The position numbers and the translations under genes are program-made. Of a stretch of 64,000 nucleotides of DNA, positions 1 through 64,000 are shown in pieces. The stretch lies in assembly GCF_937910895.1 (NCBI RefSeq), contig NZ_CALEMI010000052.1, forward strand, positions 124,001-188,000. The letters run 5' to 3'. Position 1 is the first letter of the stretch. Each line of letters begins with the position of its first letter. The DNA comes from an uncultured Dokdonia sp. (GTDB lineage: Bacteria; Bacteroidota; Bacteroidia; Flavobacteriales; Flavobacteriaceae). Under the pieces are notes generated by a model, which did no database searches, was not told the origin of the DNA, and saw only the letters and a program-made list of their open reading frames with translations.

Positions 1-2286
1 CAGTTCTTCACAAATCTTAGTAGGTAAATACGCATGAGTGATCTCATTATCATTTAAAAACTTCGTAAGAAAATGAACGTCATATCTAATCTCTGAATCA
101 GAAATTGGATATAATGCGCCTCCTGATACTAAATAAGGATAAATCTCCCATACAGAAGCATCAAATCCAATACCAGCATATAAACTCCCTCTACTAGAGG
201 TATCTAATTCATAGTTGTCAATATGCCAAAAACATAAATTTAAAACACTCTTATGTTCAATCATCACTCCTTTTGGTTTTCCTGTAGAACCAGAGGTGTA
301 AATTACATATGCTAAATTAGAAGGCATAATAGCTACTGCAGGTATAGATTGTAACAGACCTTTGGTATCTTGAAAATCTGTTAATAATTTGTCATTAATC
401 GCAAGCACGCAGTCGCTATCATCTTCTATATATTTAATACGTTGTTTAGGGTAATTAGGATCTATTGGAACATAAGCACATCCTGTCTTTAACACAGCTA
501 ATAAAGACACAACTAACAATTCACTACGATCCAATTTAACTGCAATTAAATCTTCTGTTTTAAGATCATAATTAGACAATAAGTAATGTGCTAATTGATT
601 AGACATTATATCTAATTCTTTATAGGTAAGCGTTACCTCTCCAAATACAATAGCAACTGCATCTGGTGTTTTTTCAACTTGTGAGACAAATAAATCTACG
701 ATGGTTGAATTTGGATAATCATTGCTTGTTGTATTAAAATCAATTAGTAATTGAGACTTTTCTGCTACAGTTAAATAATCAATTCTAGTTATTTTTTGAT
801 CTGGGTTTTGGATAGCTTTCGTTAAAAAATTATCAAAATGTGTACATAAACGCTCTATAAAACTTAACTCATAAACATCTGTGTTATATTCTATATGGAG
901 GTCTAACTGTCCTTTTACTTCTTTAAAACAAAAGCTAATATCAAACTTACTGAATGACTTATCTATATCCTCGTACGGAGATACTTCTACTCCATGTAAA
1001 GTCAAATCTTCCGATATTAATAACTCTTGCTGATTTTGAAACACAACGATTACGTCAAAAAGAGCCGATCTACTTATGTCTCTATTTAATTTTAATTCTT
1101 CTATTAACTTATCAAAAGGGTAGTCTTGATGAGAATATGCTTTTAGCAAGGTATCCTTCTGAATCGTTAATAGCTCTTCAAAACTAACGTCTTCTTCAAA
1201 TGCTGTTCTAATAGCAAGTGTGTTTAGATATAAACCTATTTGGTTTTCTAAATCACTATGTTCTCTACCAGCTACCGGTGTTCCTAAGATAATATCTCTT
1301 GTATTGGTATATCTTGAAAGCAATCCATTTATACTGGCCATCAAGACCATAAACAATGTCACTCCGTTTTGCTGAGCATATCCATTAAGCTGTGATGTAA
1401 ATTCTTTAGAAAATGAATAATCTATTCCTGAACCATTATACGTCTTTAGTTTTGGTCGCATCTTACTAGATGGTAATTCCAAAACTGGTAATTCCCCAGT
1501 AAATGTTTCTAACCAAAATGTTTTAGACTTTTCTAAAATTGCTAGTCTAGCATCGCTGTTTTGCCACTCTGAATAATCTTTGTATTGTATAGGTAATTCT
1601 GGCAACTCCATTTCCTGTCCTGTAGAGAATCCATTATATAGAATCATAAATTCTTTGTTCAACACCTCCATAGACCACCCATCTCCTATAATATGATGCA
1701 TATTAAACATCAAGATATATTTCTCATTAGTAACCTTTACAACTTCTCCAATAAATAATGGCCCTTTCTCTAGATCAAAAACATGTCCTTGAATAACATC
1801 AAAATAGTCGCCGAAAACTTTATCTGTTTCATTACTTAAATCTACAAATTGCAATACTCCCGTATATTCTTTTACAGGTACTATATACTGTCCTAATGCT
1901 CCTTGATTATCTTCTTTAAAGATGGTGCGTAAACTCTCATGTCTTTCTATTAATTTAGTATAAGCTAATGATAATGCATCAATATCTATCTCTCCTTTAT
2001 ATTCAAACGCATCAAATATATTATATGCTGTATTACCTGTCTCAAATTGACTCAATGTCCATAAACGCTTCTGAGAAGAGGTAAGTGCATAATAGCCTTT
2101 CTCTTCTGCTTTAGGAATAGACTCTGTAAAAGAAAGTAATGTAATCAGTTCACTCTTATGTGCTTTGATTTTATTAACGACCTCAGTAGTTAGAGCTCCC
2201 TTAGGAGCGTTAATCTTAAGACTTCCATCTATAACCTTAAGTCCAATCTTTAATGACTGTAACGTATGTATTAAATGTTCTATCAC
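1..2286 (-). CDS. Non-ribosomal peptide synthetase NRPS4 (partial, 3' end outside window)
   Basis: Reading on the minus strand from a GTG at 2286 the frame stays open for 762 codons to the window edge. Residues 1-53 are a TubC-like N-terminal docking domain (IGLKV...GSLKINAPKGALT). A condensation domain follows with HHIIGDG near residue 197, then an adenylation domain with the YVIYTSGSTG core near 663. The visible part of the binding pocket (FDASVWEIY, ITHAYLPTKIC) matches the Leu-type domain of NRPS3 module 2, so a Leu-like substrate is inferred. The upstream sequence (TTTCAAATTAACTT..., then A-rich) and the GTG start are shared with NRPS2 and NRPS3. It follows NRPS3 on the same strand after 266 bp, so it probably acts next in the assembly line. 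PCP, later modules and any release domain lie outside the window. Confidence 0.93.
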   Translation of the reverse strand, partial: MIEHLIHTLQSLKIGLKVIDGSLKINAPKGALTTEVVNKIKAHKSELITLLSFTESIPKAEEKGYYALTSSQKRLWTLSQFETGNTAYNIFDAFEYKGEIDIDALSLAYTKLIERHESLRTIFKEDNQGALGQYIVPVKEYTGVLQFVDLSNETDKVFGDYFDVIQGHVFDLEKGPLFIGEVVKVTNEKYILMFNMHHIIGDGWSMEVLNKEFMILYNGFSTGQEMELPELPIQYKDYSEWQNSDARLAILEKSKTFWLETFTGELPVLELPSSKMRPKLKTYNGSGIDYSFSKEFTSQLNGYAQQNGVTLFMVLMASINGLLSRYTNTRDIILGTPVAGREHSDLENQIGLYLNTLAIRTAFEEDVSFEELLTIQKDTLLKAYSHQDYPFDKLIEELKLNRDISRSALFDVIVVFQNQQELLISEDLTLHGVEVSPYEDIDKSFSKFDISFCFKEVKGQLDLHIEYNTDVYELSFIERLCTHFDNFLTKAIQNPDQKITRIDYLTVAEKSQLLIDFNTTSNDYPNSTIVDLFVSQVEKTPDAVAIVFGEVTLTYKELDIMSNQLAHYLLSNYDLKTEDLIAVKLDRSELLVVSLLAVLKTGCAYVPIDPNYPKQRIKYIEDDSDCVLAINDKLLTDFQDTKGLLQSIPAVAIMPSNLAYVIYTSGSTGKPKGVMIEHKSVLNLCFWHIDNYELDTSSRGSLYAGIGFDASVWEIYPYLVSGGALYPISDSEIRYDVHFLTKFLNDNEITHAYLPTKICEEL

Positions 2287-2372
2287 TATATGATTTTTTA
2301 AAGTTAATTTGAAATGTAGAAATAGTTTCTGCGATTACGGCATCATGACTGTACTAAAACCCTCACCTCAGC

Positions 2373-2393
2373 CCTCCCTTAAAATAAGGGAGG
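2373..2393. other. Perfect hairpin between NRPS3 and NRPS4
   Basis: CCTCCCTTA at 2373-2381 and TAAGGGAGG at 2385-2393 form a 9-bp perfect stem with a 3-nt loop in the 266-bp gap between NRPS3 and NRPS4. In the direction of transcription it lacks a U tract, so it is not a classical terminator. It could be an RNA-processing or stability element, or a small palindromic repeat. Confidence 0.6.
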
Positions 2394-2552
2394 AAACCAA
2401 AGTGATTCGGTCATTAATCAATACAGCTTTGTTTAGTAAAAGAGGTAACACCTCCTCTTCTAATAAGCTACACTGAATCTTTAGAAGATCATTATTTTAT
2501 TGACCGTACAAATTCATATTTCATTCATACTTTCGTATCAACAAAGTTGCTT

Positions 2553-5500
2553 TTAAATAACTATCTTTTTTAAATCTTTTGTATTCTGAGTAGTCCAAAT
2601 ACAATTTTCAATACTAACAGCTAAGAATGCTATTGTTGGATTCACAAAAACCTGTTGGATATTAACTTGAGCATTAAACTCATTTTTAATTTTAAAAATA
2701 AGATTCATTGCCTTTAAGCTATTACCTCCTAACTCAAAGAAATTATCTGTAACTCCTACCTTTTTAATCCCTAGAACATCTTCCCACATTTCTACGAGTC
2801 GCTTTTCTATATCGGTTTTTGGTGCTATATATTCTTGTTTAATAATATCTTTTTCTTCAATATCAGGTAATGCCTTTTTATCTACTTTCCCATTAGGTGT
2901 TAATGGAATAGTATCAAGTATTACATAGTAACTCGGGATCATATAATCGGGTAATTGAGTCCCTAATGAAAATCGCAATTTTTGCTTATCTATCAGTGAA
3001 TCACTTACTAAATACGTTACGATTACAGGATCATTGTCTACTTTTTTAACCACGACAACGGCCTTATCAATATGATCATACGATAGGAGCACATGCTCTA
3101 TCTCTCCCAATTCTATACGATAGCCTCTTACCTTTACTTGGCTATCTTTTCTTCCCATATACTCTATAGTTCCATCTGATAGCCATCTCCCTAAATCACC
3201 CGTTTTATACATCCGATCTCCTGAGAGATATGGGTGATTTACAAACTTTTCTTTAGTTAATTCAGGTTGATTTAAATAGCCTCTAGAGAGTCCTTCTCCA
3301 GAAATACAAATCTCTCCAACAACACCTACAGGTTGTAACTCTAGATTTTCTGACACAATATAAAACTGTGTATTATCCAAAGGTTTGCCTATTGGTACTG
3401 ATCGATTATATGAACCTTCTAATTTCAAGCAACTACTATATGTAGTATCCTCTGATGGTCCATATAGATTACGCATTTCAATTCCAGAATTAGCAAAATG
3501 ATTTGCTAGAGTTAAAGGAAATGGTTCGCCTGCAAGGTTAATCGCTACAGTATTTTTAAAGGAAACCTTTTTATCTAAAAGCGTTTGTATAACAGATGGT
3601 ACTGTATTAAGTAATACGTTACTATCAGTATTCAAATAGTCTCCTATAACTAAGCCATTAGGTAATAATCGTATTTTCTTTCCAATACTTAGTGGGTAGA
3701 AAAACTCATATATTGATAAGTCAAAACAATGAGATGTAACTGCATATAACACATCAAAATCCGTATCCTTAAACTCTCGGATTGACCAATATAACATAGC
3801 AACCGCATTGTTATGTGTAATCATAACTCCTTTTGGTTTGCCAGTTGATCCACTTGTGTAAATTACATACGCAAGTGTATCTGCAGTGACAGTTACTTTG
3901 GGTGGTTTACTTGGGATGTCGCTTTCATTAGCAAATACTTCCAGTAAATCTTTATCTATGGTAACTTTACACTGACTATCCTCCTCTATATATTCAATTC
4001 GTTGTTGTGGATAATTAGGATCAATAGGTACATAAGCACATCCTGATTTAAGTACTGCTAGGATAGAGATGAGTAACCATTCATTACGAGCTATTTTGAT
4101 ACCTATTAGATCTTCGCTAGAGAGATCATAATAACTTAATAAATAATTAGATAACTCATTCGACTTTTTATCTAGCTCTTCATAAGTGAACTCTTTTTCA
4201 CCATAGATTAAAGCGATATCCTGAGGTGTCTTTATAGCTTGTGCCACAAACAAATCAATAATTGTATTATCTTTTGGATATCCGACACTAGTAGCATTAA
4301 GCTCATGTAGTAAATAATTTCTCTCTGACTCTTTTAAATACGGTATCATATCTATAGTAATCGTTGGTGACTTTAATAAACTACCTACCAGTTGTTTAAA
4401 ATGAGACATCAAGCTTTTAATCATATCTGCTTCATACACATCTGTGTTGTATGTCATATCAAATGATATATAATCGCCTATCTCTTTAAAACCAATCTCT
4501 ATATCATATTTTGATACTTTTTTATCAGAATCTGCAATTACGTCTACATCCTCTTCAGAAATAATGATTTCAGATGATTCCGTTGTATTATTTTGTAATA
4601 CTAACATCACATCAAAAATAGCATTACGACTTACGTCTCGTTTTAAATCTATAGCTTCTACCAGATGATCAAAAGGGTACATCTGATGTTCATAAGCTTC
4701 TAGTGTTGTATTTTTTATCCTATTATATAATGAAACAAAGTTTTCTGAAGGATCAATCTCATTTCTCAGTGCCAGCATATTTACATAAAATCCTATCTGA
4801 TCTACTAGATCTGTATGATCTCTACCCGCTATAGGACTTCCTAAAATGATATCTTTTGACGAGGTGTATTTGTAAAACAATACATTCCAAACCGACAATA
4901 AGCTAATAAATAGACTTCCATTATGTTCTTGATTAAAATCCTTAAGTGCCTTTGTATCTTCTTTTGATATATATGTTCTAAAACCGTTTCCTTTATGTGT
5001 TTTTACAGATGGTCTTAAAAAACTAGACGGCAAATTTAATAACGGTAATTCTCCTGATAACAATGACGTCCAATAGTCTTTATCTATACTACTCTGCGCT
5101 TCTTCAAATTGAGATAATTGCCAGGCAGCATAATCTTTATATTGGATCTTAAGAGGGTCAATAGTTAATGGCGTCTCTGTGATGAAAGATTCATAAAATG
5201 CTAAAACATCTTTTGAAATAACTCCCATAGACCATCCATCACTAATAATATGATGCATATTGTAATAAAAGATATAAGCATCATCTGCCGTTCTTAGTAC
5301 GCTTGCGCGAAATAACGGGCCAGCTTCTAAATCAAAAGATTTGTAAGCATCTTCATCCATATAGCGCATTGCTTCTCCTAAACTATCTGTTGCTTCTCTA
5401 AAATCAGTATATCCGATCTTAAAAACTAACTCGTTAAAAGGAAGTACATATTGATGTAAAGCACCTTCAGTATTCAGTTTAAAAACAGTACGTAATATTT

Positions 5501-8500
5501 CATGCCTATCTATTACAGCTAATACAGCTTTACTAAAACAGTCAATATCATAATCTCCTTCTAACACTGTGTGAAAAGGCATGTTATAAACTTCAGATCC
5601 TCCGTCTAATTGACATAGTGTCCATAGTCTATGCTGACCAGCAGATACTGCATAACTTTCTGATGTAGGAATCTTAGCGATTTTGTAATGCGTAGTTACT
5701 TTAGACTTCTCTAGTAAGTTGGCATGAGCCACCAAGGTTGGATTTGAAAATATATCTTTTAAACCTAGTTTAACTTGAAAAGATTTATGATATTCATTAA
5801 TTAACTGTGTAGCCTTTAAGCTATGTCCTCCTAGTTCAAAAAAGCTATCAGTAGCACCGATGGTATTTTTTTGGAGTATTTTACTCCAGATCTCAGCAAT
5901 TTTTAATTCTGTAGCTGTATTTGGAGCCACATATTTTTGCTGAATAGCATCATCTATAGTAACCTCTGGTAAACACTTCCTATCTACTTTTCCATTTGAT
6001 GTTAATGGTATTGTATCTAATAAAACATAATAACTAGGTAACATATAGTCTGGTAGCATCACACGTAGTGATGTTCTTAACTCTTGTTTATCTATGAGAC
6101 TATCGTTTACGATATATGCTACAATTTCTTTGGTATTATGCATATCCTTAATCATGACAACCGCTTGAGAAATTTCTGCATGAGATAATAATGCATGTTC
6201 AATCTCACCTAGCTCAATACGATATCCTCTTATTTTTACCTGATTGTCTTTACGTCCCATAAAGGCGATCTTCCCATCTGGCAACCAACGTCCTAAATCT
6301 CCGGTTTTATATAAGGTTCCGCTTTCGCGAAAGCGGTCTTTGACAAACTTCTCTGCTGTTAACTCAGGATGGTTTAAATATCCTCTAGACAATCCATCTC
6401 CTCCTAAACAAATTTCACCGACAACTCCTATAGGTTGTACATCTAGATTTTCTGAAAGAATATACGCAGTACTATTATTAATTGGGTATCCTATTGGAAT
6501 ATCTCCCACTACATCTGGGATGTTATACGTAAGAGAAAATGTTGTGTTCTCTGTAGGACCGTACCCATTAATAATTTCTAATTCTGGATAGGTATTCTTT
6601 AGCTTCTCAATATGTTTTGGCGATAATTTATCACCTCCTGCTAGTACTGTAGCTAATGGAGAAAACAATGTGATAGACGTATCTACTAGCATTTGAAGCC
6701 AGCCAGCAGTGAACCACATGACATTTACACCTCTCTCTTCTATCTCTCTAGACAGCAAATCACTATCCAATAATGTATCTTTTGAAGATAGTATCAAGCA
6801 AGCCCCATTTAACAAAGTTCCCCAATACTCAAACGTTGTTGCATCAAACGAAAAAGCTCCCGTGCTTAATAAAACGTCTGTAGTAGAAAACTGGTAAAAG
6901 TTGGTAGACTTTACTAAACGAACAATACTCTTCTGTTCTATCATTACTCCTTTAGGATTTCCTGTAGATCCAGAAGTATACATTACATAAGCTAAGTGAT
7001 CTGATGATCCTTGGACCGCAGGTAATGTATTAGAAAGCTTGATCTCATTATTAAAAGCCTTGAGTACATCTTCATCTATAGTAATTTTACACGCACTATC
7101 CTCTTCCATATATACAATACGTTGCGCTGGATAATTTGTATCAATCGGCACATAAGCGCAGCCTACTTTTAAAATTGCTAGGATAGAAATAATCTGCCAC
7201 TCACTATTATCAAGTTTAACTCCTACTAAATCTTCAATTTCAAAGTCATAACAGTTTAATAAATAGTTTGCAAGTCTCGTAGAAACAGTATCAAGTTCTC
7301 TATAGGTATACACATTATCTTCAAAAATAAGAGCTGTTGATTCTGGTGTTTTTTCTACCTGCTCAACAAATAATTCTACGATTGTTTTATTCTTTGGATA
7401 TACTACTTCTGTATGATTAAAATCATTTAATAATTGTAGCTTCTCTTTTTCTGTAATATAGGATACCTCTGCGATACGATTATTTGGATGTGTGATACAT
7501 TCTTTTAAAAACGCCTCTAAGTGTGTTGCTATTTTTTCTATAAAAATAATATCATAAATATCAGTATTGTACTCTAATTGCAATGATAACGTATCGTTAT
7601 GATCAGAAAAAATAAAGCTAATATCAAACTGACTTACATTGCGATGTTGTTGCGTATAAGGACTTATTTCTAAGTGATCTATAGCGATCTCTTGAACTCC
7701 AAATAAGTTTTGCTGATTTTGAAATACGACCATCAGATCAAACAATGCAGATCGACTAGTGTCATGTTGTAAATCTAGCTTGTCTACTAAACTATCTAAA
7801 GGATATCCTTGATGTGCATACGCATCTAAAAGTGTATTTTTTTGAATACTTAACAATGTATTAAAAGAAGCATCCTCGTCAAATTGTGTGCGTATCGCTA
7901 ATGTATTTAAATATAATCCTATTTGATTTTCTAACGCTTTATGATCTCTTCCAGCTACCGGTGTTCCCAATGTAATGTCTGTAGTATTGGTATATCTAGA
8001 AAGCAATCCGTTCAACCCTGCCATTAACGTCATAAAGACACTTACGCCATTATTTTCTGAAAATGCATGCACTTGATTACGTACTTCTTTAGAAAATGTT
8101 TGAGCAAAATAGCCTCCATTGTATGTCTTAACCTGGGGTCTTGCTTTAAATGTAGGCAATTCTAATACTGGCAATTCTCCTTTAAATTGAGTTAACCAAT
8201 AGGTTTCTGATGCTAATAACTTAGATCTTTGGGCTTCTGTTGCTAGCCACTCTGCATAATCTTTATATTGTATAGAGAGTGTTGGTAATGTTATTAAGTC
8301 TCCTTTTACTAATGAAGCATAAATCATCATAAATTCCTTACTCAATATTTCCATAGACCATCCATCACTAATGATGTGATGCATGTTTAATACCAGTAAG
8401 TGATTTTCTGTAGCCAATTTAACTAAGCCTGCCTTAATTAAAGGGGCATTACTTAAATCAAAACAGTGACTATTGTTAGCTTTAAGAACATCGGCAATCG

Positions 8501-11500
8501 CTACATCTTGATCTTTTGCATCGCTCAAGTCTTGTTGTGCTATCACAAAATTAACATCGCTACAAGAAAGGATGTATTGACGTACTTCTTCTTGATCATT
8601 ACGCATAAAACGCGTACGTAAACTCTCATGACGATCTATTAAAATAGCAAAAGCTTCCTCTATTAATGTAACGTTTACAGTACCTTCTAGCTGAAAAACA
8701 GCAGGAATATTATACGCAACACTCCCTTGTTCAAACTGACTTAACACCCATAACCTACGTTGAGATGAGGTCAAAGCATAGCTTGCCTTTTCTTCTGAGG
8801 TTGGAATTGATGTTTGTGTACTCTCTTTTAGCTGCGTTGTAATCCCTGATATGGTAGGATATAAAAACATATCTTTTATAGATACCGCTAATCCTAATTC
8901 AGTTTTAATTTTATTAACGATCAATGTAACTTTAAGACTATGACCGCCTAATTCAAAGAAATTATCGGTAATTCCTATAGGATCCATCCCTAAAACTTCT
9001 TCCCAAATAGTAACTAATTGTTTCTCTACTTCGGTCGTAGGAGCAACATATTCGTTTTTTATTAAATCTTCTGAAGCGATAACTGGCAATGCTTTCTTAT
9101 CTACCTTACCATTAGCTGTTAATGGAATCGACTCAAGTGCTATAAAATAGCTAGGCACCATATAATCCGGTAATTCACTGCGTAATGAAGTACGTAAAAC
9201 TTGCTTATCTATAACTTCATCACTAGTATAATAAGCCACCAAAACATTCTCGCCTTGAAACTCACTCACCGTTACAACAGCCTGAGTAATAACATCTGTA
9301 GCTACTAATGTGTTTTCTATCTCTCCTAATTCAATACGATACCCTCTTATTTTTACCTGGTCATCTTTTCTGCCAACAAACTCTATATTCCCATCAGGAA
9401 GCCATCTTCCTAAATCTCCAGTTTTGTAAAGGAGTCCGCTTTCGCGAAAGCGGTTAACAACAAATTTCTCTTTTGTTAATTCTGGTTGATGTAAATACCC
9501 TCTTGACAAACCATCACCAGAAATACAAATCTCTCCAACAACCCCCATAGGCTGTAATAAATCATCTTCAGAAACAATATAAATCTCTGTATTAGAAATA
9601 GGCTTTCCAATAGGAATATTTTCTCCTACACGATCTTCAAGGTTAAAACTTGTGGTAACTACCGTATTTTCAGATGGTCCATAGTTATTATAAATATGTA
9701 ATCCTTGCTTTGCTTCTGGTAATTTAAGTGCTTCTCCTCCTGTTAAAATTTTAATGTTTTCTAATTCGATGTCTTGAGCTACCAGCGCCTCACAGATTTT
9801 TGTAGGCAAATACGCATGTGTAATTGCATTTTCTTTCAAAAATCCTGCGAGAAGAGTTGCATCGTATCTAACTTCTGAATCAGAAATTGGAACTAATGAA
9901 GCTCCTGATAATAAATAAGGATAGATTTCCCATACCGAAGCATCAAATCCAATTCCTGCATAAAGACTTCCTTTACTAGATGTTGTAACTCCGTATGCAG
10001 ATATATGCCAGAAGCATAAATTTAATACACTTTTATGTTCTACCATAACCCCTTTAGGCCTTCCTGTAGAACCTGATGTGTAAATCACGTATGCCAAGTT
10101 TGAAGGTAATATGTGTACTTCTGGAAGTGATGTAGGTATGTTTTCTGTACGTAAAAATGAGTGTATGATCTCTTCATTTATGGTGATTACACACTTGCTA
10201 TCTTCTTTAATGTATTCAATGCGTTGCTTAGGATAACTTGGGTCAATCGGGACGTAAGCACATCCTGTCTTTAAAACTGATAAAATAGAGATCACTAACC
10301 ACTCACTTCGATCTAAGGTAACTCCTACAATATCTTCTTTTGACAACTCAAAGTTGGATAGTAAATAATGTGCCATCTGATTTGATAACTCGTCTACTTC
10401 TTTATATGTGAATTGTTTTTTATTATACTCAAGAGCAATAGCGTTTGGAGTTTTCTCTACCTGTGTTGTAAATACTTCAACAATAGTTCTATCGATATCA
10501 TACGGTACTTTGGTATTATTAAAGCTAGCGACTAATTGATGAGTATCGGCTTCACGTAAGAAGTTCATCTTAGCGACACTTTCATTAGAATTTTGAATAC
10601 AACTTTTCAATAAATTCTCTAAATGATTTACTAAATTCTCTACAAAAGTCTTCTTATAAATATCTGTATTGTAGTCTAGATGTAATGATAATTGATCTGT
10701 TGTTTCTGAAAAAACAAAACTTAAATCAAACTGACTTATAGAACGTTGTTGTTTTGTGTAGGGACTTATTTCTAATCCTTCTATAGTAATATCTTTTCCC
10801 CCAAATAAGTTTTGCTGATTCTGTAATACTACAATGACATCAAATAAAGCAGATCTGCTCGTATCGTGTTGAACATTTAATGTATCTACGAGACTATCAA
10901 ATGGATATTCTTGGTGCGCATAGGCATCTAATAAAGTATCTTTTTGAAGTTGTAATAACTCTTCAAAACTGAAGGTATTATCAAACTTTGTGCGTATTGC
11001 TAGTGTATTGAGGTATAATCCTATCTGATTTTCTAATACGGCTTCTCCTCTTCCCGCCACCGGTGTTCCCAATGTAATGTCTGTAGTATTTGCATATCTA
11101 GAAAGCAATCCGTTCAACCCTGCCATTAACGTTATAAATAGACTAACTCCTCGGCGCTCTGAAAATATTCTTAACTCAGCACTTAACTCTTTAGAAAAAT
11201 GGTGGTTTATGGCATCTCCATTATAGGTTTTAATTTTTGGTCTTGCTTTAAATGTAGGCAATTCTAATACTGGCAATTCTCCTTTAAATTGAGTTAACCA
11301 ATAGGTTTCTGATGCTAATAACTTAGATCTTTGGGCTTCTGTTGCTAGCCACTCTGCATAATCTTTATATTGTATAGAGAGTGTTGGTAATGTTATTAAG
11401 TCTCCTTTTACTAATGAAGCATAAATCATCATAAATTCCTTACTCAATATTTCCATAGACCATCCATCACTAATGATGTGATGCATGTTTAATACCAGTA

Positions 11501-14500
11501 AGTGATTTTCTGTAGCCAATTTAACTAAGCCTGCCTTAATTAAAGGGGCATTACTTAAATCAAAACAGTGACTATTGTTAGCTTTAAGAACATCGGCAAT
11601 CGCTACATCTTGATCTTTTGCATCGCTCAAGTCTTGTTGTGCTATCACAAAATTAACATCGCTACAAGAAAGGATGTATTGACGTACTTCTTCTTGATCA
11701 TTACGCATAAAACGCGTACGTAAACTCTCATGACGATCTATTAAAATAGCAAAAGCTTCCTCTATTAATGTAACGTTTACAGTACCTTCTAGCTGAAAAA
11801 CAGCAGGAATATTATACGCAACACTCCCTTGTTCAAACTGACTTAACACCCATAACCTACGTTGAGATGAGGTCAAAGCATAGCTTGCCTTTTCTTCTGA
11901 GGTTGGAATTGATGTTTGTGTACTCTCTTTTAGCTGCGTTGTAATCCCTGATATGGTAGGATATAAAAACATATCTTTTATAGATACCGCTAATCCTAAT
12001 TCAGTTTTAATTTTATTAACGATCAATGTAACTTTAAGACTATGACCGCCTAATTCAAAGAAATTATCGGTAATTCCTATAGGATCCATCCCTAAAACTT
12101 CTTCCCAAATAGTAACTAATTGTTTCTCTACTTCGGTCGTAGGAGCAACATATTCGTTTTTTATTAAATCTTCTGAAGCGATAACTGGCAATGCTTTCTT
12201 ATCTACCTTACCATTAGCTGTTAATGGAATCGACTCAAGTGCTATAAAATAGCTAGGCACCATATAATCCGGTAATTCACTGCGTAATGAAGTACGTAAA
12301 ACTTGCTTATCTATAACTTCATCACTAGTATAATAAGCCACCAAAACATTCTCGCCTTGAAACTCACTCACCGTTACAACAGCCTGAGTAATAACATCTG
12401 TAGCTACTAATGTGTTTTCTATCTCTCCTAATTCAATACGATACCCTCTTATTTTTACCTGGTCATCTTTTCTGCCAACAAACTCTATATTCCCATCAGG
12501 AAGCCATCTTCCTAAATCTCCAGTTTTGTAAAGGAGTCCGCTTTCGCGAAAGCGGTTAACAACAAATTTCTCTTTTGTTAATTCTGGTTGATGTAAATAC
12601 CCTCTTGACAAACCATCACCAGAAATACAAATCTCTCCAACAACCCCCATAGGCTGTAATAAATCATCTTCAGAAACAATATAAATCTCTGTATTAGAAA
12701 TAGGCTTTCCAATAGGTACGGATTGACCTATAGATTTTTGAGTATCGTACTTATATATTGTTGAACTAATCGTAGTTTCTGTTGGTCCATATTTGTTATA
12801 AAAATCTACGTTACTACTTAGTCTATCTGCTAATTCTTTAGGGCAAGTTTCTCCAGCACAAATAATTCTTCTCAAACCTGTGCAACTCTCTATATCCTGA
12901 ATTTGATTGATGTAGCTAGGGGTTGCATGAAAATGAGTAATATTGTACTCTTTTAAAACTTTTGAAAAATTGGCAACGTCTATAATATCATCTTTTGATA
13001 CGATGACTAACGAAGCTCCGTTTAATAATGCTAAAAATAGTTGTTCAATAGAGGCATCAAAAGCAACATTAGAGAAATACAATATACTCTCAGTGTGGTC
13101 TATAGCATAATTTTTAGATTGGTGCAGTATATAATTTACTAGAGAGTCATGGCCTACCATCACTCCTTTTGGTTTTCCTGTTGATCCTGAAGTATAAATG
13201 ACATACGCCAGTGCTGATGCTTCTGCAGTAAATTTTTTAGAGAATGTTACTTCTGATATTCTAAAATCAGTAAGTAAACTCTCATCAATAGTTATTTTAC
13301 AATTACTATTTGATTTTATATAAGAGATTCTCTCTTCTGGATAATTAACATCTATTGGCAAATACGTGCATCCAGCTTTGAGTACTGCAAGTAGACTGAT
13401 AATAAACCACTCGCTTTTTTCTAAGTGTATACTAATGATTTCTTCTTTAGAAATAGTATATGTAGATGTTATATAATGCGCTAATTGATTTGATAAAATA
13501 TCTAATTCTTGATACGTGATTTTTGAATTTTCACATTGTATTGCCGTTGCCTCTGGCGTCTCATTTACTTGATTTAAAAATAAATCAATAACTGTTTTTT
13601 CTTTTGGATATGTCGTTTGAGTGGTGTTAAAATCAACCAGCATTTGTTGCTTTTCTTCTAGTGAAAGAAAATCAATTGTACTAATTTTTTCTTTTGAGTT
13701 AGAAACTCCTATTTCTAAAAAACGTTCAAGATGATGTATAGTTTGCGTTATGAAATCTAAGGTATAAATATCTGTATTATACCCTAAATTTAAATGTATC
13801 CTCCCTTTTACTTCTGCAAAAGAAAAGCTTAGATCAAACTTGCTAAATGACTTCTCTATATCTTCATACGAAGATATTTCAATTCCATGAAGTGTTAATT
13901 CTTCAGAAAATAATAATTCCTGTTGGTTCTGGAATACAACCAATGTATCAAACAACGTCGATCTACTTAAATCTCTTTTTATATCAAGTTCTTCTACCAA
14001 ACGATCAAAAGGATATTCCTGATGTGCGTATGCATCTAATAATGTATTTTTCTGTATCGCAAGTAACTCCTCAAAACTTGTAGCTTCTTCAAATCTTGTG
14101 CGGATGGCTAGCGTATTTAAATATAACCCTACTTGGTTTTCTAAGTCCGTATGTTCTCTTCCAGCTACTGGTGTGCCTAAAATAATATCCTTTGTATTTG
14201 TATATCTAGAGAGTAACCCATTAATTCCAGTCATCAAAACCATGAATAGTGTCGCTCCATTTTGCTGAGCATACCTATTAAGCTGAGATGTGAATTCTTC
14301 AGAAAATTTGTAATAGATACTAGAACCATTGCTAGTTTTAAGCTTTGGTCTCATCTTAGTAGAAGGTAATTCTAATACGGGTAATTCTCCTGAAAACGTA
14401 TCTAACCAAAAGCTTTTAGATTTTTCTAATAAGACTTTTCTAGCGTCTGTATTTTGCCATTCTGAATAATCCTTATATTGAATAGGTAATTCTGGCAACA

Positions 14501-15179
14501 TCACTTCGTGTCCTAAAGAAAGCCCATTATAGATAATAATACATTCTTTATTTAATAGTTCCATAGACCATCCATCTCCGATAATATGGTGCATAGTAAA
14601 CATTAAGACATGCTTATCCTCAGCTACTTTAACAATCGCCCCTATAAATAATGGGCCTTTAGCTAGATCAAAAGTATGCTTTTGCATCGCTTCAGAATAT
14701 GCTCTTAGAGCATCAGTAGTTGCATTGCTTAGATCTACGAACTGTAAAGCGCCTGGATACGTTTGAATAGGTACTATATATTGACTTAAATTCCCTTGTC
14801 TATCTTCTTTAAAGACCGTACGTAAACTCTCGTGTCTCTCAATTAATTTAATAAAAGCTAACGATAGAATATTGATATCTAAAGTTCCTTTAAATTCAAA
14901 CGCATTAAATATGTTATATGCTGTATTAGCTTCTCCAAACTGACTTAATGTCCATAAGCGTTGTTGAGAAGATGTAAGCGCATAATAGTCTTTCTGTGCT
15001 GCTTTAGGAATAGACTCCGAAGAAGAAAGTAATGTAATCAACTCACTCTTATGTGCTTTGATTTGATCAACGATCTCAGGGGTCAAAGTTCCTTTAGGAG
15101 CATTGATTTTAAGACTTCCATCTACAACCTTGAGTCCAATCTTTAATGATTGTAACGTATGTATTAAATGTGTTATCAC
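2553..15179 (-). CDS. Non-ribosomal peptide synthetase NRPS3, four modules
   Basis: 4208 aa with domains dock-C-A-PCP-C-A-PCP-C-A-PCP-C-A-PCP. The TubC-like docking domain is residues 1-53. Condensation HHxxxDG motifs lie near 197, 1234, 2268 and 3308. Adenylation cores (TSGSTG) lie near 664, 1700, 2735 and 3777. Phosphopantetheine serines lie at about 1047, 2081, 3120 (LGGHS) and 4154 (LGGNS). Eye-aligned ten-residue codes are DAEHIAKISK (unassigned), DAWYLGNVVK (Leu-like), DAFWLGGTFK (Val-like) and DLYNNALTYK (Ala-like). All HHxxxDG motifs are intact, and I see no epimerase, methyltransferase or thioesterase. The C-terminus ends DLKKIVI, a possible short docking peptide for NRPS4. The start is GTG at 15179, with no in-frame ATG just upstream. 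Parts of modules 1-2 and 2-3 are the two copies of a 1478-bp repeat. Confidence 0.97.
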   Translation of the reverse strand: MITHLIHTLQSLKIGLKVVDGSLKINAPKGTLTPEIVDQIKAHKSELITLLSSSESIPKAAQKDYYALTSSQQRLWTLSQFGEANTAYNIFNAFEFKGTLDINILSLAFIKLIERHESLRTVFKEDRQGNLSQYIVPIQTYPGALQFVDLSNATTDALRAYSEAMQKHTFDLAKGPLFIGAIVKVAEDKHVLMFTMHHIIGDGWSMELLNKECIIIYNGLSLGHEVMLPELPIQYKDYSEWQNTDARKVLLEKSKSFWLDTFSGELPVLELPSTKMRPKLKTSNGSSIYYKFSEEFTSQLNRYAQQNGATLFMVLMTGINGLLSRYTNTKDIILGTPVAGREHTDLENQVGLYLNTLAIRTRFEEATSFEELLAIQKNTLLDAYAHQEYPFDRLVEELDIKRDLSRSTLFDTLVVFQNQQELLFSEELTLHGIEISSYEDIEKSFSKFDLSFSFAEVKGRIHLNLGYNTDIYTLDFITQTIHHLERFLEIGVSNSKEKISTIDFLSLEEKQQMLVDFNTTQTTYPKEKTVIDLFLNQVNETPEATAIQCENSKITYQELDILSNQLAHYITSTYTISKEEIISIHLEKSEWFIISLLAVLKAGCTYLPIDVNYPEERISYIKSNSNCKITIDESLLTDFRISEVTFSKKFTAEASALAYVIYTSGSTGKPKGVMVGHDSLVNYILHQSKNYAIDHTESILYFSNVAFDASIEQLFLALLNGASLVIVSKDDIIDVANFSKVLKEYNITHFHATPSYINQIQDIESCTGLRRIICAGETCPKELADRLSSNVDFYNKYGPTETTISSTIYKYDTQKSIGQSVPIGKPISNTEIYIVSEDDLLQPMGVVGEICISGDGLSRGYLHQPELTKEKFVVNRFRESGLLYKTGDLGRWLPDGNIEFVGRKDDQVKIRGYRIELGEIENTLVATDVITQAVVTVSEFQGENVLVAYYTSDEVIDKQVLRTSLRSELPDYMVPSYFIALESIPLTANGKVDKKALPVIASEDLIKNEYVAPTTEVEKQLVTIWEEVLGMDPIGITDNFFELGGHSLKVTLIVNKIKTELGLAVSIKDMFLYPTISGITTQLKESTQTSIPTSEEKASYALTSSQRRLWVLSQFEQGSVAYNIPAVFQLEGTVNVTLIEEAFAILIDRHESLRTRFMRNDQEEVRQYILSCSDVNFVIAQQDLSDAKDQDVAIADVLKANNSHCFDLSNAPLIKAGLVKLATENHLLVLNMHHIISDGWSMEILSKEFMMIYASLVKGDLITLPTLSIQYKDYAEWLATEAQRSKLLASETYWLTQFKGELPVLELPTFKARPKIKTYNGDAINHHFSKELSAELRIFSERRGVSLFITLMAGLNGLLSRYANTTDITLGTPVAGRGEAVLENQIGLYLNTLAIRTKFDNTFSFEELLQLQKDTLLDAYAHQEYPFDSLVDTLNVQHDTSRSALFDVIVVLQNQQNLFGGKDITIEGLEISPYTKQQRSISQFDLSFVFSETTDQLSLHLDYNTDIYKKTFVENLVNHLENLLKSCIQNSNESVAKMNFLREADTHQLVASFNNTKVPYDIDRTIVEVFTTQVEKTPNAIALEYNKKQFTYKEVDELSNQMAHYLLSNFELSKEDIVGVTLDRSEWLVISILSVLKTGCAYVPIDPSYPKQRIEYIKEDSKCVITINEEIIHSFLRTENIPTSLPEVHILPSNLAYVIYTSGSTGRPKGVMVEHKSVLNLCFWHISAYGVTTSSKGSLYAGIGFDASVWEIYPYLLSGASLVPISDSEVRYDATLLAGFLKENAITHAYLPTKICEALVAQDIELENIKILTGGEALKLPEAKQGLHIYNNYGPSENTVVTTSFNLEDRVGENIPIGKPISNTEIYIVSEDDLLQPMGVVGEICISGDGLSRGYLHQPELTKEKFVVNRFRESGLLYKTGDLGRWLPDGNIEFVGRKDDQVKIRGYRIELGEIENTLVATDVITQAVVTVSEFQGENVLVAYYTSDEVIDKQVLRTSLRSELPDYMVPSYFIALESIPLTANGKVDKKALPVIASEDLIKNEYVAPTTEVEKQLVTIWEEVLGMDPIGITDNFFELGGHSLKVTLIVNKIKTELGLAVSIKDMFLYPTISGITTQLKESTQTSIPTSEEKASYALTSSQRRLWVLSQFEQGSVAYNIPAVFQLEGTVNVTLIEEAFAILIDRHESLRTRFMRNDQEEVRQYILSCSDVNFVIAQQDLSDAKDQDVAIADVLKANNSHCFDLSNAPLIKAGLVKLATENHLLVLNMHHIISDGWSMEILSKEFMMIYASLVKGDLITLPTLSIQYKDYAEWLATEAQRSKLLASETYWLTQFKGELPVLELPTFKARPQVKTYNGGYFAQTFSKEVRNQVHAFSENNGVSVFMTLMAGLNGLLSRYTNTTDITLGTPVAGRDHKALENQIGLYLNTLAIRTQFDEDASFNTLLSIQKNTLLDAYAHQGYPLDSLVDKLDLQHDTSRSALFDLMVVFQNQQNLFGVQEIAIDHLEISPYTQQHRNVSQFDISFIFSDHNDTLSLQLEYNTDIYDIIFIEKIATHLEAFLKECITHPNNRIAEVSYITEKEKLQLLNDFNHTEVVYPKNKTIVELFVEQVEKTPESTALIFEDNVYTYRELDTVSTRLANYLLNCYDFEIEDLVGVKLDNSEWQIISILAILKVGCAYVPIDTNYPAQRIVYMEEDSACKITIDEDVLKAFNNEIKLSNTLPAVQGSSDHLAYVMYTSGSTGNPKGVMIEQKSIVRLVKSTNFYQFSTTDVLLSTGAFSFDATTFEYWGTLLNGACLILSSKDTLLDSDLLSREIEERGVNVMWFTAGWLQMLVDTSITLFSPLATVLAGGDKLSPKHIEKLKNTYPELEIINGYGPTENTTFSLTYNIPDVVGDIPIGYPINNSTAYILSENLDVQPIGVVGEICLGGDGLSRGYLNHPELTAEKFVKDRFRESGTLYKTGDLGRWLPDGKIAFMGRKDNQVKIRGYRIELGEIEHALLSHAEISQAVVMIKDMHNTKEIVAYIVNDSLIDKQELRTSLRVMLPDYMLPSYYVLLDTIPLTSNGKVDRKCLPEVTIDDAIQQKYVAPNTATELKIAEIWSKILQKNTIGATDSFFELGGHSLKATQLINEYHKSFQVKLGLKDIFSNPTLVAHANLLEKSKVTTHYKIAKIPTSESYAVSAGQHRLWTLCQLDGGSEVYNMPFHTVLEGDYDIDCFSKAVLAVIDRHEILRTVFKLNTEGALHQYVLPFNELVFKIGYTDFREATDSLGEAMRYMDEDAYKSFDLEAGPLFRASVLRTADDAYIFYYNMHHIISDGWSMGVISKDVLAFYESFITETPLTIDPLKIQYKDYAAWQLSQFEEAQSSIDKDYWTSLLSGELPLLNLPSSFLRPSVKTHKGNGFRTYISKEDTKALKDFNQEHNGSLFISLLSVWNVLFYKYTSSKDIILGSPIAGRDHTDLVDQIGFYVNMLALRNEIDPSENFVSLYNRIKNTTLEAYEHQMYPFDHLVEAIDLKRDVSRNAIFDVMLVLQNNTTESSEIIISEEDVDVIADSDKKVSKYDIEIGFKEIGDYISFDMTYNTDVYEADMIKSLMSHFKQLVGSLLKSPTITIDMIPYLKESERNYLLHELNATSVGYPKDNTIIDLFVAQAIKTPQDIALIYGEKEFTYEELDKKSNELSNYLLSYYDLSSEDLIGIKIARNEWLLISILAVLKSGCAYVPIDPNYPQQRIEYIEEDSQCKVTIDKDLLEVFANESDIPSKPPKVTVTADTLAYVIYTSGSTGKPKGVMITHNNAVAMLYWSIREFKDTDFDVLYAVTSHCFDLSIYEFFYPLSIGKKIRLLPNGLVIGDYLNTDSNVLLNTVPSVIQTLLDKKVSFKNTVAINLAGEPFPLTLANHFANSGIEMRNLYGPSEDTTYSSCLKLEGSYNRSVPIGKPLDNTQFYIVSENLELQPVGVVGEICISGEGLSRGYLNQPELTKEKFVNHPYLSGDRMYKTGDLGRWLSDGTIEYMGRKDSQVKVRGYRIELGEIEHVLLSYDHIDKAVVVVKKVDNDPVIVTYLVSDSLIDKQKLRFSLGTQLPDYMIPSYYVILDTIPLTPNGKVDKKALPDIEEKDIIKQEYIAPKTDIEKRLVEMWEDVLGIKKVGVTDNFFELGGNSLKAMNLIFKIKNEFNAQVNIQQVFVNPTIAFLAVSIENCIWTTQNTKDLKKIVI
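6321..6334. repeat. Dispersed palindrome GCTTTCGCGAAAGC inside NRPS3 module 3
   Basis: Exact copy, translated on the minus strand as RFRES in the adenylation domain just before YKTGD. Confidence 0.9.
8137..9614. repeat. 1478-bp direct repeat, copy 1 (inside NRPS3)
   Basis: This stretch reads the same as 11239-12716 at a constant offset of 3102 bp, with no indel. The encoded protein is identical from the C-terminal part of an adenylation domain, across the PCP, to the middle of the next condensation domain (about 490 aa). Identity stops abruptly on both sides. Confidence 0.93.
9438..9451. repeat. Dispersed palindrome inside NRPS3 module 2
   Basis: Exact GCTTTCGCGAAAGC, read as RFRES, inside repeat copy 1. 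Confidence 0.9.
11239..12716. repeat. 1478-bp direct repeat, copy 2 (inside NRPS3)
   Basis: Second copy of the repeat at 8137-9614, one NRPS module (1034 codons) away and in the same orientation. The adenylation cores and the second halves of the condensation domains outside the copies differ. Confidence 0.93.
12540..12553. repeat. Dispersed palindrome inside NRPS3 module 1
   Basis: Exact GCTTTCGCGAAAGC, read as RFRES, inside repeat copy 2. Confidence 0.9.
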
Positions 15180-15359
15180 GATATGATTTTTTCCAAGTTA
15201 ATTTGAAACACCAAAATGGTTTCTAGAGTTACGCACTGGCATTACCTATTGGATATCAGTAGGTTTTATTAATAATGACGTAAGTGAAGGGCGTTAACAA
15301 GTATGGATATTGTAAATAGCCATGCTTTTAAAATAAATACTTATTAAAAATTAAGATTT

Positions 15360-18300
15360 TTAAATGGTTATTTCATCCATATTATCAGCGGTTTCTAACT
15401 CTAATTGGTTCTGAAAAACAATGAATTGTAATTTCTTAGAAACCCCCATAATCTCTTGGGTTTCATATAAGTCTTGAATGGAAAACCGTGTATTGTAGGC
15501 TTTATTAATTTTGTTGATTAAGACTGTAGCTTTTAAGCTATTACCTCCTAACTCAAAAAAGTTATCGGTAACTCCTATTTTTTCTAGTCCTAGCACCTCT
15601 TCCCATAATTGAGCGAGTGTTTCTTCTATCTCATTGGTTGGGGCTACGTACTCACGTTTGATAACATCGTCAGAACTTATAGGCGGTAGTGCTTTCTTGT
15701 CTATCTTCCCATTGGGCGTTAACGGCATCTCATCTAGAAATACATAGTAACTTGGCAACATATACTCAGGCAGTTCTTGTCCTAATGACAAACGAAGTTC
15801 TTGCTTATCTACTGGATGTTCACTTACCAAATAAGTGACAATTACCAGTTCGTCTTGAACTTTTGATGTCATCACAACACATTGATCAATTCCTTCTTGT
15901 AATTCTAATACATGCTCAATTTCTCCTAATTCTATACGATGCCCACGTATCTTTACTTGACTATCTTTTCTTCCTACATATTCTATGCTACCGTTAGATA
16001 ACCATTTTCCTAAATCTCCGGTTTTATATAAGGTTCCGCTTTCGCGAAAGCGGTTAACAACAAACTTCTCTTTTGTTAATTCTGGTTGATGCAAATACCC
16101 TCTCGAGATCCCGTCACCAGAGATACAAATCTCTCCAATTACTCCTACAGGTTGTAATGCTAATGCATCCGAGAGTATATAAAACTGAGTGTTGTGAATA
16201 CCATTTCCAATAGGAACAGAACGATCATACTCTTTTTCTACTCGATAGATACTACTATAGGTTGTGTCTTCTGATGGACCATATAAATTACGTAAGGCAA
16301 TTCCTGAATCCTTAAAATAGGAGGTGATGCTTGCTGGAAATGGTTCTCCTGCCAAGTTAATACCTACTACATTAGAAAAATTAACTTCCTTATCTATGAG
16401 CATCTTTAAAACCGAAGGAACGGTATTTATTAAAATATGACTGTCGGTATCTATATAATCACTTATGGATAATCCGCTATCCAATAATCGGATAGGCTTG
16501 CCTATACTTAAAGGGTAGAAAAATTCATATACAGATAAATCAAAACAATGTGACGTTACTGCATATAATACATCAAAATGAGTATCGCTAAATTCACTTG
16601 CAGACCAATGCAACATAGAAGAAGCATTCTTATGAGTAATCATTACTCCCTTTGGCTTCCCTGTAGACCCTGAAGTATAAATAATATACGCCAAATTCTC
16701 AGATCCAAAAGTTACACTTGGCAACTCCTTAGAAATAGGTTCTGCAGTTATAAATGAGGCGATCACCTCTTTATCTATGGTTACTCTACATTGGCTATCT
16801 TGTTCTATATACGCAATACGCTGTGCTGGATACTTTGTATCTAAAGGTACATAAGCACATCCTGCTTTAAGAACAGCTAATAATGAAATAAGTAACCACT
16901 CAGTGCGGTCTAATTTTACCCCAACTAGATTTTCTAATTCTAAGTTATAAGTACTCAGTAAATAATGTGATAACTGATTTGATAACTCATCCAACTCTTT
17001 ATAGGTAAAACTTATGTCTCCAAACATTAAAGCGGTAGCATCTGGTGTCTTTTTTGCTTGATTTACAAACAGATCTACCATAGTAGTATCTGGATAATCA
17101 ACAGTTGTCGCATTAAAATGAACTAACAACTGTGACTCCTCTTCAGGAGTTAAGTAATTGATGGTAGACACCTTATCTTGTGGTGTTTGTACTGCTTTGG
17201 CTAAAAAATTATCAAAATGAACACTTAATCGTTCTATAAAATCTAATTCATAAATATCTGTGTTATACTCTATGTGTAATGAGAGCTTCCCTTTTTTCTC
17301 CGAAAAGATAAAACTCAAGTCATATTTACTAAATGACTTTTCCATATTCTGATAAGGAGTAATCTCAACACCATTCAAATTTAAACCTTCAGATACCAAT
17401 AATCCCTGCTGATTTTGAAATACAACTAAGGCATCAAATAATACAGATCTACTTAAATCTCTTTTTATATCAAGTTCTCTTACTAAACTACCAAAAGGAT
17501 ATTCCTGATGTGAATACGCACTTAATAAGGTTTCTTTTTGTATTGCTAATAACGCTTCAAACGTTGCCTCTTTTTCAAAAGATGTTCTAATGGCTAATGT
17601 ATTTAAGTACAATCCTACTTGATTTTCTAAATCACTATGATCTCTACCTGCTACTGGAGTTCCTAGAATGATATCTCTTGTATTAGTATACCTAGAAAGT
17701 AATCCATTAATACTAGCCATTAAGACCATAAATAAGGTCATCCCATTTTTTTGAGCATACCCATTGAGTAGTGCCGTAAATTCTTTTGAAAATTCATAAT
17801 CTAAACTTGATCCGTTATAGGTTTTAAGTTTTGGTCTTACTTTATTAGAAGGTAATTCCAAAATAGGTAAGTCTCCAGAAAACGTATCTAACCAAAAGGC
17901 TTCAGATTTTTCTAATACAGCCTGCCTTGTCTCACTATTCTGCCATTCTGAATAATCTTTATACTGAATAGGTAATTCTGGCAATATTACTTCTTGTCCT
18001 AAAGAAAGCCCATTATATATAGTCATAAACTCTCTACTCAAAACTCCCATAGACCAACCATCTCCTATGATATGATGCATGTTAAGCATTAGGATGTGTT
18101 TCTTATCAGAAATTTTAACAATCTCTCCTATAAATAAAGGTCCTTTTTCTAAGTCAAAAGCGTGTTTTTGAATGGTATCAGAATACGCTCTTAATTCATC
18201 ATTAGCAGTATCACTTAAATCTACAAACTGTAAAGATCCCGTATATGCCTCTGTAGAAACAATATACTGACTCAATGTCCCATCCTGATCTTCTTTAAAG

Positions 18301-18665
18301 ACCGTACGAAGACTTTCGTGTCGATCTACTAATTGATTAAAAGCCAACGATAGTTTATCAAAATCTAATAGTCCATTAAATTCAAACGCCTCAAATATAT
18401 TATATGCAGAGTTCCCTGAATCAAACTGGCTCAATGTCCATAATTGCTGCTGAGAAGACGTAAGTGCATAAAAATCTTTCTTCACTGCTTTAGGTATAGA
18501 CTCTGAAGAAGAAAGTAATGCGATTAACTCACTTTTATGAGCTTTGATTTCATCAATGATTTCTGGGGTCAGAGCATCCTTTGGAGCATTAATTTTGAGA
18601 CTCCCGTTTACAACCTTGAGTCCGATTTTTGACGACTGTAGTGTATGTATTAAATGTTCTATCAC
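15360..18665 (-). CDS. Non-ribosomal peptide synthetase NRPS2, single module
   Basis: 1101 aa, dock-C-A-PCP. The TubC-like docking domain is at 1-53, HHIIGDG near 196, the adenylation core TSGSTG near 661, and the carrier LGGNS serine at about 1043. The eye-aligned code is DLYNNALTYK, close to codes I recall for alanine, so this module likely adds Ala (possibly Gly). The 30-residue tail (GVSKKLQFIVFQNQL..., ending MDEITI) is nearly the same as the NRPS1 tail and may be the docking peptide read by NRPS3. Start is GTG at 18665. The gap to NRPS1 is 145 bp and to NRPS3 180 bp, so one operon is likely. Confidence 0.97.
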   Translation of the reverse strand: MIEHLIHTLQSSKIGLKVVNGSLKINAPKDALTPEIIDEIKAHKSELIALLSSSESIPKAVKKDFYALTSSQQQLWTLSQFDSGNSAYNIFEAFEFNGLLDFDKLSLAFNQLVDRHESLRTVFKEDQDGTLSQYIVSTEAYTGSLQFVDLSDTANDELRAYSDTIQKHAFDLEKGPLFIGEIVKISDKKHILMLNMHHIIGDGWSMGVLSREFMTIYNGLSLGQEVILPELPIQYKDYSEWQNSETRQAVLEKSEAFWLDTFSGDLPILELPSNKVRPKLKTYNGSSLDYEFSKEFTALLNGYAQKNGMTLFMVLMASINGLLSRYTNTRDIILGTPVAGRDHSDLENQVGLYLNTLAIRTSFEKEATFEALLAIQKETLLSAYSHQEYPFGSLVRELDIKRDLSRSVLFDALVVFQNQQGLLVSEGLNLNGVEITPYQNMEKSFSKYDLSFIFSEKKGKLSLHIEYNTDIYELDFIERLSVHFDNFLAKAVQTPQDKVSTINYLTPEEESQLLVHFNATTVDYPDTTMVDLFVNQAKKTPDATALMFGDISFTYKELDELSNQLSHYLLSTYNLELENLVGVKLDRTEWLLISLLAVLKAGCAYVPLDTKYPAQRIAYIEQDSQCRVTIDKEVIASFITAEPISKELPSVTFGSENLAYIIYTSGSTGKPKGVMITHKNASSMLHWSASEFSDTHFDVLYAVTSHCFDLSVYEFFYPLSIGKPIRLLDSGLSISDYIDTDSHILINTVPSVLKMLIDKEVNFSNVVGINLAGEPFPASITSYFKDSGIALRNLYGPSEDTTYSSIYRVEKEYDRSVPIGNGIHNTQFYILSDALALQPVGVIGEICISGDGISRGYLHQPELTKEKFVVNRFRESGTLYKTGDLGKWLSNGSIEYVGRKDSQVKIRGHRIELGEIEHVLELQEGIDQCVVMTSKVQDELVIVTYLVSEHPVDKQELRLSLGQELPEYMLPSYYVFLDEMPLTPNGKIDKKALPPISSDDVIKREYVAPTNEIEETLAQLWEEVLGLEKIGVTDNFFELGGNSLKATVLINKINKAYNTRFSIQDLYETQEIMGVSKKLQFIVFQNQLELETADNMDEITI
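16038..16051. repeat. Dispersed palindrome inside NRPS2
   Basis: Exact GCTTTCGCGAAAGC at the same place of the adenylation domain (RFRES before YKTGD). Confidence 0.9.
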
Positions 18666-18810
18666 GACGTAAGTTTTTAAAGTTAATTTGAAATGTATAT
18701 GGTTTTCAAGATCAAAGCATTACTAGTGCGAAATAAAATCACAATAGACACTAATTGAAAATCTATGAAATGGATGTAAATAGTAATGTTATACAGAGAA
18801 TCTGCGCACG

Positions 18811-21800
18811 TTAAATAGTGAGTTCATCTACACTATCTACTTTTAATTGATTTTGAAAAACAATGAATTGTAATTTCTTAGAAACCCCTATAATCTCTTG
18901 AGTCTCATATAAATCTTGAATAGAAAATCTAGTATCATACGCCTTATTTATTCTATTTACTAAAACAGTGGCTTTTAAACTATTTCCTCCTAATTCAAAA
19001 AAGTTATCGGTAATACCAATACCTTCTATTCCTAATACTTCTTCCCAGATGATAACCAGTTCTTTTTCTAGGTCATTACTAGGTACTACATAGGTGCGTT
19101 GTATCACATCTTCTGGACTTACAAGCGGTAATCCTTTCTTATCTATCTTACCATTTGGAGTTAAAGGCATTTCATCTAGAAATACATAATAACTCGGTAA
19201 CATATACTCTGGTAATTCCTTACTTAAAGATATACGTAATTGTTGTTTATCTATAGTTTCAGAACTAACCAAGTAGCTAACTATTGTATTATTCCCTTGG
19301 ATCGTACTAACTACAACGACCGCCTGGTCAATAGATGTTTGTCGCTGTAAAACATATTCAACTTCACCTAATTCTATACGGTGTCCTCTAATTTTTACTT
19401 GACTGTCTTTTCTACCTAGATATACGATAGTACCGTCGGCTAATCTCTTTCCTAAATCTCCAGTCTTATATAATTTTCCGCTTTCGCGAAAGCGGTTTTC
19501 TACAAAACTTTCTGCTGTTAATGAGTGTTTGTTTAGATATCCACTTGACAATCCGTCGCCAGAAATACATATTTCTCCAATCACTCCTATAGGTTGTAAT
19601 GACAATGTTTCTGATACAATATAAAATTGAGTATTGTCTATCGCTTTACCAATAGGGACAGCACCAGTGTAAAATCCTGCAACTCGATAATAACTACTAT
19701 AAGTAGTGTCTTCAGATGGACCATATAAATTTCTTACAGCAATTCCTGAACCTTCAAAATAATTAGCAGTAGCTATTGGAAAAGCTTCGCCTGCAAGATT
19801 AATTCCTACGACATTTTTAAAAGATACCTCCTTCTCTATAAGTGTTTGTATGACTGAAGGAACTGTATTAATCAATACATTTTTATCAGTATCTATATAG
19901 TCTCCAATAGACAGCCCATTGGGTAATAAACGAATTTGCTTTCCAACACTCAGTGGATAGAAAAATTCATAGACTGATAAATCAAAACAATGAGAAGTCA
20001 CTGCATATAATATATCAAAATTCGTATCACTAAATTCTCTCATAGACCAATGCAACATAGAAGATGCATTCTTATGAGTAATCATCACTCCCTTTGGCTT
20101 ACCAGTAGATCCTGAAGTATAAATAATATATGCCAAATGATCTGAGTTAAAAGGCACTTTTGGAAGTGTGTTTGAAATCGTATCAGCCTTTTTAAAAGTA
20201 GTTAAAACTGTCGCATCTATCGTTACTTTACAATTACTATCATTCTCGATGTAAGAAATACGCTGTGCAGGATACTTTGTATCTAAAGGAACATAAGCAC
20301 ATCCCGCTTTTAAAACAGCTAGTAATGAAATAAGTAACCATTCATTACGATCTAACTTCACGCCTACAAGGTCTTCTACCCCTAAATCATAGTGTACTAA
20401 AAGATAATGAGCCAACTCATTTGAAACCTTATCAATTTCTCTATATGTATATGTTTGATCTTCAAAAACAAGTGCCGTAGCGTTTGGAGTCTTTGAAGCT
20501 TGTGCTACAAACAGATCTACCATCGTAGTATCTGGATACGCAACCGTTGTATCATTAAAATCGTATAATAGTTGAGATTCCTCAGATGATCCTAAATAAT
20601 TAAGACTCGCTACACGTTGATTTGGTGTTTGAATTCCTTCTAACAAAAAGTTATTAAAATGATAACATAAACGTTCTACAAAATCTACTTCATAAATATC
20701 TGTGTTGTATTCTATTTGTAGTGATAGTTGTCCGCTTTTCTCTGAAAAGATAAAACTTAAATCAAATTGACTCACTTTTCTTTTATAGCCTGTATAAGGT
20801 CGGATGCTTAATTCCTCTACATCTAAATGCGTAGCATCAAATATATCTTGTTGATTTTGGAATACGACCAATACATCAAATAACGCAGATCTACTCGTAT
20901 CTCTTCCTAATCCTAATTTTTCTACCAACTGGTCTAAAGGATATCCCTGATGTGAATAAGCATTTAATAAGTTCTCTTTTTGTATCGTTAACAACTCTTC
21001 AAAAGTCACTTCTTTTTCAAAAGTGGTTCTAATAGCTAGTGTATTTAAGTACAGGCCTACTTGATTTTCTAAATCACTATGCTCTCTCCCTGCCATTGGA
21101 GTACCTACAATAATATCGGTAGTGTTGGTATATCTAGATAGAATCCCATTAACACCTGCCATCAAGACCATAAATAGACTAGCGCTTTGTTTTTCTGAAA
21201 ATACTCTCAAGTTGGCACTTACATCTTTTGAGAAATCATACGTTAATGAATCTCCTACATACGTCTTTATTTTAGGTCTCATTTTATTGGTAGGAAGGTC
21301 CAACACGGGTAGATCTCCGCTAAAGGTATTTAACCAATACTCCTCTGATATTTTAAATGAAGAAGCTTGAGCATCACTTCGCATCCAAGAAGCATAATCT
21401 TTATACTGTACCGTAAGTTCTGGTAAGTATATCTCTTTTGCTCGCACTAAATGGTCGTAAATAGTAATAAACTCTTTACTTAATATTTCCATAGACCAGC
21501 CATCACTAATAATATGATGCATATTAAAAAGTAATACATGCCTATCATCTGATAATCTTACAAGAGTGACACGCACTAAAGGTGCTTCTCCTAAATCAAA
21601 TTGATATTTATAACTATTGGCAACTCTTTTTTCTAAAGCCGCTTCCTGATCTTTAACCTCACTATAATCATAACAATCAATATCAAATTCAATAGCCAGA
21701 GCATCTACGATATATTGACGTACTTCTCCTTCCTCATTTCGTTTAAAAAATGTTCTTAATACTTCATGTCTAGCAATAACTGTATAAAATGCTTCTTTTA

Positions 21801-24800
21801 AGTGCTCTACATCGAGAGTTCCTTCCAACTCAAATGAACCTGGAATGTTGTAAGCTTTATTGCCTCCTTCAAACTGACTTAAAATCCATAAACGATGTTG
21901 TGAAGATGTCAATACATAATCTTTCTGAACAGGCGCTTTTGGAATGGTACCATACGTGCGATTTCCTAATTTAGGAATCATAGACGCTATTGTAGGATTA
22001 AGAAACATATCTTTTATGGTGATATCATATCCTAATCTACTTTTTATCTTATTAACAACTAGTGTCATTTTAAGGCTATGTCCTCCAAGCTCAAAGAAAT
22101 TATCTGTAAGTCCTATATTCTCTATACCTAATACTTCTTGCCATATAGTCACTAGCTGTCTTTCTATTGTAGTTGTAGGTGCTACATACTCATTTTTAAT
22201 TCTATCTTTAGACTGTATAGATGGCAATGCCTTCTTGTCTGTTTTACCATTAGAAGTTAAAGGGATTGCTGCTAACTCTACATAGTAATTAGGCAACATA
22301 TAATCGGGTAATTGATCACTTAGTTTGATACGTAATTCTTGTTTGTCTATTGGGTTATTACCCACAATATAAGCGACAATAGCCTGATCACCTTCTACTT
22401 CTTTAACAACGACAACGCATTGATTAATGATTTCTTGAGAAGATAGAGCGTTCTCTATTTCTCCTAATTCTATACGATATCCTCTTACTTTAACCTGATC
22501 ATCCTTACGACCTAAAAATTCTATTGTCCCGTCTGACAACCATCTGGCAACATCTCCTGTTTTATAAAGCCTTGCTCCCTCTATAAAAGGGTGTGTAACA
22601 AATTTTTCTTTGGTTAATTCTTCTTGGTGTAAATAGCCTCTAGATAGCCCATCCCCAGAGATACATAGCTCTCCATAAACCCCTATAGGTTGTAATGATA
22701 AATCATCAGATAGGATATACACCTCCGTATTTGTTACAGGTGTTCCTATTGATATAATATCATTCTCTAAATGACTTTCATCAACTTTACACATAGTAGA
22801 ACTAATCGTAGTCTCAGTAGGACCGTATTCATTATAAAAATCTGCAACAGCATATAGCTTTTGAGCTAGATTCTTTGTACAAGCTTCTCCACCTGCAATA
22901 ATTCTACGTAAATCTTTACAACCGCTAAGGTCATCCAAATGTTCTAAATAACTTGGCGTTGCATGAATGTGTGTGATAGCATATTCTTGTAATACTTTCG
23001 TAAAATCTACCGGATCTAGTATACGATCTTTAGACACCGCAACTAGCGTGGCTCCGTGTAAAAATGCTAAAAATATTTGCTCCATAGAAGCATCAAAAGA
23101 TGGGTTTGAAAATTGTAATACACGTTCTGAACTACTAAAATCAAAAGCTTTCCCTTGACCCACAATATAATTAACTAAACTCTTATGCTCAATCATCACG
23201 CCTTTAGGATTTCCTGTTGATCCTGATGTATAAATAATATATGCAAGGTTAGTGGTCTCTAAAGAAACCATTGGCAATTGTGTATTATAACGATCTTTTT
23301 TTGCAACAAAATCTGATATGAATCTAGCGTCTATTGTAACCTTGCTATTACTATCATTTTCTATATATTCAATACGCTGTTGTGGATAACTAGGATCTAC
23401 TGGAACATACGCTCCTCCTGTTTTTAAAATCGCTAATAGCGAAATATATAACCACTCACTACGCTCTAATTTTACAGTGACTAAATCTTCTATTTCAATA
23501 TCAAAATTAGTCAATAAGTAATTAGCCAATTGACTTGAAACAGCATCTAGTTCTCTATACGTAAATTTATCACCATCAAACTCTAACGCAATAGCATCTG
23601 GTGTATTTTCAACTTGTGCTACAAACAGATCAACAACTGTTTTTTCTGATGGGTACACAGCTCTTGTCGCATTAAAATCCTCTAACAGCATTTCTTTTTC
23701 TGCTTCTGCAATATAATTTATGGCTGTTAAAGATTGTGTTGGATTTATGATAAGACTTTCTAAGATATTTAGATACGCCATCAAAATACGCTCCATGGTC
23801 GTATGCATAAATATATCTGCATTATAATCCCACTCTATAGAAATTCTTCTATCCTGTTGATTTCCTACTGTATAATCTATCTGCTCATAAATGGTATTTA
23901 TGACAACACTTATGTCAAATTGCGAAGCTTTATTATGCCCTTTTATAATTTCAATCTCGGCATCAAGCAAAGACATACTTTGTATAGGGACGTTTATAAA
24001 GCTAAACATATATTGAAAAAGTGGATGCACATGTAATCCTCTTTCTGGATTGATTCTCTCTACTACTTTTCCAAAAGGAGTATCTTCTTGCGCATACGCA
24101 TCTAGACATGTTTCTTTCACTTCCTGAAGTACATCTATAAGGGTACTATCAGGAGCAAATGTTGTTCTCAAAGCAATGGTATTTACAATCATTCCAAGTA
24201 CTTCCTGAAACTCTTTATAGCCTCTATTGGCTACTGCGGTACCAACACAGATATCTGTCTGATTACTAAATTTGTGCAATGCAATTTTAAACGCTGTAAT
24301 CATTGTGATAAACAATGAAACATTTTGTTTTTCTGAAAATTTTCTCAACTTTTCAGAAAATTCTAATGAAAATACATGAAAGATAGACCCTCCATTTTTA
24401 CTAGCTGTTTCTGGTCTATTATAGTCTAGGGGTAATAATTTCTCATTAGAGAAACCTTCAAATTTTTCTTCCCAGAAATCTAATTTCTCTCTGAGTACGC
24501 TTTCGCGAAAGCTTTCTTTTTCCCAGTAGGCGTAGTCTTTAAAAGTTACCTTAGGTTTTTTAACCTCAAATGCTGGGTTTCTTTTTAATTCATTATAAAT
24601 ATCTACAAAATCTCTAAATAAAATACCTTGTGTCCACCCATCTAAGATCAAGTGGTGTTCACAGAATAAAAGCACATTTTCTTCTGCTGAAAACTTAAGT
24701 AATTCAACTCTAAAAAGAGGTCCTTCTTCTATTTCAAAAGAGACACTTTCTAAGGCATCAAGGCGATCAGTAATCATTTTTTCCTTTGCATCTTCTTTTA

Positions 24801-27800
24801 TTTCTCTACAGTTTGTAACAGGAATCTGATACGCATAAGGAGATAATATTTTCTGATAAGGCACGCCTTCATTATTAACGAAAACGGTTCTTAAAATCTC
24901 GTGCTTTTCTATAAGTTTAGAAAACGTTTTTTCTAATATTTGTACATCAACACATCCTGTTAATCGAATAGCTCTTGATACATGATACGAAGTGTCTTCT
25001 GTATCCAACTGATTCAGAAACCACAACCTATCTTGAGCATACGATAATGGATAAAATTCCTGAGTAGGCGCTATAATATTTTGAATCTCTTTTTTATCAA
25101 GCGTAGGAACAAGTTCGCCAAGCTCTTTGATTGTAGGAGATTTATAGAAATCTTTTAATGATAACTCAACTCCTTTCTGATCTCTTAAATTACTAATAAA
25201 CTGATTTGCGAGTAATGAATGTCCTCCTAATTCAAAGAAACTTACCGTAACATCTACCTCATCTAACTTTAATAACTCTTGCCAGATAGCTGCAATCTCT
25301 TTTTCTTCTTTTGTAGAAGGAAGTTCAACAACTTGATTTGTATTTACAGTGACTGCTTCTGGTAAACTTTTAATATCTATTTTACCATTTGGTAATAAAG
25401 GAATTGCGTCTATGATTACAAAATGGGTTGGAATCATAAACTCTGGCAGATATTCTTTTAGATCTACGACCAATGCATTTATGTTTACAAAAGATCCATT
25501 TGCTACGAGATAGGCAATTAAAATAGGCATTTCTTTTACCTCTTTAATACACACATAACTATCTATAACATATACATTTGCTTGTTGTATCGCTTGTTCA
25601 ATCTCACCTATTTCTATTCGATATCCTTTATAACTTAACTGATTATCTTTTCTTCCGTAGAAAATGAGGTTATTATCAATATCCCATTTTCCAAGATCAC
25701 CTGTCTTATAAATGCGTTTTCCATCTATATTTAAAAATGCCTGATCTGTAAGTTCTTTCTTATTCAAATAAGAAACAGCAAGTCCGATACCTGAAAGTCC
25801 GATCTCCCCGATCGCTCCTTTAGGTAATATTTTTGTGCCATCCAGAAGATACACCCCTCTATTTGTAATAGGTTTCCCTATAGGCAGTGAAACATCTGTT
25901 TTTGTTACTTTATGATAGGTTGCACAAACAGTACTCTCTGTAGGTCCGTATGTATTATATACATGATACATATCTATAAGTTGATCTACCTGATGAGGTT
26001 TTAGTACGTCACCTCCACTAATAAGTGTTTTAAAGTGTAGATCATATTTTGTATGATTATCATTAAGATATTGTAATACAAAAGGATTTGTACTTAATAG
26101 AGTAACCTTATAATACTCACATTCTTGAAGTAAGTTATTAAAGTCTTTCGTATCATTTGCGATAACTAGATTTCCACCTACCGATAGGATAGGGAAAATT
26201 TCTTCAATAGAAGTATCAAAAGAAGTAGACGCTTGTTGTAAAACAACATCTTGCTGGCTAAGAGTAAAATAATCTCTAAATGTCAATATATAGTCATATA
26301 AAGATGTGTGATTAATCACAACCCCTTTAGGTTTTCCTGTTGAACCAGAAGTATATATAATATAGGCGTTATCGCTAGGCTCTAGCTGGACAGGAGTATA
26401 ATTCTCTAAAGATGTATACGCATCTAAAATGGTATCTATATTACATTCTATTGCTTCTGCTATTGTTTGAGAAGCTGAATCTGTTAAGATAAAGTCTAAT
26501 TGAGCATCTTCTATAAGATATTGCTTTCTTTCTTGTGGATATGTATCATCAATTGGCACATACATAGCACCTGTTTTTAATGCCGCAAGAATCCCAACAA
26601 TACTTTTTTCTGATCTTGAAAGCATCACACCTACTTTATCTCCTCTTTTAACACCCTTAACTTGTAAGTATGAAGCTACCGTATTTGCATACTTTTCGAG
26701 TTTCTCATAAGTTAGCGAAGTAGATTGATAAGTGACTGCTGTTTTAGAAGGATACTTAGATAGTGCAAGATTCCAAAGATCTAAAAAGGTTTCTTCAGGT
26801 CGTTGTATATGGACTCCATTTGAAATGGCATATACTTCTTTTAATTGCGCTTTACTAGCGATTTGAATTTCAGCGATCGTCGTGTCCTTAATATCTTTTA
26901 AATGTGTTAGCACATTTTTAAAAGAAGTAATGATTTGATCTGCATCAGATCTAGAAACGTATTTTTCATTAATATCAAATCTAAAACTAATCTTTCTATT
27001 CATATCTTCAAAAACATGTATAGAGATAGGATCTTCTTCACTATCGTTAGATAAAGGGTAAATCTCAGTTAAGTTTCCTGAAAACTCAGCTTCATATTGC
27101 ATACGCTCGTATGATAGGCGTACATCATATAGTTTTGATGCTTCTTGAGATAGGTTTCTTAGTATATCTGCTTGCTGAAAACGCTGATGTCTATAGCACA
27201 TAAAAAGTGTACTCTTTATTTCTTTTATAAAATCAATAACAGATGTTGTTGATTCTAATGAAAGTTTTAAAGGGAGTAAACTTAAAAAAGGACCGAACGT
27301 ACGTTTTTCGGCTGCATTTTTTCTATTCAAAATAGGCATTCCAAGATTTACTTCATCTGTATTATAGTATTTTGATAGTATTATTGAAAAACATCCTAAT
27401 AACAAATGAAAGATGCCTAGGCGTTCGGTTTTTGCAAATTCCCAAAAAGCTTCATTTTCATTTTCAGATAAAGCAAGTTCAATATTACAGTGACTTGTAG
27501 TCTTATTGGTACCTGTATAAATTAAGGATGGTAATTCTGCATAGCGGTCTAACCAAAAATCTCTATCATTAGAAAACTCATCAGAATTTCTATATGCCTC
27601 CTCAGAAGTTATAAAAGCCTCATACGAATAAGTATTCTTTTCTATACAAGCATCATCATAAGCTAAGTCAGTATTGAGTTGTTCATATATTCTTTTCACT
27701 TTAGTATATAATAACTGAAAAGAAAAACCATCAGATATGATATGGTGCAGTTTTGAATACCATATATAAGATGTAGGTGTTATTTTTATAAGCCACATCT

Positions 27801-28137
27801 TATATAATTGTTCGTCATTTTTAAGATCAAAAGGAATTACAAAATCTTCTTCTATAGCTTTTATAGCTTTTGATTTATCAGATTCTTCTAGATAGGTTAA
27901 AGCTAGATTAGGATCTATATCCTGAATGGTATATACTGGGAATCCACTCTTTTCTTCAAAACAAAAAGAAAAGATATCGTTCTCCTTTGCTAAAATATCA
28001 ATGGCAAGTCGAAAGCGATCTATATTAATACTCCCTTTTATAAATGCGTAACCCCCAATATTATATTTTGGAGACTCGCTTTCAAGCATCTGATCTAGCC
28101 AGATATACTTCTGTACGTTTGTGACATTATTTTTCAT
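18811..28137 (-). CDS. Non-ribosomal peptide synthetase NRPS1, starter C domain plus three modules
   Basis: 3108 aa, C-A-PCP-C-A-PCP-C-A-PCP, without an N-terminal docking domain, so this is the first protein of the line. HHxxxDG motifs are at 131-137 (HHIISDG), near 1161 (HHLILDG) and near 2206 (HHIISDG). Adenylation cores lie near 591, 1631 and 2668. Carrier serines are at about 974, 2021 (LGGHS) and 3053 (LGGNS). Codes by eye: DTESIGTVCK (close to the bacitracin Lys code), DAEHIGEISK (unassigned; Glu at 239 often goes with basic substrates) and DLYNNALTYK (Ala-like). An N-terminal C domain with an intact catalytic motif suggests lipo- or acyl-initiation, which is inference. The start ATG overlaps the antiterminator stop by one base (TGATG), so translation is probably coupled. 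The tail ends VDELTI. Confidence 0.97.
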   Translation of the reverse strand: MKNNVTNVQKYIWLDQMLESESPKYNIGGYAFIKGSINIDRFRLAIDILAKENDIFSFCFEEKSGFPVYTIQDIDPNLALTYLEESDKSKAIKAIEEDFVIPFDLKNDEQLYKMWLIKITPTSYIWYSKLHHIISDGFSFQLLYTKVKRIYEQLNTDLAYDDACIEKNTYSYEAFITSEEAYRNSDEFSNDRDFWLDRYAELPSLIYTGTNKTTSHCNIELALSENENEAFWEFAKTERLGIFHLLLGCFSIILSKYYNTDEVNLGMPILNRKNAAEKRTFGPFLSLLPLKLSLESTTSVIDFIKEIKSTLFMCYRHQRFQQADILRNLSQEASKLYDVRLSYERMQYEAEFSGNLTEIYPLSNDSEEDPISIHVFEDMNRKISFRFDINEKYVSRSDADQIITSFKNVLTHLKDIKDTTIAEIQIASKAQLKEVYAISNGVHIQRPEETFLDLWNLALSKYPSKTAVTYQSTSLTYEKLEKYANTVASYLQVKGVKRGDKVGVMLSRSEKSIVGILAALKTGAMYVPIDDTYPQERKQYLIEDAQLDFILTDSASQTIAEAIECNIDTILDAYTSLENYTPVQLEPSDNAYIIYTSGSTGKPKGVVINHTSLYDYILTFRDYFTLSQQDVVLQQASTSFDTSIEEIFPILSVGGNLVIANDTKDFNNLLQECEYYKVTLLSTNPFVLQYLNDNHTKYDLHFKTLISGGDVLKPHQVDQLIDMYHVYNTYGPTESTVCATYHKVTKTDVSLPIGKPITNRGVYLLDGTKILPKGAIGEIGLSGIGLAVSYLNKKELTDQAFLNIDGKRIYKTGDLGKWDIDNNLIFYGRKDNQLSYKGYRIEIGEIEQAIQQANVYVIDSYVCIKEVKEMPILIAYLVANGSFVNINALVVDLKEYLPEFMIPTHFVIIDAIPLLPNGKIDIKSLPEAVTVNTNQVVELPSTKEEKEIAAIWQELLKLDEVDVTVSFFELGGHSLLANQFISNLRDQKGVELSLKDFYKSPTIKELGELVPTLDKKEIQNIIAPTQEFYPLSYAQDRLWFLNQLDTEDTSYHVSRAIRLTGCVDVQILEKTFSKLIEKHEILRTVFVNNEGVPYQKILSPYAYQIPVTNCREIKEDAKEKMITDRLDALESVSFEIEEGPLFRVELLKFSAEENVLLFCEHHLILDGWTQGILFRDFVDIYNELKRNPAFEVKKPKVTFKDYAYWEKESFRESVLREKLDFWEEKFEGFSNEKLLPLDYNRPETASKNGGSIFHVFSLEFSEKLRKFSEKQNVSLFITMITAFKIALHKFSNQTDICVGTAVANRGYKEFQEVLGMIVNTIALRTTFAPDSTLIDVLQEVKETCLDAYAQEDTPFGKVVERINPERGLHVHPLFQYMFSFINVPIQSMSLLDAEIEIIKGHNKASQFDISVVINTIYEQIDYTVGNQQDRRISIEWDYNADIFMHTTMERILMAYLNILESLIINPTQSLTAINYIAEAEKEMLLEDFNATRAVYPSEKTVVDLFVAQVENTPDAIALEFDGDKFTYRELDAVSSQLANYLLTNFDIEIEDLVTVKLERSEWLYISLLAILKTGGAYVPVDPSYPQQRIEYIENDSNSKVTIDARFISDFVAKKDRYNTQLPMVSLETTNLAYIIYTSGSTGNPKGVMIEHKSLVNYIVGQGKAFDFSSSERVLQFSNPSFDASMEQIFLAFLHGATLVAVSKDRILDPVDFTKVLQEYAITHIHATPSYLEHLDDLSGCKDLRRIIAGGEACTKNLAQKLYAVADFYNEYGPTETTISSTMCKVDESHLENDIISIGTPVTNTEVYILSDDLSLQPIGVYGELCISGDGLSRGYLHQEELTKEKFVTHPFIEGARLYKTGDVARWLSDGTIEFLGRKDDQVKVRGYRIELGEIENALSSQEIINQCVVVVKEVEGDQAIVAYIVGNNPIDKQELRIKLSDQLPDYMLPNYYVELAAIPLTSNGKTDKKALPSIQSKDRIKNEYVAPTTTIERQLVTIWQEVLGIENIGLTDNFFELGGHSLKMTLVVNKIKSRLGYDITIKDMFLNPTIASMIPKLGNRTYGTIPKAPVQKDYVLTSSQHRLWILSQFEGGNKAYNIPGSFELEGTLDVEHLKEAFYTVIARHEVLRTFFKRNEEGEVRQYIVDALAIEFDIDCYDYSEVKDQEAALEKRVANSYKYQFDLGEAPLVRVTLVRLSDDRHVLLFNMHHIISDGWSMEILSKEFITIYDHLVRAKEIYLPELTVQYKDYASWMRSDAQASSFKISEEYWLNTFSGDLPVLDLPTNKMRPKIKTYVGDSLTYDFSKDVSANLRVFSEKQSASLFMVLMAGVNGILSRYTNTTDIIVGTPMAGREHSDLENQVGLYLNTLAIRTTFEKEVTFEELLTIQKENLLNAYSHQGYPLDQLVEKLGLGRDTSRSALFDVLVVFQNQQDIFDATHLDVEELSIRPYTGYKRKVSQFDLSFIFSEKSGQLSLQIEYNTDIYEVDFVERLCYHFNNFLLEGIQTPNQRVASLNYLGSSEESQLLYDFNDTTVAYPDTTMVDLFVAQASKTPNATALVFEDQTYTYREIDKVSNELAHYLLVHYDLGVEDLVGVKLDRNEWLLISLLAVLKAGCAYVPLDTKYPAQRISYIENDSNCKVTIDATVLTTFKKADTISNTLPKVPFNSDHLAYIIYTSGSTGKPKGVMITHKNASSMLHWSMREFSDTNFDILYAVTSHCFDLSVYEFFYPLSVGKQIRLLPNGLSIGDYIDTDKNVLINTVPSVIQTLIEKEVSFKNVVGINLAGEAFPIATANYFEGSGIAVRNLYGPSEDTTYSSYYRVAGFYTGAVPIGKAIDNTQFYIVSETLSLQPIGVIGEICISGDGLSSGYLNKHSLTAESFVENRFRESGKLYKTGDLGKRLADGTIVYLGRKDSQVKIRGHRIELGEVEYVLQRQTSIDQAVVVVSTIQGNNTIVSYLVSSETIDKQQLRISLSKELPEYMLPSYYVFLDEMPLTPNGKIDKKGLPLVSPEDVIQRTYVVPSNDLEKELVIIWEEVLGIEGIGITDNFFELGGNSLKATVLVNRINKAYDTRFSIQDLYETQEIIGVSKKLQFIVFQNQLKVDSVDELTI
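19480..19493. repeat. Dispersed palindrome inside NRPS1 module 3
   Basis: Exact GCTTTCGCGAAAGC, again RFRES before YKTGD. Confidence 0.9.
24499..24512. repeat. Dispersed palindrome inside NRPS1 condensation domain 2
   Basis: Exact GCTTTCGCGAAAGC, read as SFRES, at a place unrelated to the adenylation-domain copies. Confidence 0.9.
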
Positions 28138-28664
28138 CAGACTGCTTTTGATAATTTAGACAAATAGTGAGAAGGTAATGTTGCCGTAATATTTTGATTG
28201 ATAGAATCCATACGAACAACAATCTTATTGTTATTATTTATATTTAGAATTTCACATTCTAATCCAGTAAAGGCGCCGCATTGAATCATTGCTATTTCAC
28301 CTTTTTCTAATAATTCTGTATCATTCTTTATATCTTCTATACCGTCAGAACCTAATAGAAATTTAATTTTTTGAATTTCGCTGTCTCTTATAGTGGCATA
28401 TACAGAGCCACATTTTATAAAAGTACAGGCACCATTGATTGAAGATGCTTTGTAAAAATCTTTTGCATTTTCAATCATAACAAATAGATATGATGGAAAA
28501 AGTGGTAACTCTATTACTTTCTTACGATCGCTCCAAGTACGTACTGTCTTTACTAAAGGTAAAAACGGTTGTAATCCAACCTCTCTTAGCAAATTATCTA
28601 CTTTGTGCTCATGGCGTGACTTAACATAAAGAACATGCCAACCTGTTTTTAGAAGTTTTCCCAT
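28137..28664 (-). CDS. NusG-paralog transcription antiterminator (UpxY/LoaP-like)
   Basis: 175 aa. Residues 8-110 look like a NusG N-terminal domain (GWHVLYVKSRHEHKV, then LPLFPSYLFV, a hallmark of this family). Residues about 120-165 resemble a KOW-type domain (GEIAMIQCGAFTGLECEIL). Specialised NusG paralogs of the UpxY (Bacteroides capsule operons) and LoaP (Bacillus polyketide operons) types ride on RNA polymerase and allow read-through of long operons. Here the gene is the first cistron and overlaps NRPS1 by one base, so its natural target is the NRPS operon of more than 28 kb itself. Housekeeping nusG sits among ribosomal genes, which are absent here. The leader upstream is about 320 nt. 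Confidence 0.9.
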   Translation of the reverse strand: MGKLLKTGWHVLYVKSRHEHKVDNLLREVGLQPFLPLVKTVRTWSDRKKVIELPLFPSYLFVMIENAKDFYKASSINGACTFIKCGSVYATIRDSEIQKIKFLLGSDGIEDIKNDTELLEKGEIAMIQCGAFTGLECEILNINNNNKIVVRMDSINQNITATLPSHYLSKLSKAV

Positions 28665-29025
28665 AACTATTGTTTTTAATTATACAATCACTATGTATTA
28701 GCAATTATATGTTTGACGTTTAAATAATAGAGTAGATAAAGAATCTTAAAAAAAAACATAGCTTCGCTTCCTTGACTCACATCACGTTCATTCTTAAAAG
28801 GAAATTATGTTGTAAAAGAAACTGATCTTTATTGTATCCTATAGTTTGATACAGAAACTCTCTTTATACATATATTGAGAGTTGATTTCTGATTACATAT
28901 TAATAATCATTCAATCCAGGTTCAAAATTTCAACTGTTTATAATAAGTGTGCAACAATTTGCTTTACTTATTATTATGGTACAAACATATACCAAAACGA
29001 AGCCTCAAAAAAGTGAACACTGTCC
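28665..29025 (-). promoter_or_regulatory. Long leader and -7 box of the NusG-NRPS operon
   Basis: No gene is seen here. On the minus strand TCGTTTTG (29000-28993) and TATGTTTG (28989-28982) both resemble the Bacteroidota -7 box TAnnTTTG. The first sits exactly 25 bp from the operator, as in the peptide-gene promoter; the second fits the consensus better. Either predicts a 5' leader of about 310-320 nt before the antiterminator gene, room for an RNA element such as LoaP-type proteins need. A run of nine T follows GAAGCTATG in the minus-strand leader (28749-28757), without a convincing stem. Confidence 0.5.
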
Positions 29026-29065
29026 GTTTTCAGGAAAGTCCACCCGTATTTCACGGAAAACAGAC
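29026..29065 (-). promoter_or_regulatory. Bipartite operator upstream of NusG-NRPS operon
   Basis: On the minus strand GTCTGTTTTC (29065-29056) is followed after exactly 21 bp by CCTGAAAAC (29034-29026). The same two boxes with the same 21-bp spacing occur upstream of the 64-aa peptide gene at 31962-32001. A further single box differing by one base (GTAAACAGAC) is at 29236-29245. The AraC-type regulator encoded next door is the obvious candidate ligand, by inference. Confidence 0.65.
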
Positions 29066-29640
29066 GCTCTAATTAAATTTTAAATATTTTAAAATCAACT
29101 ACTTAAGTGAAAATAAATAAATATCACTATAAAACACTCCTTCTAAAGCTATGTAGATAGAAAAGACCATAAATCCAGTTATATTTACCTTGATTTCATT
29201 CTAGAAAGCAATAATGATACAGAAGAATTTTAATCGTAAACAGACGTTTGTTGCAAAATAAAGCAGATAATAGCAATATTCAGAAATAAAATACTTGTAT
29301 ATTATTAAGAAGTTAACGTAACTTGTAAACTTAATATGGGTTTAATGGGTAACAAAATTGAATTATACTAACCTTATTATATAGAGATGCTTTATAAATT
29401 TAATTAGAAAACAAAATGATCTATAGTATATCTTTGGAAAAGTGTACTATCTAATTAGTATTTTAAGGCTTACAAAACAATAAAGTGTATACTCTACGCA
29501 ATTATGCAAATAACGATAATTCAAAAAAATGACTAAAAAAGTACTATCATATAATTAGAGACAATCTTTATCCTTCCCCCTCTTGTAAATTCTAGGGTTA
29601 AAAACTTAAGAACTCGCATTTAAAAAATATCTTTCTAGAT
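29066..29640. other. AT-rich intergenic region before the TPR/AraC regulator
   Basis: No coding region is supported. Apart from the single operator-like half site GTAAACAGAC at 29236-29245, I see no clear promoter, RNA gene or repeat. Confidence 0.5.
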
Positions 29641-31413
29641 ATGCATAAGATGATAAAAGACAAATTCATTATAACCTTCTTTCTAACTATATTAGGTTAT
29701 AATCTCACATACGCTCAAGTATCTGATAAAAGAGAAATACAGAAACTCACAGAAAAGAGTTACAAAGATCTATCTGAGACTTTTTTAACACTCGAATCTA
29801 AAAATGATACCCTAACTATTAAATTGTATGCTGAAGCTTTTTTACTAAAAGCCAAAAAAGAAAATAATATCATAAAGAAAGCTGATGCATATTATATGCT
29901 TGCTGATATGTTTACTAGGACTTCTAAGAACGAACAAGCTCTAGTGTATGCAGATTCTATTATCACAATCACAAAAGATAAAAATGATTATAATTATCCT
30001 GCAAAAGCACATTTATTAAAAGCCAAAATTCTAGGGTCTCAGAGTAATTTTCAGGACTCCATGAATGAATTAGCAGAAGCAAATAATTATGCTAATACTA
30101 ATGAAAATGAAGATCAACAATACCAAATAAAATACTTCATTGCTATTTTAAAAAATAATTTAGGACAAAATGAAGAAAGTTTAAAACTTTTCAAGAGTGT
30201 TGTCGAATATTATGAAAAAAAATATCTGGAAAACAAAGAGCATGAAAATGAATATATAAGATCATTATACGCGTATGGAAGTGTTTTAAATACTTTAGAA
30301 AAGTATGACTCAGTACAAAAAATAAATGATAAAGCTATTCATTTAAGTTTAAAAACTAAAGATAGTAGTTATTATAACAGATTACTTCTTTCTTCTGCAG
30401 CTGTACATTACAATAAAAAAGAATATAAATCCAGTCTTGATAGTATTAGAAAATTACAAAAACTTAGCTCAAGTAAAAAAAGTGATGATGCAACTAATAA
30501 TACTATTAATTTTTTCTTAGGAAGAACATTTTATAAACAGAAAAAAGTAGACTCTTCATTACATTATCTCCTAAAAGTTGACTCGTTTGCATTTAAAAAT
30601 AATTTCTTTTTCCCTTCAATAAGAGAAAATTATGAATTATTAATTCAACATTATAAAAAAGAAGAAAACATAGAGAAGCAATTATTCTATATAGACAGGT
30701 TGCTTCTGGTTGATAGTATTTTGGATAATGATGTAAAATATTTATCTAGCCATATAAATGAGGAATACTCAAAACCTAATCTAATTTTAGAAAAACAACA
30801 GATTATAGAATCGCTAGAAAAAAATAACATTACCAAAATAGTGGTCTTAGTCATTTTATCTGTCTTTGTTCTTTTACTAATGATTATAATCATTAGAAAT
30901 AAGAAAAAACAAAAGATTTATCAAAAGCGTTTTCAGGAATTATTAGAAAATAAAAAATCTAGCGAAACAACGACTACTAAAGAAAAAGAAACTCAATCTA
31001 TTATTGAGAATGAACCCAAAGACATTGGTATTTCAGAAATTATAGTAAATGATATCTTAAAGAATCTAGAAAAATTTGAAGAAAATAATGATTTTCTTCA
31101 AGCTAGTATCTCTGTAGCTAGTTTATCAAAACGATTTAAAACAAATTCAAAATATTTGTCTAAAGTCATTAACGTTCATAAAGATAAAAGTTTTAGTAAT
31201 TATATAAATGAGTTACGTATAAACTATGTGATTGAAGAGCTGAAAGTCAATTCTACATTTAGAAGATATACTATAAGAGCTATCGCAAATGAAATAGGCT
31301 TTAATACTACAGAAGCTTTTTCTAAGTCTTTTTACAAAACAACAGGGATATACCCTTCTTTCTTCATGAAGCAACTAGAAAAGCAGGAGATTTCAAAAAA
31401 ACATAAAATTTAA
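29641..31413 (+). CDS. Membrane-anchored TPR sensor with cytoplasmic AraC-type DNA-binding domain
   Basis: 590 aa. An N-terminal hydrophobic stretch (residues about 8-26, ending TYAQ) looks like a signal peptide or anchor. Residues about 40-370 are helical TPR-like repeats (ADAYYMLADMF, ALVYADSI, KAHLLKAKILG). One strong transmembrane helix lies at about 398-418 (IVVLVILSVFVLLLMIIII), followed by a basic linker. The last 110 residues form two helix-turn-helices of the AraC family (SVASLSKRFKTNSKYLSKVIN and, near the end, IRAIANEIGFNTTEAFSKSFYKTTGIYPSFF). Such one-protein sensors are common in Bacteroidota: the TPRs face the periplasm and the HTH acts at promoters. It lies between the NRPS operon and the peptide gene, and both carry the same operator. 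The inducer is unknown. An alternative start is Met4. Confidence 0.9.
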   Translation: MHKMIKDKFIITFFLTILGYNLTYAQVSDKREIQKLTEKSYKDLSETFLTLESKNDTLTIKLYAEAFLLKAKKENNIIKKADAYYMLADMFTRTSKNEQALVYADSIITITKDKNDYNYPAKAHLLKAKILGSQSNFQDSMNELAEANNYANTNENEDQQYQIKYFIAILKNNLGQNEESLKLFKSVVEYYEKKYLENKEHENEYIRSLYAYGSVLNTLEKYDSVQKINDKAIHLSLKTKDSSYYNRLLLSSAAVHYNKKEYKSSLDSIRKLQKLSSSKKSDDATNNTINFFLGRTFYKQKKVDSSLHYLLKVDSFAFKNNFFFPSIRENYELLIQHYKKEENIEKQLFYIDRLLLVDSILDNDVKYLSSHINEEYSKPNLILEKQQIIESLEKNNITKIVVLVILSVFVLLLMIIIIRNKKKQKIYQKRFQELLENKKSSETTTTKEKETQSIIENEPKDIGISEIIVNDILKNLEKFEENNDFLQASISVASLSKRFKTNSKYLSKVINVHKDKSFSNYINELRINYVIEELKVNSTFRRYTIRAIANEIGFNTTEAFSKSFYKTTGIYPSFFMKQLEKQEISKKHKI

Positions 31414-31961
31414 TTTCAATAGATAATTCCTTTGATTTTGATAATAAATATTATTCTTTTTTAATACATCTTTCAAGTTATTAAGAGTAAATAATCCTTG
31501 AAGTAAATTCACAACAAAGCATTCATCAAAACATTTTTTTTCAATTTCTGAAATTAATTTAGAGATATTAAGCCTTGAATAATTATAAAAAAGAGTAATC
31601 CAACTAGCTTGTTTTAAGCTGATGCTTTATGATTCTTTAATGTAAGGTTTTATAATAAAAGTAGTTATAAATAATAATGAATAGCCAAGTATTAACTTTA
31701 AATAGATTTATTAGATCAATAGATCAATAATCTTATATTTATGAGGTTGTATGTTTAGAGAATTCAACTAACTTCTTAGGAATAAATTAATAAATAACAG
31801 TTTAAAAAGCCTACAAAAATTAAATCTATATCCTAAATATAGAATCCTCACACACTCTTTTCTTTAAAAACAGCATGAATTTCTCATTTTAGCTTTTAAA
31901 AATATTTTAAATGCTAGTTTAAAAATAAATTTATAAATACTTTATTATCAATTACTTAAAT
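31414..31961. other. AT-rich intergenic region, no gene supported
   Basis: About 550 bp between the regulator and the peptide-gene operator. A minus-strand frame of about 75 codons (around 31640-31410) is open but has no start codon or recognisable family. I see no RNA gene or terminator with a clear stem. Confidence 0.5.
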
Positions 31962-31985
31962 GTCTGTTTTCCTGAAAACAGACAT
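31960..31985. promoter_or_regulatory. Perfect 12-bp inverted repeat in peptide-gene operator
   Basis: ATGTCTGTTTTC (31960-31971), a 2-nt spacer, then its exact reverse complement (31974-31985). It overlaps the left box of the bipartite operator shared with the NRPS promoter. In the NRPS copy only one arm is fully kept. Confidence 0.75.
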
Positions 31986-32034
31986 CTTTATTCCTGAAAA
32001 CGTGCAGGCTCCTCTCAAAAGACACCTATTTTTC
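31962..32034 (+). promoter_or_regulatory. Operator and promoter of the 64-aa peptide gene
   Basis: GTCTGTTTTC (31962-31971), 21 bp, CCTGAAAAC (31993-32001), 25 bp, then TATTTTTC (32027-32034), a near match to the TAnnTTTG -7 box. CCTGAAAAC also occurs at 31971-31979, giving direct repeats 22 bp (two helical turns) apart, a spacing usual for AraC-type regulators. The expected transcript start is near 32040, 45 nt before the peptide ATG. Confidence 0.62.
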
Positions 32035-32084
32035 GAAGCATGACTAGTAGTTTAGCAGTGTCATTAATCGTAAAAATTATAACC

Positions 32085-32279
32085 ATGAAAACAATTAGTA
32101 AAAAAAACACATTAAGTCTTGAGAAATTTCAAATTGCTAAGCTGAATAACCTACATAATATTATAGGAGGGATAGCTAACCATAATAATGCACAGGGAAC
32201 TCAGGAAGAAGACACTTCAGATACTACAACTATTTGGACAACAACTATGACACAAATTGAACCTCCAATAAGTGGATAA
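32085..32279 (+). CDS. Double-glycine-leader peptide precursor (putative RiPP or signal peptide)
   Basis: 64 aa from the ATG at 32085; an in-frame ATG at 32040 coincides with the predicted transcript start and gives a less typical N-terminus. Residues 1-29 match the Bacteroidota GG-leader pattern (LSLEKFQIAKLNNLHNIIGG: regular hydrophobics, then Gly28-Gly29). The presumed core is residues 30-64, rich in Thr/Ser and acidic residues (TSDTTTIWTTTMTQIEPPISG) and without cysteine, so no lanthionine can form. GG leaders are normally cut by a peptidase-containing ABC exporter during export. No such exporter, radical-SAM enzyme, lanthipeptide cyclase or ATP-grasp enzyme is encoded in the window. It may be an exported peptide or signal, or be modified by unlinked enzymes. 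It shares its operator with the NRPS operon and precedes a prolyl oligopeptidase. Confidence 0.7.
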   Translation: MKTISKKNTLSLEKFQIAKLNNLHNIIGGIANHNNAQGTQEEDTSDTTTIWTTTMTQIEPPISG

Positions 32280-32315
32280 TTGTTACAATAGAAAGTTTTA
32301 AACTGTCATTAATTT

Positions 32316-32344
32316 AAGGGAGAACATATCATATATTCTCCCTT
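32316..32344 (+). terminator. Hairpin between peptide gene and prolyl oligopeptidase
   Basis: AAGGGAGAA (32316-32324) pairs perfectly with TTCTCCCTT (32336-32344), followed by TT and then an A-rich stretch. This looks like a weak terminator or attenuator that would give much more peptide mRNA than peptidase mRNA. Confidence 0.7.
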
Positions 32345-32358
32345 TTAAAAAACATTTC

Positions 32359-34518
32359 ATGAAGAATATCCACCTACTTATAATGATTCTAAATATTGTA
32401 GTGTCGATATCTATCAATGCTCAAAATAGCATTGTATTAACTCCTGAAATTGTAATTGATCAATATCACAATCAAAAAATTGAAGACCCATACAGATACG
32501 TAGAAGATTTATCGAATCCCAAAGTAAAAAATTGGATAGATACTCAGAGTAAAACAGCTCAATCTTTCTTAAATAAAATTAAAAAAAGACAGTTTCTCAT
32601 TGACACGCAAATAAAGCTCGATCAACAAAGTGAGTTTATTATTTCCAAACTGAAGGTCACAAACAATGAGTACTACTTTTACTTAAAAAGACTTCCTACC
32701 GAAAATGTAGCAAAACTATATTATAGAACTTCTTTTGAAGGTGAAGAAATTTTATTATACAATCCTATTTCATTTAATACATCAGAAAACAAGGACTTTG
32801 TCATTAATTATTTCCAACCAGATTGGGCAAATTCAAAAATTGCCATTAGTCTTACAGAAAAGGGAAAAGAAATTTCTCAAATAATCATTCTAGATATACA
32901 AACAAATCAAGTTTTTTCAGAAGTTTTAGAAAATACCTGGCCATCAGATGTGGGAGGGCTTCAATGGCTACCTGATAATTCAGGTTTTATTTATTTACAT
33001 TTCCCAAATACAACTAACAACTCTCTAGACATTCTTTTAAATGCAACCTCTGTTTTACATAAAGTCGGAGAGCACCAAAAAAAGGATACAAAGGTATTCT
33101 CAAAAGAGTTTTGTGAAAATCTGGATATTAAAGAAGAAGATTTTCCTACTACAAAGATAGAAAGTCAATCTAATAAATATTTAATAGGTACAGCTTCTGG
33201 GGCTAGCGCATACGATGATACCTACTATTTGCCTATACAGGAAATAGGTACTCCTAATTGGAAACCATTATTTTCAAAACAAGAATTAATCAAAGAGTAT
33301 ACAATCATAGGAGATTCTATCATATTCAAAACATCGTATAATGCTCCCAATTTTAAAATAGGAATCACATCTATAAAAAAACCAAATTTCAATACTGCTA
33401 GAATTCTAGTGCCAGAAAGTAAAGACCACGTAATTACAGATTTTGCCGTAACATCAGAAGGATTGTATTATGTAACTAGCAAAAACAGTGTTCAAGCAAA
33501 ACTTTTCAAACACACGAATTCACTAGATCAGGAAATTGTACTTCCGAAAATGTATGGAAGTATCGAACTTTCATCTCATGGATATTTATATCCAAAGCTT
33601 TGGATTACTGGAAAGGGATGGACTACCGACAGTGAACGTTACGAGTACATAAATAATGAGCTTACCTCAAAAAATTTACATAACACAAAGATTTCAAATA
33701 TATTAGAAAACATCGTTACTGAAGAAATAGAAGTTACAGCACATGATGGCAAAAAAATACCCTTATCTATCTTCTATCATAAAGACATGGTCAAAAATGG
33801 GAAAAACCAAGTGCTCATGGATGGCTATGGAGCCTATGGAGTCTCTATGAAACCCACCCTCAAAACCCATAGAATTTTATGGCTTCTAGAAGGAGGTGTC
33901 TACGCAATTGCCCATGTACGTGGTGGTGGAGAGAAAGGAAATAAATGGTATAAAGGAGGTTACAAGATATCGAAACCTAATACTTGGAAGGATTTTATCT
34001 CCTGCGCAGAACATCTCATCGCTTATCAATATACATCCCCAAAAAACCTAGCCATTTTTAGTGGTAGCGCAGGCGGAATATTAATAGGTCGTTCCATCAC
34101 AGAACGTCCTGACTTATTTGCGGCGGCTATTGTCCAATTTGGATCTTTAAATATGCTACGATCAGAAATGCATACTAACGGCGCCAATAATACAAAAGAA
34201 TTTGGCTCCATAAAAAACCCCGAAGAGTTCAAAGCACTATTGGAAATGGATGCATATTACCATATTCAAAAAAATAAGAAATACCCAGCAGTTTTACTCA
34301 CCGCTGGATTAAATGATCCTAGAGTACCAGCTTGGTTCTCTGCAAAGTTCATAGCAAAAATACAAGCTTATGATACGTCTAATAATCCAAAATTATTATT
34401 GGTAGATTCAGATTCTGGACATGGAATAGACGATACCAAAACAAAGATTTTTAATGAATACGCAAATATCATTGCTTTTGCTTTTAAACAAACAGGACAT
34501 CCTGAATATCAGTTTTAA
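32359..34518 (+). CDS. Prolyl oligopeptidase family serine peptidase (S9A), exported
   Basis: 719 aa. The signal peptide is at about 1-21 (LLIMILNIVVSISINAQ). An N-terminal region typical of S9A follows (DQYHNQKIEDPYRYVEDL), then a beta-propeller (about 70-440) and an alpha/beta-hydrolase domain. The catalytic Ser lies in GSAGG (near residue 573; GGSNGG is usual in this family), the Asp in LNDPRV and the His in SGHG, so the triad is complete. These enzymes cut short peptides after proline in the periplasm or outside. The gene starts 80 bp after the GG-leader peptide gene, whose core contains Pro-Pro near its end. The pair could therefore be substrate and processing or degrading enzyme, though this is inference. 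A housekeeping peptide-scavenging role is the alternative. Confidence 0.93.
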   Translation: MKNIHLLIMILNIVVSISINAQNSIVLTPEIVIDQYHNQKIEDPYRYVEDLSNPKVKNWIDTQSKTAQSFLNKIKKRQFLIDTQIKLDQQSEFIISKLKVTNNEYYFYLKRLPTENVAKLYYRTSFEGEEILLYNPISFNTSENKDFVINYFQPDWANSKIAISLTEKGKEISQIIILDIQTNQVFSEVLENTWPSDVGGLQWLPDNSGFIYLHFPNTTNNSLDILLNATSVLHKVGEHQKKDTKVFSKEFCENLDIKEEDFPTTKIESQSNKYLIGTASGASAYDDTYYLPIQEIGTPNWKPLFSKQELIKEYTIIGDSIIFKTSYNAPNFKIGITSIKKPNFNTARILVPESKDHVITDFAVTSEGLYYVTSKNSVQAKLFKHTNSLDQEIVLPKMYGSIELSSHGYLYPKLWITGKGWTTDSERYEYINNELTSKNLHNTKISNILENIVTEEIEVTAHDGKKIPLSIFYHKDMVKNGKNQVLMDGYGAYGVSMKPTLKTHRILWLLEGGVYAIAHVRGGGEKGNKWYKGGYKISKPNTWKDFISCAEHLIAYQYTSPKNLAIFSGSAGGILIGRSITERPDLFAAAIVQFGSLNMLRSEMHTNGANNTKEFGSIKNPEEFKALLEMDAYYHIQKNKKYPAVLLTAGLNDPRVPAWFSAKFIAKIQAYDTSNNPKLLLVDSDSGHGIDDTKTKIFNEYANIIAFAFKQTGHPEYQF

Positions 34519-34528
34519 AATAGGTTGA

Positions 34529-34550
34529 GTACGCTTTCGCGAAAGCGTAC
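34529..34550. repeat. Dispersed palindrome GCTTTCGCGAAAGC with extended arms
   Basis: Exact core at 34533-34546, extended by GTAC on both sides. It lies between the convergent oligopeptidase and copper-chaperone genes, with no T tract on either side. Confidence 0.9.
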
Positions 34551-34612
34551 TTATACACACTCGTACATTGTTTTATGATGTAGCAAGCCTATTTTATCAT
34601 CTACATATACCG

Positions 34613-34834
34613 CTACCAAATCCTATTGGGATCATTTGTAATAGGAAATCCGATCTCTTTAAGATGCATTCGTAAGCCTTCCAGCGTGTTATGTGTGCTA
34701 TAATCAAAACTAACACTGCTTCTAGATACATCAATCGCTATATTTGAGATTCCTTCTACTTTATTCAGTTGTATAGCAACCGCATTTTTACAACCATCAC
34801 ATTGTAAATTCTGTATGGTTACTGTTGTTCTCAT
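34613..34834 (-). CDS. Heavy-metal-associated (HMA) domain protein, probable copper chaperone
   Basis: 73 aa, a single HMA domain. The metal-binding motif is CDGC (Cys12 and Cys15, in QNLQCDGCKNAV). The rest has the beta-alpha-beta pattern of the family (KVEGISNIAIDVSRSSVSFDY). Such proteins carry Cu(I) to P-type ATPases. A Cu-exporting ATPase for cbb3 oxidase (CcoI) lies 2.3 kb away. It is divergent from the UspA gene, and the Fnr-like site between them stands at the same distance from a minus-strand -7-like box (TAAGTTTA, 34862-34855) as at the other promoters. Oxygen-dependent control is therefore likely. Confidence 0.85.
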   Translation of the reverse strand: MRTTVTIQNLQCDGCKNAVAIQLNKVEGISNIAIDVSRSSVSFDYSTHNTLEGLRMHLKEIGFPITNDPNRIW

Positions 34835-34882
34835 GATATGTATATTTTAAACTATAAACTTATAGGATATACAATCACCTGT

Positions 34883-34900
34883 AGATGACTTTTATCATCT
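34883..34900. promoter_or_regulatory. Fnr-like site between copper chaperone and uspA
   Basis: Perfect palindrome AGATGACTTTTATCATCT. Its centre is 36.5 bp from the end of the -7 box TACTTTTG (34921-34928) of the UspA gene, and also 36.5 bp from the end of TAAGTTTA (34862-34855) facing the chaperone gene. That puts the site at about -41.5 for both, the class II activator position. Confidence 0.8.
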
Positions 34901-34954
34901 TTTTAAATAAATAGCGCCCTTACTTTTGCGTTATAACCATCTTAAACAATCCTT

Positions 34955-35785
34955 ATGAAAACAATTATAGTTCCTGTAGATTTTTCTAAATTCTCTGAAA
35001 ATGCACTAAAAGTGGCAGCACAACTGGCTAAAAAAGAAAATGCAACGATTATAGCTGTACATATGATGGGATTGAGTGAAGCAAACCTCACCAAAGAACA
35101 TAATAGTATGGAAGGTATGTTCTTCATCAAACTTACACAAAAACGTTTTGAAGAATTCTTAGATAAAGACTATCTGGAAGGTATTACTGTACTCCAGACC
35201 GTTAAAAATTATAAGATATTTAGCGAGTTGGATGATGTCGCAAAAGAGCATCAAGCTGATCTTATTGTCATGGGGTCACATGGGAGTAGCGGACTTCAAG
35301 AAGTTTTTGTTGGCTCTAATACAGAAAAAGTAGTAAGAACAGCTAGCGTTCCTGTACTCGTCATAAAAAATGAACATGATTTTACTACTACAAAAGCAGT
35401 GTTTGCCTGTGATTACAAATTAGAAAGCCTTGATGTTTTTAAAAAGGCAATAAATCTCTTTAGGTTATTAGGAATAGATACAGAACTCGTATATATAAAT
35501 CTTCCAGGAGAAAATTATAAAAGCACAAAACAAATAGAACAACAAATTGTAGACTTTTTAGTACATCTTGATAAGAGTAGTCACACCGTCTTACCAGAAG
35601 ATATAACCATCTATGCAGACTATTCTGTAGAGCAAGGTATTTTTAATTTTGCAAAGAAAGTAAAAGCGGGTGTCATAGGAATTCCTACACATGGTCGTAG
35701 AGGATTAGCGCATTTCTTTTCAGGGAGTATAAGCGAAGACATTGTAAACCATTCGGAGCTTCCTGTTATTACGTTTAAGATGTAA
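34955..35785 (+). CDS. Universal stress protein, two UspA domains
   Basis: 276 aa with tandem Usp folds. The first (1-147) starts IIVPVDFSKFSENAL and carries an ATP-binding loop (GSHGSSGLQEVFVGSNTEKV, then VPVLVIK). The second (about 150-276) ends with the matching loop THGRRGLAHFFSGS. Tandem Usp proteins act in the cytoplasm during stress and growth arrest, and in many bacteria they belong to Fnr-type regulons. Here a perfect Fnr-like palindrome lies 54 bp before the start codon at an activating distance. No operon partner is seen; a palindromic repeat and the convergent Crp/Fnr gene follow. Confidence 0.92.
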   Translation: MKTIIVPVDFSKFSENALKVAAQLAKKENATIIAVHMMGLSEANLTKEHNSMEGMFFIKLTQKRFEEFLDKDYLEGITVLQTVKNYKIFSELDDVAKEHQADLIVMGSHGSSGLQEVFVGSNTEKVVRTASVPVLVIKNEHDFTTTKAVFACDYKLESLDVFKKAINLFRLLGIDTELVYINLPGENYKSTKQIEQQIVDFLVHLDKSSHTVLPEDITIYADYSVEQGIFNFAKKVKAGVIGIPTHGRRGLAHFFSGSISEDIVNHSELPVITFKM

Positions 35786-35796
35786 GTATACGCTTT

Positions 35797-35810
35797 GCTT
35801 TCGCGAAAGC
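35797..35810. repeat. Dispersed palindrome GCTTTCGCGAAAGC
   Basis: Exact copy between the convergent uspA and Crp/Fnr genes. Together with flanking bases (ACGCTTT ... AAAGCGT) it can fold into a hairpin in both transcripts. Confidence 0.9.
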
Positions 35811-35856
35811 GTAATCAACAGTAAGCTAGTCAAAGGAGGACAAAAGTATCCAAAAC

Positions 35857-36558
35857 CTACAAGCCTTCTATCAAACGATAGAGGGCTTTGTCATCTTCTA
35901 TCTTAATACGTTTGCCATCTGTAGTAATCCACCCTTCTTTTTTAAACATAGTAAGTGTACGGATACAGGCTTCTTTTGCAGTGCCTACTACATTTGCGAT
36001 ATCTTCACGGGTAAGTGTCATAGCAATATATCCATCCTGATCTGTTCCAAAATTTTCAGCCAAATAGCGTAAAGTCTCTGCAATGCGTTGCTTTACCGTT
36101 TTCTGAGCCATGTTCACAATCACATCATCGGCAAACTTTAAGTCATTTGCAATGTGTATTAAAATGGCTTTGGTAAAGGCAACATTATTACTGATATTGT
36201 CTGTAATATGATTTTTAGGAATATAGCAGACTTCCATATCATTAAGAGCCACAGCACTTAAATTGGTTGTCTCTTCGGTGATTACAGAACGTTGTCCCAA
36301 TACTTCTCCTTTGGTGGCAATCTTGACAATCTGATCTTTCCCATTATCACTCATCTTAGAGAGCTTGGAAACCCCATTACGCACACAAAAGACTCCGTTA
36401 AGCTTTTCTCCCTCCTGAAAAAGAGCATCACCTTTCTTTATAGATTTGGTGATTTTACTGTCGGATATCTTTTTGAGTTCTTCTTTACTTAAAGCTTTTA
36501 GAGCATTCAACTGCCGTACAATGCAGTTTTCACATCTACCCTCTTTGTGGTTCTCCAT
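35857..36558 (-). CDS. Crp/Fnr family transcriptional regulator
   Basis: 233 aa. The N-terminus has Cys9 and Cys12 (GRCENC), with further cysteines in the effector domain (FCVRNG, EVCYIP), which could hold an oxygen-sensitive Fe-S cluster like that of Fnr. A cyclic-nucleotide-type beta-roll covers about 25-140 and a winged HTH about 155-225 (LTREDIANVVGTAKEACIRTL). In the recognition helix Glu and Arg are kept in the E-x3-R pattern that reads TGA half sites in Crp/Fnr proteins, which fits the TGAC-N4-[AG]TCA sites found around it. It is encoded next to the cbb3 oxidase cluster and is the likely activator of ccoI-ccoS-ccoNOQP, uspA, the copper chaperone and hemN. The Fe-S cluster is inferred from cysteine spacing only. 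Confidence 0.92.
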   Translation of the reverse strand: MENHKEGRCENCIVRQLNALKALSKEELKKISDSKITKSIKKGDALFQEGEKLNGVFCVRNGVSKLSKMSDNGKDQIVKIATKGEVLGQRSVITEETTNLSAVALNDMEVCYIPKNHITDNISNNVAFTKAILIHIANDLKFADDVIVNMAQKTVKQRIAETLRYLAENFGTDQDGYIAMTLTREDIANVVGTAKEACIRTLTMFKKEGWITTDGKRIKIEDDKALYRLIEGL

Positions 36559-36703
36559 CTCTTTCTAAAATAAGAATCTAAATATACTAGAAGTGAAAAC
36601 GAGGTGCAAGAAATTTCAACTCAGATTATAAATTAAAACTTTATGATGAGTTTTAAAAGTACCGTAATAGATTTTCTATGACATCATTTTAGATGTTAGC
36701 AAA

Positions 36704-36928
36704 TTATGACTCGCCTAAGTCGGGTCGATCTTCATAAAAATCTTTAAAAGTCTTATCTGTGGTGTAATCATCTTTTAGGACTTTATATACGGTAAACACA
36801 AGCATTAGTTGACCAAACACTGTGAGAAAAAACACCCAGCTAAAACTCAAATTCATAGTAGCAAAAATAGTTACAGTGATTAAAAGCAATGTCGTACAGG
36901 CGAGCCATTGCATAGCAGAAATTTTCAT
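36704..36928 (-). CDS. Small two-helix membrane protein
   Basis: 74 aa, unrecognised. It has two hydrophobic segments (about 8-26 and 30-48) and a charged, acidic tail (DRPDLGES). It is divergent from ccoI, and the Fnr-like site at 36998-37015 lies between them. No well-spaced -7 box faces this gene, so its share in that regulation is uncertain. Position suggests a link to respiration. Confidence 0.6.
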   Translation of the reverse strand: MKISAMQWLACTTLLLITVTIFATMNLSFSWVFFLTVFGQLMLVFTVYKVLKDDYTTDKTFKDFYEDRPDLGES

Positions 36929-36997
36929 AACATTAGTTTTATCTACAATTTACCAAATGCTTTTAAACAAAACAAATTCAAGAATCTCTATTTTGTA

Positions 36998-37015
36998 AGA
37001 TGACTTTTATCATCT
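36998..37015 (+). promoter_or_regulatory. Fnr-like site upstream of ccoI
   Basis: AGATGACTTTTATCATCT, identical to the site before uspA. Its centre is 36.5 bp from the end of CAAATTTG (37036-37043), a near -7 box, so the predicted start lies at about 37049, just before ccoI. Confidence 0.8.
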
Positions 37016-37094
37016 TTTAAGAGAAAGCTTTTATTCAAATTTGCACTAGGTATCATAAGGCTTTTTAAAAGAGCCTGAGCAAATTAAAATTCGT

Positions 37095-39578
37095 ATGGAA
37101 AGTTGTTTCCATTGTGGTGATTTTTGTAACACTACAATCATCTCACATAATGACAAGTCGTTTTGTTGCCAAGGTTGTAAAACTGTTTTTGACATTCTCA
37201 ATGAGAATGATCTCTCCTATTACTATGATTTAGAACACACTCCAGGAACTACACCTAACCGTATAGAAGGCAAATTTGACTTTTTAGAAAATGAGCAAAT
37301 TGTCTCTAAGCTTCTTGAGTTTGATGAACAAGGAACTCAAATTGTCACCTTACTCATCCCATCTATTCATTGTAGTTCGTGTATTTGGGTGTTGGAAAAT
37401 TTGAATAAAATCAGCACAGGTGTAAAAACAGCACAGGTGAATTTCGCAAAGAAAACCGTAACGATTACATTTTCTCCAGAGTGCATTCCTCTCAAAGAAC
37501 TTGTCGTCCTACTTTCTAGAATAGGATATGAACCCTATATATCACTAGATGATGCCTCTGAAAAGAAATCATACATAGATAGGAGTCTACTTTACAAACT
37601 AGGCGTCGCTGGCTTTGCTTTTGGAAACATCATGTTTCTTTCATTTCCAGAATATTTTGAAGTACACGAATTTTGGTTAGATAGGTACAAATACGTTTTT
37701 AGATGGTTGATATTTGCATTTGCTATTCCCGTCGCCTTTTATTCTGGGATTGATTATTTTAAAGCTGCCTACAAGGGACTGCGCTCTAAAATCTTAAATA
37801 TAGACGTCCCTATTGCCATAGGGATTTCTGTATTATTTATTCGTTCTACGGTAGAGATTGCTACAGATTCAGGAACTGGTTTTTTTGATAGTATGGCTGG
37901 ATTGGTTTTCTTTTTATTACTAGGGAAATTGTTTCAGCAGAAAACGTATGCATCTCTTTCTTTTGAACGTGATTACAAATCCTATTTTCCCATTGCTGTC
38001 ACTCGATTGATTGAAAATTCAAATGATGCTGATTCCGCTTTCGCGAAAGCAAAAACAGAAGAACAAGCACAGGTCTATGATCTAAAAAAAGGCGATTGTA
38101 TCCTGATCAGAAATAGCGAGTTATTGCCTGTAGATGCAATTCTCATCAAAGGAAATGCCTTAATAGATTACAGTTTTGTTACCGGCGAAGCAGTGCCTGT
38201 CACCAAACAATCTGGAGATTACGTATATGCGGGTGGACGTCAACAAGCAGGCTCCATAGAAGTAGAGGTTTTAAAACCTGTAGAACAAAGTTACTTAACA
38301 CAATTATGGGCTAACGAGGTCTTTTCAAAAAACAAACAAAGTGTATTTGAATCCCTTACAGATCGGATTAGCAAACGATTTACAGTAAGCCTTCTTGCTA
38401 TAGCCATTGTCGCTATGATTGTATGGTTATTTATTGATACCTCTATTGCATTAAACGTATTTACAGCCGTACTCATTGTTGCCTGCCCATGCGCTATTGC
38501 ACTAGCAGCTCCTTTTACACTAGGAAACTTAGTTCGCATTTTTGGACGCCATAAACTATATATAAAAGACAGCTCCATTATTGAACAATTAGCGTCTATT
38601 GATATGGTTGTTTTTGACAAAACAGGAACGCTTACCACCAGTTCAAAAAATACCATTACCTATGAAGGAGTTACGCTCACAGAAGAAGAAGTCTCCTTAT
38701 TAACCAGTACGCTACGAGCATCCAACCATCCGCTGAGTCGGTCTTTGTATGCAATTTTAGATAAAAATAATATTCAAACACTAGATGATTTCAAGGAAGA
38801 AATAGGGCACGGAATCACAGGTGTTATTAATAATCATAAGATCAAAATAGGTTCGTACGGCTTTGTAAATACCTCTGACAACCTAGAAGAACAAGGGTAT
38901 CGTAAAACAACGGTACATATAAGTACAGACAATCAATATAAAGGATGTTATGTTTTTTATAATGAATATCGCGACAGTGTAAAAGAGGTTTTTGATCAGT
39001 TAAAATCAACGGTAAATATTGTGATCCTCTCTGGAGATAATGATGGCGAAAAAGTGTACTTACAAAAACTACTTCCTAAAAATGCTACCCTGCTTTTTAA
39101 TCAAAAACCAGAAGATAAACTTCAGTATATCAAAAATCAGCAAAAAGAAGGGAAACACGTATTAATGATAGGCGACGGACTCAATGATGCAGGTGCATTG
39201 GCACAAAGTGATGTCGGGATTTCTATTTCAGAAAATGTGAACATATTTTCTCCTGCTTGTGACGGGATTTTGGACGCTTCTCGATTTAAGGATATTCCTC
39301 AGTTTTTAATGCTTTCCAAAAAAGGAATACAGATCATTACCTATGCGTTTATAGGTTCGCTGCTCTATAACATCATAGGATTAGGCTTTGCCATTACTGG
39401 AAATCTAGCTCCAGTCGTAGCGGCAATTTTGATGCCTTTAAGTTCTATTAGCATCGTTGTTTTTACAACTATAGCTACGTATGTAGCAGGCAGGAAACTT
39501 AGTAAAATGAATGTTGGGTACGCTCCTGCCGGCAGGCAGGTAGGTTTGGGAAATGATATGCTGAGCCTGTCTAAGTAG
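37095..39578 (+). CDS. ccoI: Cu(I)-translocating P-type ATPase for cbb3 oxidase assembly (CcoI/FixI)
   Basis: 827 aa. The N-terminus is a Cys-rich metal-binding module (CFHCGDFC, then CCQGC), followed by an HMA domain with CSSC (Cys93, Cys96). Membrane helices begin at about 170. The ion-path motif CPC is at about 463-465, the phosphorylation site DKTGTLT starts at Asp508 and the hinge GDGLND at about 693. This is the CcoI/FixI subtype, which supplies copper to the CcoN active site at the cytoplasmic membrane. It heads the cluster, directly behind an Fnr-like site, and ccoS and ccoNO follow. Two palindromic repeats lie inside the gene: GCTTTCGCGAAAGC at 38037 (read as AFAK) and a CCTGCCGGCAGG-type repeat that encodes part of an unusual C-terminal tail (APAGRQVG). 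Confidence 0.95.
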   Translation: MESCFHCGDFCNTTIISHNDKSFCCQGCKTVFDILNENDLSYYYDLEHTPGTTPNRIEGKFDFLENEQIVSKLLEFDEQGTQIVTLLIPSIHCSSCIWVLENLNKISTGVKTAQVNFAKKTVTITFSPECIPLKELVVLLSRIGYEPYISLDDASEKKSYIDRSLLYKLGVAGFAFGNIMFLSFPEYFEVHEFWLDRYKYVFRWLIFAFAIPVAFYSGIDYFKAAYKGLRSKILNIDVPIAIGISVLFIRSTVEIATDSGTGFFDSMAGLVFFLLLGKLFQQKTYASLSFERDYKSYFPIAVTRLIENSNDADSAFAKAKTEEQAQVYDLKKGDCILIRNSELLPVDAILIKGNALIDYSFVTGEAVPVTKQSGDYVYAGGRQQAGSIEVEVLKPVEQSYLTQLWANEVFSKNKQSVFESLTDRISKRFTVSLLAIAIVAMIVWLFIDTSIALNVFTAVLIVACPCAIALAAPFTLGNLVRIFGRHKLYIKDSSIIEQLASIDMVVFDKTGTLTTSSKNTITYEGVTLTEEEVSLLTSTLRASNHPLSRSLYAILDKNNIQTLDDFKEEIGHGITGVINNHKIKIGSYGFVNTSDNLEEQGYRKTTVHISTDNQYKGCYVFYNEYRDSVKEVFDQLKSTVNIVILSGDNDGEKVYLQKLLPKNATLLFNQKPEDKLQYIKNQQKEGKHVLMIGDGLNDAGALAQSDVGISISENVNIFSPACDGILDASRFKDIPQFLMLSKKGIQIITYAFIGSLLYNIIGLGFAITGNLAPVVAAILMPLSSISIVVFTTIATYVAGRKLSKMNVGYAPAGRQVGLGNDMLSLSK
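38037..38050. repeat. Dispersed palindrome GCTTTCGCGAAAGC inside ccoI
   Basis: Exact copy, read in frame as part of SAFAKAK in the loop before the actuator domain. Confidence 0.9.
39525..39540. repeat. CCTGCCGGCAGG-type palindrome at the ccoI 3' end
   Basis: CCTGCCGGCAGGCAGG sits inside the last 20 codons of ccoI and is translated as part of the tail. A related palindrome, CCTGTCTGCCGTCAGACAGG, occurs at 47746-47765. Confidence 0.75.
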
Positions 39579-39604
39579 CGCACTCAAAATATATTTCTGA
39601 AAGC

Positions 39605-39616
39605 TGACAAATGTCA
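39605..39616 (+). promoter_or_regulatory. Fnr-like site upstream of ccoS-ccoNO
   Basis: TGACAAATGTCA, a perfect palindrome. Its centre is 36.5 bp from the end of the -7-like box TAGTTTTA (39640-39647), the same distance as at the other three sites. This gives ccoS-ccoNOQP its own promoter downstream of ccoI. Confidence 0.78.
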
Positions 39617-39666
39617 TCTTTTTTGAAAACCATCAACCCTAGTTTTACACCATAATTCAGGTAGGT

Positions 39667-39882
39667 ATGAGTATTATTTATATGCTTTTGGCAATTAGTG
39701 TTTTTGTAGCGCTCGTCTTTTTTGTGGCATTCATTTTTTCTGTAAAAAAAGGACAGTATGATGATACGTATACTCCTTCGGTACGGATGCTTTTTGAAGA
39801 TGAAATTATCAAAGAGAAAACCGTACTACCCGCTAAGAAAACAACAACAAAACCAATCAAATTAAAAGAACAACCTAAGTAA
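39667..39882 (+). CDS. ccoS: cbb3-type cytochrome oxidase assembly protein CcoS
   Basis: 71 aa. One N-terminal membrane helix (about 3-26) is followed by the CcoS hallmark region (FSVKKGQYDD, then the MLFEDE stretch). The lysine-rich tail is longer than in proteobacterial CcoS. CcoS is needed for cofactor insertion into CcoN. It sits between ccoI and ccoNO as in other cbb3 clusters, and its stop is 2 bp before the ccoNO start. Confidence 0.88.
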   Translation: MSIIYMLLAISVFVALVFFVAFIFSVKKGQYDDTYTPSVRMLFEDEIIKEKTVLPAKKTTTKPIKLKEQPK

Positions 39883-39884
39883 CT

Positions 39885-42089
39885 ATGGAAGTACAACAGT
39901 TTTATTACGATAATAAGATCGTACGCAAATTCATTGTCGCAACACTATTTTGGGGAATCATAGGGATGAGTATAGGATTACTCCTTGCTTTTATGTTTTT
40001 ATTCCCAAATCTTACTGACGGAATCTCTTGGTTAAGTTTTGGTCGTTTACGTCCATTACATACCAATGCCGTCATTTTTGCCTTTGTAGGAAATGCGATT
40101 TTTGCAGGGGTCTACTACTCTACGCAGCGATTATTAAAAGCGCGTATGTGGAAAGATTGGTTAAGCAATCTCAATTTTTGGGGATGGCAAGCCATTATTG
40201 TGGGGGCTGCAATTACCCTTCCGTTAGGATTTACAACCTCAAAAGAATATGCAGAGTTAGAATGGCCTTTTGATATTGCTATTGCCTTGATCTGGGTTGC
40301 TTTTGGAGCCAATTTAATAGGAACAATCCTGAAACGTCGCCAGCGCCACTTGTATGTCGCTATTTGGTTTTACTTAGGCACTTTTGTTACGGTAGCAGTA
40401 TTGCATATTGTAAATAGCATGGAAGTGCCTGTGAGTGCTTTAAAAAGTTACTCTATGTATGCGGGAGTTCAAGATGCACTAGTACAATGGTGGTACGGAC
40501 ATAATGCCGTTGCCTTTTTCTTAACCACTCCTTTTCTAGGATTGATGTATTACTTTGTTCCTAAAGCGGCAAACAGACCTGTTTATTCGTATAGACTTTC
40601 TATTGTACACTTCTGGTCATTGATCTTTATTTATATCTGGGCAGGACCGCATCACTTATTATATTCTGCATTACCCGATTGGGCTCAAAACTTAGGTGTT
40701 GCCTTTTCTATCATGCTCTTAGCTCCCTCATGGGGAGGAATGATTAATGGCTTACTTACTCTGCGTGGTGCTTGGGATAAAGTACGTACAGACCCTGTGC
40801 TTAAGTTTATGGTCGTCGCTATTACAGGATACGGTATGGCAACCTTTGAAGGTCCGATGCTATCCCTTAAAAATGTAAATGCCATTGCCCATTTTAGTGA
40901 TTGGGTGATTGCGCATGTGCATGTAGGTGCACTCGCGTGGAATGGTTTCTTAACCTTTGGTATGATTTACTGGATGGTACCTAAATTATTTAAAACCACA
41001 CTCTGGTCTACTAAACTAGCCAATGCTCATTTCTGGATAGGAACCTTAGGAATTATCTTATACGCATTACCAATGTATGTCGCTGGATTTGTACAAGCAT
41101 CTATGTGGAAACAATTTAATCCAGACGGGACATTAACCTATGGTAATTTCTTAGAGACCGTAAGTGAAATTATCCCTATGTATTGGATGCGTGCTATAGG
41201 TGGTACCATGTTTATTGTCGGAGCTTTAATTGGAGTCTATAACATTATTATGACAGCCCGTGCTGGAAATAAAGTAACCGACGAACTTGCAGAAGCTGCT
41301 CCTCTACAAAGAGTCACCAAAAAACGAACTGCAAAGGAGGGATATCATACCTGGTTAGAAAGACGCCCAGTGAAGTTAACCATTTTTGCAACGATTGCTA
41401 TTCTTATAGGGGGTATGGTGCAGATTATCCCTTCCTTGATTGTAGATGATTATATCCCTATAATCACCAGTGTAAAACCATATACACCTCTTGAACTAGA
41501 AGGACGTGATATTTATATACGAGATGGCTGTGTCTCATGTCACTCCCAAATGATACGCCCTTTTAGAAGCGAGGTCGAACGTTATGGTGAATACTCCAAA
41601 GCAGGAGAATATGTATATGATCATCCCTTCTTATGGGGAAGTAAACGTACAGGACCAGATCTTATGCGTATTGGTGGAAAATATAGTGACAACTGGCACC
41701 TTAATCACTTCTATGATCCACAAAGTACCTCATCTGGATCTATTATGCCATCCTACAAATGGCTTATTAAAAACAAGCTAGACAAAGGAAGCACCCAAGA
41801 TAAGATGGAAGCAATGCTCTCTCTAGGAGTTCCTTATACCAAAGAAGATATAGAACGTGCTTATGAATGGATGGACGAACAAGGAACTCAAATAGAAAAG
41901 AACCTTTATAATGATCCTGATTTTGCAAAGACATACGAAGCAGATAAGAAGTATGCGCTAGAAAATGGAGAAGAATTTATAGAAATGAGAAATCGTGAGG
42001 TGGTTGCCTTAATCGCATACCTACAACGAATGGGAACTGATATTAAAGTAAAAAACGGTGATGATACCACCCTTCATATAAACGAGTAA
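39885..42089 (+). CDS. ccoNO: cbb3-type cytochrome c oxidase, fused subunits I and II (CcoN-CcoO)
   Basis: 734 aa. Residues 1 to about 480 are CcoN: about twelve membrane helices with the expected haem and copper histidines (for example RPLHTNAVIFAF, WWYGHNAVAFF, GPHHLLYSALP, IAHVHVGALAWN). Residues about 505-734 are CcoO: an anchor helix, then one haem c site CVSCH (Cys549, Cys552, His553) in CVSCHSQMIRPF. This is the catalytic core of a high-affinity terminal oxidase that reduces O2 and pumps protons in the cytoplasmic membrane. In many Proteobacteria ccoN and ccoO are separate genes; the fusion is common in Bacteroidota. It is followed after 4 bp by ccoQ. Confidence 0.97.
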   Translation: MEVQQFYYDNKIVRKFIVATLFWGIIGMSIGLLLAFMFLFPNLTDGISWLSFGRLRPLHTNAVIFAFVGNAIFAGVYYSTQRLLKARMWKDWLSNLNFWGWQAIIVGAAITLPLGFTTSKEYAELEWPFDIAIALIWVAFGANLIGTILKRRQRHLYVAIWFYLGTFVTVAVLHIVNSMEVPVSALKSYSMYAGVQDALVQWWYGHNAVAFFLTTPFLGLMYYFVPKAANRPVYSYRLSIVHFWSLIFIYIWAGPHHLLYSALPDWAQNLGVAFSIMLLAPSWGGMINGLLTLRGAWDKVRTDPVLKFMVVAITGYGMATFEGPMLSLKNVNAIAHFSDWVIAHVHVGALAWNGFLTFGMIYWMVPKLFKTTLWSTKLANAHFWIGTLGIILYALPMYVAGFVQASMWKQFNPDGTLTYGNFLETVSEIIPMYWMRAIGGTMFIVGALIGVYNIIMTARAGNKVTDELAEAAPLQRVTKKRTAKEGYHTWLERRPVKLTIFATIAILIGGMVQIIPSLIVDDYIPIITSVKPYTPLELEGRDIYIRDGCVSCHSQMIRPFRSEVERYGEYSKAGEYVYDHPFLWGSKRTGPDLMRIGGKYSDNWHLNHFYDPQSTSSGSIMPSYKWLIKNKLDKGSTQDKMEAMLSLGVPYTKEDIERAYEWMDEQGTQIEKNLYNDPDFAKTYEADKKYALENGEEFIEMRNREVVALIAYLQRMGTDIKVKNGDDTTLHINE

Positions 42090-42093
42090 AGAC

Positions 42094-42291
42094 ATGCTAA
42101 AATTTATAAAAGGAAACCTAGAAAACATAGATGGAGTTGAAGTCTATCCTATCATTTCACTACTTATATTCTTCATCTTCTTTGCCATCCTTTTTTGGTG
42201 GGTATTCACCACAAAAAAGGCACATATAGACACCGTGAGTCATATCCCATTAGAAGATGATACGATCATTTTAAAAGAAGGACAGTTATGA
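42094..42291 (+). CDS. ccoQ: cbb3 oxidase small subunit CcoQ
   Basis: 65 aa with one membrane helix (about 18-40, ending FFAILFWWVFTTKK) and a short acidic tail. Position between ccoNO and ccoP, size and the aromatic end of the helix fit CcoQ, which stabilises the oxidase. The stop overlaps the ccoP start by 4 bp (ATGA), so translation is coupled. Confidence 0.82.
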   Translation: MLKFIKGNLENIDGVEVYPIISLLIFFIFFAILFWWVFTTKKAHIDTVSHIPLEDDTIILKEGQL

Positions 42292-43244
42292 GAACAACAG
42301 CATCATTTTTAAGAATACTCGGATTTTCAGTTTTTGGTTATTTTTTCCTAGACTATGTAGGTACCACTGGAGACACTTCTATATTTATACAAAACCCATG
42401 GATGTGGGTTTTATTTGGAGCCATTATCCTTTTTTATATCGCAGGAGAGGTCAGCGTAGCAGCACTTAAAGGTATTCTTTACAAGACATTATCTCCCGAA
42501 GCAAAAAAGCGATATGATCAAAAAGAAGCTCAAGAAAAAGCAAAGCAATTCAGATGGATTAAAGAAAAATATAAAAATTCTCTAGGAAGTAAAGCGCTAG
42601 AAGAAGAACACGAGATTATACTTGATCACAACTACGACGGGATTAAAGAGCTAGATAATAATTTACCGCCTTGGTGGGTATATATGTTTTATGCGACCAT
42701 CGTGTTTGCCATTATTTATTTGGTACGATTTGAAGTCTTTAACGAATACGATCAGGCAGAAGAGTATGAAATTGCAGTAGCAGAGGCAAACCTAGAAATT
42801 GAAGAGTGGAAAAAAACAGCTAAAGATCTCGTAGATATAAATACAGTCATATTCCTAGCGGATGCAGCCGATCTAAAAGTGGGTCAATCTATTTTTGGTG
42901 AAAACTGTATAGCTTGTCATAAAGTAGATGGCGGTGGTGGTATAGGTCCTAATCTTACAGATCCTAATTGGATTCTTGGAGGAGGCATCAAAAATGTGTT
43001 TAAAACGATTTCTGAGGGAGGCCGTGATGGAAAGGGAATGATTGCTTGGAAAACAGAACTAAGCCCTGCAGAAATGGCACAAGTAGCCAGTTATGTCCTA
43101 ACATTAGAAGGTACCACACCAGCAGAACCTAAAGCTCCCGAAGGAGATATTTGGATAGATCCTGATCAACCAGAAGAAGTCATCTTGGAAATAAAGGAAG
43201 TCATTATAGACTCTACCGTAGTAAATATCACGATCAATAAGTAA
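42288..43244 (+). CDS. ccoP: cbb3 oxidase cytochrome c subunit CcoP, single haem c
   Basis: 318 aa. The N-terminal part has two helices (about 8-25 and 36-53), a cytoplasmic charged segment, then the FixP-type helix at about 125-145 (PPWWVYMFYATIVFAIIYLV). Only one haem c site is seen, CIACH (Cys207, Cys210, His211), with the downstream Met-containing region (GKGMIAWK) as ligand. Proteobacterial CcoP usually has two haem sites. The extra pair of N-terminal helices and the long acidic C-terminus differ from that form as well. The protein passes electrons to CcoO at the periplasmic face. Confidence 0.93.
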   Translation: MRTTASFLRILGFSVFGYFFLDYVGTTGDTSIFIQNPWMWVLFGAIILFYIAGEVSVAALKGILYKTLSPEAKKRYDQKEAQEKAKQFRWIKEKYKNSLGSKALEEEHEIILDHNYDGIKELDNNLPPWWVYMFYATIVFAIIYLVRFEVFNEYDQAEEYEIAVAEANLEIEEWKKTAKDLVDINTVIFLADAADLKVGQSIFGENCIACHKVDGGGGIGPNLTDPNWILGGGIKNVFKTISEGGRDGKGMIAWKTELSPAEMAQVASYVLTLEGTTPAEPKAPEGDIWIDPDQPEEVILEIKEVIIDSTVVNITINK

Positions 43245-43291
43245 GTATTTGCACACGCCAGTAGGCAAAAGCGAAAACAGCAACAAACACG

Positions 43292-44713
43292 ATGGCAGAA
43301 CAAGGTCAAGATACTTTTAGAGATACCCTCGGAACGCTTAACAAAGAAGGAAAGCGCGCTTGGGTTTTTCCTAAAAAGCCTGATGGTAAGTGGTATGAAT
43401 ATCGTAAATATGTAAGTTACGTATTGCTGACCTTTTTGTTTGCTGCTCCTTTTGTGAAAATAGGAGGAAATCAGTTTTTGATGTTTAATGTACTAGAACG
43501 TCGTTTTAATATTTTCGGCTTCCCTTTTTGGCCACAGGATTTTCATTTGTTTGTGATTATGATGCTTATCGGTGTGGTATTTGTCATCCTATTTACCGTT
43601 GCATTTGGACGACTATTCTGTGGCTGGGTGTGTCCTCAAACGATCTTTATGGAAATGGTGTTTCGTCGTATTGAATATTGGATAGATGGAGATCGAGGCA
43701 AACAGATCCGTCTTTCTAAAATGCCATGGAATGCCGAGAAGATTAGGAAAAGAGTTCTAAAATGGTTTATTTTCTTTATCATATCATTTCTTATTGCCAA
43801 TGTATTTTTAGCCTATCTCATCGGGAGTGATCAGTTGCTTCGGTATGTCACAGAAGGGCCTTTAAAACACCAAAGTACTTTCATATCGCTTCTCATTTTT
43901 ACAGGCGTATTCTATTTTGTCTTTGCTTGGTTTCGAGAACAAGTTTGCATCATTGTTTGCCCGTATGGGAGACTACAAGGTGTATTACTGGATAATAAAT
44001 CTATTGTGGTGGCGTATGACCATAAACGTGGAGAAAAAGAAGCAGGTCGCGCTAAATTTAAAAAGAACGAAGAGAGACCCGCCACCGGAAAAGGAGATTG
44101 TATTGATTGTTTTCAGTGTGTGCACGTATGTCCAACAGGAATAGATATCCGTAATGGAACGCAGTTAGAATGCGTCAACTGTACAGCATGTATTGATGCT
44201 TGTGATCACATGATGGAGAGTGTAAACTTACCTAAAGGATTGATCCGCTATGCAAGTGAAGATGCTATTGAGAAAAAAGAGAAATTTACCTTTTCACCTC
44301 GCTTAAAAGGATATACGGTTGTATTAGGGATTCTCACAGCTGTACTTATTGGGATGCTTTTTTTACGTAATGATGTTGAAGCCCGCATCCTTCGTTTACC
44401 AGGACAATTATATGAGCATAAGGCAAATAATATGATTAGCAATGTATATACCTTCAAACTGATTAACAAAACAGTAGATGATATCGAGAATGTTCATTTT
44501 GAATTACTATCTCATAAAGGAACTATCGAATTAGTATCTAATAACGATTTTAAAGTGGACGGTCAAGGGCTTGCAGAAGGCACCTTATTTATAGAAATAA
44601 ATGCCAGTGCGCTAAGTGGAGACAAAGACCGATTAGAAATAGGAATTTATAGCGGTACTGATTTAATTGAAACAACAACCACGGCTTTTTTAGGACCTAG
44701 GAGTTATAAATAA
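43292..44713 (+). CDS. ccoG: cbb3 oxidase accessory ferredoxin-type membrane protein CcoG/FixG
   Basis: 473 aa. Membrane helices at about 42-60, 88-110, 155-180, 195-215 and 345-363 surround two cysteine-rich motifs, CGWVCPQT and CIIVCPYG. The cytoplasmic loop has two 4Fe-4S ferredoxin motifs (CIDCFQCVHVCPTG and CVNCTACIDACDH), and an Ig-like domain forms the C-terminus (about 380-473). CcoG reduces Cu(II) for delivery to the oxidase. It is encoded 47 bp after ccoP and is probably part of the same operon. Confidence 0.95.
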   Translation: MAEQGQDTFRDTLGTLNKEGKRAWVFPKKPDGKWYEYRKYVSYVLLTFLFAAPFVKIGGNQFLMFNVLERRFNIFGFPFWPQDFHLFVIMMLIGVVFVILFTVAFGRLFCGWVCPQTIFMEMVFRRIEYWIDGDRGKQIRLSKMPWNAEKIRKRVLKWFIFFIISFLIANVFLAYLIGSDQLLRYVTEGPLKHQSTFISLLIFTGVFYFVFAWFREQVCIIVCPYGRLQGVLLDNKSIVVAYDHKRGEKEAGRAKFKKNEERPATGKGDCIDCFQCVHVCPTGIDIRNGTQLECVNCTACIDACDHMMESVNLPKGLIRYASEDAIEKKEKFTFSPRLKGYTVVLGILTAVLIGMLFLRNDVEARILRLPGQLYEHKANNMISNVYTFKLINKTVDDIENVHFELLSHKGTIELVSNNDFKVDGQGLAEGTLFIEINASALSGDKDRLEIGIYSGTDLIETTTTAFLGPRSYK

Positions 44714-44724
44714 TTAAATATTTC

Positions 44725-44738
44725 GCTTTCGCGAAAGT
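44725..44738. repeat. Dispersed palindrome, one base from GCTTTCGCGAAAGC
   Basis: GCTTTCGCGAAAGT, just after the ccoG stop. Confidence 0.8.
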
Positions 44739-44759
44739 GTATAAAGAATATATAAAAGC

Positions 44760-44886
44760 AGTAGTTATCTGCGTGAAGGATTGTAGTGGTTACCCCACAG
44801 CCTGACGAAGGAAGTGCGAGGCGTAAAAACGGAAAGCCTGACCTGATTCCTGAACGTAGTGAAGGATAAAGGGCACGCCCAAAATA
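44760..44886. other. GC-richer non-coding element between ccoG and ccoH
   Basis: This stretch is clearly richer in GC than its surroundings and contains short repeats (CCTGA and GAAGGA several times) and a small palindrome GGGCACGCCC near its end. No frame looks coding. It resembles the dispersed intergenic elements of Flavobacteria, but I cannot show a second copy here. Confidence 0.4.
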
Positions 44887-44894
44887 GTAGAACG

Positions 44895-45032
44895 ATGAAT
44901 GAGTTAAAGAATAAAAAATGCTGTCAAGGATGTAAAAATGGACAACCAGGACGAAACCCACGCTGTCAAGCTAAATTATTGATGGAGAACGTAAAGCAAC
45001 AACAAGAATTACTAAAAGAAGAAGAGGTTTAA
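44895..45032 (+). CDS. Small cysteine-rich protein between ccoG and ccoH
   Basis: 45 aa from the ATG at 44895. The N-terminal half holds CCQGC and a fourth Cys (NPRCQ), with Gly/Pro/Arg around them; the C-terminal half is a helix rich in Gln and Glu (VKQQQELLKEEE). The four Cys suggest metal binding. The gene ends 37 bp before ccoH and lies in the oxidase assembly cluster, so a role in copper or iron handling is possible. No family is recognised. Confidence 0.6.
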   Translation: MNELKNKKCCQGCKNGQPGRNPRCQAKLLMENVKQQQELLKEEEV

Positions 45033-45068
45033 TTAAAAAGATATCACGCTAACGGCGTGACATAAATT

Positions 45069-45515
45069 ATGAAATGGAATTGGGGAACAGGTCTCGTGGT
45101 AGCCATGGCTGCTTTTATAGGGTTTATACTCTATATGGTCATTACGATGAGTACCAATAAAAAATATAGTCATGATTTAGTAACCGAATCATACTATGCA
45201 AAAGAAATGGCATACCAAACCGAGATTGATGCCGAAACAAACACAAATAATCTCAAAGAAAACATAGAAGGCAAGAAGACAAAAGAAGGATGGTTACTGT
45301 CATTTCCTTCAGAATTAGAAGCTTCTAAAATCATAGGGAAAGTGTTCCTATACCGACCGTCTAATCAGCAACTGGATTTTGACTTCCCATTAGTCCTTTC
45401 CGGATCAAATTTGCTCATACCTGACAAACAGCTGGTAGACGGTCGGTGGAACATTACCATAGAATTTGAATACGATAGTACATCCTATTTGTATAAAAAA
45501 TCAATTGTGTATTAA
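45069..45515 (+). CDS. ccoH: FixH/CcoH family cbb3 assembly protein
   Basis: 148 aa. A single N-terminal helix (about 7-27) is followed by the FixH signature (SHDLVTESYYAKEMAYQTEID) and a periplasmic beta domain. CcoH helps assemble the cbb3 complex. The stop overlaps the next gene's start by one base (TAATG). Confidence 0.9.
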   Translation: MKWNWGTGLVVAMAAFIGFILYMVITMSTNKKYSHDLVTESYYAKEMAYQTEIDAETNTNNLKENIEGKKTKEGWLLSFPSELEASKIIGKVFLYRPSNQQLDFDFPLVLSGSNLLIPDKQLVDGRWNITIEFEYDSTSYLYKKSIVY

Positions 45516-46222
45516 TGTTGTATGCGGCACTCATATTTGGTCTCTTAGGGAGTTTTCACTGCGTGGGGATGTGTGGGCCTATTGCTTTTTTATTGCCTTT
45601 GGATCGTAAAAATAAATCGAAACGCATCCTACAGGTATTGAGTTATCACTCAGGTCGTATTTTTATGTATGCGCTTATTGGGATGGCTTTTGGTATTGTC
45701 GGAAAAGGATTAAATCTATTTGGCGTACAGCAACAACTGTCTATAGGTGTTGGGCTTCTTATGATTGTAAGTATTCTATTACCTGTCAAGATTTTTAATC
45801 GATATAATTTCTCTAGACCTATTTATAAAGCAGTGGGCAAAATAAAAAGTGCGATGGGCACCGAGCTTAAAAAGAAAAATCCAGGTACTTTTTTTACTAT
45901 AGGATATCTCAACGGACTTCTGCCTTGTGGTCTTGTCTATATGGCAGTTTTTGGGGCGCTAGCAACGGGAGGTCCTTTACAGGGAAGTTTGTATATGGCC
46001 GTTTTTGGATTGGGTACCATACCGCTTATGACAACAGCGATATATTTGGGGAACTTTTTGAAAGGTAACATAAAACAACGCATTGTAAAAGCAATACCTG
46101 TGGTGGTCGTTGTTATAGGAATGCTTTTTATACTAAGAGGATTAGGATTAGGGATTCCCTACATCTCTCCCTCTGAAATGGTCACTATAGAACCGGTTGC
46201 AGCAAATCATAATTGCCACTAA
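45515..46222 (+). CDS. Sulfite exporter TauE/SafE-type (DsbD_2-like) membrane protein of the cco cluster
   Basis: 235 aa, about six membrane helices. Cysteines sit in paired helices (GSFHCVGMCGPIA near the start and LLPCGLVYM in the middle), as in the DsbD/CcdA-like family found next to ccoH in many cbb3 clusters. The C-terminus ends HNCH. It probably carries copper or reducing power across the membrane during oxidase assembly. Translationally coupled to ccoH. Confidence 0.88.
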   Translation: MLYAALIFGLLGSFHCVGMCGPIAFLLPLDRKNKSKRILQVLSYHSGRIFMYALIGMAFGIVGKGLNLFGVQQQLSIGVGLLMIVSILLPVKIFNRYNFSRPIYKAVGKIKSAMGTELKKKNPGTFFTIGYLNGLLPCGLVYMAVFGALATGGPLQGSLYMAVFGLGTIPLMTTAIYLGNFLKGNIKQRIVKAIPVVVVVIGMLFILRGLGLGIPYISPSEMVTIEPVAANHNCH

Positions 46223-46248
46223 CTTGTATTCATTTAAAAAATCATGAT

Positions 46249-46392
46249 ATGAAAAATCTAATCTTACCTTTAGTTAATTGGGGAATGGGTGCTATCATCA
46301 TAGGTATATTTGCCGTGGTTTGCATTGTTATGGTCGCCGTGGTGTATCATCTGGCTAATAGCGATAAAAAAGGAGATAAAAGTCAAAGCTAG
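46249..46392 (+). CDS. Small single-helix membrane protein after the cco cluster
   Basis: 47 aa from the ATG at 46249. One long hydrophobic helix (about 11-39, WGMGAIIIGIFAVVCIVMV...) and a lysine-rich tail. It is 26 bp after the TauE/SafE-like gene, so likely the last gene of the operon. No family recognised; size and place suggest a small respiratory subunit or assembly factor. Confidence 0.6.
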   Translation: MKNLILPLVNWGMGAIIIGIFAVVCIVMVAVVYHLANSDKKGDKSQS

Positions 46393-46485
46393 TTTAGATA
46401 TATTATAGAAATGCTTATCATCAATGCGATGAGAGCAGAAAGTACATATTCTTTTTTATTATATTCATTTTTATACATAGCAAAA

Positions 46486-46513
46486 AACTACACTGGCATA
46501 TACCAGTGTAGTT
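46486..46513 (-). terminator. Rho-independent terminator of the hsp20 operon
   Basis: An 11-bp perfect stem (AACTACACTGG at 46486-46496 with its complement at 46503-46513). On the minus strand it is followed by a run of T. Confidence 0.88.
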
Positions 46514-46536
46514 CTATGGCTAATTCTTTCCTCCGT

Positions 46537-47013
46537 TTATGATATTGTAATCGTACGAGGTGGTTTTTGTTTTGCCTCTTCTTTTTTGGGTAATTGCACT
46601 CGTAGAATACCATCTACATACGTAGCTTGAATTTTGGCTTCTTCTATAGATTCTGGCAATGTAAATGTGCGTTTAAAAGAAGCATATCCAAATTCTCTAC
46701 GTGTATATATCTCTTCCTGATTATTCTCTTCTTGAGAAATTTCTGAAGAAATTGATAAAACGTGATTGTCAAGATCAATTTGAAAATCTTCTTTACGCAT
46801 ACCTGGCACTGCCATATCAACAAAGTAAGCATCTGTAACCTCACGAATATTGACTTTTGGCAAAGTCATACCTGTATTAAAATTAGACATCATTAAAGCT
46901 GGCAATTCTCTGGAGAACATTGTATCAATCCATGAGGACCAAGCTGGGAAGTCTTGAAATCTATCTTGATTTGCAGAACTTCCATTTTTCTGAACGGTCA
47001 TTAATTTGTCCAT
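46537..47013 (-). CDS. Small heat-shock protein, Hsp20/alpha-crystallin family
   Basis: 158 aa. The alpha-crystallin domain covers about 50-150: VNIREVTDAYFVDMAVPGMRK at its start and the family hallmark AxxxxGxLxxxLPK near the end (ATYVDGILRVQLPKKEE). ATP-independent holdase chaperone in the cytoplasm. It is the last gene of a three-gene minus-strand operon and is followed by a strong terminator. Confidence 0.95.
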   Translation of the reverse strand: MDKLMTVQKNGSSANQDRFQDFPAWSSWIDTMFSRELPALMMSNFNTGMTLPKVNIREVTDAYFVDMAVPGMRKEDFQIDLDNHVLSISSEISQEENNQEEIYTRREFGYASFKRTFTLPESIEEAKIQATYVDGILRVQLPKKEEAKQKPPRTITIS

Positions 47014-47054
47014 AATTTAAAATTTAAGTTAAACAAAAAATCTATATATGTTTT

Positions 47055-47243
47055 CTAGATCCAACGATCTAAAAAACTTTTCTTTTTGGGAATAGCTAGA
47101 AAGACTGTAATCGTAGCCATTATAAGTCCGATTAACAGAAAATGGCTTCCTATCTCATATCCCCACACTTTTAGTGAAGCGCCTGTTAGTGTTGAAAAAA
47201 ATGCAACAAGTCCCAAGAGCAAAACATATTTAATTCTTTTCAT
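47055..47243 (-). CDS. Small two-helix membrane protein in the hsp20 operon
   Basis: 62 aa with two hydrophobic segments (about 5-27 and 31-50) and a basic end (PKKKSFLDRW). Unrecognised. It lies 12 bp after the upstream crystallin-like gene and 41 bp before hsp20, so it is likely co-transcribed and may be a membrane-stress protein. Confidence 0.6.
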   Translation of the reverse strand: MKRIKYVLLLGLVAFFSTLTGASLKVWGYEIGSHFLLIGLIMATITVFLAIPKKKSFLDRWI

Positions 47244-47255
47244 AATTGTAGTATT

Positions 47256-47630
47256 TTAAGTTATTCCATAAGGTGTTATAAATGATTTTCTAGCCTGTTT
47301 TTTTCTTATCGTAATACATAGACAATCGTCTATAAAAGAGTTCTCCTCTATATGCGTATATAATGGATCAGGAATTGATAAAAAACTTTCTGTAAATACA
47401 GGTGTTTTTAAAACTTGACCTTTATTAACGTATACCTTTTCTGTCATTATTCTTAATGTAAGAATCCCATTCTCTAAAGTGATCGTGTGGTTGTATGCTT
47501 TTAATAATGGCGATTTCAATCTGATTTTTAAAGCATCATCCTCAAATCTCATATCTAGTTCTTTGAGCTTAAAAGTATGTTGTCTAACGGAACTAGAGAT
47601 TGGATACTTGTTAACATTATTTACACTCAT
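47256..47630 (-). CDS. Divergent Hsp20/alpha-crystallin-like protein
   Basis: 124 aa. The beta-strand pattern fits a small heat-shock core (LRIMTEKVYV, TPVFTESFLSIPDPLYTHI, then DDCLCITIRKK, in the place of the GxLxIxxPKK strand). The usual hallmark residues are weak, so this is a tentative call. It starts an operon with the small membrane protein and hsp20. Confidence 0.6.
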   Translation of the reverse strand: MSVNNVNKYPISSSVRQHTFKLKELDMRFEDDALKIRLKSPLLKAYNHTITLENGILTLRIMTEKVYVNKGQVLKTPVFTESFLSIPDPLYTHIEENSFIDDCLCITIRKKQARKSFITPYGIT

Positions 47631-47741
47631 CGTACAAACAACTATTAATTATTAAACAATAACTATACGTCCTCTTCATTGAGATCATGATCTCTCAAGA
47701 CATTTATGATTTTACAAAAAAAATGCCATTCTGGTTTTGTA

Positions 47742-47777
47742 CGCTCCTGTCTGCCGTCAGACAGGTTCGCGAAAGCG
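47742..47777. repeat. Nested palindromes: CGCT...TTCGCGAAAGCG interrupted by a second palindrome
   Basis: CGCT (47742-47745) and TTCGCGAAAGCG (47766-47777) are the two parts of the common CGCTTTCGCGAAAGCG palindrome. Between them lies CCTGTCTGCCGTCAGACAGG (47746-47765), itself an inverted repeat. This looks like one dispersed repeat inserted in another. Confidence 0.75.
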
Positions 47778-47898
47778 ACATCTGAAAAAATGTCAGTTTC
47801 ATAGATACTCCTCATGGCAAGATTCTAAATATTAAACCCCGATCTAATATTGGAGCCAACCATAGATTCTGCTTGATACTTAAACAAGTTCAGTGTCA

Positions 47899-47959
47899 AG
47901 CGGGATTAGTTCAACTAGCCATTTTGTATGCGTCTTTCAGACTTTATAAAACAGCGTTT
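47899..47959. repeat. Structured repeat AGCGGGATTAGTTCAACT..., copy 1
   Basis: 61 nt that match copy 2 (48051-48111) with a single difference. It holds a TTTTGTA/TATAAAA stem with an inner GTCT/AGAC stem. It lies between the crystallin-like gene and hemN, in tandem with copy 2 at a distance of 152 bp. No coding frame is seen. Confidence 0.75.
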
Positions 47960-48039
47960 TGTAAATAAAAGATAGTAAACCCCAGAGCAAGTTCTTACAC
48001 TACAAATTGACCCAAGGATTGAGATAGTAAACCATAGAT

Positions 48040-48115
48040 CCCGCTGAAAAAGCGGGATTAGTTCAACTAGCCATTTTGTATGCGTCTTTCAGACTTTACA
48101 AAACAGCGTTTCACT
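48040..48115. repeat. Structured repeat AGCGGGATTAGTTCAACT..., copy 2
   Basis: Starts with a perfect CCCGCT/AGCGGG hairpin (48040-48056), continues with the common core, and holds the stem TTTTGTA/TACAAAA. The one base that differs from copy 1 turns a G-U pair into G-C. It ends near TTTCACTAA, also present in copy 3 before argG. Confidence 0.75.
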
Positions 48116-48121
48116 AACAAA

Positions 48122-48149
48122 AAAAAGGAAAGCATTACGCCTTCCTTTC
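48122..48149 (-). terminator. Rho-independent terminator of hemN
   Basis: AAAGGAA and TTCCTTT form the stem. On the minus strand, after the hemN stop, the hairpin is followed by a run of seven T. Confidence 0.85.
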
Positions 48150-48181
48150 TTCCCAACTATAAACATCAAAAACCATCTCTA

Positions 48182-49543
48182 CTACACTGTCATAGAAAAC
48201 AATGGTGTTTCTGGTTTTTTTCGCTGTAGGCGCATATCAAAGGGCAAACATATATTACGCACAAAAGGACGCCCTTTTTTAGTCACCTCTATTTTTTTAG
48301 GATAGATTTCTATAAGTCCATCGTTTTCAAGTTCTTTTAATTTGATAAGCACATCAGGAAGTTCAGGAAAGTATAGAGAAGACTCTTCCCAAGAGGTGGC
48401 AAACGTACACATCAAATTAAGGATATGGGTACGTATAATGAGATCTTCATCTGTCAGGATATGTCCTCTAAAAACAGGGAGAATCCCATCATCTACAAGT
48501 TGTTGATATTCCTCTACGTTTTTTACATTTTGAGCAAAACTATACCAACTATCACTAATAGCAGATACCCCTAGTCCTATCATGACTTGTGTTTTGGCAG
48601 CATTATATCCCATAAAATTTCTATGAATGGTACCATTTTGTTGTGCTTCATATAAAGCATCTGTCTTTAAAGCAAAATGATCCATCCCTATTTCCACATA
48701 GCCTGCTTTGGTAAGCATAGTTTTTCCAATCTCATATTGTTTACGTTTTTGCAATGCTGAAGGCAAGTCTTTTTCTTTAAAACCTCGTTGCCCATTTCCT
48801 TTCATCCATGGCACGTGTGCATAACTATAAAACGCAATACGATCTGGTCGTAATGTGATTGTTTTATGTATGGTATGTATCACATCATCTTGTGTCTGAA
48901 AAGGAAGTCCGTAAATAATATCATGCCCTACAGAGGTATATCCTTCTTCCCGTGCATTACAGGTTGCTTTTTGTACGTGTTGATAAGGTTGAAGACGATT
49001 AATTGCTTTTTGTACAACTTCATTATAATCTTGCACGCCATAACATACTCGTGTAAAATTGTGTGTGGCGAGTGCTGCTAGATGTGCTTTAGTTGTATTA
49101 TTGGGATGACCTTCAAAACTTAATTCACAATCTGGTGCTTGTTTGGCAATGGTAAAAATACCTGATAGCAATCTGTCTAGATGTGCTGGCGAAAAAAAGG
49201 TAGGCGTACCTCCCCCTAGATGAAGCTGTTTAACAATAGGCCTTTCATCAAACAACTCATTATACAATACAAATTCTTTTATAATGGATTGTATGTAGGG
49301 AACTTCAACCTCATGGTTTTTTGTAATCCGTTTATTACAGCCACAAAATGTACACATGCTTTCGCAAAATGGTAAATGTATGTACACACTTATACCCTCG
49401 CTGGTATTGCTTTCGCGAAAGCTATCTTGCAACGTTTTCTTCCAGTCTTTTAAGTAGAATTGTTCCTGATCCCAATAAGGTACTGTGGGATAACTCGTAT
49501 ATCGTGGTCCAGCTACATTGTATTTTGAAATAAGTGTGCACAT
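48182..49543 (-). CDS. hemN: Oxygen-independent coproporphyrinogen III dehydrogenase
   Basis: 453 aa, the usual length for HemN. The N-terminus has the family motif NVAGPRYTSYPT. The radical-SAM cluster motif is C60-x3-C64-x2-C67, with Cys69 next to it (CESMCTFCGC), and the glycine-rich SAM motif is LGGGTP. The C-terminal HemN domain is present. It performs haem synthesis without O2 in the cytoplasm, which fits Fnr control: an Fnr-like site lies before the small membrane gene 12 bp upstream, and the two look like one operon. The palindrome GCTTTCGCGAAAGC is inside the gene and is read as SFRES near residue 42. Confidence 0.96.
   Translation of the reverse strand: MCTLISKYNVAGPRYTSYPTVPYWDQEQFYLKDWKKTLQDSFRESNTSEGISVYIHLPFCESMCTFCGCNKRITKNHEVEVPYIQSIIKEFVLYNELFDERPIVKQLHLGGGTPTFFSPAHLDRLLSGIFTIAKQAPDCELSFEGHPNNTTKAHLAALATHNFTRVCYGVQDYNEVVQKAINRLQPYQHVQKATCNAREEGYTSVGHDIIYGLPFQTQDDVIHTIHKTITLRPDRIAFYSYAHVPWMKGNGQRGFKEKDLPSALQKRKQYEIGKTMLTKAGYVEIGMDHFALKTDALYEAQQNGTIHRNFMGYNAAKTQVMIGLGVSAISDSWYSFAQNVKNVEEYQQLVDDGILPVFRGHILTDEDLIIRTHILNLMCTFATSWEESSLYFPELPDVLIKLKELENDGLIEIYPKKIEVTKKGRPFVRNICLPFDMRLQRKKPETPLFSMTV
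49409..49422. repeat. Dispersed palindrome GCTTTCGCGAAAGC inside hemN
   Basis: Exact copy, translated on the minus strand as SFRES. A degraded half copy lies at about 49359-49368. Confidence 0.9.
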
Positions 49544-49555
49544 TAGAAGTATGTT

Positions 49556-49843
49556 TTAAAACAAGAGTCCCGTAGAGATGGTTAGCAAACTTACGATCAC
49601 ACTTGTGATTAAAAGATTAAGTACTAAATTTGGTTTTTGTACGGTTAGGATAGATGCATTATGTGCACTGCAAGCAGCCACCACAAAGAATACTTGTGTC
49701 ATTTGAGCAAGTCCGTTGCCTTGCATCATCGTAGTCATCACAGCAATAGAACCTAAACAGGTTGACAAAATAATAGCAAGTGCAGAATAGCCAATAAAGT
49801 TTTCATTCCAATCGGTACTGATTTTTGTATATAGTGCATTCAT
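49556..49843 (-). CDS. Small membrane protein upstream of hemN, Fnr-controlled
   Basis: 95 aa with about three hydrophobic segments (18-40, 44-60, 70-95). No family recognised. It is the first gene behind an optimal Fnr-like site with a matching -7 box and is 12 bp from hemN, so a role in micro-oxic metabolism is likely. Confidence 0.72.
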   Translation of the reverse strand: MNALYTKISTDWNENFIGYSALAIILSTCLGSIAVMTTMMQGNGLAQMTQVFFVVAACSAHNASILTVQKPNLVLNLLITSVIVSLLTISTGLLF

Positions 49844-49870
49844 AGTGATAAGATGTTTTTAATTACAGGT

Positions 49871-49913
49871 CAAAACTATGATATGACAGACGGGAAAAAG
49901 ATGACTTTTGTCA
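49871..49913 (-). promoter_or_regulatory. Fnr-like site and promoter of the hemN operon
   Basis: TGACTTTTGTCA (49902-49913); on the minus strand the -7 box TAGTTTTG is at 49878-49871. The centre of the site is 36.5 bp from the end of the box, as at the other Fnr-like promoters of this window. Confidence 0.82.
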
Positions 49914-50036
49914 CCTTTTAGAAAACAACGCATACATGACTTGATTTTTCACTTTAAAAAGTGAAAATCATCTTGGATTTTTTAAGAAAGAAATAAAACT
50001 ACGTAACCTTTTTAAGTCTACCTTCGATAAAAAATA

Positions 50037-50639
50037 ATGTCGATAGAGCGTAGAGTACAATTGGTAGAAAATCTTTTTCATCAATTAGAGCAAGAAAGTG
50101 CAGAGTTTCAAAAATCATCAGGAATAGGTTGTGTTTCTGGTTGTGGAAAGTGCTGTACATACCCAGATGTAGAAGCTTCTCCTTTAGAGTTTTTACCATG
50201 GGCTTTTCACTTATTTTTAAATGGACAAGCAGAAAAGACGTTAGAAATACTTACTAAAACAAATCATCCAACGTGTCTGATTTACAAACCCCTAACTATT
50301 TTAGGACAGGGTCGTTGTAGCGATTACAAATATCGAGGTTTGATTTGTCGACTATTTGGATTTGGTGCCAATACGGATAAATATGGGAATTTAAGATTGG
50401 CTACGTGTAAAATCATCAAGGAAGGTCAAGCCGAAAAGTATAACACTACCAACGAAGCTATTAAAAAAGGATTATATGTGCCTGTTTTTACAGAATACTA
50501 TATGCAGCTAAACCAAATAGATTTTTACTTAGGAAATAAGATTTTACCTATAAATAAAGCCCTTAAAATGGCTATCGAAGAAGTGTTGCAATACTATGCT
50601 TATAGAACTTTTCCTGGTGCAGGGAAAGAATGTATTTAG
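50037..50639 (+). CDS. YkgJ-like cysteine-cluster (zinc/iron-chelating) protein
   Basis: 200 aa. The motif C32-x3-C36-x2-CC39-40 (CVSGCGKCC) followed by two more Cys regions (NHPTCLIY, then GRCSDYKYRGLICRLFG) is that of the YkgJ/UPF0153 family, thought to bind a metal cluster. Cytoplasmic. Single gene; function in the cell unknown. Confidence 0.88.
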   Translation: MSIERRVQLVENLFHQLEQESAEFQKSSGIGCVSGCGKCCTYPDVEASPLEFLPWAFHLFLNGQAEKTLEILTKTNHPTCLIYKPLTILGQGRCSDYKYRGLICRLFGFGANTDKYGNLRLATCKIIKEGQAEKYNTTNEAIKKGLYVPVFTEYYMQLNQIDFYLGNKILPINKALKMAIEEVLQYYAYRTFPGAGKECI

Positions 50640-50693
50640 CTCAAAGAATTACTGTCTAATTTACCATAAAAATAGAAGTTCTTAACGAATTCA

Positions 50694-53408
50694 CTACAAA
50701 GTATAAACAAATCTAAAGGTTACAAATCGTGGCTGAATAAAAGTTTCTGACGTAAATACAGATAAATTATTTGCACTGTTTCTTACTTGAGAGTCAATGT
50801 CTAGTATATTGGTCGCTTTGAGTTCATATTCCCATTTAGCATCTCTATCTTTTCTATACGAAAGTGTCGCATCCCAGTTCTGGAAAGATTGAGATTCTCC
50901 ATTACCAAGATCTTGATTGGTATAACTATAGTTTGTACGGAATGTAACTGATTTCCAGATGTAGGCATCAAACTCAATAGAAGGTGCATTGGTAACAAAA
51001 GTTGTTTTACGCCCTCCTTGATTATTATTGGTCACGCTATAACGATATGTCAAACTCACGTTAGGCGCTACTTTATAATTGGTGCGAATCCCTGGAGTAT
51101 ACGTCTGTGTATAGCCTTCATTAAGTGATTGCTGTCCTTGAATGAATTGATTGATCTTACTGTAATTAAAATTAGCATTTAAGGTTCCTCTAATCTTTCC
51201 AAATGTACGTTGTACACGTCCAAAGACATTTACATTTTCATCGGCAAAATTAGAATTAAAAAAAGTACTTGTTCGGATCACATTCTCAAAATTGGTCAGC
51301 CCTCGTATCTGGTCAATATTGCTTGAATATGCTGCTCTTGCAAATACATTGGTATAATTAAAAAGGTTGAAACTGCTGTAAAACAGACTTACATTATGAG
51401 ATAATGCGTTCTGAAGGTCTGACTCTCCAAATTGAATGTTATTGAAATTGTTTAACACTAAACCTTCTGCTAATCGTGTCACATCTGTAAACTGATTACG
51501 CATATCATATCGTAATGTCAAGGACTCACTCTTTTTTAATTGGATTCGGGTCTCAAAGTCTGGTAAAAAGCGAAAGAAGTTGTCTTCAAAAGTTTCTCCA
51601 AACTGTGTGTTTTTGTTTCCGTATGCATGTACTGAAAAGCCTGGAGTGATGGTAAATTTACCTGTTTTAAATCTATAATGTGCTCCTACATAAATATCAC
51701 TAAAAGTGTACTCTGTATCATTCGTGGCACGACCATCATTAAATGTTGGTGTTGGATTAAAGAGAGATTCATCTTCTAGAAACTGGAAAATAGCAGAATT
51801 AAATTGTTGACGACTTAGGATCGTTCCTAAGGTCAGATTGAGGTTGCTTTTTGTATTAAGGATGTTGTAGTAATCTAATTTGGCATCTAACTGATTTGAC
51901 TTAATACGCCTGTCTTGACCTATGTTATAATTGGTTAATGAGGTATCCAATCCTAAACCATCTGCAGTGGTATCAAAAGCATCATCTCCATTTGGATCGT
52001 TTACTAAAAGTGCATTGTAGAATGGATCTTCGTTTTTATATAAATGCTGTGCTTCAAAAGCGAAAATATTGGTTTCGTTAAGCGTATAGTAATAATTTAT
52101 ATTCTGATTGATGCTAAATGGTGTGACTTCATCTAGTTGGTTGGTATCCCCAATAACAGAAGAAAAGACATTCTGGTTTTGGCTGTCATTAGATACGCGA
52201 GCTAACACATCATAATCCAATTGATTATTAACGTTTGGTTGATAAGATGCACTCAATTTTAATAACCCCTGATTTGAACGCTCTCTGCTTGATTGTTCTG
52301 TCGCTTCGTCAGGAATTCCTAATTCTTGATTTGTATATTGGATAAAACTTGTTTCTCTGGAAAGAATACGGCTACTATTGTAAATAAGAAATCCGCTCAA
52401 ATCCAAAGCTTGATTTGGGGAGTAACTAAAATTACCTGTTGCCAACTTATTTTCTATTTCTAGAGCATTGCCTTGAGTCGTTAAGAAATTCAGACTATTA
52501 TCTCCAAGGTTGATACTTGTTCCGCTACTTCTACTTGGCGATCGGAAACCGCCTCCAAAGTTTCTAATATCACGTCTGGTTAATGCTGCTTCTCCCGTAT
52601 TATTGATATCTCCGATAAAATTAATACTGTATTTTGGATTGTAATAAAACAGTTTTGGTTGCACCAAGTATAATGCATTATCTGGTGAAGTACCCGCTCC
52701 TGCAGTAATATTACCAAACCAAAAATTTTCTTTTCCTTCCTTTAATTTTATGTTTAGTGCCACATTATCTTGGTTATTGGTAACTCCGCTGAGTTGACCC
52801 ACTTCTGAATAGTTTCGTAATACTTCTATTTTATCTACAGCTTTTGATGGGATATTTTTCGTTGCTAATTTGGTGTCGCCATCAAAAAAATCTTTCCCAT
52901 TAACCATCAATTTATTAACTACCTTACCTTCTACTTCAATTTGCCCATCTTCATTGATTTCTACCCCTGGTAATTTTTCCAATACATCTTCTAACTTCCG
53001 TTCTGTTCCGTTTTTAAAAGAATCCGCATTATAAATCAACGTATCTCCCTTTACGGTCACTGGCATTTCAAAGGTAAGCTCTATCTCATCCAAGGAGTTA
53101 TCTGGTTGGAGTATATAATCTCTTGTGATATCACTTTCTTGTGTTGGAAGGATTTCCTCAAAAGTTTTCAATCCTATGTAACTCACCTGTATTTTATAGG
53201 TATTATTTTTTCCTAATTCTAGCTTATACTTTCCTTCTTCATTCGTAATACCATAGGATTCTAGTCCACTTGTTTCTTGATTTATTGCGATTATATTTGC
53301 TAACTCTAAGGGATTATTCAAACTATCCTTAACCACGCCTTCTAGTTTGACTTGAGCGTGAGTAAGCCCCGCTACAAAAAGTAGTGCGAAACAAAATATA
53401 TTTTTCAT
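50694..53408 (-). CDS. TonB-dependent-receptor-type outer-membrane beta-barrel protein
   Basis: 904 aa. Signal peptide about 1-18 (FCFALLFVAGLTHAQ). A carboxypeptidase-regulatory-like domain at about 20-95 starts with LEGVVKDSLNNPLELANIIAI. A plug region follows (LEDVLEKLPGVEINEDGQIEVEGKVV split around MVNGKDFF). The rest is a barrel rich in aromatic strands, ending in VTFRFVYTL with a terminal aromatic/hydrophobic strand. This is the 'outer membrane beta-barrel' class with a plug but no SusD partner. The cargo cannot be told. It is followed upstream by a GLPGLI-family gene, a pairing seen often in Flavobacteria. Confidence 0.92.
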   Translation of the reverse strand: MKNIFCFALLFVAGLTHAQVKLEGVVKDSLNNPLELANIIAINQETSGLESYGITNEEGKYKLELGKNNTYKIQVSYIGLKTFEEILPTQESDITRDYILQPDNSLDEIELTFEMPVTVKGDTLIYNADSFKNGTERKLEDVLEKLPGVEINEDGQIEVEGKVVNKLMVNGKDFFDGDTKLATKNIPSKAVDKIEVLRNYSEVGQLSGVTNNQDNVALNIKLKEGKENFWFGNITAGAGTSPDNALYLVQPKLFYYNPKYSINFIGDINNTGEAALTRRDIRNFGGGFRSPSRSSGTSINLGDNSLNFLTTQGNALEIENKLATGNFSYSPNQALDLSGFLIYNSSRILSRETSFIQYTNQELGIPDEATEQSSRERSNQGLLKLSASYQPNVNNQLDYDVLARVSNDSQNQNVFSSVIGDTNQLDEVTPFSINQNINYYYTLNETNIFAFEAQHLYKNEDPFYNALLVNDPNGDDAFDTTADGLGLDTSLTNYNIGQDRRIKSNQLDAKLDYYNILNTKSNLNLTLGTILSRQQFNSAIFQFLEDESLFNPTPTFNDGRATNDTEYTFSDIYVGAHYRFKTGKFTITPGFSVHAYGNKNTQFGETFEDNFFRFLPDFETRIQLKKSESLTLRYDMRNQFTDVTRLAEGLVLNNFNNIQFGESDLQNALSHNVSLFYSSFNLFNYTNVFARAAYSSNIDQIRGLTNFENVIRTSTFFNSNFADENVNVFGRVQRTFGKIRGTLNANFNYSKINQFIQGQQSLNEGYTQTYTPGIRTNYKVAPNVSLTYRYSVTNNNQGGRKTTFVTNAPSIEFDAYIWKSVTFRTNYSYTNQDLGNGESQSFQNWDATLSYRKDRDAKWEYELKATNILDIDSQVRNSANNLSVFTSETFIQPRFVTFRFVYTL

Positions 53409-53465
53409 AATGTGTGGTACTTGCTAGTTTGAATGGTCTTTTAAATGCAGTGTAGCCGGTTGATC

Positions 53466-54317
53466 TTAACCTCGTGTTCTTCCTCGGTTGTTTCTCATCT
53501 CTTGCATTTTCTCAGTAATCGTCTCTTTATATGCCATCTTTGTAATGACCTTCCCTTTATCTGGAGCTTCAATTGTAATTTTCTCCTTAGGGTTCATGAC
53601 AATTTTAGAACATAATAAAGTAGTATTTCCTGCACTCACCTCTAAAATAAGTCCTGGAAGACCCCAAAATTCGCTTGGTCCATGTCCTACTGGTATTTGA
53701 GGTGTGTACCATGCTTCGACTTCCGTCGTTTTTACTTCAGGTTCTTGGGCTTGTCCACTTATGGTATCTGTTTCCTTATTAGGAGTTGGTCTTAGATCAC
53801 TCCAAGAAAAATTATACCAACTTAATTCAGACGTTGGTATGGAAGCGGTTGCTTTAAAGCACATGTATTGTCCTATTTGCTTCGATTCCGTACCCATTTT
53901 CCAGTTTATGGCTTGTAACTTATCCTTCACTAAAAATTGCTTTCCATAAAATTCCTGACTCTGGACTAAGGCATTTTCCTTAATATTTTTATATTGTTCT
54001 CCTTGTGTGAAGTTCTGACCCCAAGAATCTGTAGCACCAGACATAGCGTCTAATTTATCCTCTTCATTAAATATAGACTCTTCTTTATTAAAGTCCAATA
54101 CATAGGTTTTTTCTAATCTACCCTTAAGACGTGCTTGAACTTGCTTTTTTTGTGCTTCGCTCATTCTAGCTCCCCAACTACCCAAATCCATAGTAGATTT
54201 TGAAAAGTAAACTGCCTGACCTTGAAACTCTTGAACAGTTGGTGTGGGTTTAACTGATAGAAATACTAAAACGACTAAAATACTTAATTTAGAGAAAATT
54301 GTTTTCATAATTGGCAA
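53466..54317 (-). CDS. GLPGLI family exported protein
   Basis: 283 aa. Signal peptide in the first 25 residues; the true start may be Met4 (MKTIFSKLS). The defining motif is present as WGLPGLILEV near residue 223. Family members are exported and lie next to TonB-type receptors; their function is unknown. It is first in an apparent operon with the receptor (gap 57 bp). The C-terminus is basic (RNNRGRTRG). Confidence 0.92.
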   Translation of the reverse strand: MPIMKTIFSKLSILVVLVFLSVKPTPTVQEFQGQAVYFSKSTMDLGSWGARMSEAQKKQVQARLKGRLEKTYVLDFNKEESIFNEEDKLDAMSGATDSWGQNFTQGEQYKNIKENALVQSQEFYGKQFLVKDKLQAINWKMGTESKQIGQYMCFKATASIPTSELSWYNFSWSDLRPTPNKETDTISGQAQEPEVKTTEVEAWYTPQIPVGHGPSEFWGLPGLILEVSAGNTTLLCSKIVMNPKEKITIEAPDKGKVITKMAYKETITEKMQEMRNNRGRTRG

Positions 54318-54569
54318 CTAAGATTGTTTTGTTGAACTAAAGTAAACAAATATTAAACAGCGCAGTGTTATTTATTGAAAAATTAACATTAGCAACGTTC
54401 CTTAACAGTTACGATTTTTACCTTATATCACTGCTATCTATAAAAATGAGTGCTTTATATTCTTTCGCTTAAAGCGAAAAAGGACTAAGAAAAACTATCT
54501 GATTTTTAATCTTAACTATTCAGGTTTCTAAAAGGATACGCTTTACATTTTTTTGAAATTTACTTGAGA

Positions 54570-55493
54570 TTAGTAATCATTGAACCAATTAAAATGATTT
54601 TGCATAATACTAGACTTATTATCATTGATATGCTCTACAAACCGTTTTGCGATAGAGGACAGATTCTTTGAACTTAACCATATAAGATTCCAATTGGTCA
54701 CAATAGGTAAATCTTTTACTGGAATAATTTGTAAATCTCCATTAAGGAGTTCGTTTTTAATCCCGATAAGCGGAACGATAGAAAACCCTAATCCTGCTAG
54801 CACAGCTTGTTTCACCGCCTCATTTGATGTGAGTTCCATTTTCTTATAGGTAGAGATTTTATGAGATGCTATAAAACGCTCCATCGCATTACGGGTGGCA
54901 GACCCCTGTTCTCTATAAATAAGAGGTAATTCCTCAAATATTTTTGGACTTAGATTTTTTCCTACATTTTTATATTTCCGACCTCCTACAAGATGCAATT
55001 TGTTTTCCATAAGTTGCACACGATCAATTTTAAGGTTTTTAGGGATGGTGGATACCATGGCGAAGTCTACGTCATTATTTTCCAAAGAACGTACGACCTC
55101 TGCTTTATTGGTCACATCCATTATTAAATCTACTCCTGTATGCTGTGCCATAAAATCAGCCAAAAAATAAGGCATGGCATATTTTGCGGTAGAGACAATC
55201 GCAATTTTTAATTTACCTGCAAGCTCGCCTTGAAAAGAAAGCGCTTTATAGTTGAGAGCATGTACTTCTTCGAGGATTTTTGTTGCAGCTTTTGCAATCT
55301 CCTCACCAAATTCAGTGATATAAATTTTTCTACCTACTACTTCAAATAAGGGATTTTTGAATTGATCTTGAAACTTTTTTAACTGAATAGAAACAGCAGG
55401 TTGTGTAAGAAACAACTCCTCTGAAGTCTTAGTTACACTTTTTAACTCTGATATTTTATAGAAAATTTCTAATTGATGCAGCGTATAATTCAT
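54570..55493 (-). CDS. LysR family transcriptional regulator
   Basis: 307 aa. Winged HTH at 1-60 (MNYTLHQLEIFYKISELKSV, then LFLTQPAVSIQLKKFQ) and a substrate-binding domain at about 90-290. It is divergent from the SbtA-like transporter gene, with LysR-type direct repeats in between, so it probably controls that operon and itself. By neighbour it could sense inorganic carbon status, in the manner of CbbR/CmpR, which is inference. Confidence 0.92.
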   Translation of the reverse strand: MNYTLHQLEIFYKISELKSVTKTSEELFLTQPAVSIQLKKFQDQFKNPLFEVVGRKIYITEFGEEIAKAATKILEEVHALNYKALSFQGELAGKLKIAIVSTAKYAMPYFLADFMAQHTGVDLIMDVTNKAEVVRSLENNDVDFAMVSTIPKNLKIDRVQLMENKLHLVGGRKYKNVGKNLSPKIFEELPLIYREQGSATRNAMERFIASHKISTYKKMELTSNEAVKQAVLAGLGFSIVPLIGIKNELLNGDLQIIPVKDLPIVTNWNLIWLSSKNLSSIAKRFVEHINDNKSSIMQNHFNWFNDY

Positions 55494-55538
55494 AATAAAT
55501 AGTTATGTATTTCATAATAAATATAAATAAAAATATAC
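55489..55538. promoter_or_regulatory. LysR-type repeats upstream of the sbtA operon
   Basis: TTCATAATAAATA occurs at 55489-55501 and 55511-55523, 22 bp apart. It is followed by ATATAAATAAAAATATAC at 55521-55538. The last 18-mer occurs again, unchanged, at 56829-56846 in front of the 103-aa gene. Confidence 0.6.
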
Positions 55539-55583
55539 AAAACAAACTGCACATCTTTGCATAAATTAAAAATTAACACTTTT

Positions 55584-55814
55584 ATGAAGCATCAAAATAC
55601 AGAACAACATCAAACAAAAATAATACAGTTACAAACATCTAAAAAAAGACATATTCCTTTCTTATCAAATAAAATAGCAATTGTAGTAATGCTTGGATTT
55701 TTCATCAGTCTTTCTGTAGCAAGCAACTATCTTTTTCTAGAAGAAATTTTGATCGCTACAGCTATTATAAGTTTATCCTTTTCATCAAAAGAGACTACAA
55801 AAATCAACAAATAA
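55584..55814 (+). CDS. Small membrane protein preceding the SbtA-like transporter
   Basis: 76 aa from the ATG at 55584; an upstream ATG at 55557 would add nine residues but lies close to the likely promoter. One or two hydrophobic segments (about 35-68). Unrecognised. It ends 23 bp before the transporter gene, so is likely co-transcribed and may be a partner subunit. Confidence 0.6.
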   Translation: MKHQNTEQHQTKIIQLQTSKKRHIPFLSNKIAIVVMLGFFISLSVASNYLFLEEILIATAIISLSFSSKETTKINK

Positions 55815-55837
55815 GGTAGTTCAGATATCACATAATT

Positions 55838-56797
55838 ATGGATTTACACTTGTTATTTGACAACTTAACAAACCCTGCATTACTATTTTTCTTTTTAGGT
55901 GTTATTGCCGTTCAACTTAAGAGCGATCTAAGTATACCTTCAAATTCTTCAAAATTCATATCCCTCTATTTACTTTTATCCATTGGTTTCAAAGGAGGTC
56001 AAGAACTGGCTCACAGCACCTTTAATAACGAAATTTTATGGTCGTTACTTTTTGGAATGTTCCTCGCTATAGCGATCCCTTGTTACACCTATTTTATTTT
56101 AAGACGAAAGTTTTCTGTAGAAAATGCAGGCGCTATTGCCGCAGCGTATGGGTCTGTAAGTGCCGTAACATTTGTTACTACGATCTCATTTCTTGAGATG
56201 GAGCAAATTCCTTTTAACGGTCACATGGTTGCCGTAATGGCTCTTATGGAAGCTCCTTCTATTATGGTAGGACTCTTGCTTATCACTGTATTTGCCAAAA
56301 ATAAGAAAGAAGATAGCGTCCCAATGAAGAAAGTGGTACATCATGCATTAACTAATGGAAGTGTACTCCTTATTATAGGAAGTTTGATTATAGGATTTTT
56401 AACTAGCGAAGCTCAAGCAGAAGGTATAAAGCCTTTTACTACAGATATATTCAAAGGATTTCTAGCCGTGTTTCTATTGGATATGGGAATTACGAGTGGA
56501 AAAAAACTATCAGATTTTATAAAGAAAGGATGGTTTGCTTTTTTATTTGCTATTATTATACCTATCATAAACGGAAGTATCGTTGCTGTAGTAAGTGGCT
56601 TGTTTATAGAAAGTGAAGGTAACAGACTCTTGTTTGCCATACTCGCAGCAAGTGCTTCTTATATTGCTGTTCCTGCCGCTATGAAACTAGCCGCTCCAAA
56701 GGCAAACCCAAGTCTTTATATACCTATGGCACTAGCCATTACGTTCCCATTCAATATTACGTTAGGAATGCCGTTGTATCTATACCTTATTCAATAA
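55838..56797 (+). CDS. Sodium-dependent bicarbonate transporter, SbtA-like
   Basis: 319 aa with about ten membrane helices in two inverted halves. The halves hold the SbtA-type motifs (LSIGFKGGQELA in the first; AAYGSVSAVTFVT and the related AASASYIAVPAAM in the second). SbtA imports bicarbonate with Na+ in cyanobacteria; related proteins occur in heterotrophic marine Flavobacteria, where they may feed anaplerotic CO2 fixation. Encoded divergently from a LysR regulator. No PII-like SbtB is recognised next to it. Confidence 0.9.
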   Translation: MDLHLLFDNLTNPALLFFFLGVIAVQLKSDLSIPSNSSKFISLYLLLSIGFKGGQELAHSTFNNEILWSLLFGMFLAIAIPCYTYFILRRKFSVENAGAIAAAYGSVSAVTFVTTISFLEMEQIPFNGHMVAVMALMEAPSIMVGLLLITVFAKNKKEDSVPMKKVVHHALTNGSVLLIIGSLIIGFLTSEAQAEGIKPFTTDIFKGFLAVFLLDMGITSGKKLSDFIKKGWFAFLFAIIIPIINGSIVAVVSGLFIESEGNRLLFAILAASASYIAVPAAMKLAAPKANPSLYIPMALAITFPFNITLGMPLYLYLIQ

Positions 56798-56828
56798 TCA
56801 TAAATTTTACTAATACTATGCATTAAAT

Positions 56829-56846
56829 ATATAAATAAAAATATAC
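56829..56846. promoter_or_regulatory. Second copy of the 18-bp AT-rich operator-like sequence
   Basis: ATATAAATAAAAATATAC, identical to 55521-55538, in the gap between the transporter and the 103-aa gene. This suggests a second promoter under the same regulator. Confidence 0.55.
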
Positions 56847-56901
56847 GAACATTTAATCAGACATTTGTACTATAAATAAATCAGTTTAAAATTTGACACC
56901 T

Positions 56902-57213
56902 ATGAATACAGTAGCCACATCTCCAGAAGTAGCAAAAGACAAACATCAAATTAATTTAATAGATGGTTGCTTTTCTGCATCAGAAGCACAGGATATTTTA
57001 ACGCCTATGCTCGCTAAGAAAATCAACTTTCACCAAGTAAAGCGTATGTCTCTTTTCGAAAAGAATCACAGTGATTCTTGTGCATCAGATAGAGATAGAA
57101 TTTTAGAACTTGAAGAAGCAAAGATAAAAGCAGAAGATATTTTTTTACAAGCAAAACTTGAAGGAAAGAAAGTAAAAATGCATAGTGTTATACATATTAC
57201 ACTTGAAGATTAA
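56902..57213 (+). CDS. Conserved-looking small cytoplasmic protein behind the transporter
   Basis: 103 aa from the ATG at 56902 (an upstream TTG is a weak alternative). It is soluble, with a helix rich in Glu/Lys/Ala (ILELEEAKIKAEDIFLQAKLEG) and a short strand end (VKMHSVIHITLED). Unrecognised; it is not a PII-like SbtB by sequence. Its own 18-bp operator-like box and place after sbtA suggest a linked role. Confidence 0.65.
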   Translation: MNTVATSPEVAKDKHQINLIDGCFSASEAQDILTPMLAKKINFHQVKRMSLFEKNHSDSCASDRDRILELEEAKIKAEDIFLQAKLEGKKVKMHSVIHITLED

Positions 57214-57324
57214 GCAAGTAATTTATTTGTTGATTTAAGCCACAATACACATAATTTAGTTTAGTTTAAAATAATATATTAAGAAAAAACTGGTACTTCG
57301 TTCTTACTATATGTTTTATCACTC

Positions 57325-57359
57325 AAAAATAGCGGTTCTGAACAGACCGCTATTTTTTT
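57325..57359 (+). terminator. Strong Rho-independent terminator
   Basis: AAAAATAGCGGT pairs with ACCGCTATTTTT around a loop that can pair further (CTG/CAG), followed by T. It closes the transporter operon. Confidence 0.92.
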
Positions 57360-57464
57360 GTTTAAAATAACTTTAACAGCAAACTAAAACCCAATCATAT
57401 ATCCTTTTTACAATCATTTCATTAAAAAAATAGATACAAACCCTGTATTATTTAAAAAAAAATC

Positions 57465-57472
57465 TACATTTG
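57465..57472 (+). promoter_or_regulatory. -7 box of the arginine operon
   Basis: TACATTTG, a full match to TAnnTTTG. It lies only 5 bp before the leader-peptide ATG, so the leader would be read from a very short or leaderless 5' end. Confidence 0.65.
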
Positions 57473-57477
57473 TAATA

Positions 57478-57543
57478 TGACTACTTCAAAAAATAAAACA
57501 CGTATAGTACCTATCGCACCACCCGTGCGCCGCCACCGCTAAT
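57478..57543 (+). CDS. Arginine-rich leader peptide of the arginine operon
   Basis: 21 codons, ATG at 57478, TAA at 57541. The end reads PPVRRHR; the four Arg codons are one CGT and three CGC, in sequence otherwise poor in such codons. It is too short for a functional protein. Its place just behind a -7 box and 230 bp before an arginine-biosynthesis operon fits a ribosome-stalling attenuator that senses charged Arg-tRNA. The prediction rests on composition and place; no relative is known to me. Confidence 0.65.
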
Positions 57544-57774
57544 TTCTTTTAGCTAGCCGCATACTATTTCACGTTTTTATTTTTTTATTATGTACCATTC
57601 AAATTTCAAATCCTATTTTCATCTTCCAGCTATTTCTCAAAATAGCAACGATTTTGTACGCCGCTTTTTCTTTCCCCGCCCGTAAGGGTACTTTTCTATT
57701 TATAGAACTTAGGTGAGTCCGGTTCTGCTTTCGAAATTTAACTCAATACATTTTAACTTTTAAAATCAACAACA
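57544..57774 (+). promoter_or_regulatory. Untranslated leader of the arginine operon
   Basis: About 230 nt without a gene. GCTATTT/AAATAGC (57629-57646) makes a 7-bp stem, and a short CCC-GTAA-GGG hairpin followed by a T-rich stretch lies near 57680-57697. These may be the attenuator stems, but I cannot establish exclusive pairing by eye. Confidence 0.4.
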
Positions 57775-58398
57775 ATGGAAATCATTATTGCTGATCAGAC
57801 ACATAGCATATATGCTCAAATTATATGCGACACCATAGAAGAAGCTGCTCAAGTACGAGGAACGGGCATCGCTAGAAGAGAACCTACATATATCATTTCA
57901 AAAATGGAAAAGAGAAATGCTGTCATTGCTCTTGATGGAAAGAAATTTGCTGGCTTTTGCTATATAGAAACTTGGAGTCATGGGAAATTTGTTGCTAATT
58001 CTGGTTTGATCGTACATCCAGACTATAGAGGGCAAGGTTTATCTAAGAAAATTAAAAAACAAATATTTGAGCATTCAAGAACCAAATTTCCAGAAGCAAA
58101 AATTTTTAGTATCACCACAGGATTGGCGGTAATGAAATTAAATAGTAATCTTGGATATACCCCCGTCACTTTTTCTGAACTCACCAAAGACCAAACATTT
58201 TGGGATGGTTGTCAAACGTGTAAAAATCACGACATACTACAAAGAACCAACCAATCCATGTGCCTTTGTACCGGCATGCTATACGACCCAAATAGCAAGC
58301 AAAAAACAGAACAAAAAGAAATAACAAGCAACGCTTTTTCCAGATTAAAAAGTATCAAACACACGCTTTTTTTAAAAAATAAAAACAATAAAACCTAG
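57775..58398 (+). CDS. GNAT N-acetyltransferase, candidate N-acetyl(succinyl)glutamate synthase
   Basis: 207 aa. The GNAT acyl-CoA motif is V-x-P-x-Y-R-G-Q-G (IVHPDYRGQGLSKKI, about 81-95). The C-terminal part has a Cys cluster (GCQTCKNHDIL, then MCLCTGMLYD) that could bind metal. As first gene of the arginine operon it is the best candidate for the acylation of glutamate that starts the pathway, in place of ArgA or ArgJ. It does not look like classical ArgA (no amino-acid-kinase domain). The assignment is from context. Confidence 0.75.
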   Translation: MEIIIADQTHSIYAQIICDTIEEAAQVRGTGIARREPTYIISKMEKRNAVIALDGKKFAGFCYIETWSHGKFVANSGLIVHPDYRGQGLSKKIKKQIFEHSRTKFPEAKIFSITTGLAVMKLNSNLGYTPVTFSELTKDQTFWDGCQTCKNHDILQRTNQSMCLCTGMLYDPNSKQKTEQKEITSNAFSRLKSIKHTLFLKNKNNKT

Positions 58399-58420
58399 GT
58401 CAATCGATTAAACCAGATCC

Positions 58421-58496
58421 CACTCAATAGCGGGATTAGTTCAACTTACAATTTTGAGTGTGTCTTGTAAACTTCTCAAAAATTGAATTTCACTAA
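58421..58496 (+). repeat. Structured repeat AGCGGGATTAGTTCAACT..., copy 3, upstream of argG
   Basis: Shares the 5' core with copies 1 and 2. The stem here is TTTTGAG/CTCAAAA: both sides changed together compared with TTTTGTA/TACAAAA. It ends in TTTCACTAA and lies 11 bp before the argG start, so it may act in the mRNA. Confidence 0.7.
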
Positions 58497-58507
58497 AAAT
58501 AAAAAAA

Positions 58508-59704
58508 ATGAATACATCCAAAAAAATAGTGCTCGCTTATAGTGGTGGTTTAGACACCTCTTACTGTGCCGTACACTTATCAAAAGATAAAAACTTTGAA
58601 GTACATGCGGTAAGCGTAAATACTGGCGGCTTCTCTGATGAAGAGATTAATACCGTAAAAAACACAGCGTATTCATTAGGTGTAACCAGCTATAAGAATA
58701 TAGATGCCATCACTCCTTTCTATCAAAAAGTCGTAAAGTATTTGATCTTTGGGAATGTGTTAAAGAACAATTCGTATCCTTTATCTGTAAGTGCCGAGCG
58801 TATCATCCAAGCCATTAAGGTTGTTGAATATGCCAAAAACATTGATGCCAACTACATTGCTCATGGAAGTACGGGTGCAGGAAATGACCAAGTACGATTT
58901 GATATGATTTTTCAAACACTTGCCCCAGACATTGAAATCATAACTCCTATAAGAGACCAACAACTTTCTAGACAAGAAGAAATTGATTATTTAAAAAATT
59001 ATGGTGTAGATCTCTCCTGGGAGAAAGCAAAATATTCGATTAATAAAGGGCTTTGGGGTACAAGCATAGGCGGTGAAGAAACTTTAACCTCAGAAAAAGG
59101 ATTGCCAGAAAATGCATTCCCATCTCAATTGACCAAAACAGGCAAAGAGCAAGTCACACTCACTTTTGAAAAAGGAGAATTAATCGCCGTCAATGGTAAC
59201 ATACAAGCTCCCGAAAAAAACATTGAAGTCTTAGAGAACATAGCATCACCTTATGCTATAGGAAGAGATATTCATGTAGGCGACACGATTGTGGGCATCA
59301 AAGGACGTGTGGGGTTTGAAGCTGCAGCAGCTCTGATTACCATTAAGGCACATCATCTATTAGAAAAACATACGCTTACTAAATGGCAATTACAACATAA
59401 AGAATATATAGCCAATTTTTACGGTATGCATTTGCATGAAGGACAATATCTAGATCCTGTCATGAGAGATATGGAAGCCTTTTTATCCAGCAGTCAAGAA
59501 AAAGTATCTGGTGATGTGATGGTCACATTACAACCATATCACTTTTCCTTAGACGGTATTATTTCTAAGAATGATTTGATGTGTTCAAAGTTTGGAAGCT
59601 ATGGCGAAATGAACACACAGTGGACTGCTGCAGAAGCCAAAGGATTCATCAAAATAAATGGGAATCAAAATAAAATCTACCAACAAATACACGCAACATC
59701 ATGA
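58508..59704 (+). CDS. argG: Argininosuccinate synthase
   Basis: 398 aa, the usual length. The ATP-binding motif YSGGLDTSYC lies at about 10-19, and the aspartate/citrulline region HGSTGAGNDQVRFD is present. Joins citrulline and aspartate in the cytoplasm. In Bacteroidota the pathway passes through acylated citrulline that is deacylated first. It lies in a run of closely spaced genes; the stop overlaps argC by 4 bp. Confidence 0.97.
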   Translation: MNTSKKIVLAYSGGLDTSYCAVHLSKDKNFEVHAVSVNTGGFSDEEINTVKNTAYSLGVTSYKNIDAITPFYQKVVKYLIFGNVLKNNSYPLSVSAERIIQAIKVVEYAKNIDANYIAHGSTGAGNDQVRFDMIFQTLAPDIEIITPIRDQQLSRQEEIDYLKNYGVDLSWEKAKYSINKGLWGTSIGGEETLTSEKGLPENAFPSQLTKTGKEQVTLTFEKGELIAVNGNIQAPEKNIEVLENIASPYAIGRDIHVGDTIVGIKGRVGFEAAAALITIKAHHLLEKHTLTKWQLQHKEYIANFYGMHLHEGQYLDPVMRDMEAFLSSSQEKVSGDVMVTLQPYHFSLDGIISKNDLMCSKFGSYGEMNTQWTAAEAKGFIKINGNQNKIYQQIHATS

Positions 59705-60678
59705 TCAAAGTAGGAATTATAGGAGGAGCCGGATATACCGCAGGAGAACTGATTCGAATCTTACTGCATCATCCTAAAGCAACGATTAATTTTGTTTTCA
59801 GCACCTCCAATGCAGGAAATAAAGTATATAAAGTGCATCAAGATTTAATCGGATCGACGGACTTAACGTTCACAAATACCATCAATCCAAAAGTAGATGT
59901 GGTGTTTCTATGCCTAGGGCATGGAAATTCAAGAAAATTCTTAGAAGAACATTCATTTTCTGAAGACACCAAAATCATCGACTTAAGTACTGATTTTAGA
60001 CTTTTGGAAGATCAAGTCTACAAAGGAAAATCATTTGTATATGGATTGCCAGAGGTATATAAAAAATCCATTCAAAAAGCACAATACATCGCAAATCCAG
60101 GGTGTTTCGCGACAGCGATCCAATTGGCATTAGCGCCACTAGCAAGTAGTAATCTGTTAACAAAAGACATTCATGTGAATGCCGTCACGGGTGCCACTGG
60201 GGCTGGTACATCACTTTCGAAGTCTACTCATTTTACATGGAGAGATAACAACTTTTCGCATTATAAATCTTTTACACATCAGCATCTAGCAGAGATTCAC
60301 GAAACCATGCATCATGTGCAACCTGATTTTGATCTTGACATTCATTTTATTCCTAATAGAGGGAATTTCTCCAGAGGGATTTTCGCGACAGCGTACACCT
60401 ATTTTGAAAAATCTTTAGAAGAAGCGATCGCATTATACAAAACATATTATCAAGATGCACCTTTCACCATCATATCGGATGAAGAAATCCATTTAAAACA
60501 AGTGGTCAATACCAATAAATGTGTCCTTCATTTACAAAAGCATACCAATAAATTATTAATCACAAGCATTGTAGACAATCTCTTGAAAGGTGCCTCAGGA
60601 CAAGCTATTCAGAATATGAATTTGGCTTTTGGTCTTGTCGAAACCGATGGTCTACAATTAAAAGGATCCATTTTTTAA
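59701..60678 (+). CDS. argC: N-acetyl-gamma-glutamyl-phosphate reductase
   Basis: 325 aa. The NADP-binding loop GIIGGAGYTAGELIRIL is at the N-terminus and the catalytic Cys135 in ANPGCFATAIQLAL. Reduces acyl-glutamyl phosphate to the semialdehyde. Two GTTTCGCGACAGC-like degraded palindromes lie inside the gene. Start overlaps argG (ATGA). Confidence 0.97.
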   Translation: MIKVGIIGGAGYTAGELIRILLHHPKATINFVFSTSNAGNKVYKVHQDLIGSTDLTFTNTINPKVDVVFLCLGHGNSRKFLEEHSFSEDTKIIDLSTDFRLLEDQVYKGKSFVYGLPEVYKKSIQKAQYIANPGCFATAIQLALAPLASSNLLTKDIHVNAVTGATGAGTSLSKSTHFTWRDNNFSHYKSFTHQHLAEIHETMHHVQPDFDLDIHFIPNRGNFSRGIFATAYTYFEKSLEEAIALYKTYYQDAPFTIISDEEIHLKQVVNTNKCVLHLQKHTNKLLITSIVDNLLKGASGQAIQNMNLAFGLVETDGLQLKGSIF

Positions 60679-60690
60679 AAAATAAAACGT

Positions 60691-61491
60691 ATGAAAATAG
60701 CTATCATAGGAACAGGGAATTTAGGGAAGTCTATCGCAAAAGGATTGGTTACCAATCAAGCACTCAAGAGCCTGTACCTTACCAAAAGAAACCTCACAAA
60801 ACTCAAAGAATTTGAAGACTACAAGAATGTCGTCTTAACAAAAGATAATTTGGAAGCGGCGCAACATACTGATGTTTTAATCTTTGCAGTACAACCAGCG
60901 CATCTGGAAGGAGTTTTGAAGGAGATTCAACCTTTACTCACCAAAAAACATATTATCATCTCTACCGTCACAGGCGTTTCTATTGCCAATATCGAGCAAA
61001 TAGTTGGCGAAGACAAGTCTGTAGTGAGAGCCATGCCCAATACGGCCATTGCTGTGGGTAAATCGATGACGTGCCTTTGTAGCAATGCTCACGGGGCAAA
61101 ACGCATTGATATGGCTGAGACTATTTTTAACAACCTAGGACACACCTTACAGATTCCAGAAGCTCAAATGCAAGCCGCTACCGTGATTTGTGCTAGTGGA
61201 ATTGCGTTTTGGATGCGACTCATACGCGCTACGACACAAGGTGCTATTCAATTAGGATTTGACGCCAAAGAAGCCCAACAACTTGCGATGTATACTTGTG
61301 AGGGTGCCGCGAGTCTACTCATTCAAAACAAACAACATCCAGAGCAGGAAATCGATAGAGTGACTACGCCAAAAGGTTGTACCATAGAAGGTCTCAACGA
61401 GATGGAACACAAAGGATTAAGCTCTTCACTCATTCAAGGAATTGTAGCGTCATTTCATAAAATCAACACCATAAAAAAGGAGCAATTATGA
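60691..61491 (+). CDS. proC: Pyrroline-5-carboxylate reductase
   Basis: 266 aa. Rossmann motif IGTGNLGKSIAKGL at the start, then the P5CR motifs VVRAMPNTAIAVGKSMT and ATVICASGIAFW. Makes proline from P5C. Its place inside the arginine operon, between argC and argD, is typical of Flavobacteria and couples the two glutamate-semialdehyde pathways. The stop overlaps argD by 4 bp. Confidence 0.95.
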   Translation: MKIAIIGTGNLGKSIAKGLVTNQALKSLYLTKRNLTKLKEFEDYKNVVLTKDNLEAAQHTDVLIFAVQPAHLEGVLKEIQPLLTKKHIIISTVTGVSIANIEQIVGEDKSVVRAMPNTAIAVGKSMTCLCSNAHGAKRIDMAETIFNNLGHTLQIPEAQMQAATVICASGIAFWMRLIRATTQGAIQLGFDAKEAQQLAMYTCEGAASLLIQNKQHPEQEIDRVTTPKGCTIEGLNEMEHKGLSSSLIQGIVASFHKINTIKKEQL

Positions 61492-62612
61492 GTTTATTTG
61501 ATGTGTATCCCCTATTTGATATGACTCCCGCTTTCGCGAAAGACGTATTCGTGTACGACACCAATGAGGTTGAATACCTAGATTTATACGGAGGTCACGC
61601 CGTTATTTCTATTGGGCATTCGCATCCTCATTACGTCCAACGTATCAGTGAGCAATTACAGAAGATCGGGTTTTATAGCAATGCGATTCAGAATCCGCTA
61701 CAACATGAGTTAGCAACGAAGCTAGGTAAGCTCTCTAAGTGTTCAAACTATCAATTATTTTTTTGTAATTCTGGTGCTGAAGCCAATGAAAATGCGCTAA
61801 AACTAGCTTCCTTTTACACTGGAAAAAAGAAAGTGCTTGCCTTTAAAAATTCTTTTCACGGGCGAACTTCTGCGGCGGTGGCAGCCACAGACAATCCTAA
61901 CATCATTGCTCCCATCAATGCACAACAAGAAGTAGATTTTGTGGCATTAGGAGATATTGAGAAGGTAGAAGACATTTTAAAAGAGGGAAAAACCTGTGCG
62001 GTTATTATCGAACATATTCAAGGGGTAGGTGGTCTTGATGAAATGCCTACGGCGTTTTATACCGCTGTCGCGAAAATCTGTAAAAAATACAACACCTTAT
62101 TCATTGCAGACGAGGTACAATCTGGTTTTGGAAGAACTGGAGATTTTTTCGCTTTTCAGAAACACGGAATCATGCCTGATATTATTTCGATGGCAAAAGG
62201 AATGGGGAACGGATTTCCTGTTGGCGGGATTTTAATTCATCCAGATTTAAAGCCCTCTTACGGAATGTTAGGGACTACGTTTGGAGGTAACCACTTAGCA
62301 TGTGCCGCTACACTTGCTGTATTAGAAATACTACAAAAGGAAGGTCTTATGCAACACGCATGTGAGATGTCTGCCTATTTTGTTGAAAAAGCACAAACAC
62401 TTCCAAAACTAAAAACCATCAAAGGCCGTGGACTCATGCTAGGATTGGAATTTGATTTTCCTATTGCTGCCTTACGTAAAACACTTATTTATCAACATCA
62501 CATATTTACAGGAAGTTCTAAAAACCCAAACTTATTAAGAATCCTTCCTCCACTGACAATTCAGAAAAAACATATTGATCATTTTATGGATGCTTTACAC
62601 CAAGAATTATAA
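61488..62612 (+). CDS. argD: Acetylornithine (or succinylornithine) aminotransferase
   Basis: 374 aa, class-III PLP aminotransferase. The PLP lysine is Lys237 (MAKGMGNGFPVGG); the motifs FCNSGAEANENALKLA and FADEVQSGFGRTG (as FIADEVQSGFGRTG) are intact. A palindrome copy at 61530-61543 gives AFAK near residue 15 and may mark a repeat insertion tolerated at the N-terminus. Confidence 0.95.
   Translation: MSLFDVYPLFDMTPAFAKDVFVYDTNEVEYLDLYGGHAVISIGHSHPHYVQRISEQLQKIGFYSNAIQNPLQHELATKLGKLSKCSNYQLFFCNSGAEANENALKLASFYTGKKKVLAFKNSFHGRTSAAVAATDNPNIIAPINAQQEVDFVALGDIEKVEDILKEGKTCAVIIEHIQGVGGLDEMPTAFYTAVAKICKKYNTLFIADEVQSGFGRTGDFFAFQKHGIMPDIISMAKGMGNGFPVGGILIHPDLKPSYGMLGTTFGGNHLACAATLAVLEILQKEGLMQHACEMSAYFVEKAQTLPKLKTIKGRGLMLGLEFDFPIAALRKTLIYQHHIFTGSSKNPNLLRILPPLTIQKKHIDHFMDALHQEL
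61530..61543. repeat. Dispersed palindrome, one base from GCTTTCGCGAAAGC, inside argD
   Basis: GCTTTCGCGAAAGA, read in frame as AFAKD. Confidence 0.8.
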
Positions 62613-62698
62613 GAGTCATAAAAGATATTTAGCAGACAATAACTAACACCCATTGGCATTATTAAATTACTATTCAGATCGTTACAAAATTCAAACAG

Positions 62699-63634
62699 AT
62701 GAAAAAGTACACAGACATACACGATATAGAAAACATCCCCAAAATTATTCAGGAAGCGATTGCCTTAAAAGCAAATCCTTTCCAATACGAACATCTAGGA
62801 AAACACAAGACACTGGTCATGCTCTTTTTTAATTCCAGTTTGCGTACGAGATTGAGTACTGAAAAAGCAGCTAAAAATTTAGGGATGGACGTGATGATTC
62901 TAGATATTAATAATGCGTGGAATCTGGAATTTAAAGACGGCACCATCATGAATCTAGACAGCGCCGAACATATAAAAGAAGCCGCTCAAGTCATTTCGCA
63001 ATATACAGATGTGATTGCTGTAAGAGCTTTTCCAAGTTTGAAAAATAAAGAAGAAGATGAGTCCGAATATATCTTAAACAACTTTACAAAATATGCCTCC
63101 GTGCCTATCATTAATATGGAAAGTGCCACCGCACATCCCTTACAAGCACTTACAGACGCTATTACGATATCAGAACTCACAAACAAAAAAAAGCCCAAAG
63201 TCGTTTTATCTTGGGCACCACATCCTAAAGCGTTGCCACATGCTGTTGCAAATTCATTTATAAAAATGATGCAATCTATAGACGTAGACTTTTCGATTAC
63301 GCATCCCGAAGGGTATGCACTAGATCCTAACATCACAAAGAACACCCCTATTTCTTATGATCAAGAAGAAGCCTTAAAAGACGCTGACTTTGTGTACGTA
63401 AAAAACTGGAGTAGTTATGACAACTATGGACAGGTCTTAGACCAAAATCCCGATTGGATGATTACTCAAGAAAAGATAGGCAATGCTACTTGTATGCACT
63501 GCCTTCCTGTCCGCAGAAACATGGTGATAGAAGATGCTGTATTAGATAGTGACAACTCCGCCGTCATACAACAAGCAGGCAATAGAACTTTTGCAGCGCA
63601 AGTAGTATTAAAAAAAATATTAGAAAACCTATAG
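62699..63634 (+). CDS. argF': N-acyl-L-ornithine transcarbamylase (ArgF' type)
   Basis: 311 aa. The carbamoyl-phosphate motif is SSLRTRL, with HPLQALTD and the MHCLPVRRN motif of transcarbamylases. The overall sequence follows the Bacteroides succinylornithine transcarbamylase (SOTCase), rather than ordinary ornithine transcarbamylase. At the residue that separates acetyl- from succinylornithine enzymes (Glu in the Xanthomonas AOTCase, Pro in the Bacteroides SOTCase), I read Ala89 in LDSAEH, so the acyl group cannot be inferred. Gap to argD 86 bp; argB starts 1 bp after the stop. Confidence 0.93.
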   Translation: MKKYTDIHDIENIPKIIQEAIALKANPFQYEHLGKHKTLVMLFFNSSLRTRLSTEKAAKNLGMDVMILDINNAWNLEFKDGTIMNLDSAEHIKEAAQVISQYTDVIAVRAFPSLKNKEEDESEYILNNFTKYASVPIINMESATAHPLQALTDAITISELTNKKKPKVVLSWAPHPKALPHAVANSFIKMMQSIDVDFSITHPEGYALDPNITKNTPISYDQEEALKDADFVYVKNWSSYDNYGQVLDQNPDWMITQEKIGNATCMHCLPVRRNMVIEDAVLDSDNSAVIQQAGNRTFAAQVVLKKILENL

Positions 63635-63635
63635 T

Positions 63636-64000
63636 ATGGAAACACTCAAGGTCATAAAAATAGGAGGTAATATCATTGATATTGAGAAAGAAATGTATGC
63701 ATTTCTAGAAAAGTTTGCACGCCTTAAAGGCCCTAAAATCCTAGTTCATGGAGGTGGGAAACTAGCTACATCATTGGCTAAAAAAATGAACATTAAAGTC
63801 CAAATAAAAGAAGGAAGACGTATTACAGATACTGCAACTTTAGATATCATCACCATGACCTATGCGGGTAAAATAAACAAAAATATTGTGGCTCAGCTAC
63901 AAGCATATCAATGCAATGCCATTGGCTTTTCTGGAGCTGACGGAAATACGATTGTTTCTGTAAAAAGACCTATTAAAGAAATAGATTACGGATTTGTAGG
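63636..64000 (+). CDS. argB: Acetylglutamate kinase (partial, runs off window)
   Basis: 121 codons visible from the ATG at 63636. The kinase motif IKIGGNIID and the glycine-rich loop LVHGGGKLATSLAKKM are clear, as is GFSGADGN. Phosphorylates acyl-glutamate. It is the last gene seen; the 3' half is outside. Confidence 0.93.
   Translation, partial: METLKVIKIGGNIIDIEKEMYAFLEKFARLKGPKILVHGGGKLATSLAKKMNIKVQIKEGRRITDTATLDIITMTYAGKINKNIVAQLQAYQCNAIGFSGADGNTIVSVKRPIKEIDYGFV

Follow-up and report, generated by a model that had tools for sequence, protein, structure and literature searches.

A tandem-repeat operator common to a GG-leader peptide gene and a divergent UpxY-NRPS operon at a TPR-AraC regulator locus of Dokdonia

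The stretch of DNA analysed here (the window) comprises 64,000 nucleotides of contig NZ_CALEMI010000052.1 from an uncultured Dokdonia sp. Its minus strand carries a nonribosomal peptide synthetase (NRPS) operon, the first gene of which (28137..28664) encodes a NusG paralogue of the UpxY family (NF033644, 124 bits against a cut-off of 100). Downstream lie genes for NRPS proteins of 3108 aa (18811..28137, minus; three condensation, adenylation and carrier domains), 1101 aa (15360..18665, minus; a TubC_N docking domain and one module) and 4208 aa (2553..15179, minus; a TubC_N docking domain and four modules), followed by a reading frame, judged NRPS-like from its sequence, that leaves the window edge (1..2286, minus). 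On the plus strand are a regulator gene (29641..31413), a gene for a 64-aa peptide (32085..32279, ATG at 32085) and a gene for a protease of the S9A prolyl-oligopeptidase family (32359..34518), whose sequence indicates a likely signal peptide. The positions of all of these genes, from UpxY/NusG to the S9 peptidase, agree with a preliminary description of this DNA. The same locus was found once in another member of the genus and 12 times in Aquimarina; its carriers include the type strains A. muelleri DSM 19832 (L057) and A. latercula DSM 2041 (L059).

The regulator is read from its sequence as a signal peptide, a TPR superhelix (residues ~37-343, predicted to be periplasmic), one transmembrane segment (~399-421) and a predicted cytoplasmic HTH of AraC type (residues 495-577; PF12833, 42 bits against a cut-off of 33.6). 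A continuous helix from residue 344 to 443 is consistent with a membrane segment between the TPR and HTH domains. The TPR fold is predicted with high confidence, and Rap and NprR are among the best structural matches listed, with scores near those of unrelated TPR proteins; the top three listed matches are not pheromone receptors. TPR superhelices resemble many unrelated binders. The regulator family is large, and a GG-leader peptide follows 55 of 98 members, as against 1 of 350 control ORFs. The other 43 have no peptide by the strict pattern, and a looser pattern adds eight, one of them doubtful. These 98 members come from 80 loci, the best 80 of at least 509 relatives, one regulator at a contig end having been dropped. 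The preliminary description mentioned neither the lanthipeptide-type leader nor the size of this regulator-peptide family.

The window peptide has the leader MKTISKKNTLSLEKFQIAKLNNLHNIIGG (LxLxKx5L, GG) and a Cys-free core with the sequence TTTIWTTT; it scores 11.4 against NF038153, below the cut-off of 22. The LxLxKx5L-GG leader is present in all 14 orthologous peptides. The core is hypervariable: nine of the 14 orthologous cores are free of Cys and five have a single Cys, and thus most would be unable to form lanthionine rings. No LanB gene lies beside the window peptide, the three LanB matches of its own genome being on other contigs, and neither a LanC gene nor an exporter gene was seen among the adjoining genes. 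Across the 14 loci, distances between peptide cores do not correlate with distances between TPR domains (Spearman 0.05).

The preliminary description had reported a two-box motif upstream of the NRPS operon and of the peptide gene. The motif, GTCTGTTTTC-N21-CCTGAAAAC, occurs without mismatch at 29026-29065 (minus) and 31962-32001 (plus), two perfect paired copies against 0.02 expected from shuffles. Within three mismatches the window contains just one further match, which is a reading of the first site on the other strand. With the same tolerance, the whole genome (4.8 Mb) yields five matches and a reversed control none; besides the two window sites and the other-strand match, the five comprise a third site (one mismatch) at C119:21170-21209 and a match with three mismatches on contig C161. 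A pattern search allowing at most one mismatch returned three sites in this genome, and TTTTCCGYGAAATRCGGGT is present in 2 of 99 genomes. The concern that the motif might be widespread is thereby answered, for it is nearly private to the locus. A more fitting description of the unit than the two-box form, which both sites match exactly, is a direct repeat of ATTCCTGAAAACAGAC in tandem, with a period of 21-22 bp. The operator of the UpxY-NRPS operon (29022..29065, minus; GTCTGTTTTCCGTGAAATACGGGTGGACTTTCCTGAAAACGGAC) has TTCC units in tandem at a spacing of about 21-22 bp, the first of them in the extended form CCGTGAAATACGG, and that of the peptide gene (31968..32005, plus) reads TTTCCTGAAAACAGAC-6-ATTCCTGAAAACGTGC, with a 22-bp period and an inverted GTCTGTTTTC preceding it. 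In the case of the third site, a DUF2911 gene was considered as the target and rejected, as orientation, spacing and a TATGTTTG box point the opposite way, to asnB; a divergent effect on DUF2911 is possible.

The Bacteroidetes -7 consensus is TAnnTTTG. The likely -7 box of the UpxY-NRPS operon is TATGTTTG (28982..28989, minus), identical in 9/9 orthologous NRPS promoters and in the asnB promoter, and that of the peptide gene is TAGTTTAG (32048..32055, plus), in register with TATACTTTAG of several Aquimarina loci. By hand count these boxes lie 45 and 55 bp from CCTGAAAAC, a difference of one helical turn. Because of the conservation of TATGTTTG in all nine NRPS leaders and the alignment of TAGTTTAG with its relatives, the -7 boxes proposed earlier, TCGTTTTG and TATTTTTC, were probably misplaced. 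Further downstream, the NRPS leader contains GTGAGTCAAGGAAGCGAAGCTAT (28758..28780, minus), a candidate ops-like element for UpxY recruitment or for pausing, found in 9/9 orthologous leaders, eight times exactly and once with one mismatch. The leader RNA gave a structure z-score of 0.14, and Rfam returned no match in 28000-33000; the element looks like a sequence signal rather than a stable fold.

The two-promoter arrangement is a property of the whole orthologous group. At 14 of 14 loci, the two best matches of a leave-group-out matrix are the peptide promoter and the promoter of the divergent operon, though one peptide-promoter site, at locus L053, is weak (13.2, inside the simulated range). 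The seed unit of this matrix was chosen on visual inspection of the 14 peptide promoters, so the peptide-promoter matches are partly non-independent; the divergent-promoter matches are independent, except for the window's own, which had been named beforehand. A separate scoring matrix, distinct from the leave-group-out test, was built without L053 and L058. The divergent operon is of the UpxY-NRPS type at nine loci, encodes a C39 peptide exporter at three and includes LanB dehydratase genes at two, and the NRPS is therefore one exchangeable output. An adjacent propeptide gene is present in all 14.

Whether related genomes keep the NRPS without the peptide and regulator has a divided answer. 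All nine loci with a divergent UpxY-NRPS operon retain regulator, peptide and protease, a count that is one-sided because the loci were retrieved via the regulator. Starting instead from UpxY, in a survey of genomes other than that of locus L064, five of 14 matches do not adjoin the regulator; their identity, 49-57%, is as high as that of some linked matches, and three of the five adjoin proteins with distant NRPS similarity. At L156, 466 bp upstream of one of the unlinked UpxY genes, lies a degenerate look-alike of the site (4.6 bits); next to it is another AraC-type gene, with 47% identity in the HTH, and related regulators may therefore share sites. Similar sites are also found in paralogous loci. 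Tandem repeats before the peptide reach p <=0.05 in 12 of 14 loci of the window's group (L053 and L054 fail) and in 4 of 43 paralogous modules; at L061 the best tandem repeat is not the operator. A period of 21-22 bp upstream of other regulators was seen in 12 of 86 cases, against 11 over 32 other offsets, and in 12 of 277 control ORFs.

That one operator ties the peptide gene to the NRPS operon is well supported by these sequence comparisons. The operators, the two-promoter layout, the regulator-peptide-protease linkage and the leader element are all shown by comparing sequences between loci. The proposal that one AraC-type sensor controls the peptide, the peptidase and the NRPS, as a putative quorum-like or competition-sensing unit, is partly supported: the operator link stands, as does, on comparative grounds, the tie to the regulator. 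Against the proposal, a C39 exporter or LanB genes replace the NRPS at 5 of 14 loci, and one orthologous regulator lacks a nearby peptide, protease and NRPS. We lean slightly towards a membrane-spanning, one-component peptide-response circuit that also drives the NRPS. The regulator would span the inner membrane, and its AraC domain would bind the ATTCCTGAAAACAGAC repeats that lie in tandem immediately upstream of the -33 region; that this regulator is the protein that binds the operator is very likely, and that it acts as an activator is likely. It would activate two promoters, one ahead of the GG-leader peptide gene and the protease gene that follows, the other ahead of the divergent effector operon, which in this genome is UpxY-NRPS. 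Export of the precursor and cleavage after GG would fall to a C39 transporter whose gene lies at another place in the genome, and the S9 protease would trim the exported peptide, a plausible route. The mature peptide would bind the periplasmic TPR groove, resulting in positive feedback and in switching on of the NRPS as well; we give the peptide about an even chance of being the regulator's ligand. It is also plausible that UpxY acts in an antitermination-type step at the conserved leader element, helping polymerase along the great length of the NRPS operon.

A credible reading, if a less probable one, accepts the regulon and takes the peptide as a product, a dehydrated, lanthipeptide-like antimicrobial, with the TPR domain sensing another cue, such as envelope damage or a competitor molecule, and co-inducing the RiPP and the NRPS product. 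The class I-type leader of all 14 peptides would be expected of such a product, as would the fact that LanB or C39 exporter genes share the operator at 5 of 14 loci; the absence of covariation between core and TPR domain points the same way, as does genome G262, where an orthologous regulator and operator were found with no peptide, protease or NRPS nearby. The scarcity of Cys in the cores argues against it. In addition, no LanB, C-terminal-type partner, LanC or C39 exporter was detected in the stretch covered at 35 of 53 regulator-peptide loci, by single-query tblastn, which can miss distant forms and from which rows below 35% (exporter) or 30% (HlyD) identity were dropped. At L054, a supposed LanB fragment before the regulator was rejected: this ORF of 285 aa has no Pfam match, although its locus gave a tblastn match to LanB. 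L054 is one of the 12 tblastn LanB loci, but it was excluded when LanB was counted over the orthologous loci.

It is improbable that the operator serves another regulator, with the TPR-AraC gene a bystander. The sites at paralogous loci and the look-alike at L156 suggest that several family members might bind, but the sites track the regulator clade even where NRPS, peptide and protease are exchanged or missing. A chance or general promoter feature is a negligible prospect: single half-sites occur often in the window (with up to two mismatches, 23 matches against 15 expected), but the paired sites are far in excess of shuffles, recur at all 14 loci, and form blocks conserved within diverged intergenic DNA.

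Bacillota have well-studied peptide pheromone circuits, whereas the papers listed by our literature searches included none on such a circuit in Bacteroidota. The operator that the peptide gene shares with the NRPS operon suggests a type of peptide signalling circuit undescribed in these bacteria. More tentatively, and with rather less confidence than the circuit itself, Flavobacteria may own a peptide quorum-sensing class, with up to ~20 paralogous membrane-spanning TPR-AraC receptors per genome, many paired with a hypervariable, RiPP-like, C39-exported pheromone, with periplasmic sensing, 21-22 bp tandem operators and exchangeable outputs (NRPS, exporters, LanB); such a class would parallel RRNPP systems in Gram-negative bacteria, with sensing on the outside. 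According to the available part of one survey, Aquimarina and Kordia (Flavobacteriaceae) rank highest in its set for the number of biosynthetic gene clusters per genome (PMC10734526). Should the peptide be the ligand, these and similar Flavobacteriaceae would possess genome-wide predicted receptor-pheromone pairs, and short synthetic peptides could activate silent NRPS and RiPP clusters. Even if it is not, the operator would provide a sequence tag for assigning NRPS, RiPP and exporter operons to a regulator.

Several known systems resemble parts of this arrangement. Lantibiotic clusters of the nisin NisRK type are autoinduced through a histidine kinase and a response regulator; here, too, it is plausible that the RiPP induces its own promoter together with the biosynthetic genes, but the regulator is a single protein and an NRPS is driven. 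In the RRNPP systems of Bacillota (Rap-Phr, NprR-NprX, PlcR-PapR), a TPR receptor gene likewise adjoins a small propeptide gene, and the peptides are trimmed by proteases, according to the portion of PMC10075063 available, as proposed here. The modelled TPR fold resembles theirs, though about as closely as it resembles unrelated TPR proteins. RRNPP receptors are cytoplasmic and free of transmembrane segments, whereas the regulator here, as read from sequence, has a signal peptide and a transmembrane segment, a predicted periplasmic TPR domain and a C-terminal AraC HTH, the peptide has a GG leader, and the host belongs to the Bacteroidota. Precursors of Bacteroidetes class I lanthipeptides carry LxLxKx5L-GG leaders, and a leader protease of the prolyl-oligopeptidase family, LanPB, is described from class III clusters of Streptococcus (both from the accessible text of PMC7268733). 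The leader motif of the orthologues and the LanB or C39 exporter genes near some loci are points of likeness, whereas the Cys-free majority of cores and the window peptide's lack of adjacent LanB, LanC and exporter set the locus apart, as does pairing with the regulator, a feature absent from that text. Finally, LoaP and UpxY are specialised NusG paralogues with an operon leader element, in the available part of PMC12691694. The same combination appears here, with the difference that UpxY heads the NRPS operon itself, under what would be a TPR-AraC operator.

The window lies on contig 52 of its own 4.8-Mb genome (G000). In its left part, on the minus strand, are the NRPS genes, the first gene of the group being a UpxY-family NusG paralogue (28137-28664, minus strand). 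The regulator (29641-31413), the 64-aa GG-leader peptide gene (32085-32279) and an S9A prolyl-oligopeptidase-family protease gene (32359-34518) are all on the plus strand. The motif GTCTGTTTTC-N21-CCTGAAAAC has two mismatch-free copies, at 29026-29065 (minus strand) and 31962-32001 (plus strand), where 0.02 would be expected by chance in the window with up to three mismatches allowed.

AraC-type activators bind one face of the DNA, as is established for the AraC family, and repeats 21-22 bp (two helical turns) apart, just 5' of the -33 region, suit such an activator. The regulator would occupy the tandem repeats on one DNA face, just upstream of the -33 region. The -7 consensus of Bacteroidetes is TAnnTTTG. 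The likely -7 boxes lie 45 bp (NRPS) and 55 bp (peptide) from the second repeat. A third copy of the motif in the genome (C119:21170-21209, equivalent to L038:10173-10210), with one mismatch, has nearly the spacing of the NRPS-type promoter and the same TATATGTTTGTA, and reads toward asnB (PF00733); one guess is that asnB under this operator supplies asparagine for the NRPS.

The complete locus is kept in the congener G011, with a regulator identity of 74%, and both operators stand out as conserved blocks amid otherwise drifted intergenic DNA. Among the matches listed from 59 genomes, another full-length sequence exceeding 36% identity came from G011 alone. In the congener G007, the peptide, operator and protease (77%) are present and precede the same universal-stress and copper-ATPase genes as in the window; this assembly is fragmented, and the contig starts just 5' of the operator, placing the regulator and NRPS positions outside it. 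A 19-base piece of the NRPS-type site occurs, with at most one mismatch, in two of 99 genomes (G000 and G011), and the NRPS-type pattern has a single copy in G011, at the NRPS. Across 21 genomes, the peptide-type tandem is found without mismatch in G000, G007 and G011, together with four weaker matches: three in G036 and G039, with three mismatches each, and one in G007 with two mismatches, about 135 bp 5' of a 140-aa lipoprotein-like gene. This last tandem (L170:3706, contig 42; 28.4 bits) marks a possible extra regulon member.

Relatives were sought with a profile from 17 regulators, one genome per species, and the best 80 loci of at least 509 relatives were taken; among these, Aquimarina (Flavobacteriaceae) regulators are nearest to that of the window after G011. 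Twelve Aquimarina loci (L051-L061 and L064; 47-60% identity) preserve the order regulator, GG peptide, S9 protease, and with the window and G011 make an orthologous set of 14. Each locus was scanned on both strands with a leave-group-out matrix, built from units in other groups' peptide promoters alone. In all 14 loci, the two top-scoring matches lie in the promoters of the peptide gene and of the divergent operon. Since the seed unit was picked by eye from the 14 peptide promoters, it is the divergent matches that provide an independent test. Divergent-operon sites score 20.3-36.8 bits and peptide sites 25.2-46.7 bits in 13 loci (13.2 in L053), with third-ranked matches at or below 11.6; in 195 trials simulated loci never exceeded 19.9, and on 12 real loci the reversed matrix stayed at or below 11.9. 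The half-site is close to a palindrome, which is why the best-scoring strand differs between loci.

The divergent operon itself is variable. It is UpxY-NRPS in nine loci (window, G011, L051-L054, L057, L059, L064), a membrane-fusion protein with a C39-peptidase ABC transporter in three (L056, L058, L061), and LanB-type dehydratase genes in two (L055; L060, preceded by an aspartyl protease). The NRPS proteins are diverse, at 42-64% identity to the window's (best of the stretches listed); the ORF after UpxY in L051 is a 695-aa carrier and condensation protein, and L052 is similar in look. In L051, L052 and L059, LanB and its C-terminal-type partner also lie directly 5' of the regulator on the same strand (checked with Pfam in L051 and L059). 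In G262, an orthologous regulator (L153:8148; 48% identical) accompanies a 41.4-bit operator that precedes a gene of the beta-lactamase family (PF00144). The surrounding 19 kb yielded neither a peptide nor a protease nor an NRPS, and the genome yielded no UpxY at E 1e-30. A UpxY search of 14 genomes gave 14 matches, nine adjoining this regulator and five elsewhere; three of the five adjoin proteins with distant NRPS similarity, and none of the five has an operator site above 13.1 bits. Judged from these sequence comparisons, the operator on the whole goes with the regulator. In L156 (L156:8147-11177, G458 contig 52), UpxY is divergent from an AraC-type gene of other build (444 aa; HTH 47% identical), and a degenerate look-alike of the operator (4.6 bits) lies between them, 466 bp 5' of UpxY. 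A related regulator may therefore use a related site, and L156 is possibly a sister circuit.

The leader element GTGAGTCAAGGAAGCGAAGCTAT (28758-28780, minus strand) precedes UpxY in nine of nine orthologous leaders, eight of them exact. Its core, GCGAAGCTAT, is also found before UpxY genes of other loci (L148, L146, L154 and the second UpxY of L053), so the element may represent the ops-like element of flavobacterial UpxY.

All 14 peptides carry an LxLxKx5L leader ending in GG, a pattern reported for Bacteroidetes class I lanthipeptide precursors (PMC7268733). The core is hypervariable, with a mean identity of 16% versus 56% for the leader, 59% for the protease, 53% for the TPR and 79% for the HTH. 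Thirteen cores have Trp or Phe at a similar position, following Thr in ten and Gly in one, and as Thr-Ile-Trp in the window and G011; L053 has Thr-His there. Nine of the 14 cores are without Cys. C39 and LanB genes are present elsewhere in G000, so export and dehydration of the peptide could be supplied in trans.

Pairing of regulator and peptide extends beyond this group. Full regulators number 99 in the 80 loci, one of them at a contig end. Of the remaining 98, 55 have a small ORF matching the leader pattern within the next 900 bp, as does 1 of the 350 other long ORFs from these loci; a looser pattern adds eight regulators, one doubtful. In a tree of 101 regulators, 64 bear the peptide label (including seven by the looser pattern, the window and G011). 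The label requires 17 changes versus 30.2 in shuffles, and is therefore clustered; in the window's clade 14 of 15 have a peptide, G262 being the exception. In the 66 loci outside the window's group, 22 matrix matches of at least 20 bits fall in 18 loci, all intergenic, 17 within 1.2 kb of a TPR-AraC regulator and five at LanB promoters. Within about 8 kb on each side (less at contig ends), an S9 protease occurs in 25 of 53 loci with a regulator-peptide pair, and in 35 of 53 LanB, its C-terminal-type partner, LanC and a C39 exporter all went undetected by single-query tblastn. Other arrangements were seen. A paralogous module on contig 11 of G000 (L044:1503-5374) has a perfect tandem of a different repeat, TTTTATAAAAACCGAC x2, 5' of the regulator, and its peptide gene is followed by one for a protease of the subtilase family (PF00082). 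A cluster on contig 31 (L041) combines three TPR-AraC regulators with several GG peptides and also has a LanC-like gene (PF05147); LanB and a C39 transporter are encoded on the same contig. In Leptobacterium flavescens (L081:4459-16637) there are seven tandem TPR-AraC regulators, with a GG peptide undetected at any.

Is the peptide the ligand of its paired receptor? This reading is favoured by the pairing, by the rapid change of the core and by the pairs that seem to stand alone, and its chances stay close to balanced because core-sensor covariation is absent and some regulators have no peptide. Autoinduction is known from NisRK. Among the best matches listed in a literature search, with subscription papers mostly outside it, none dealt with a pairing of TPR-AraC regulators and GG peptides or with peptide quorum sensing in Bacteroidota. 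TPR proteins of unclear role are reported close to graspetide loci (PMC8939145), and two Bacteroidales RiPP clusters are reported to include TPR-domain genes (PMC10352776).
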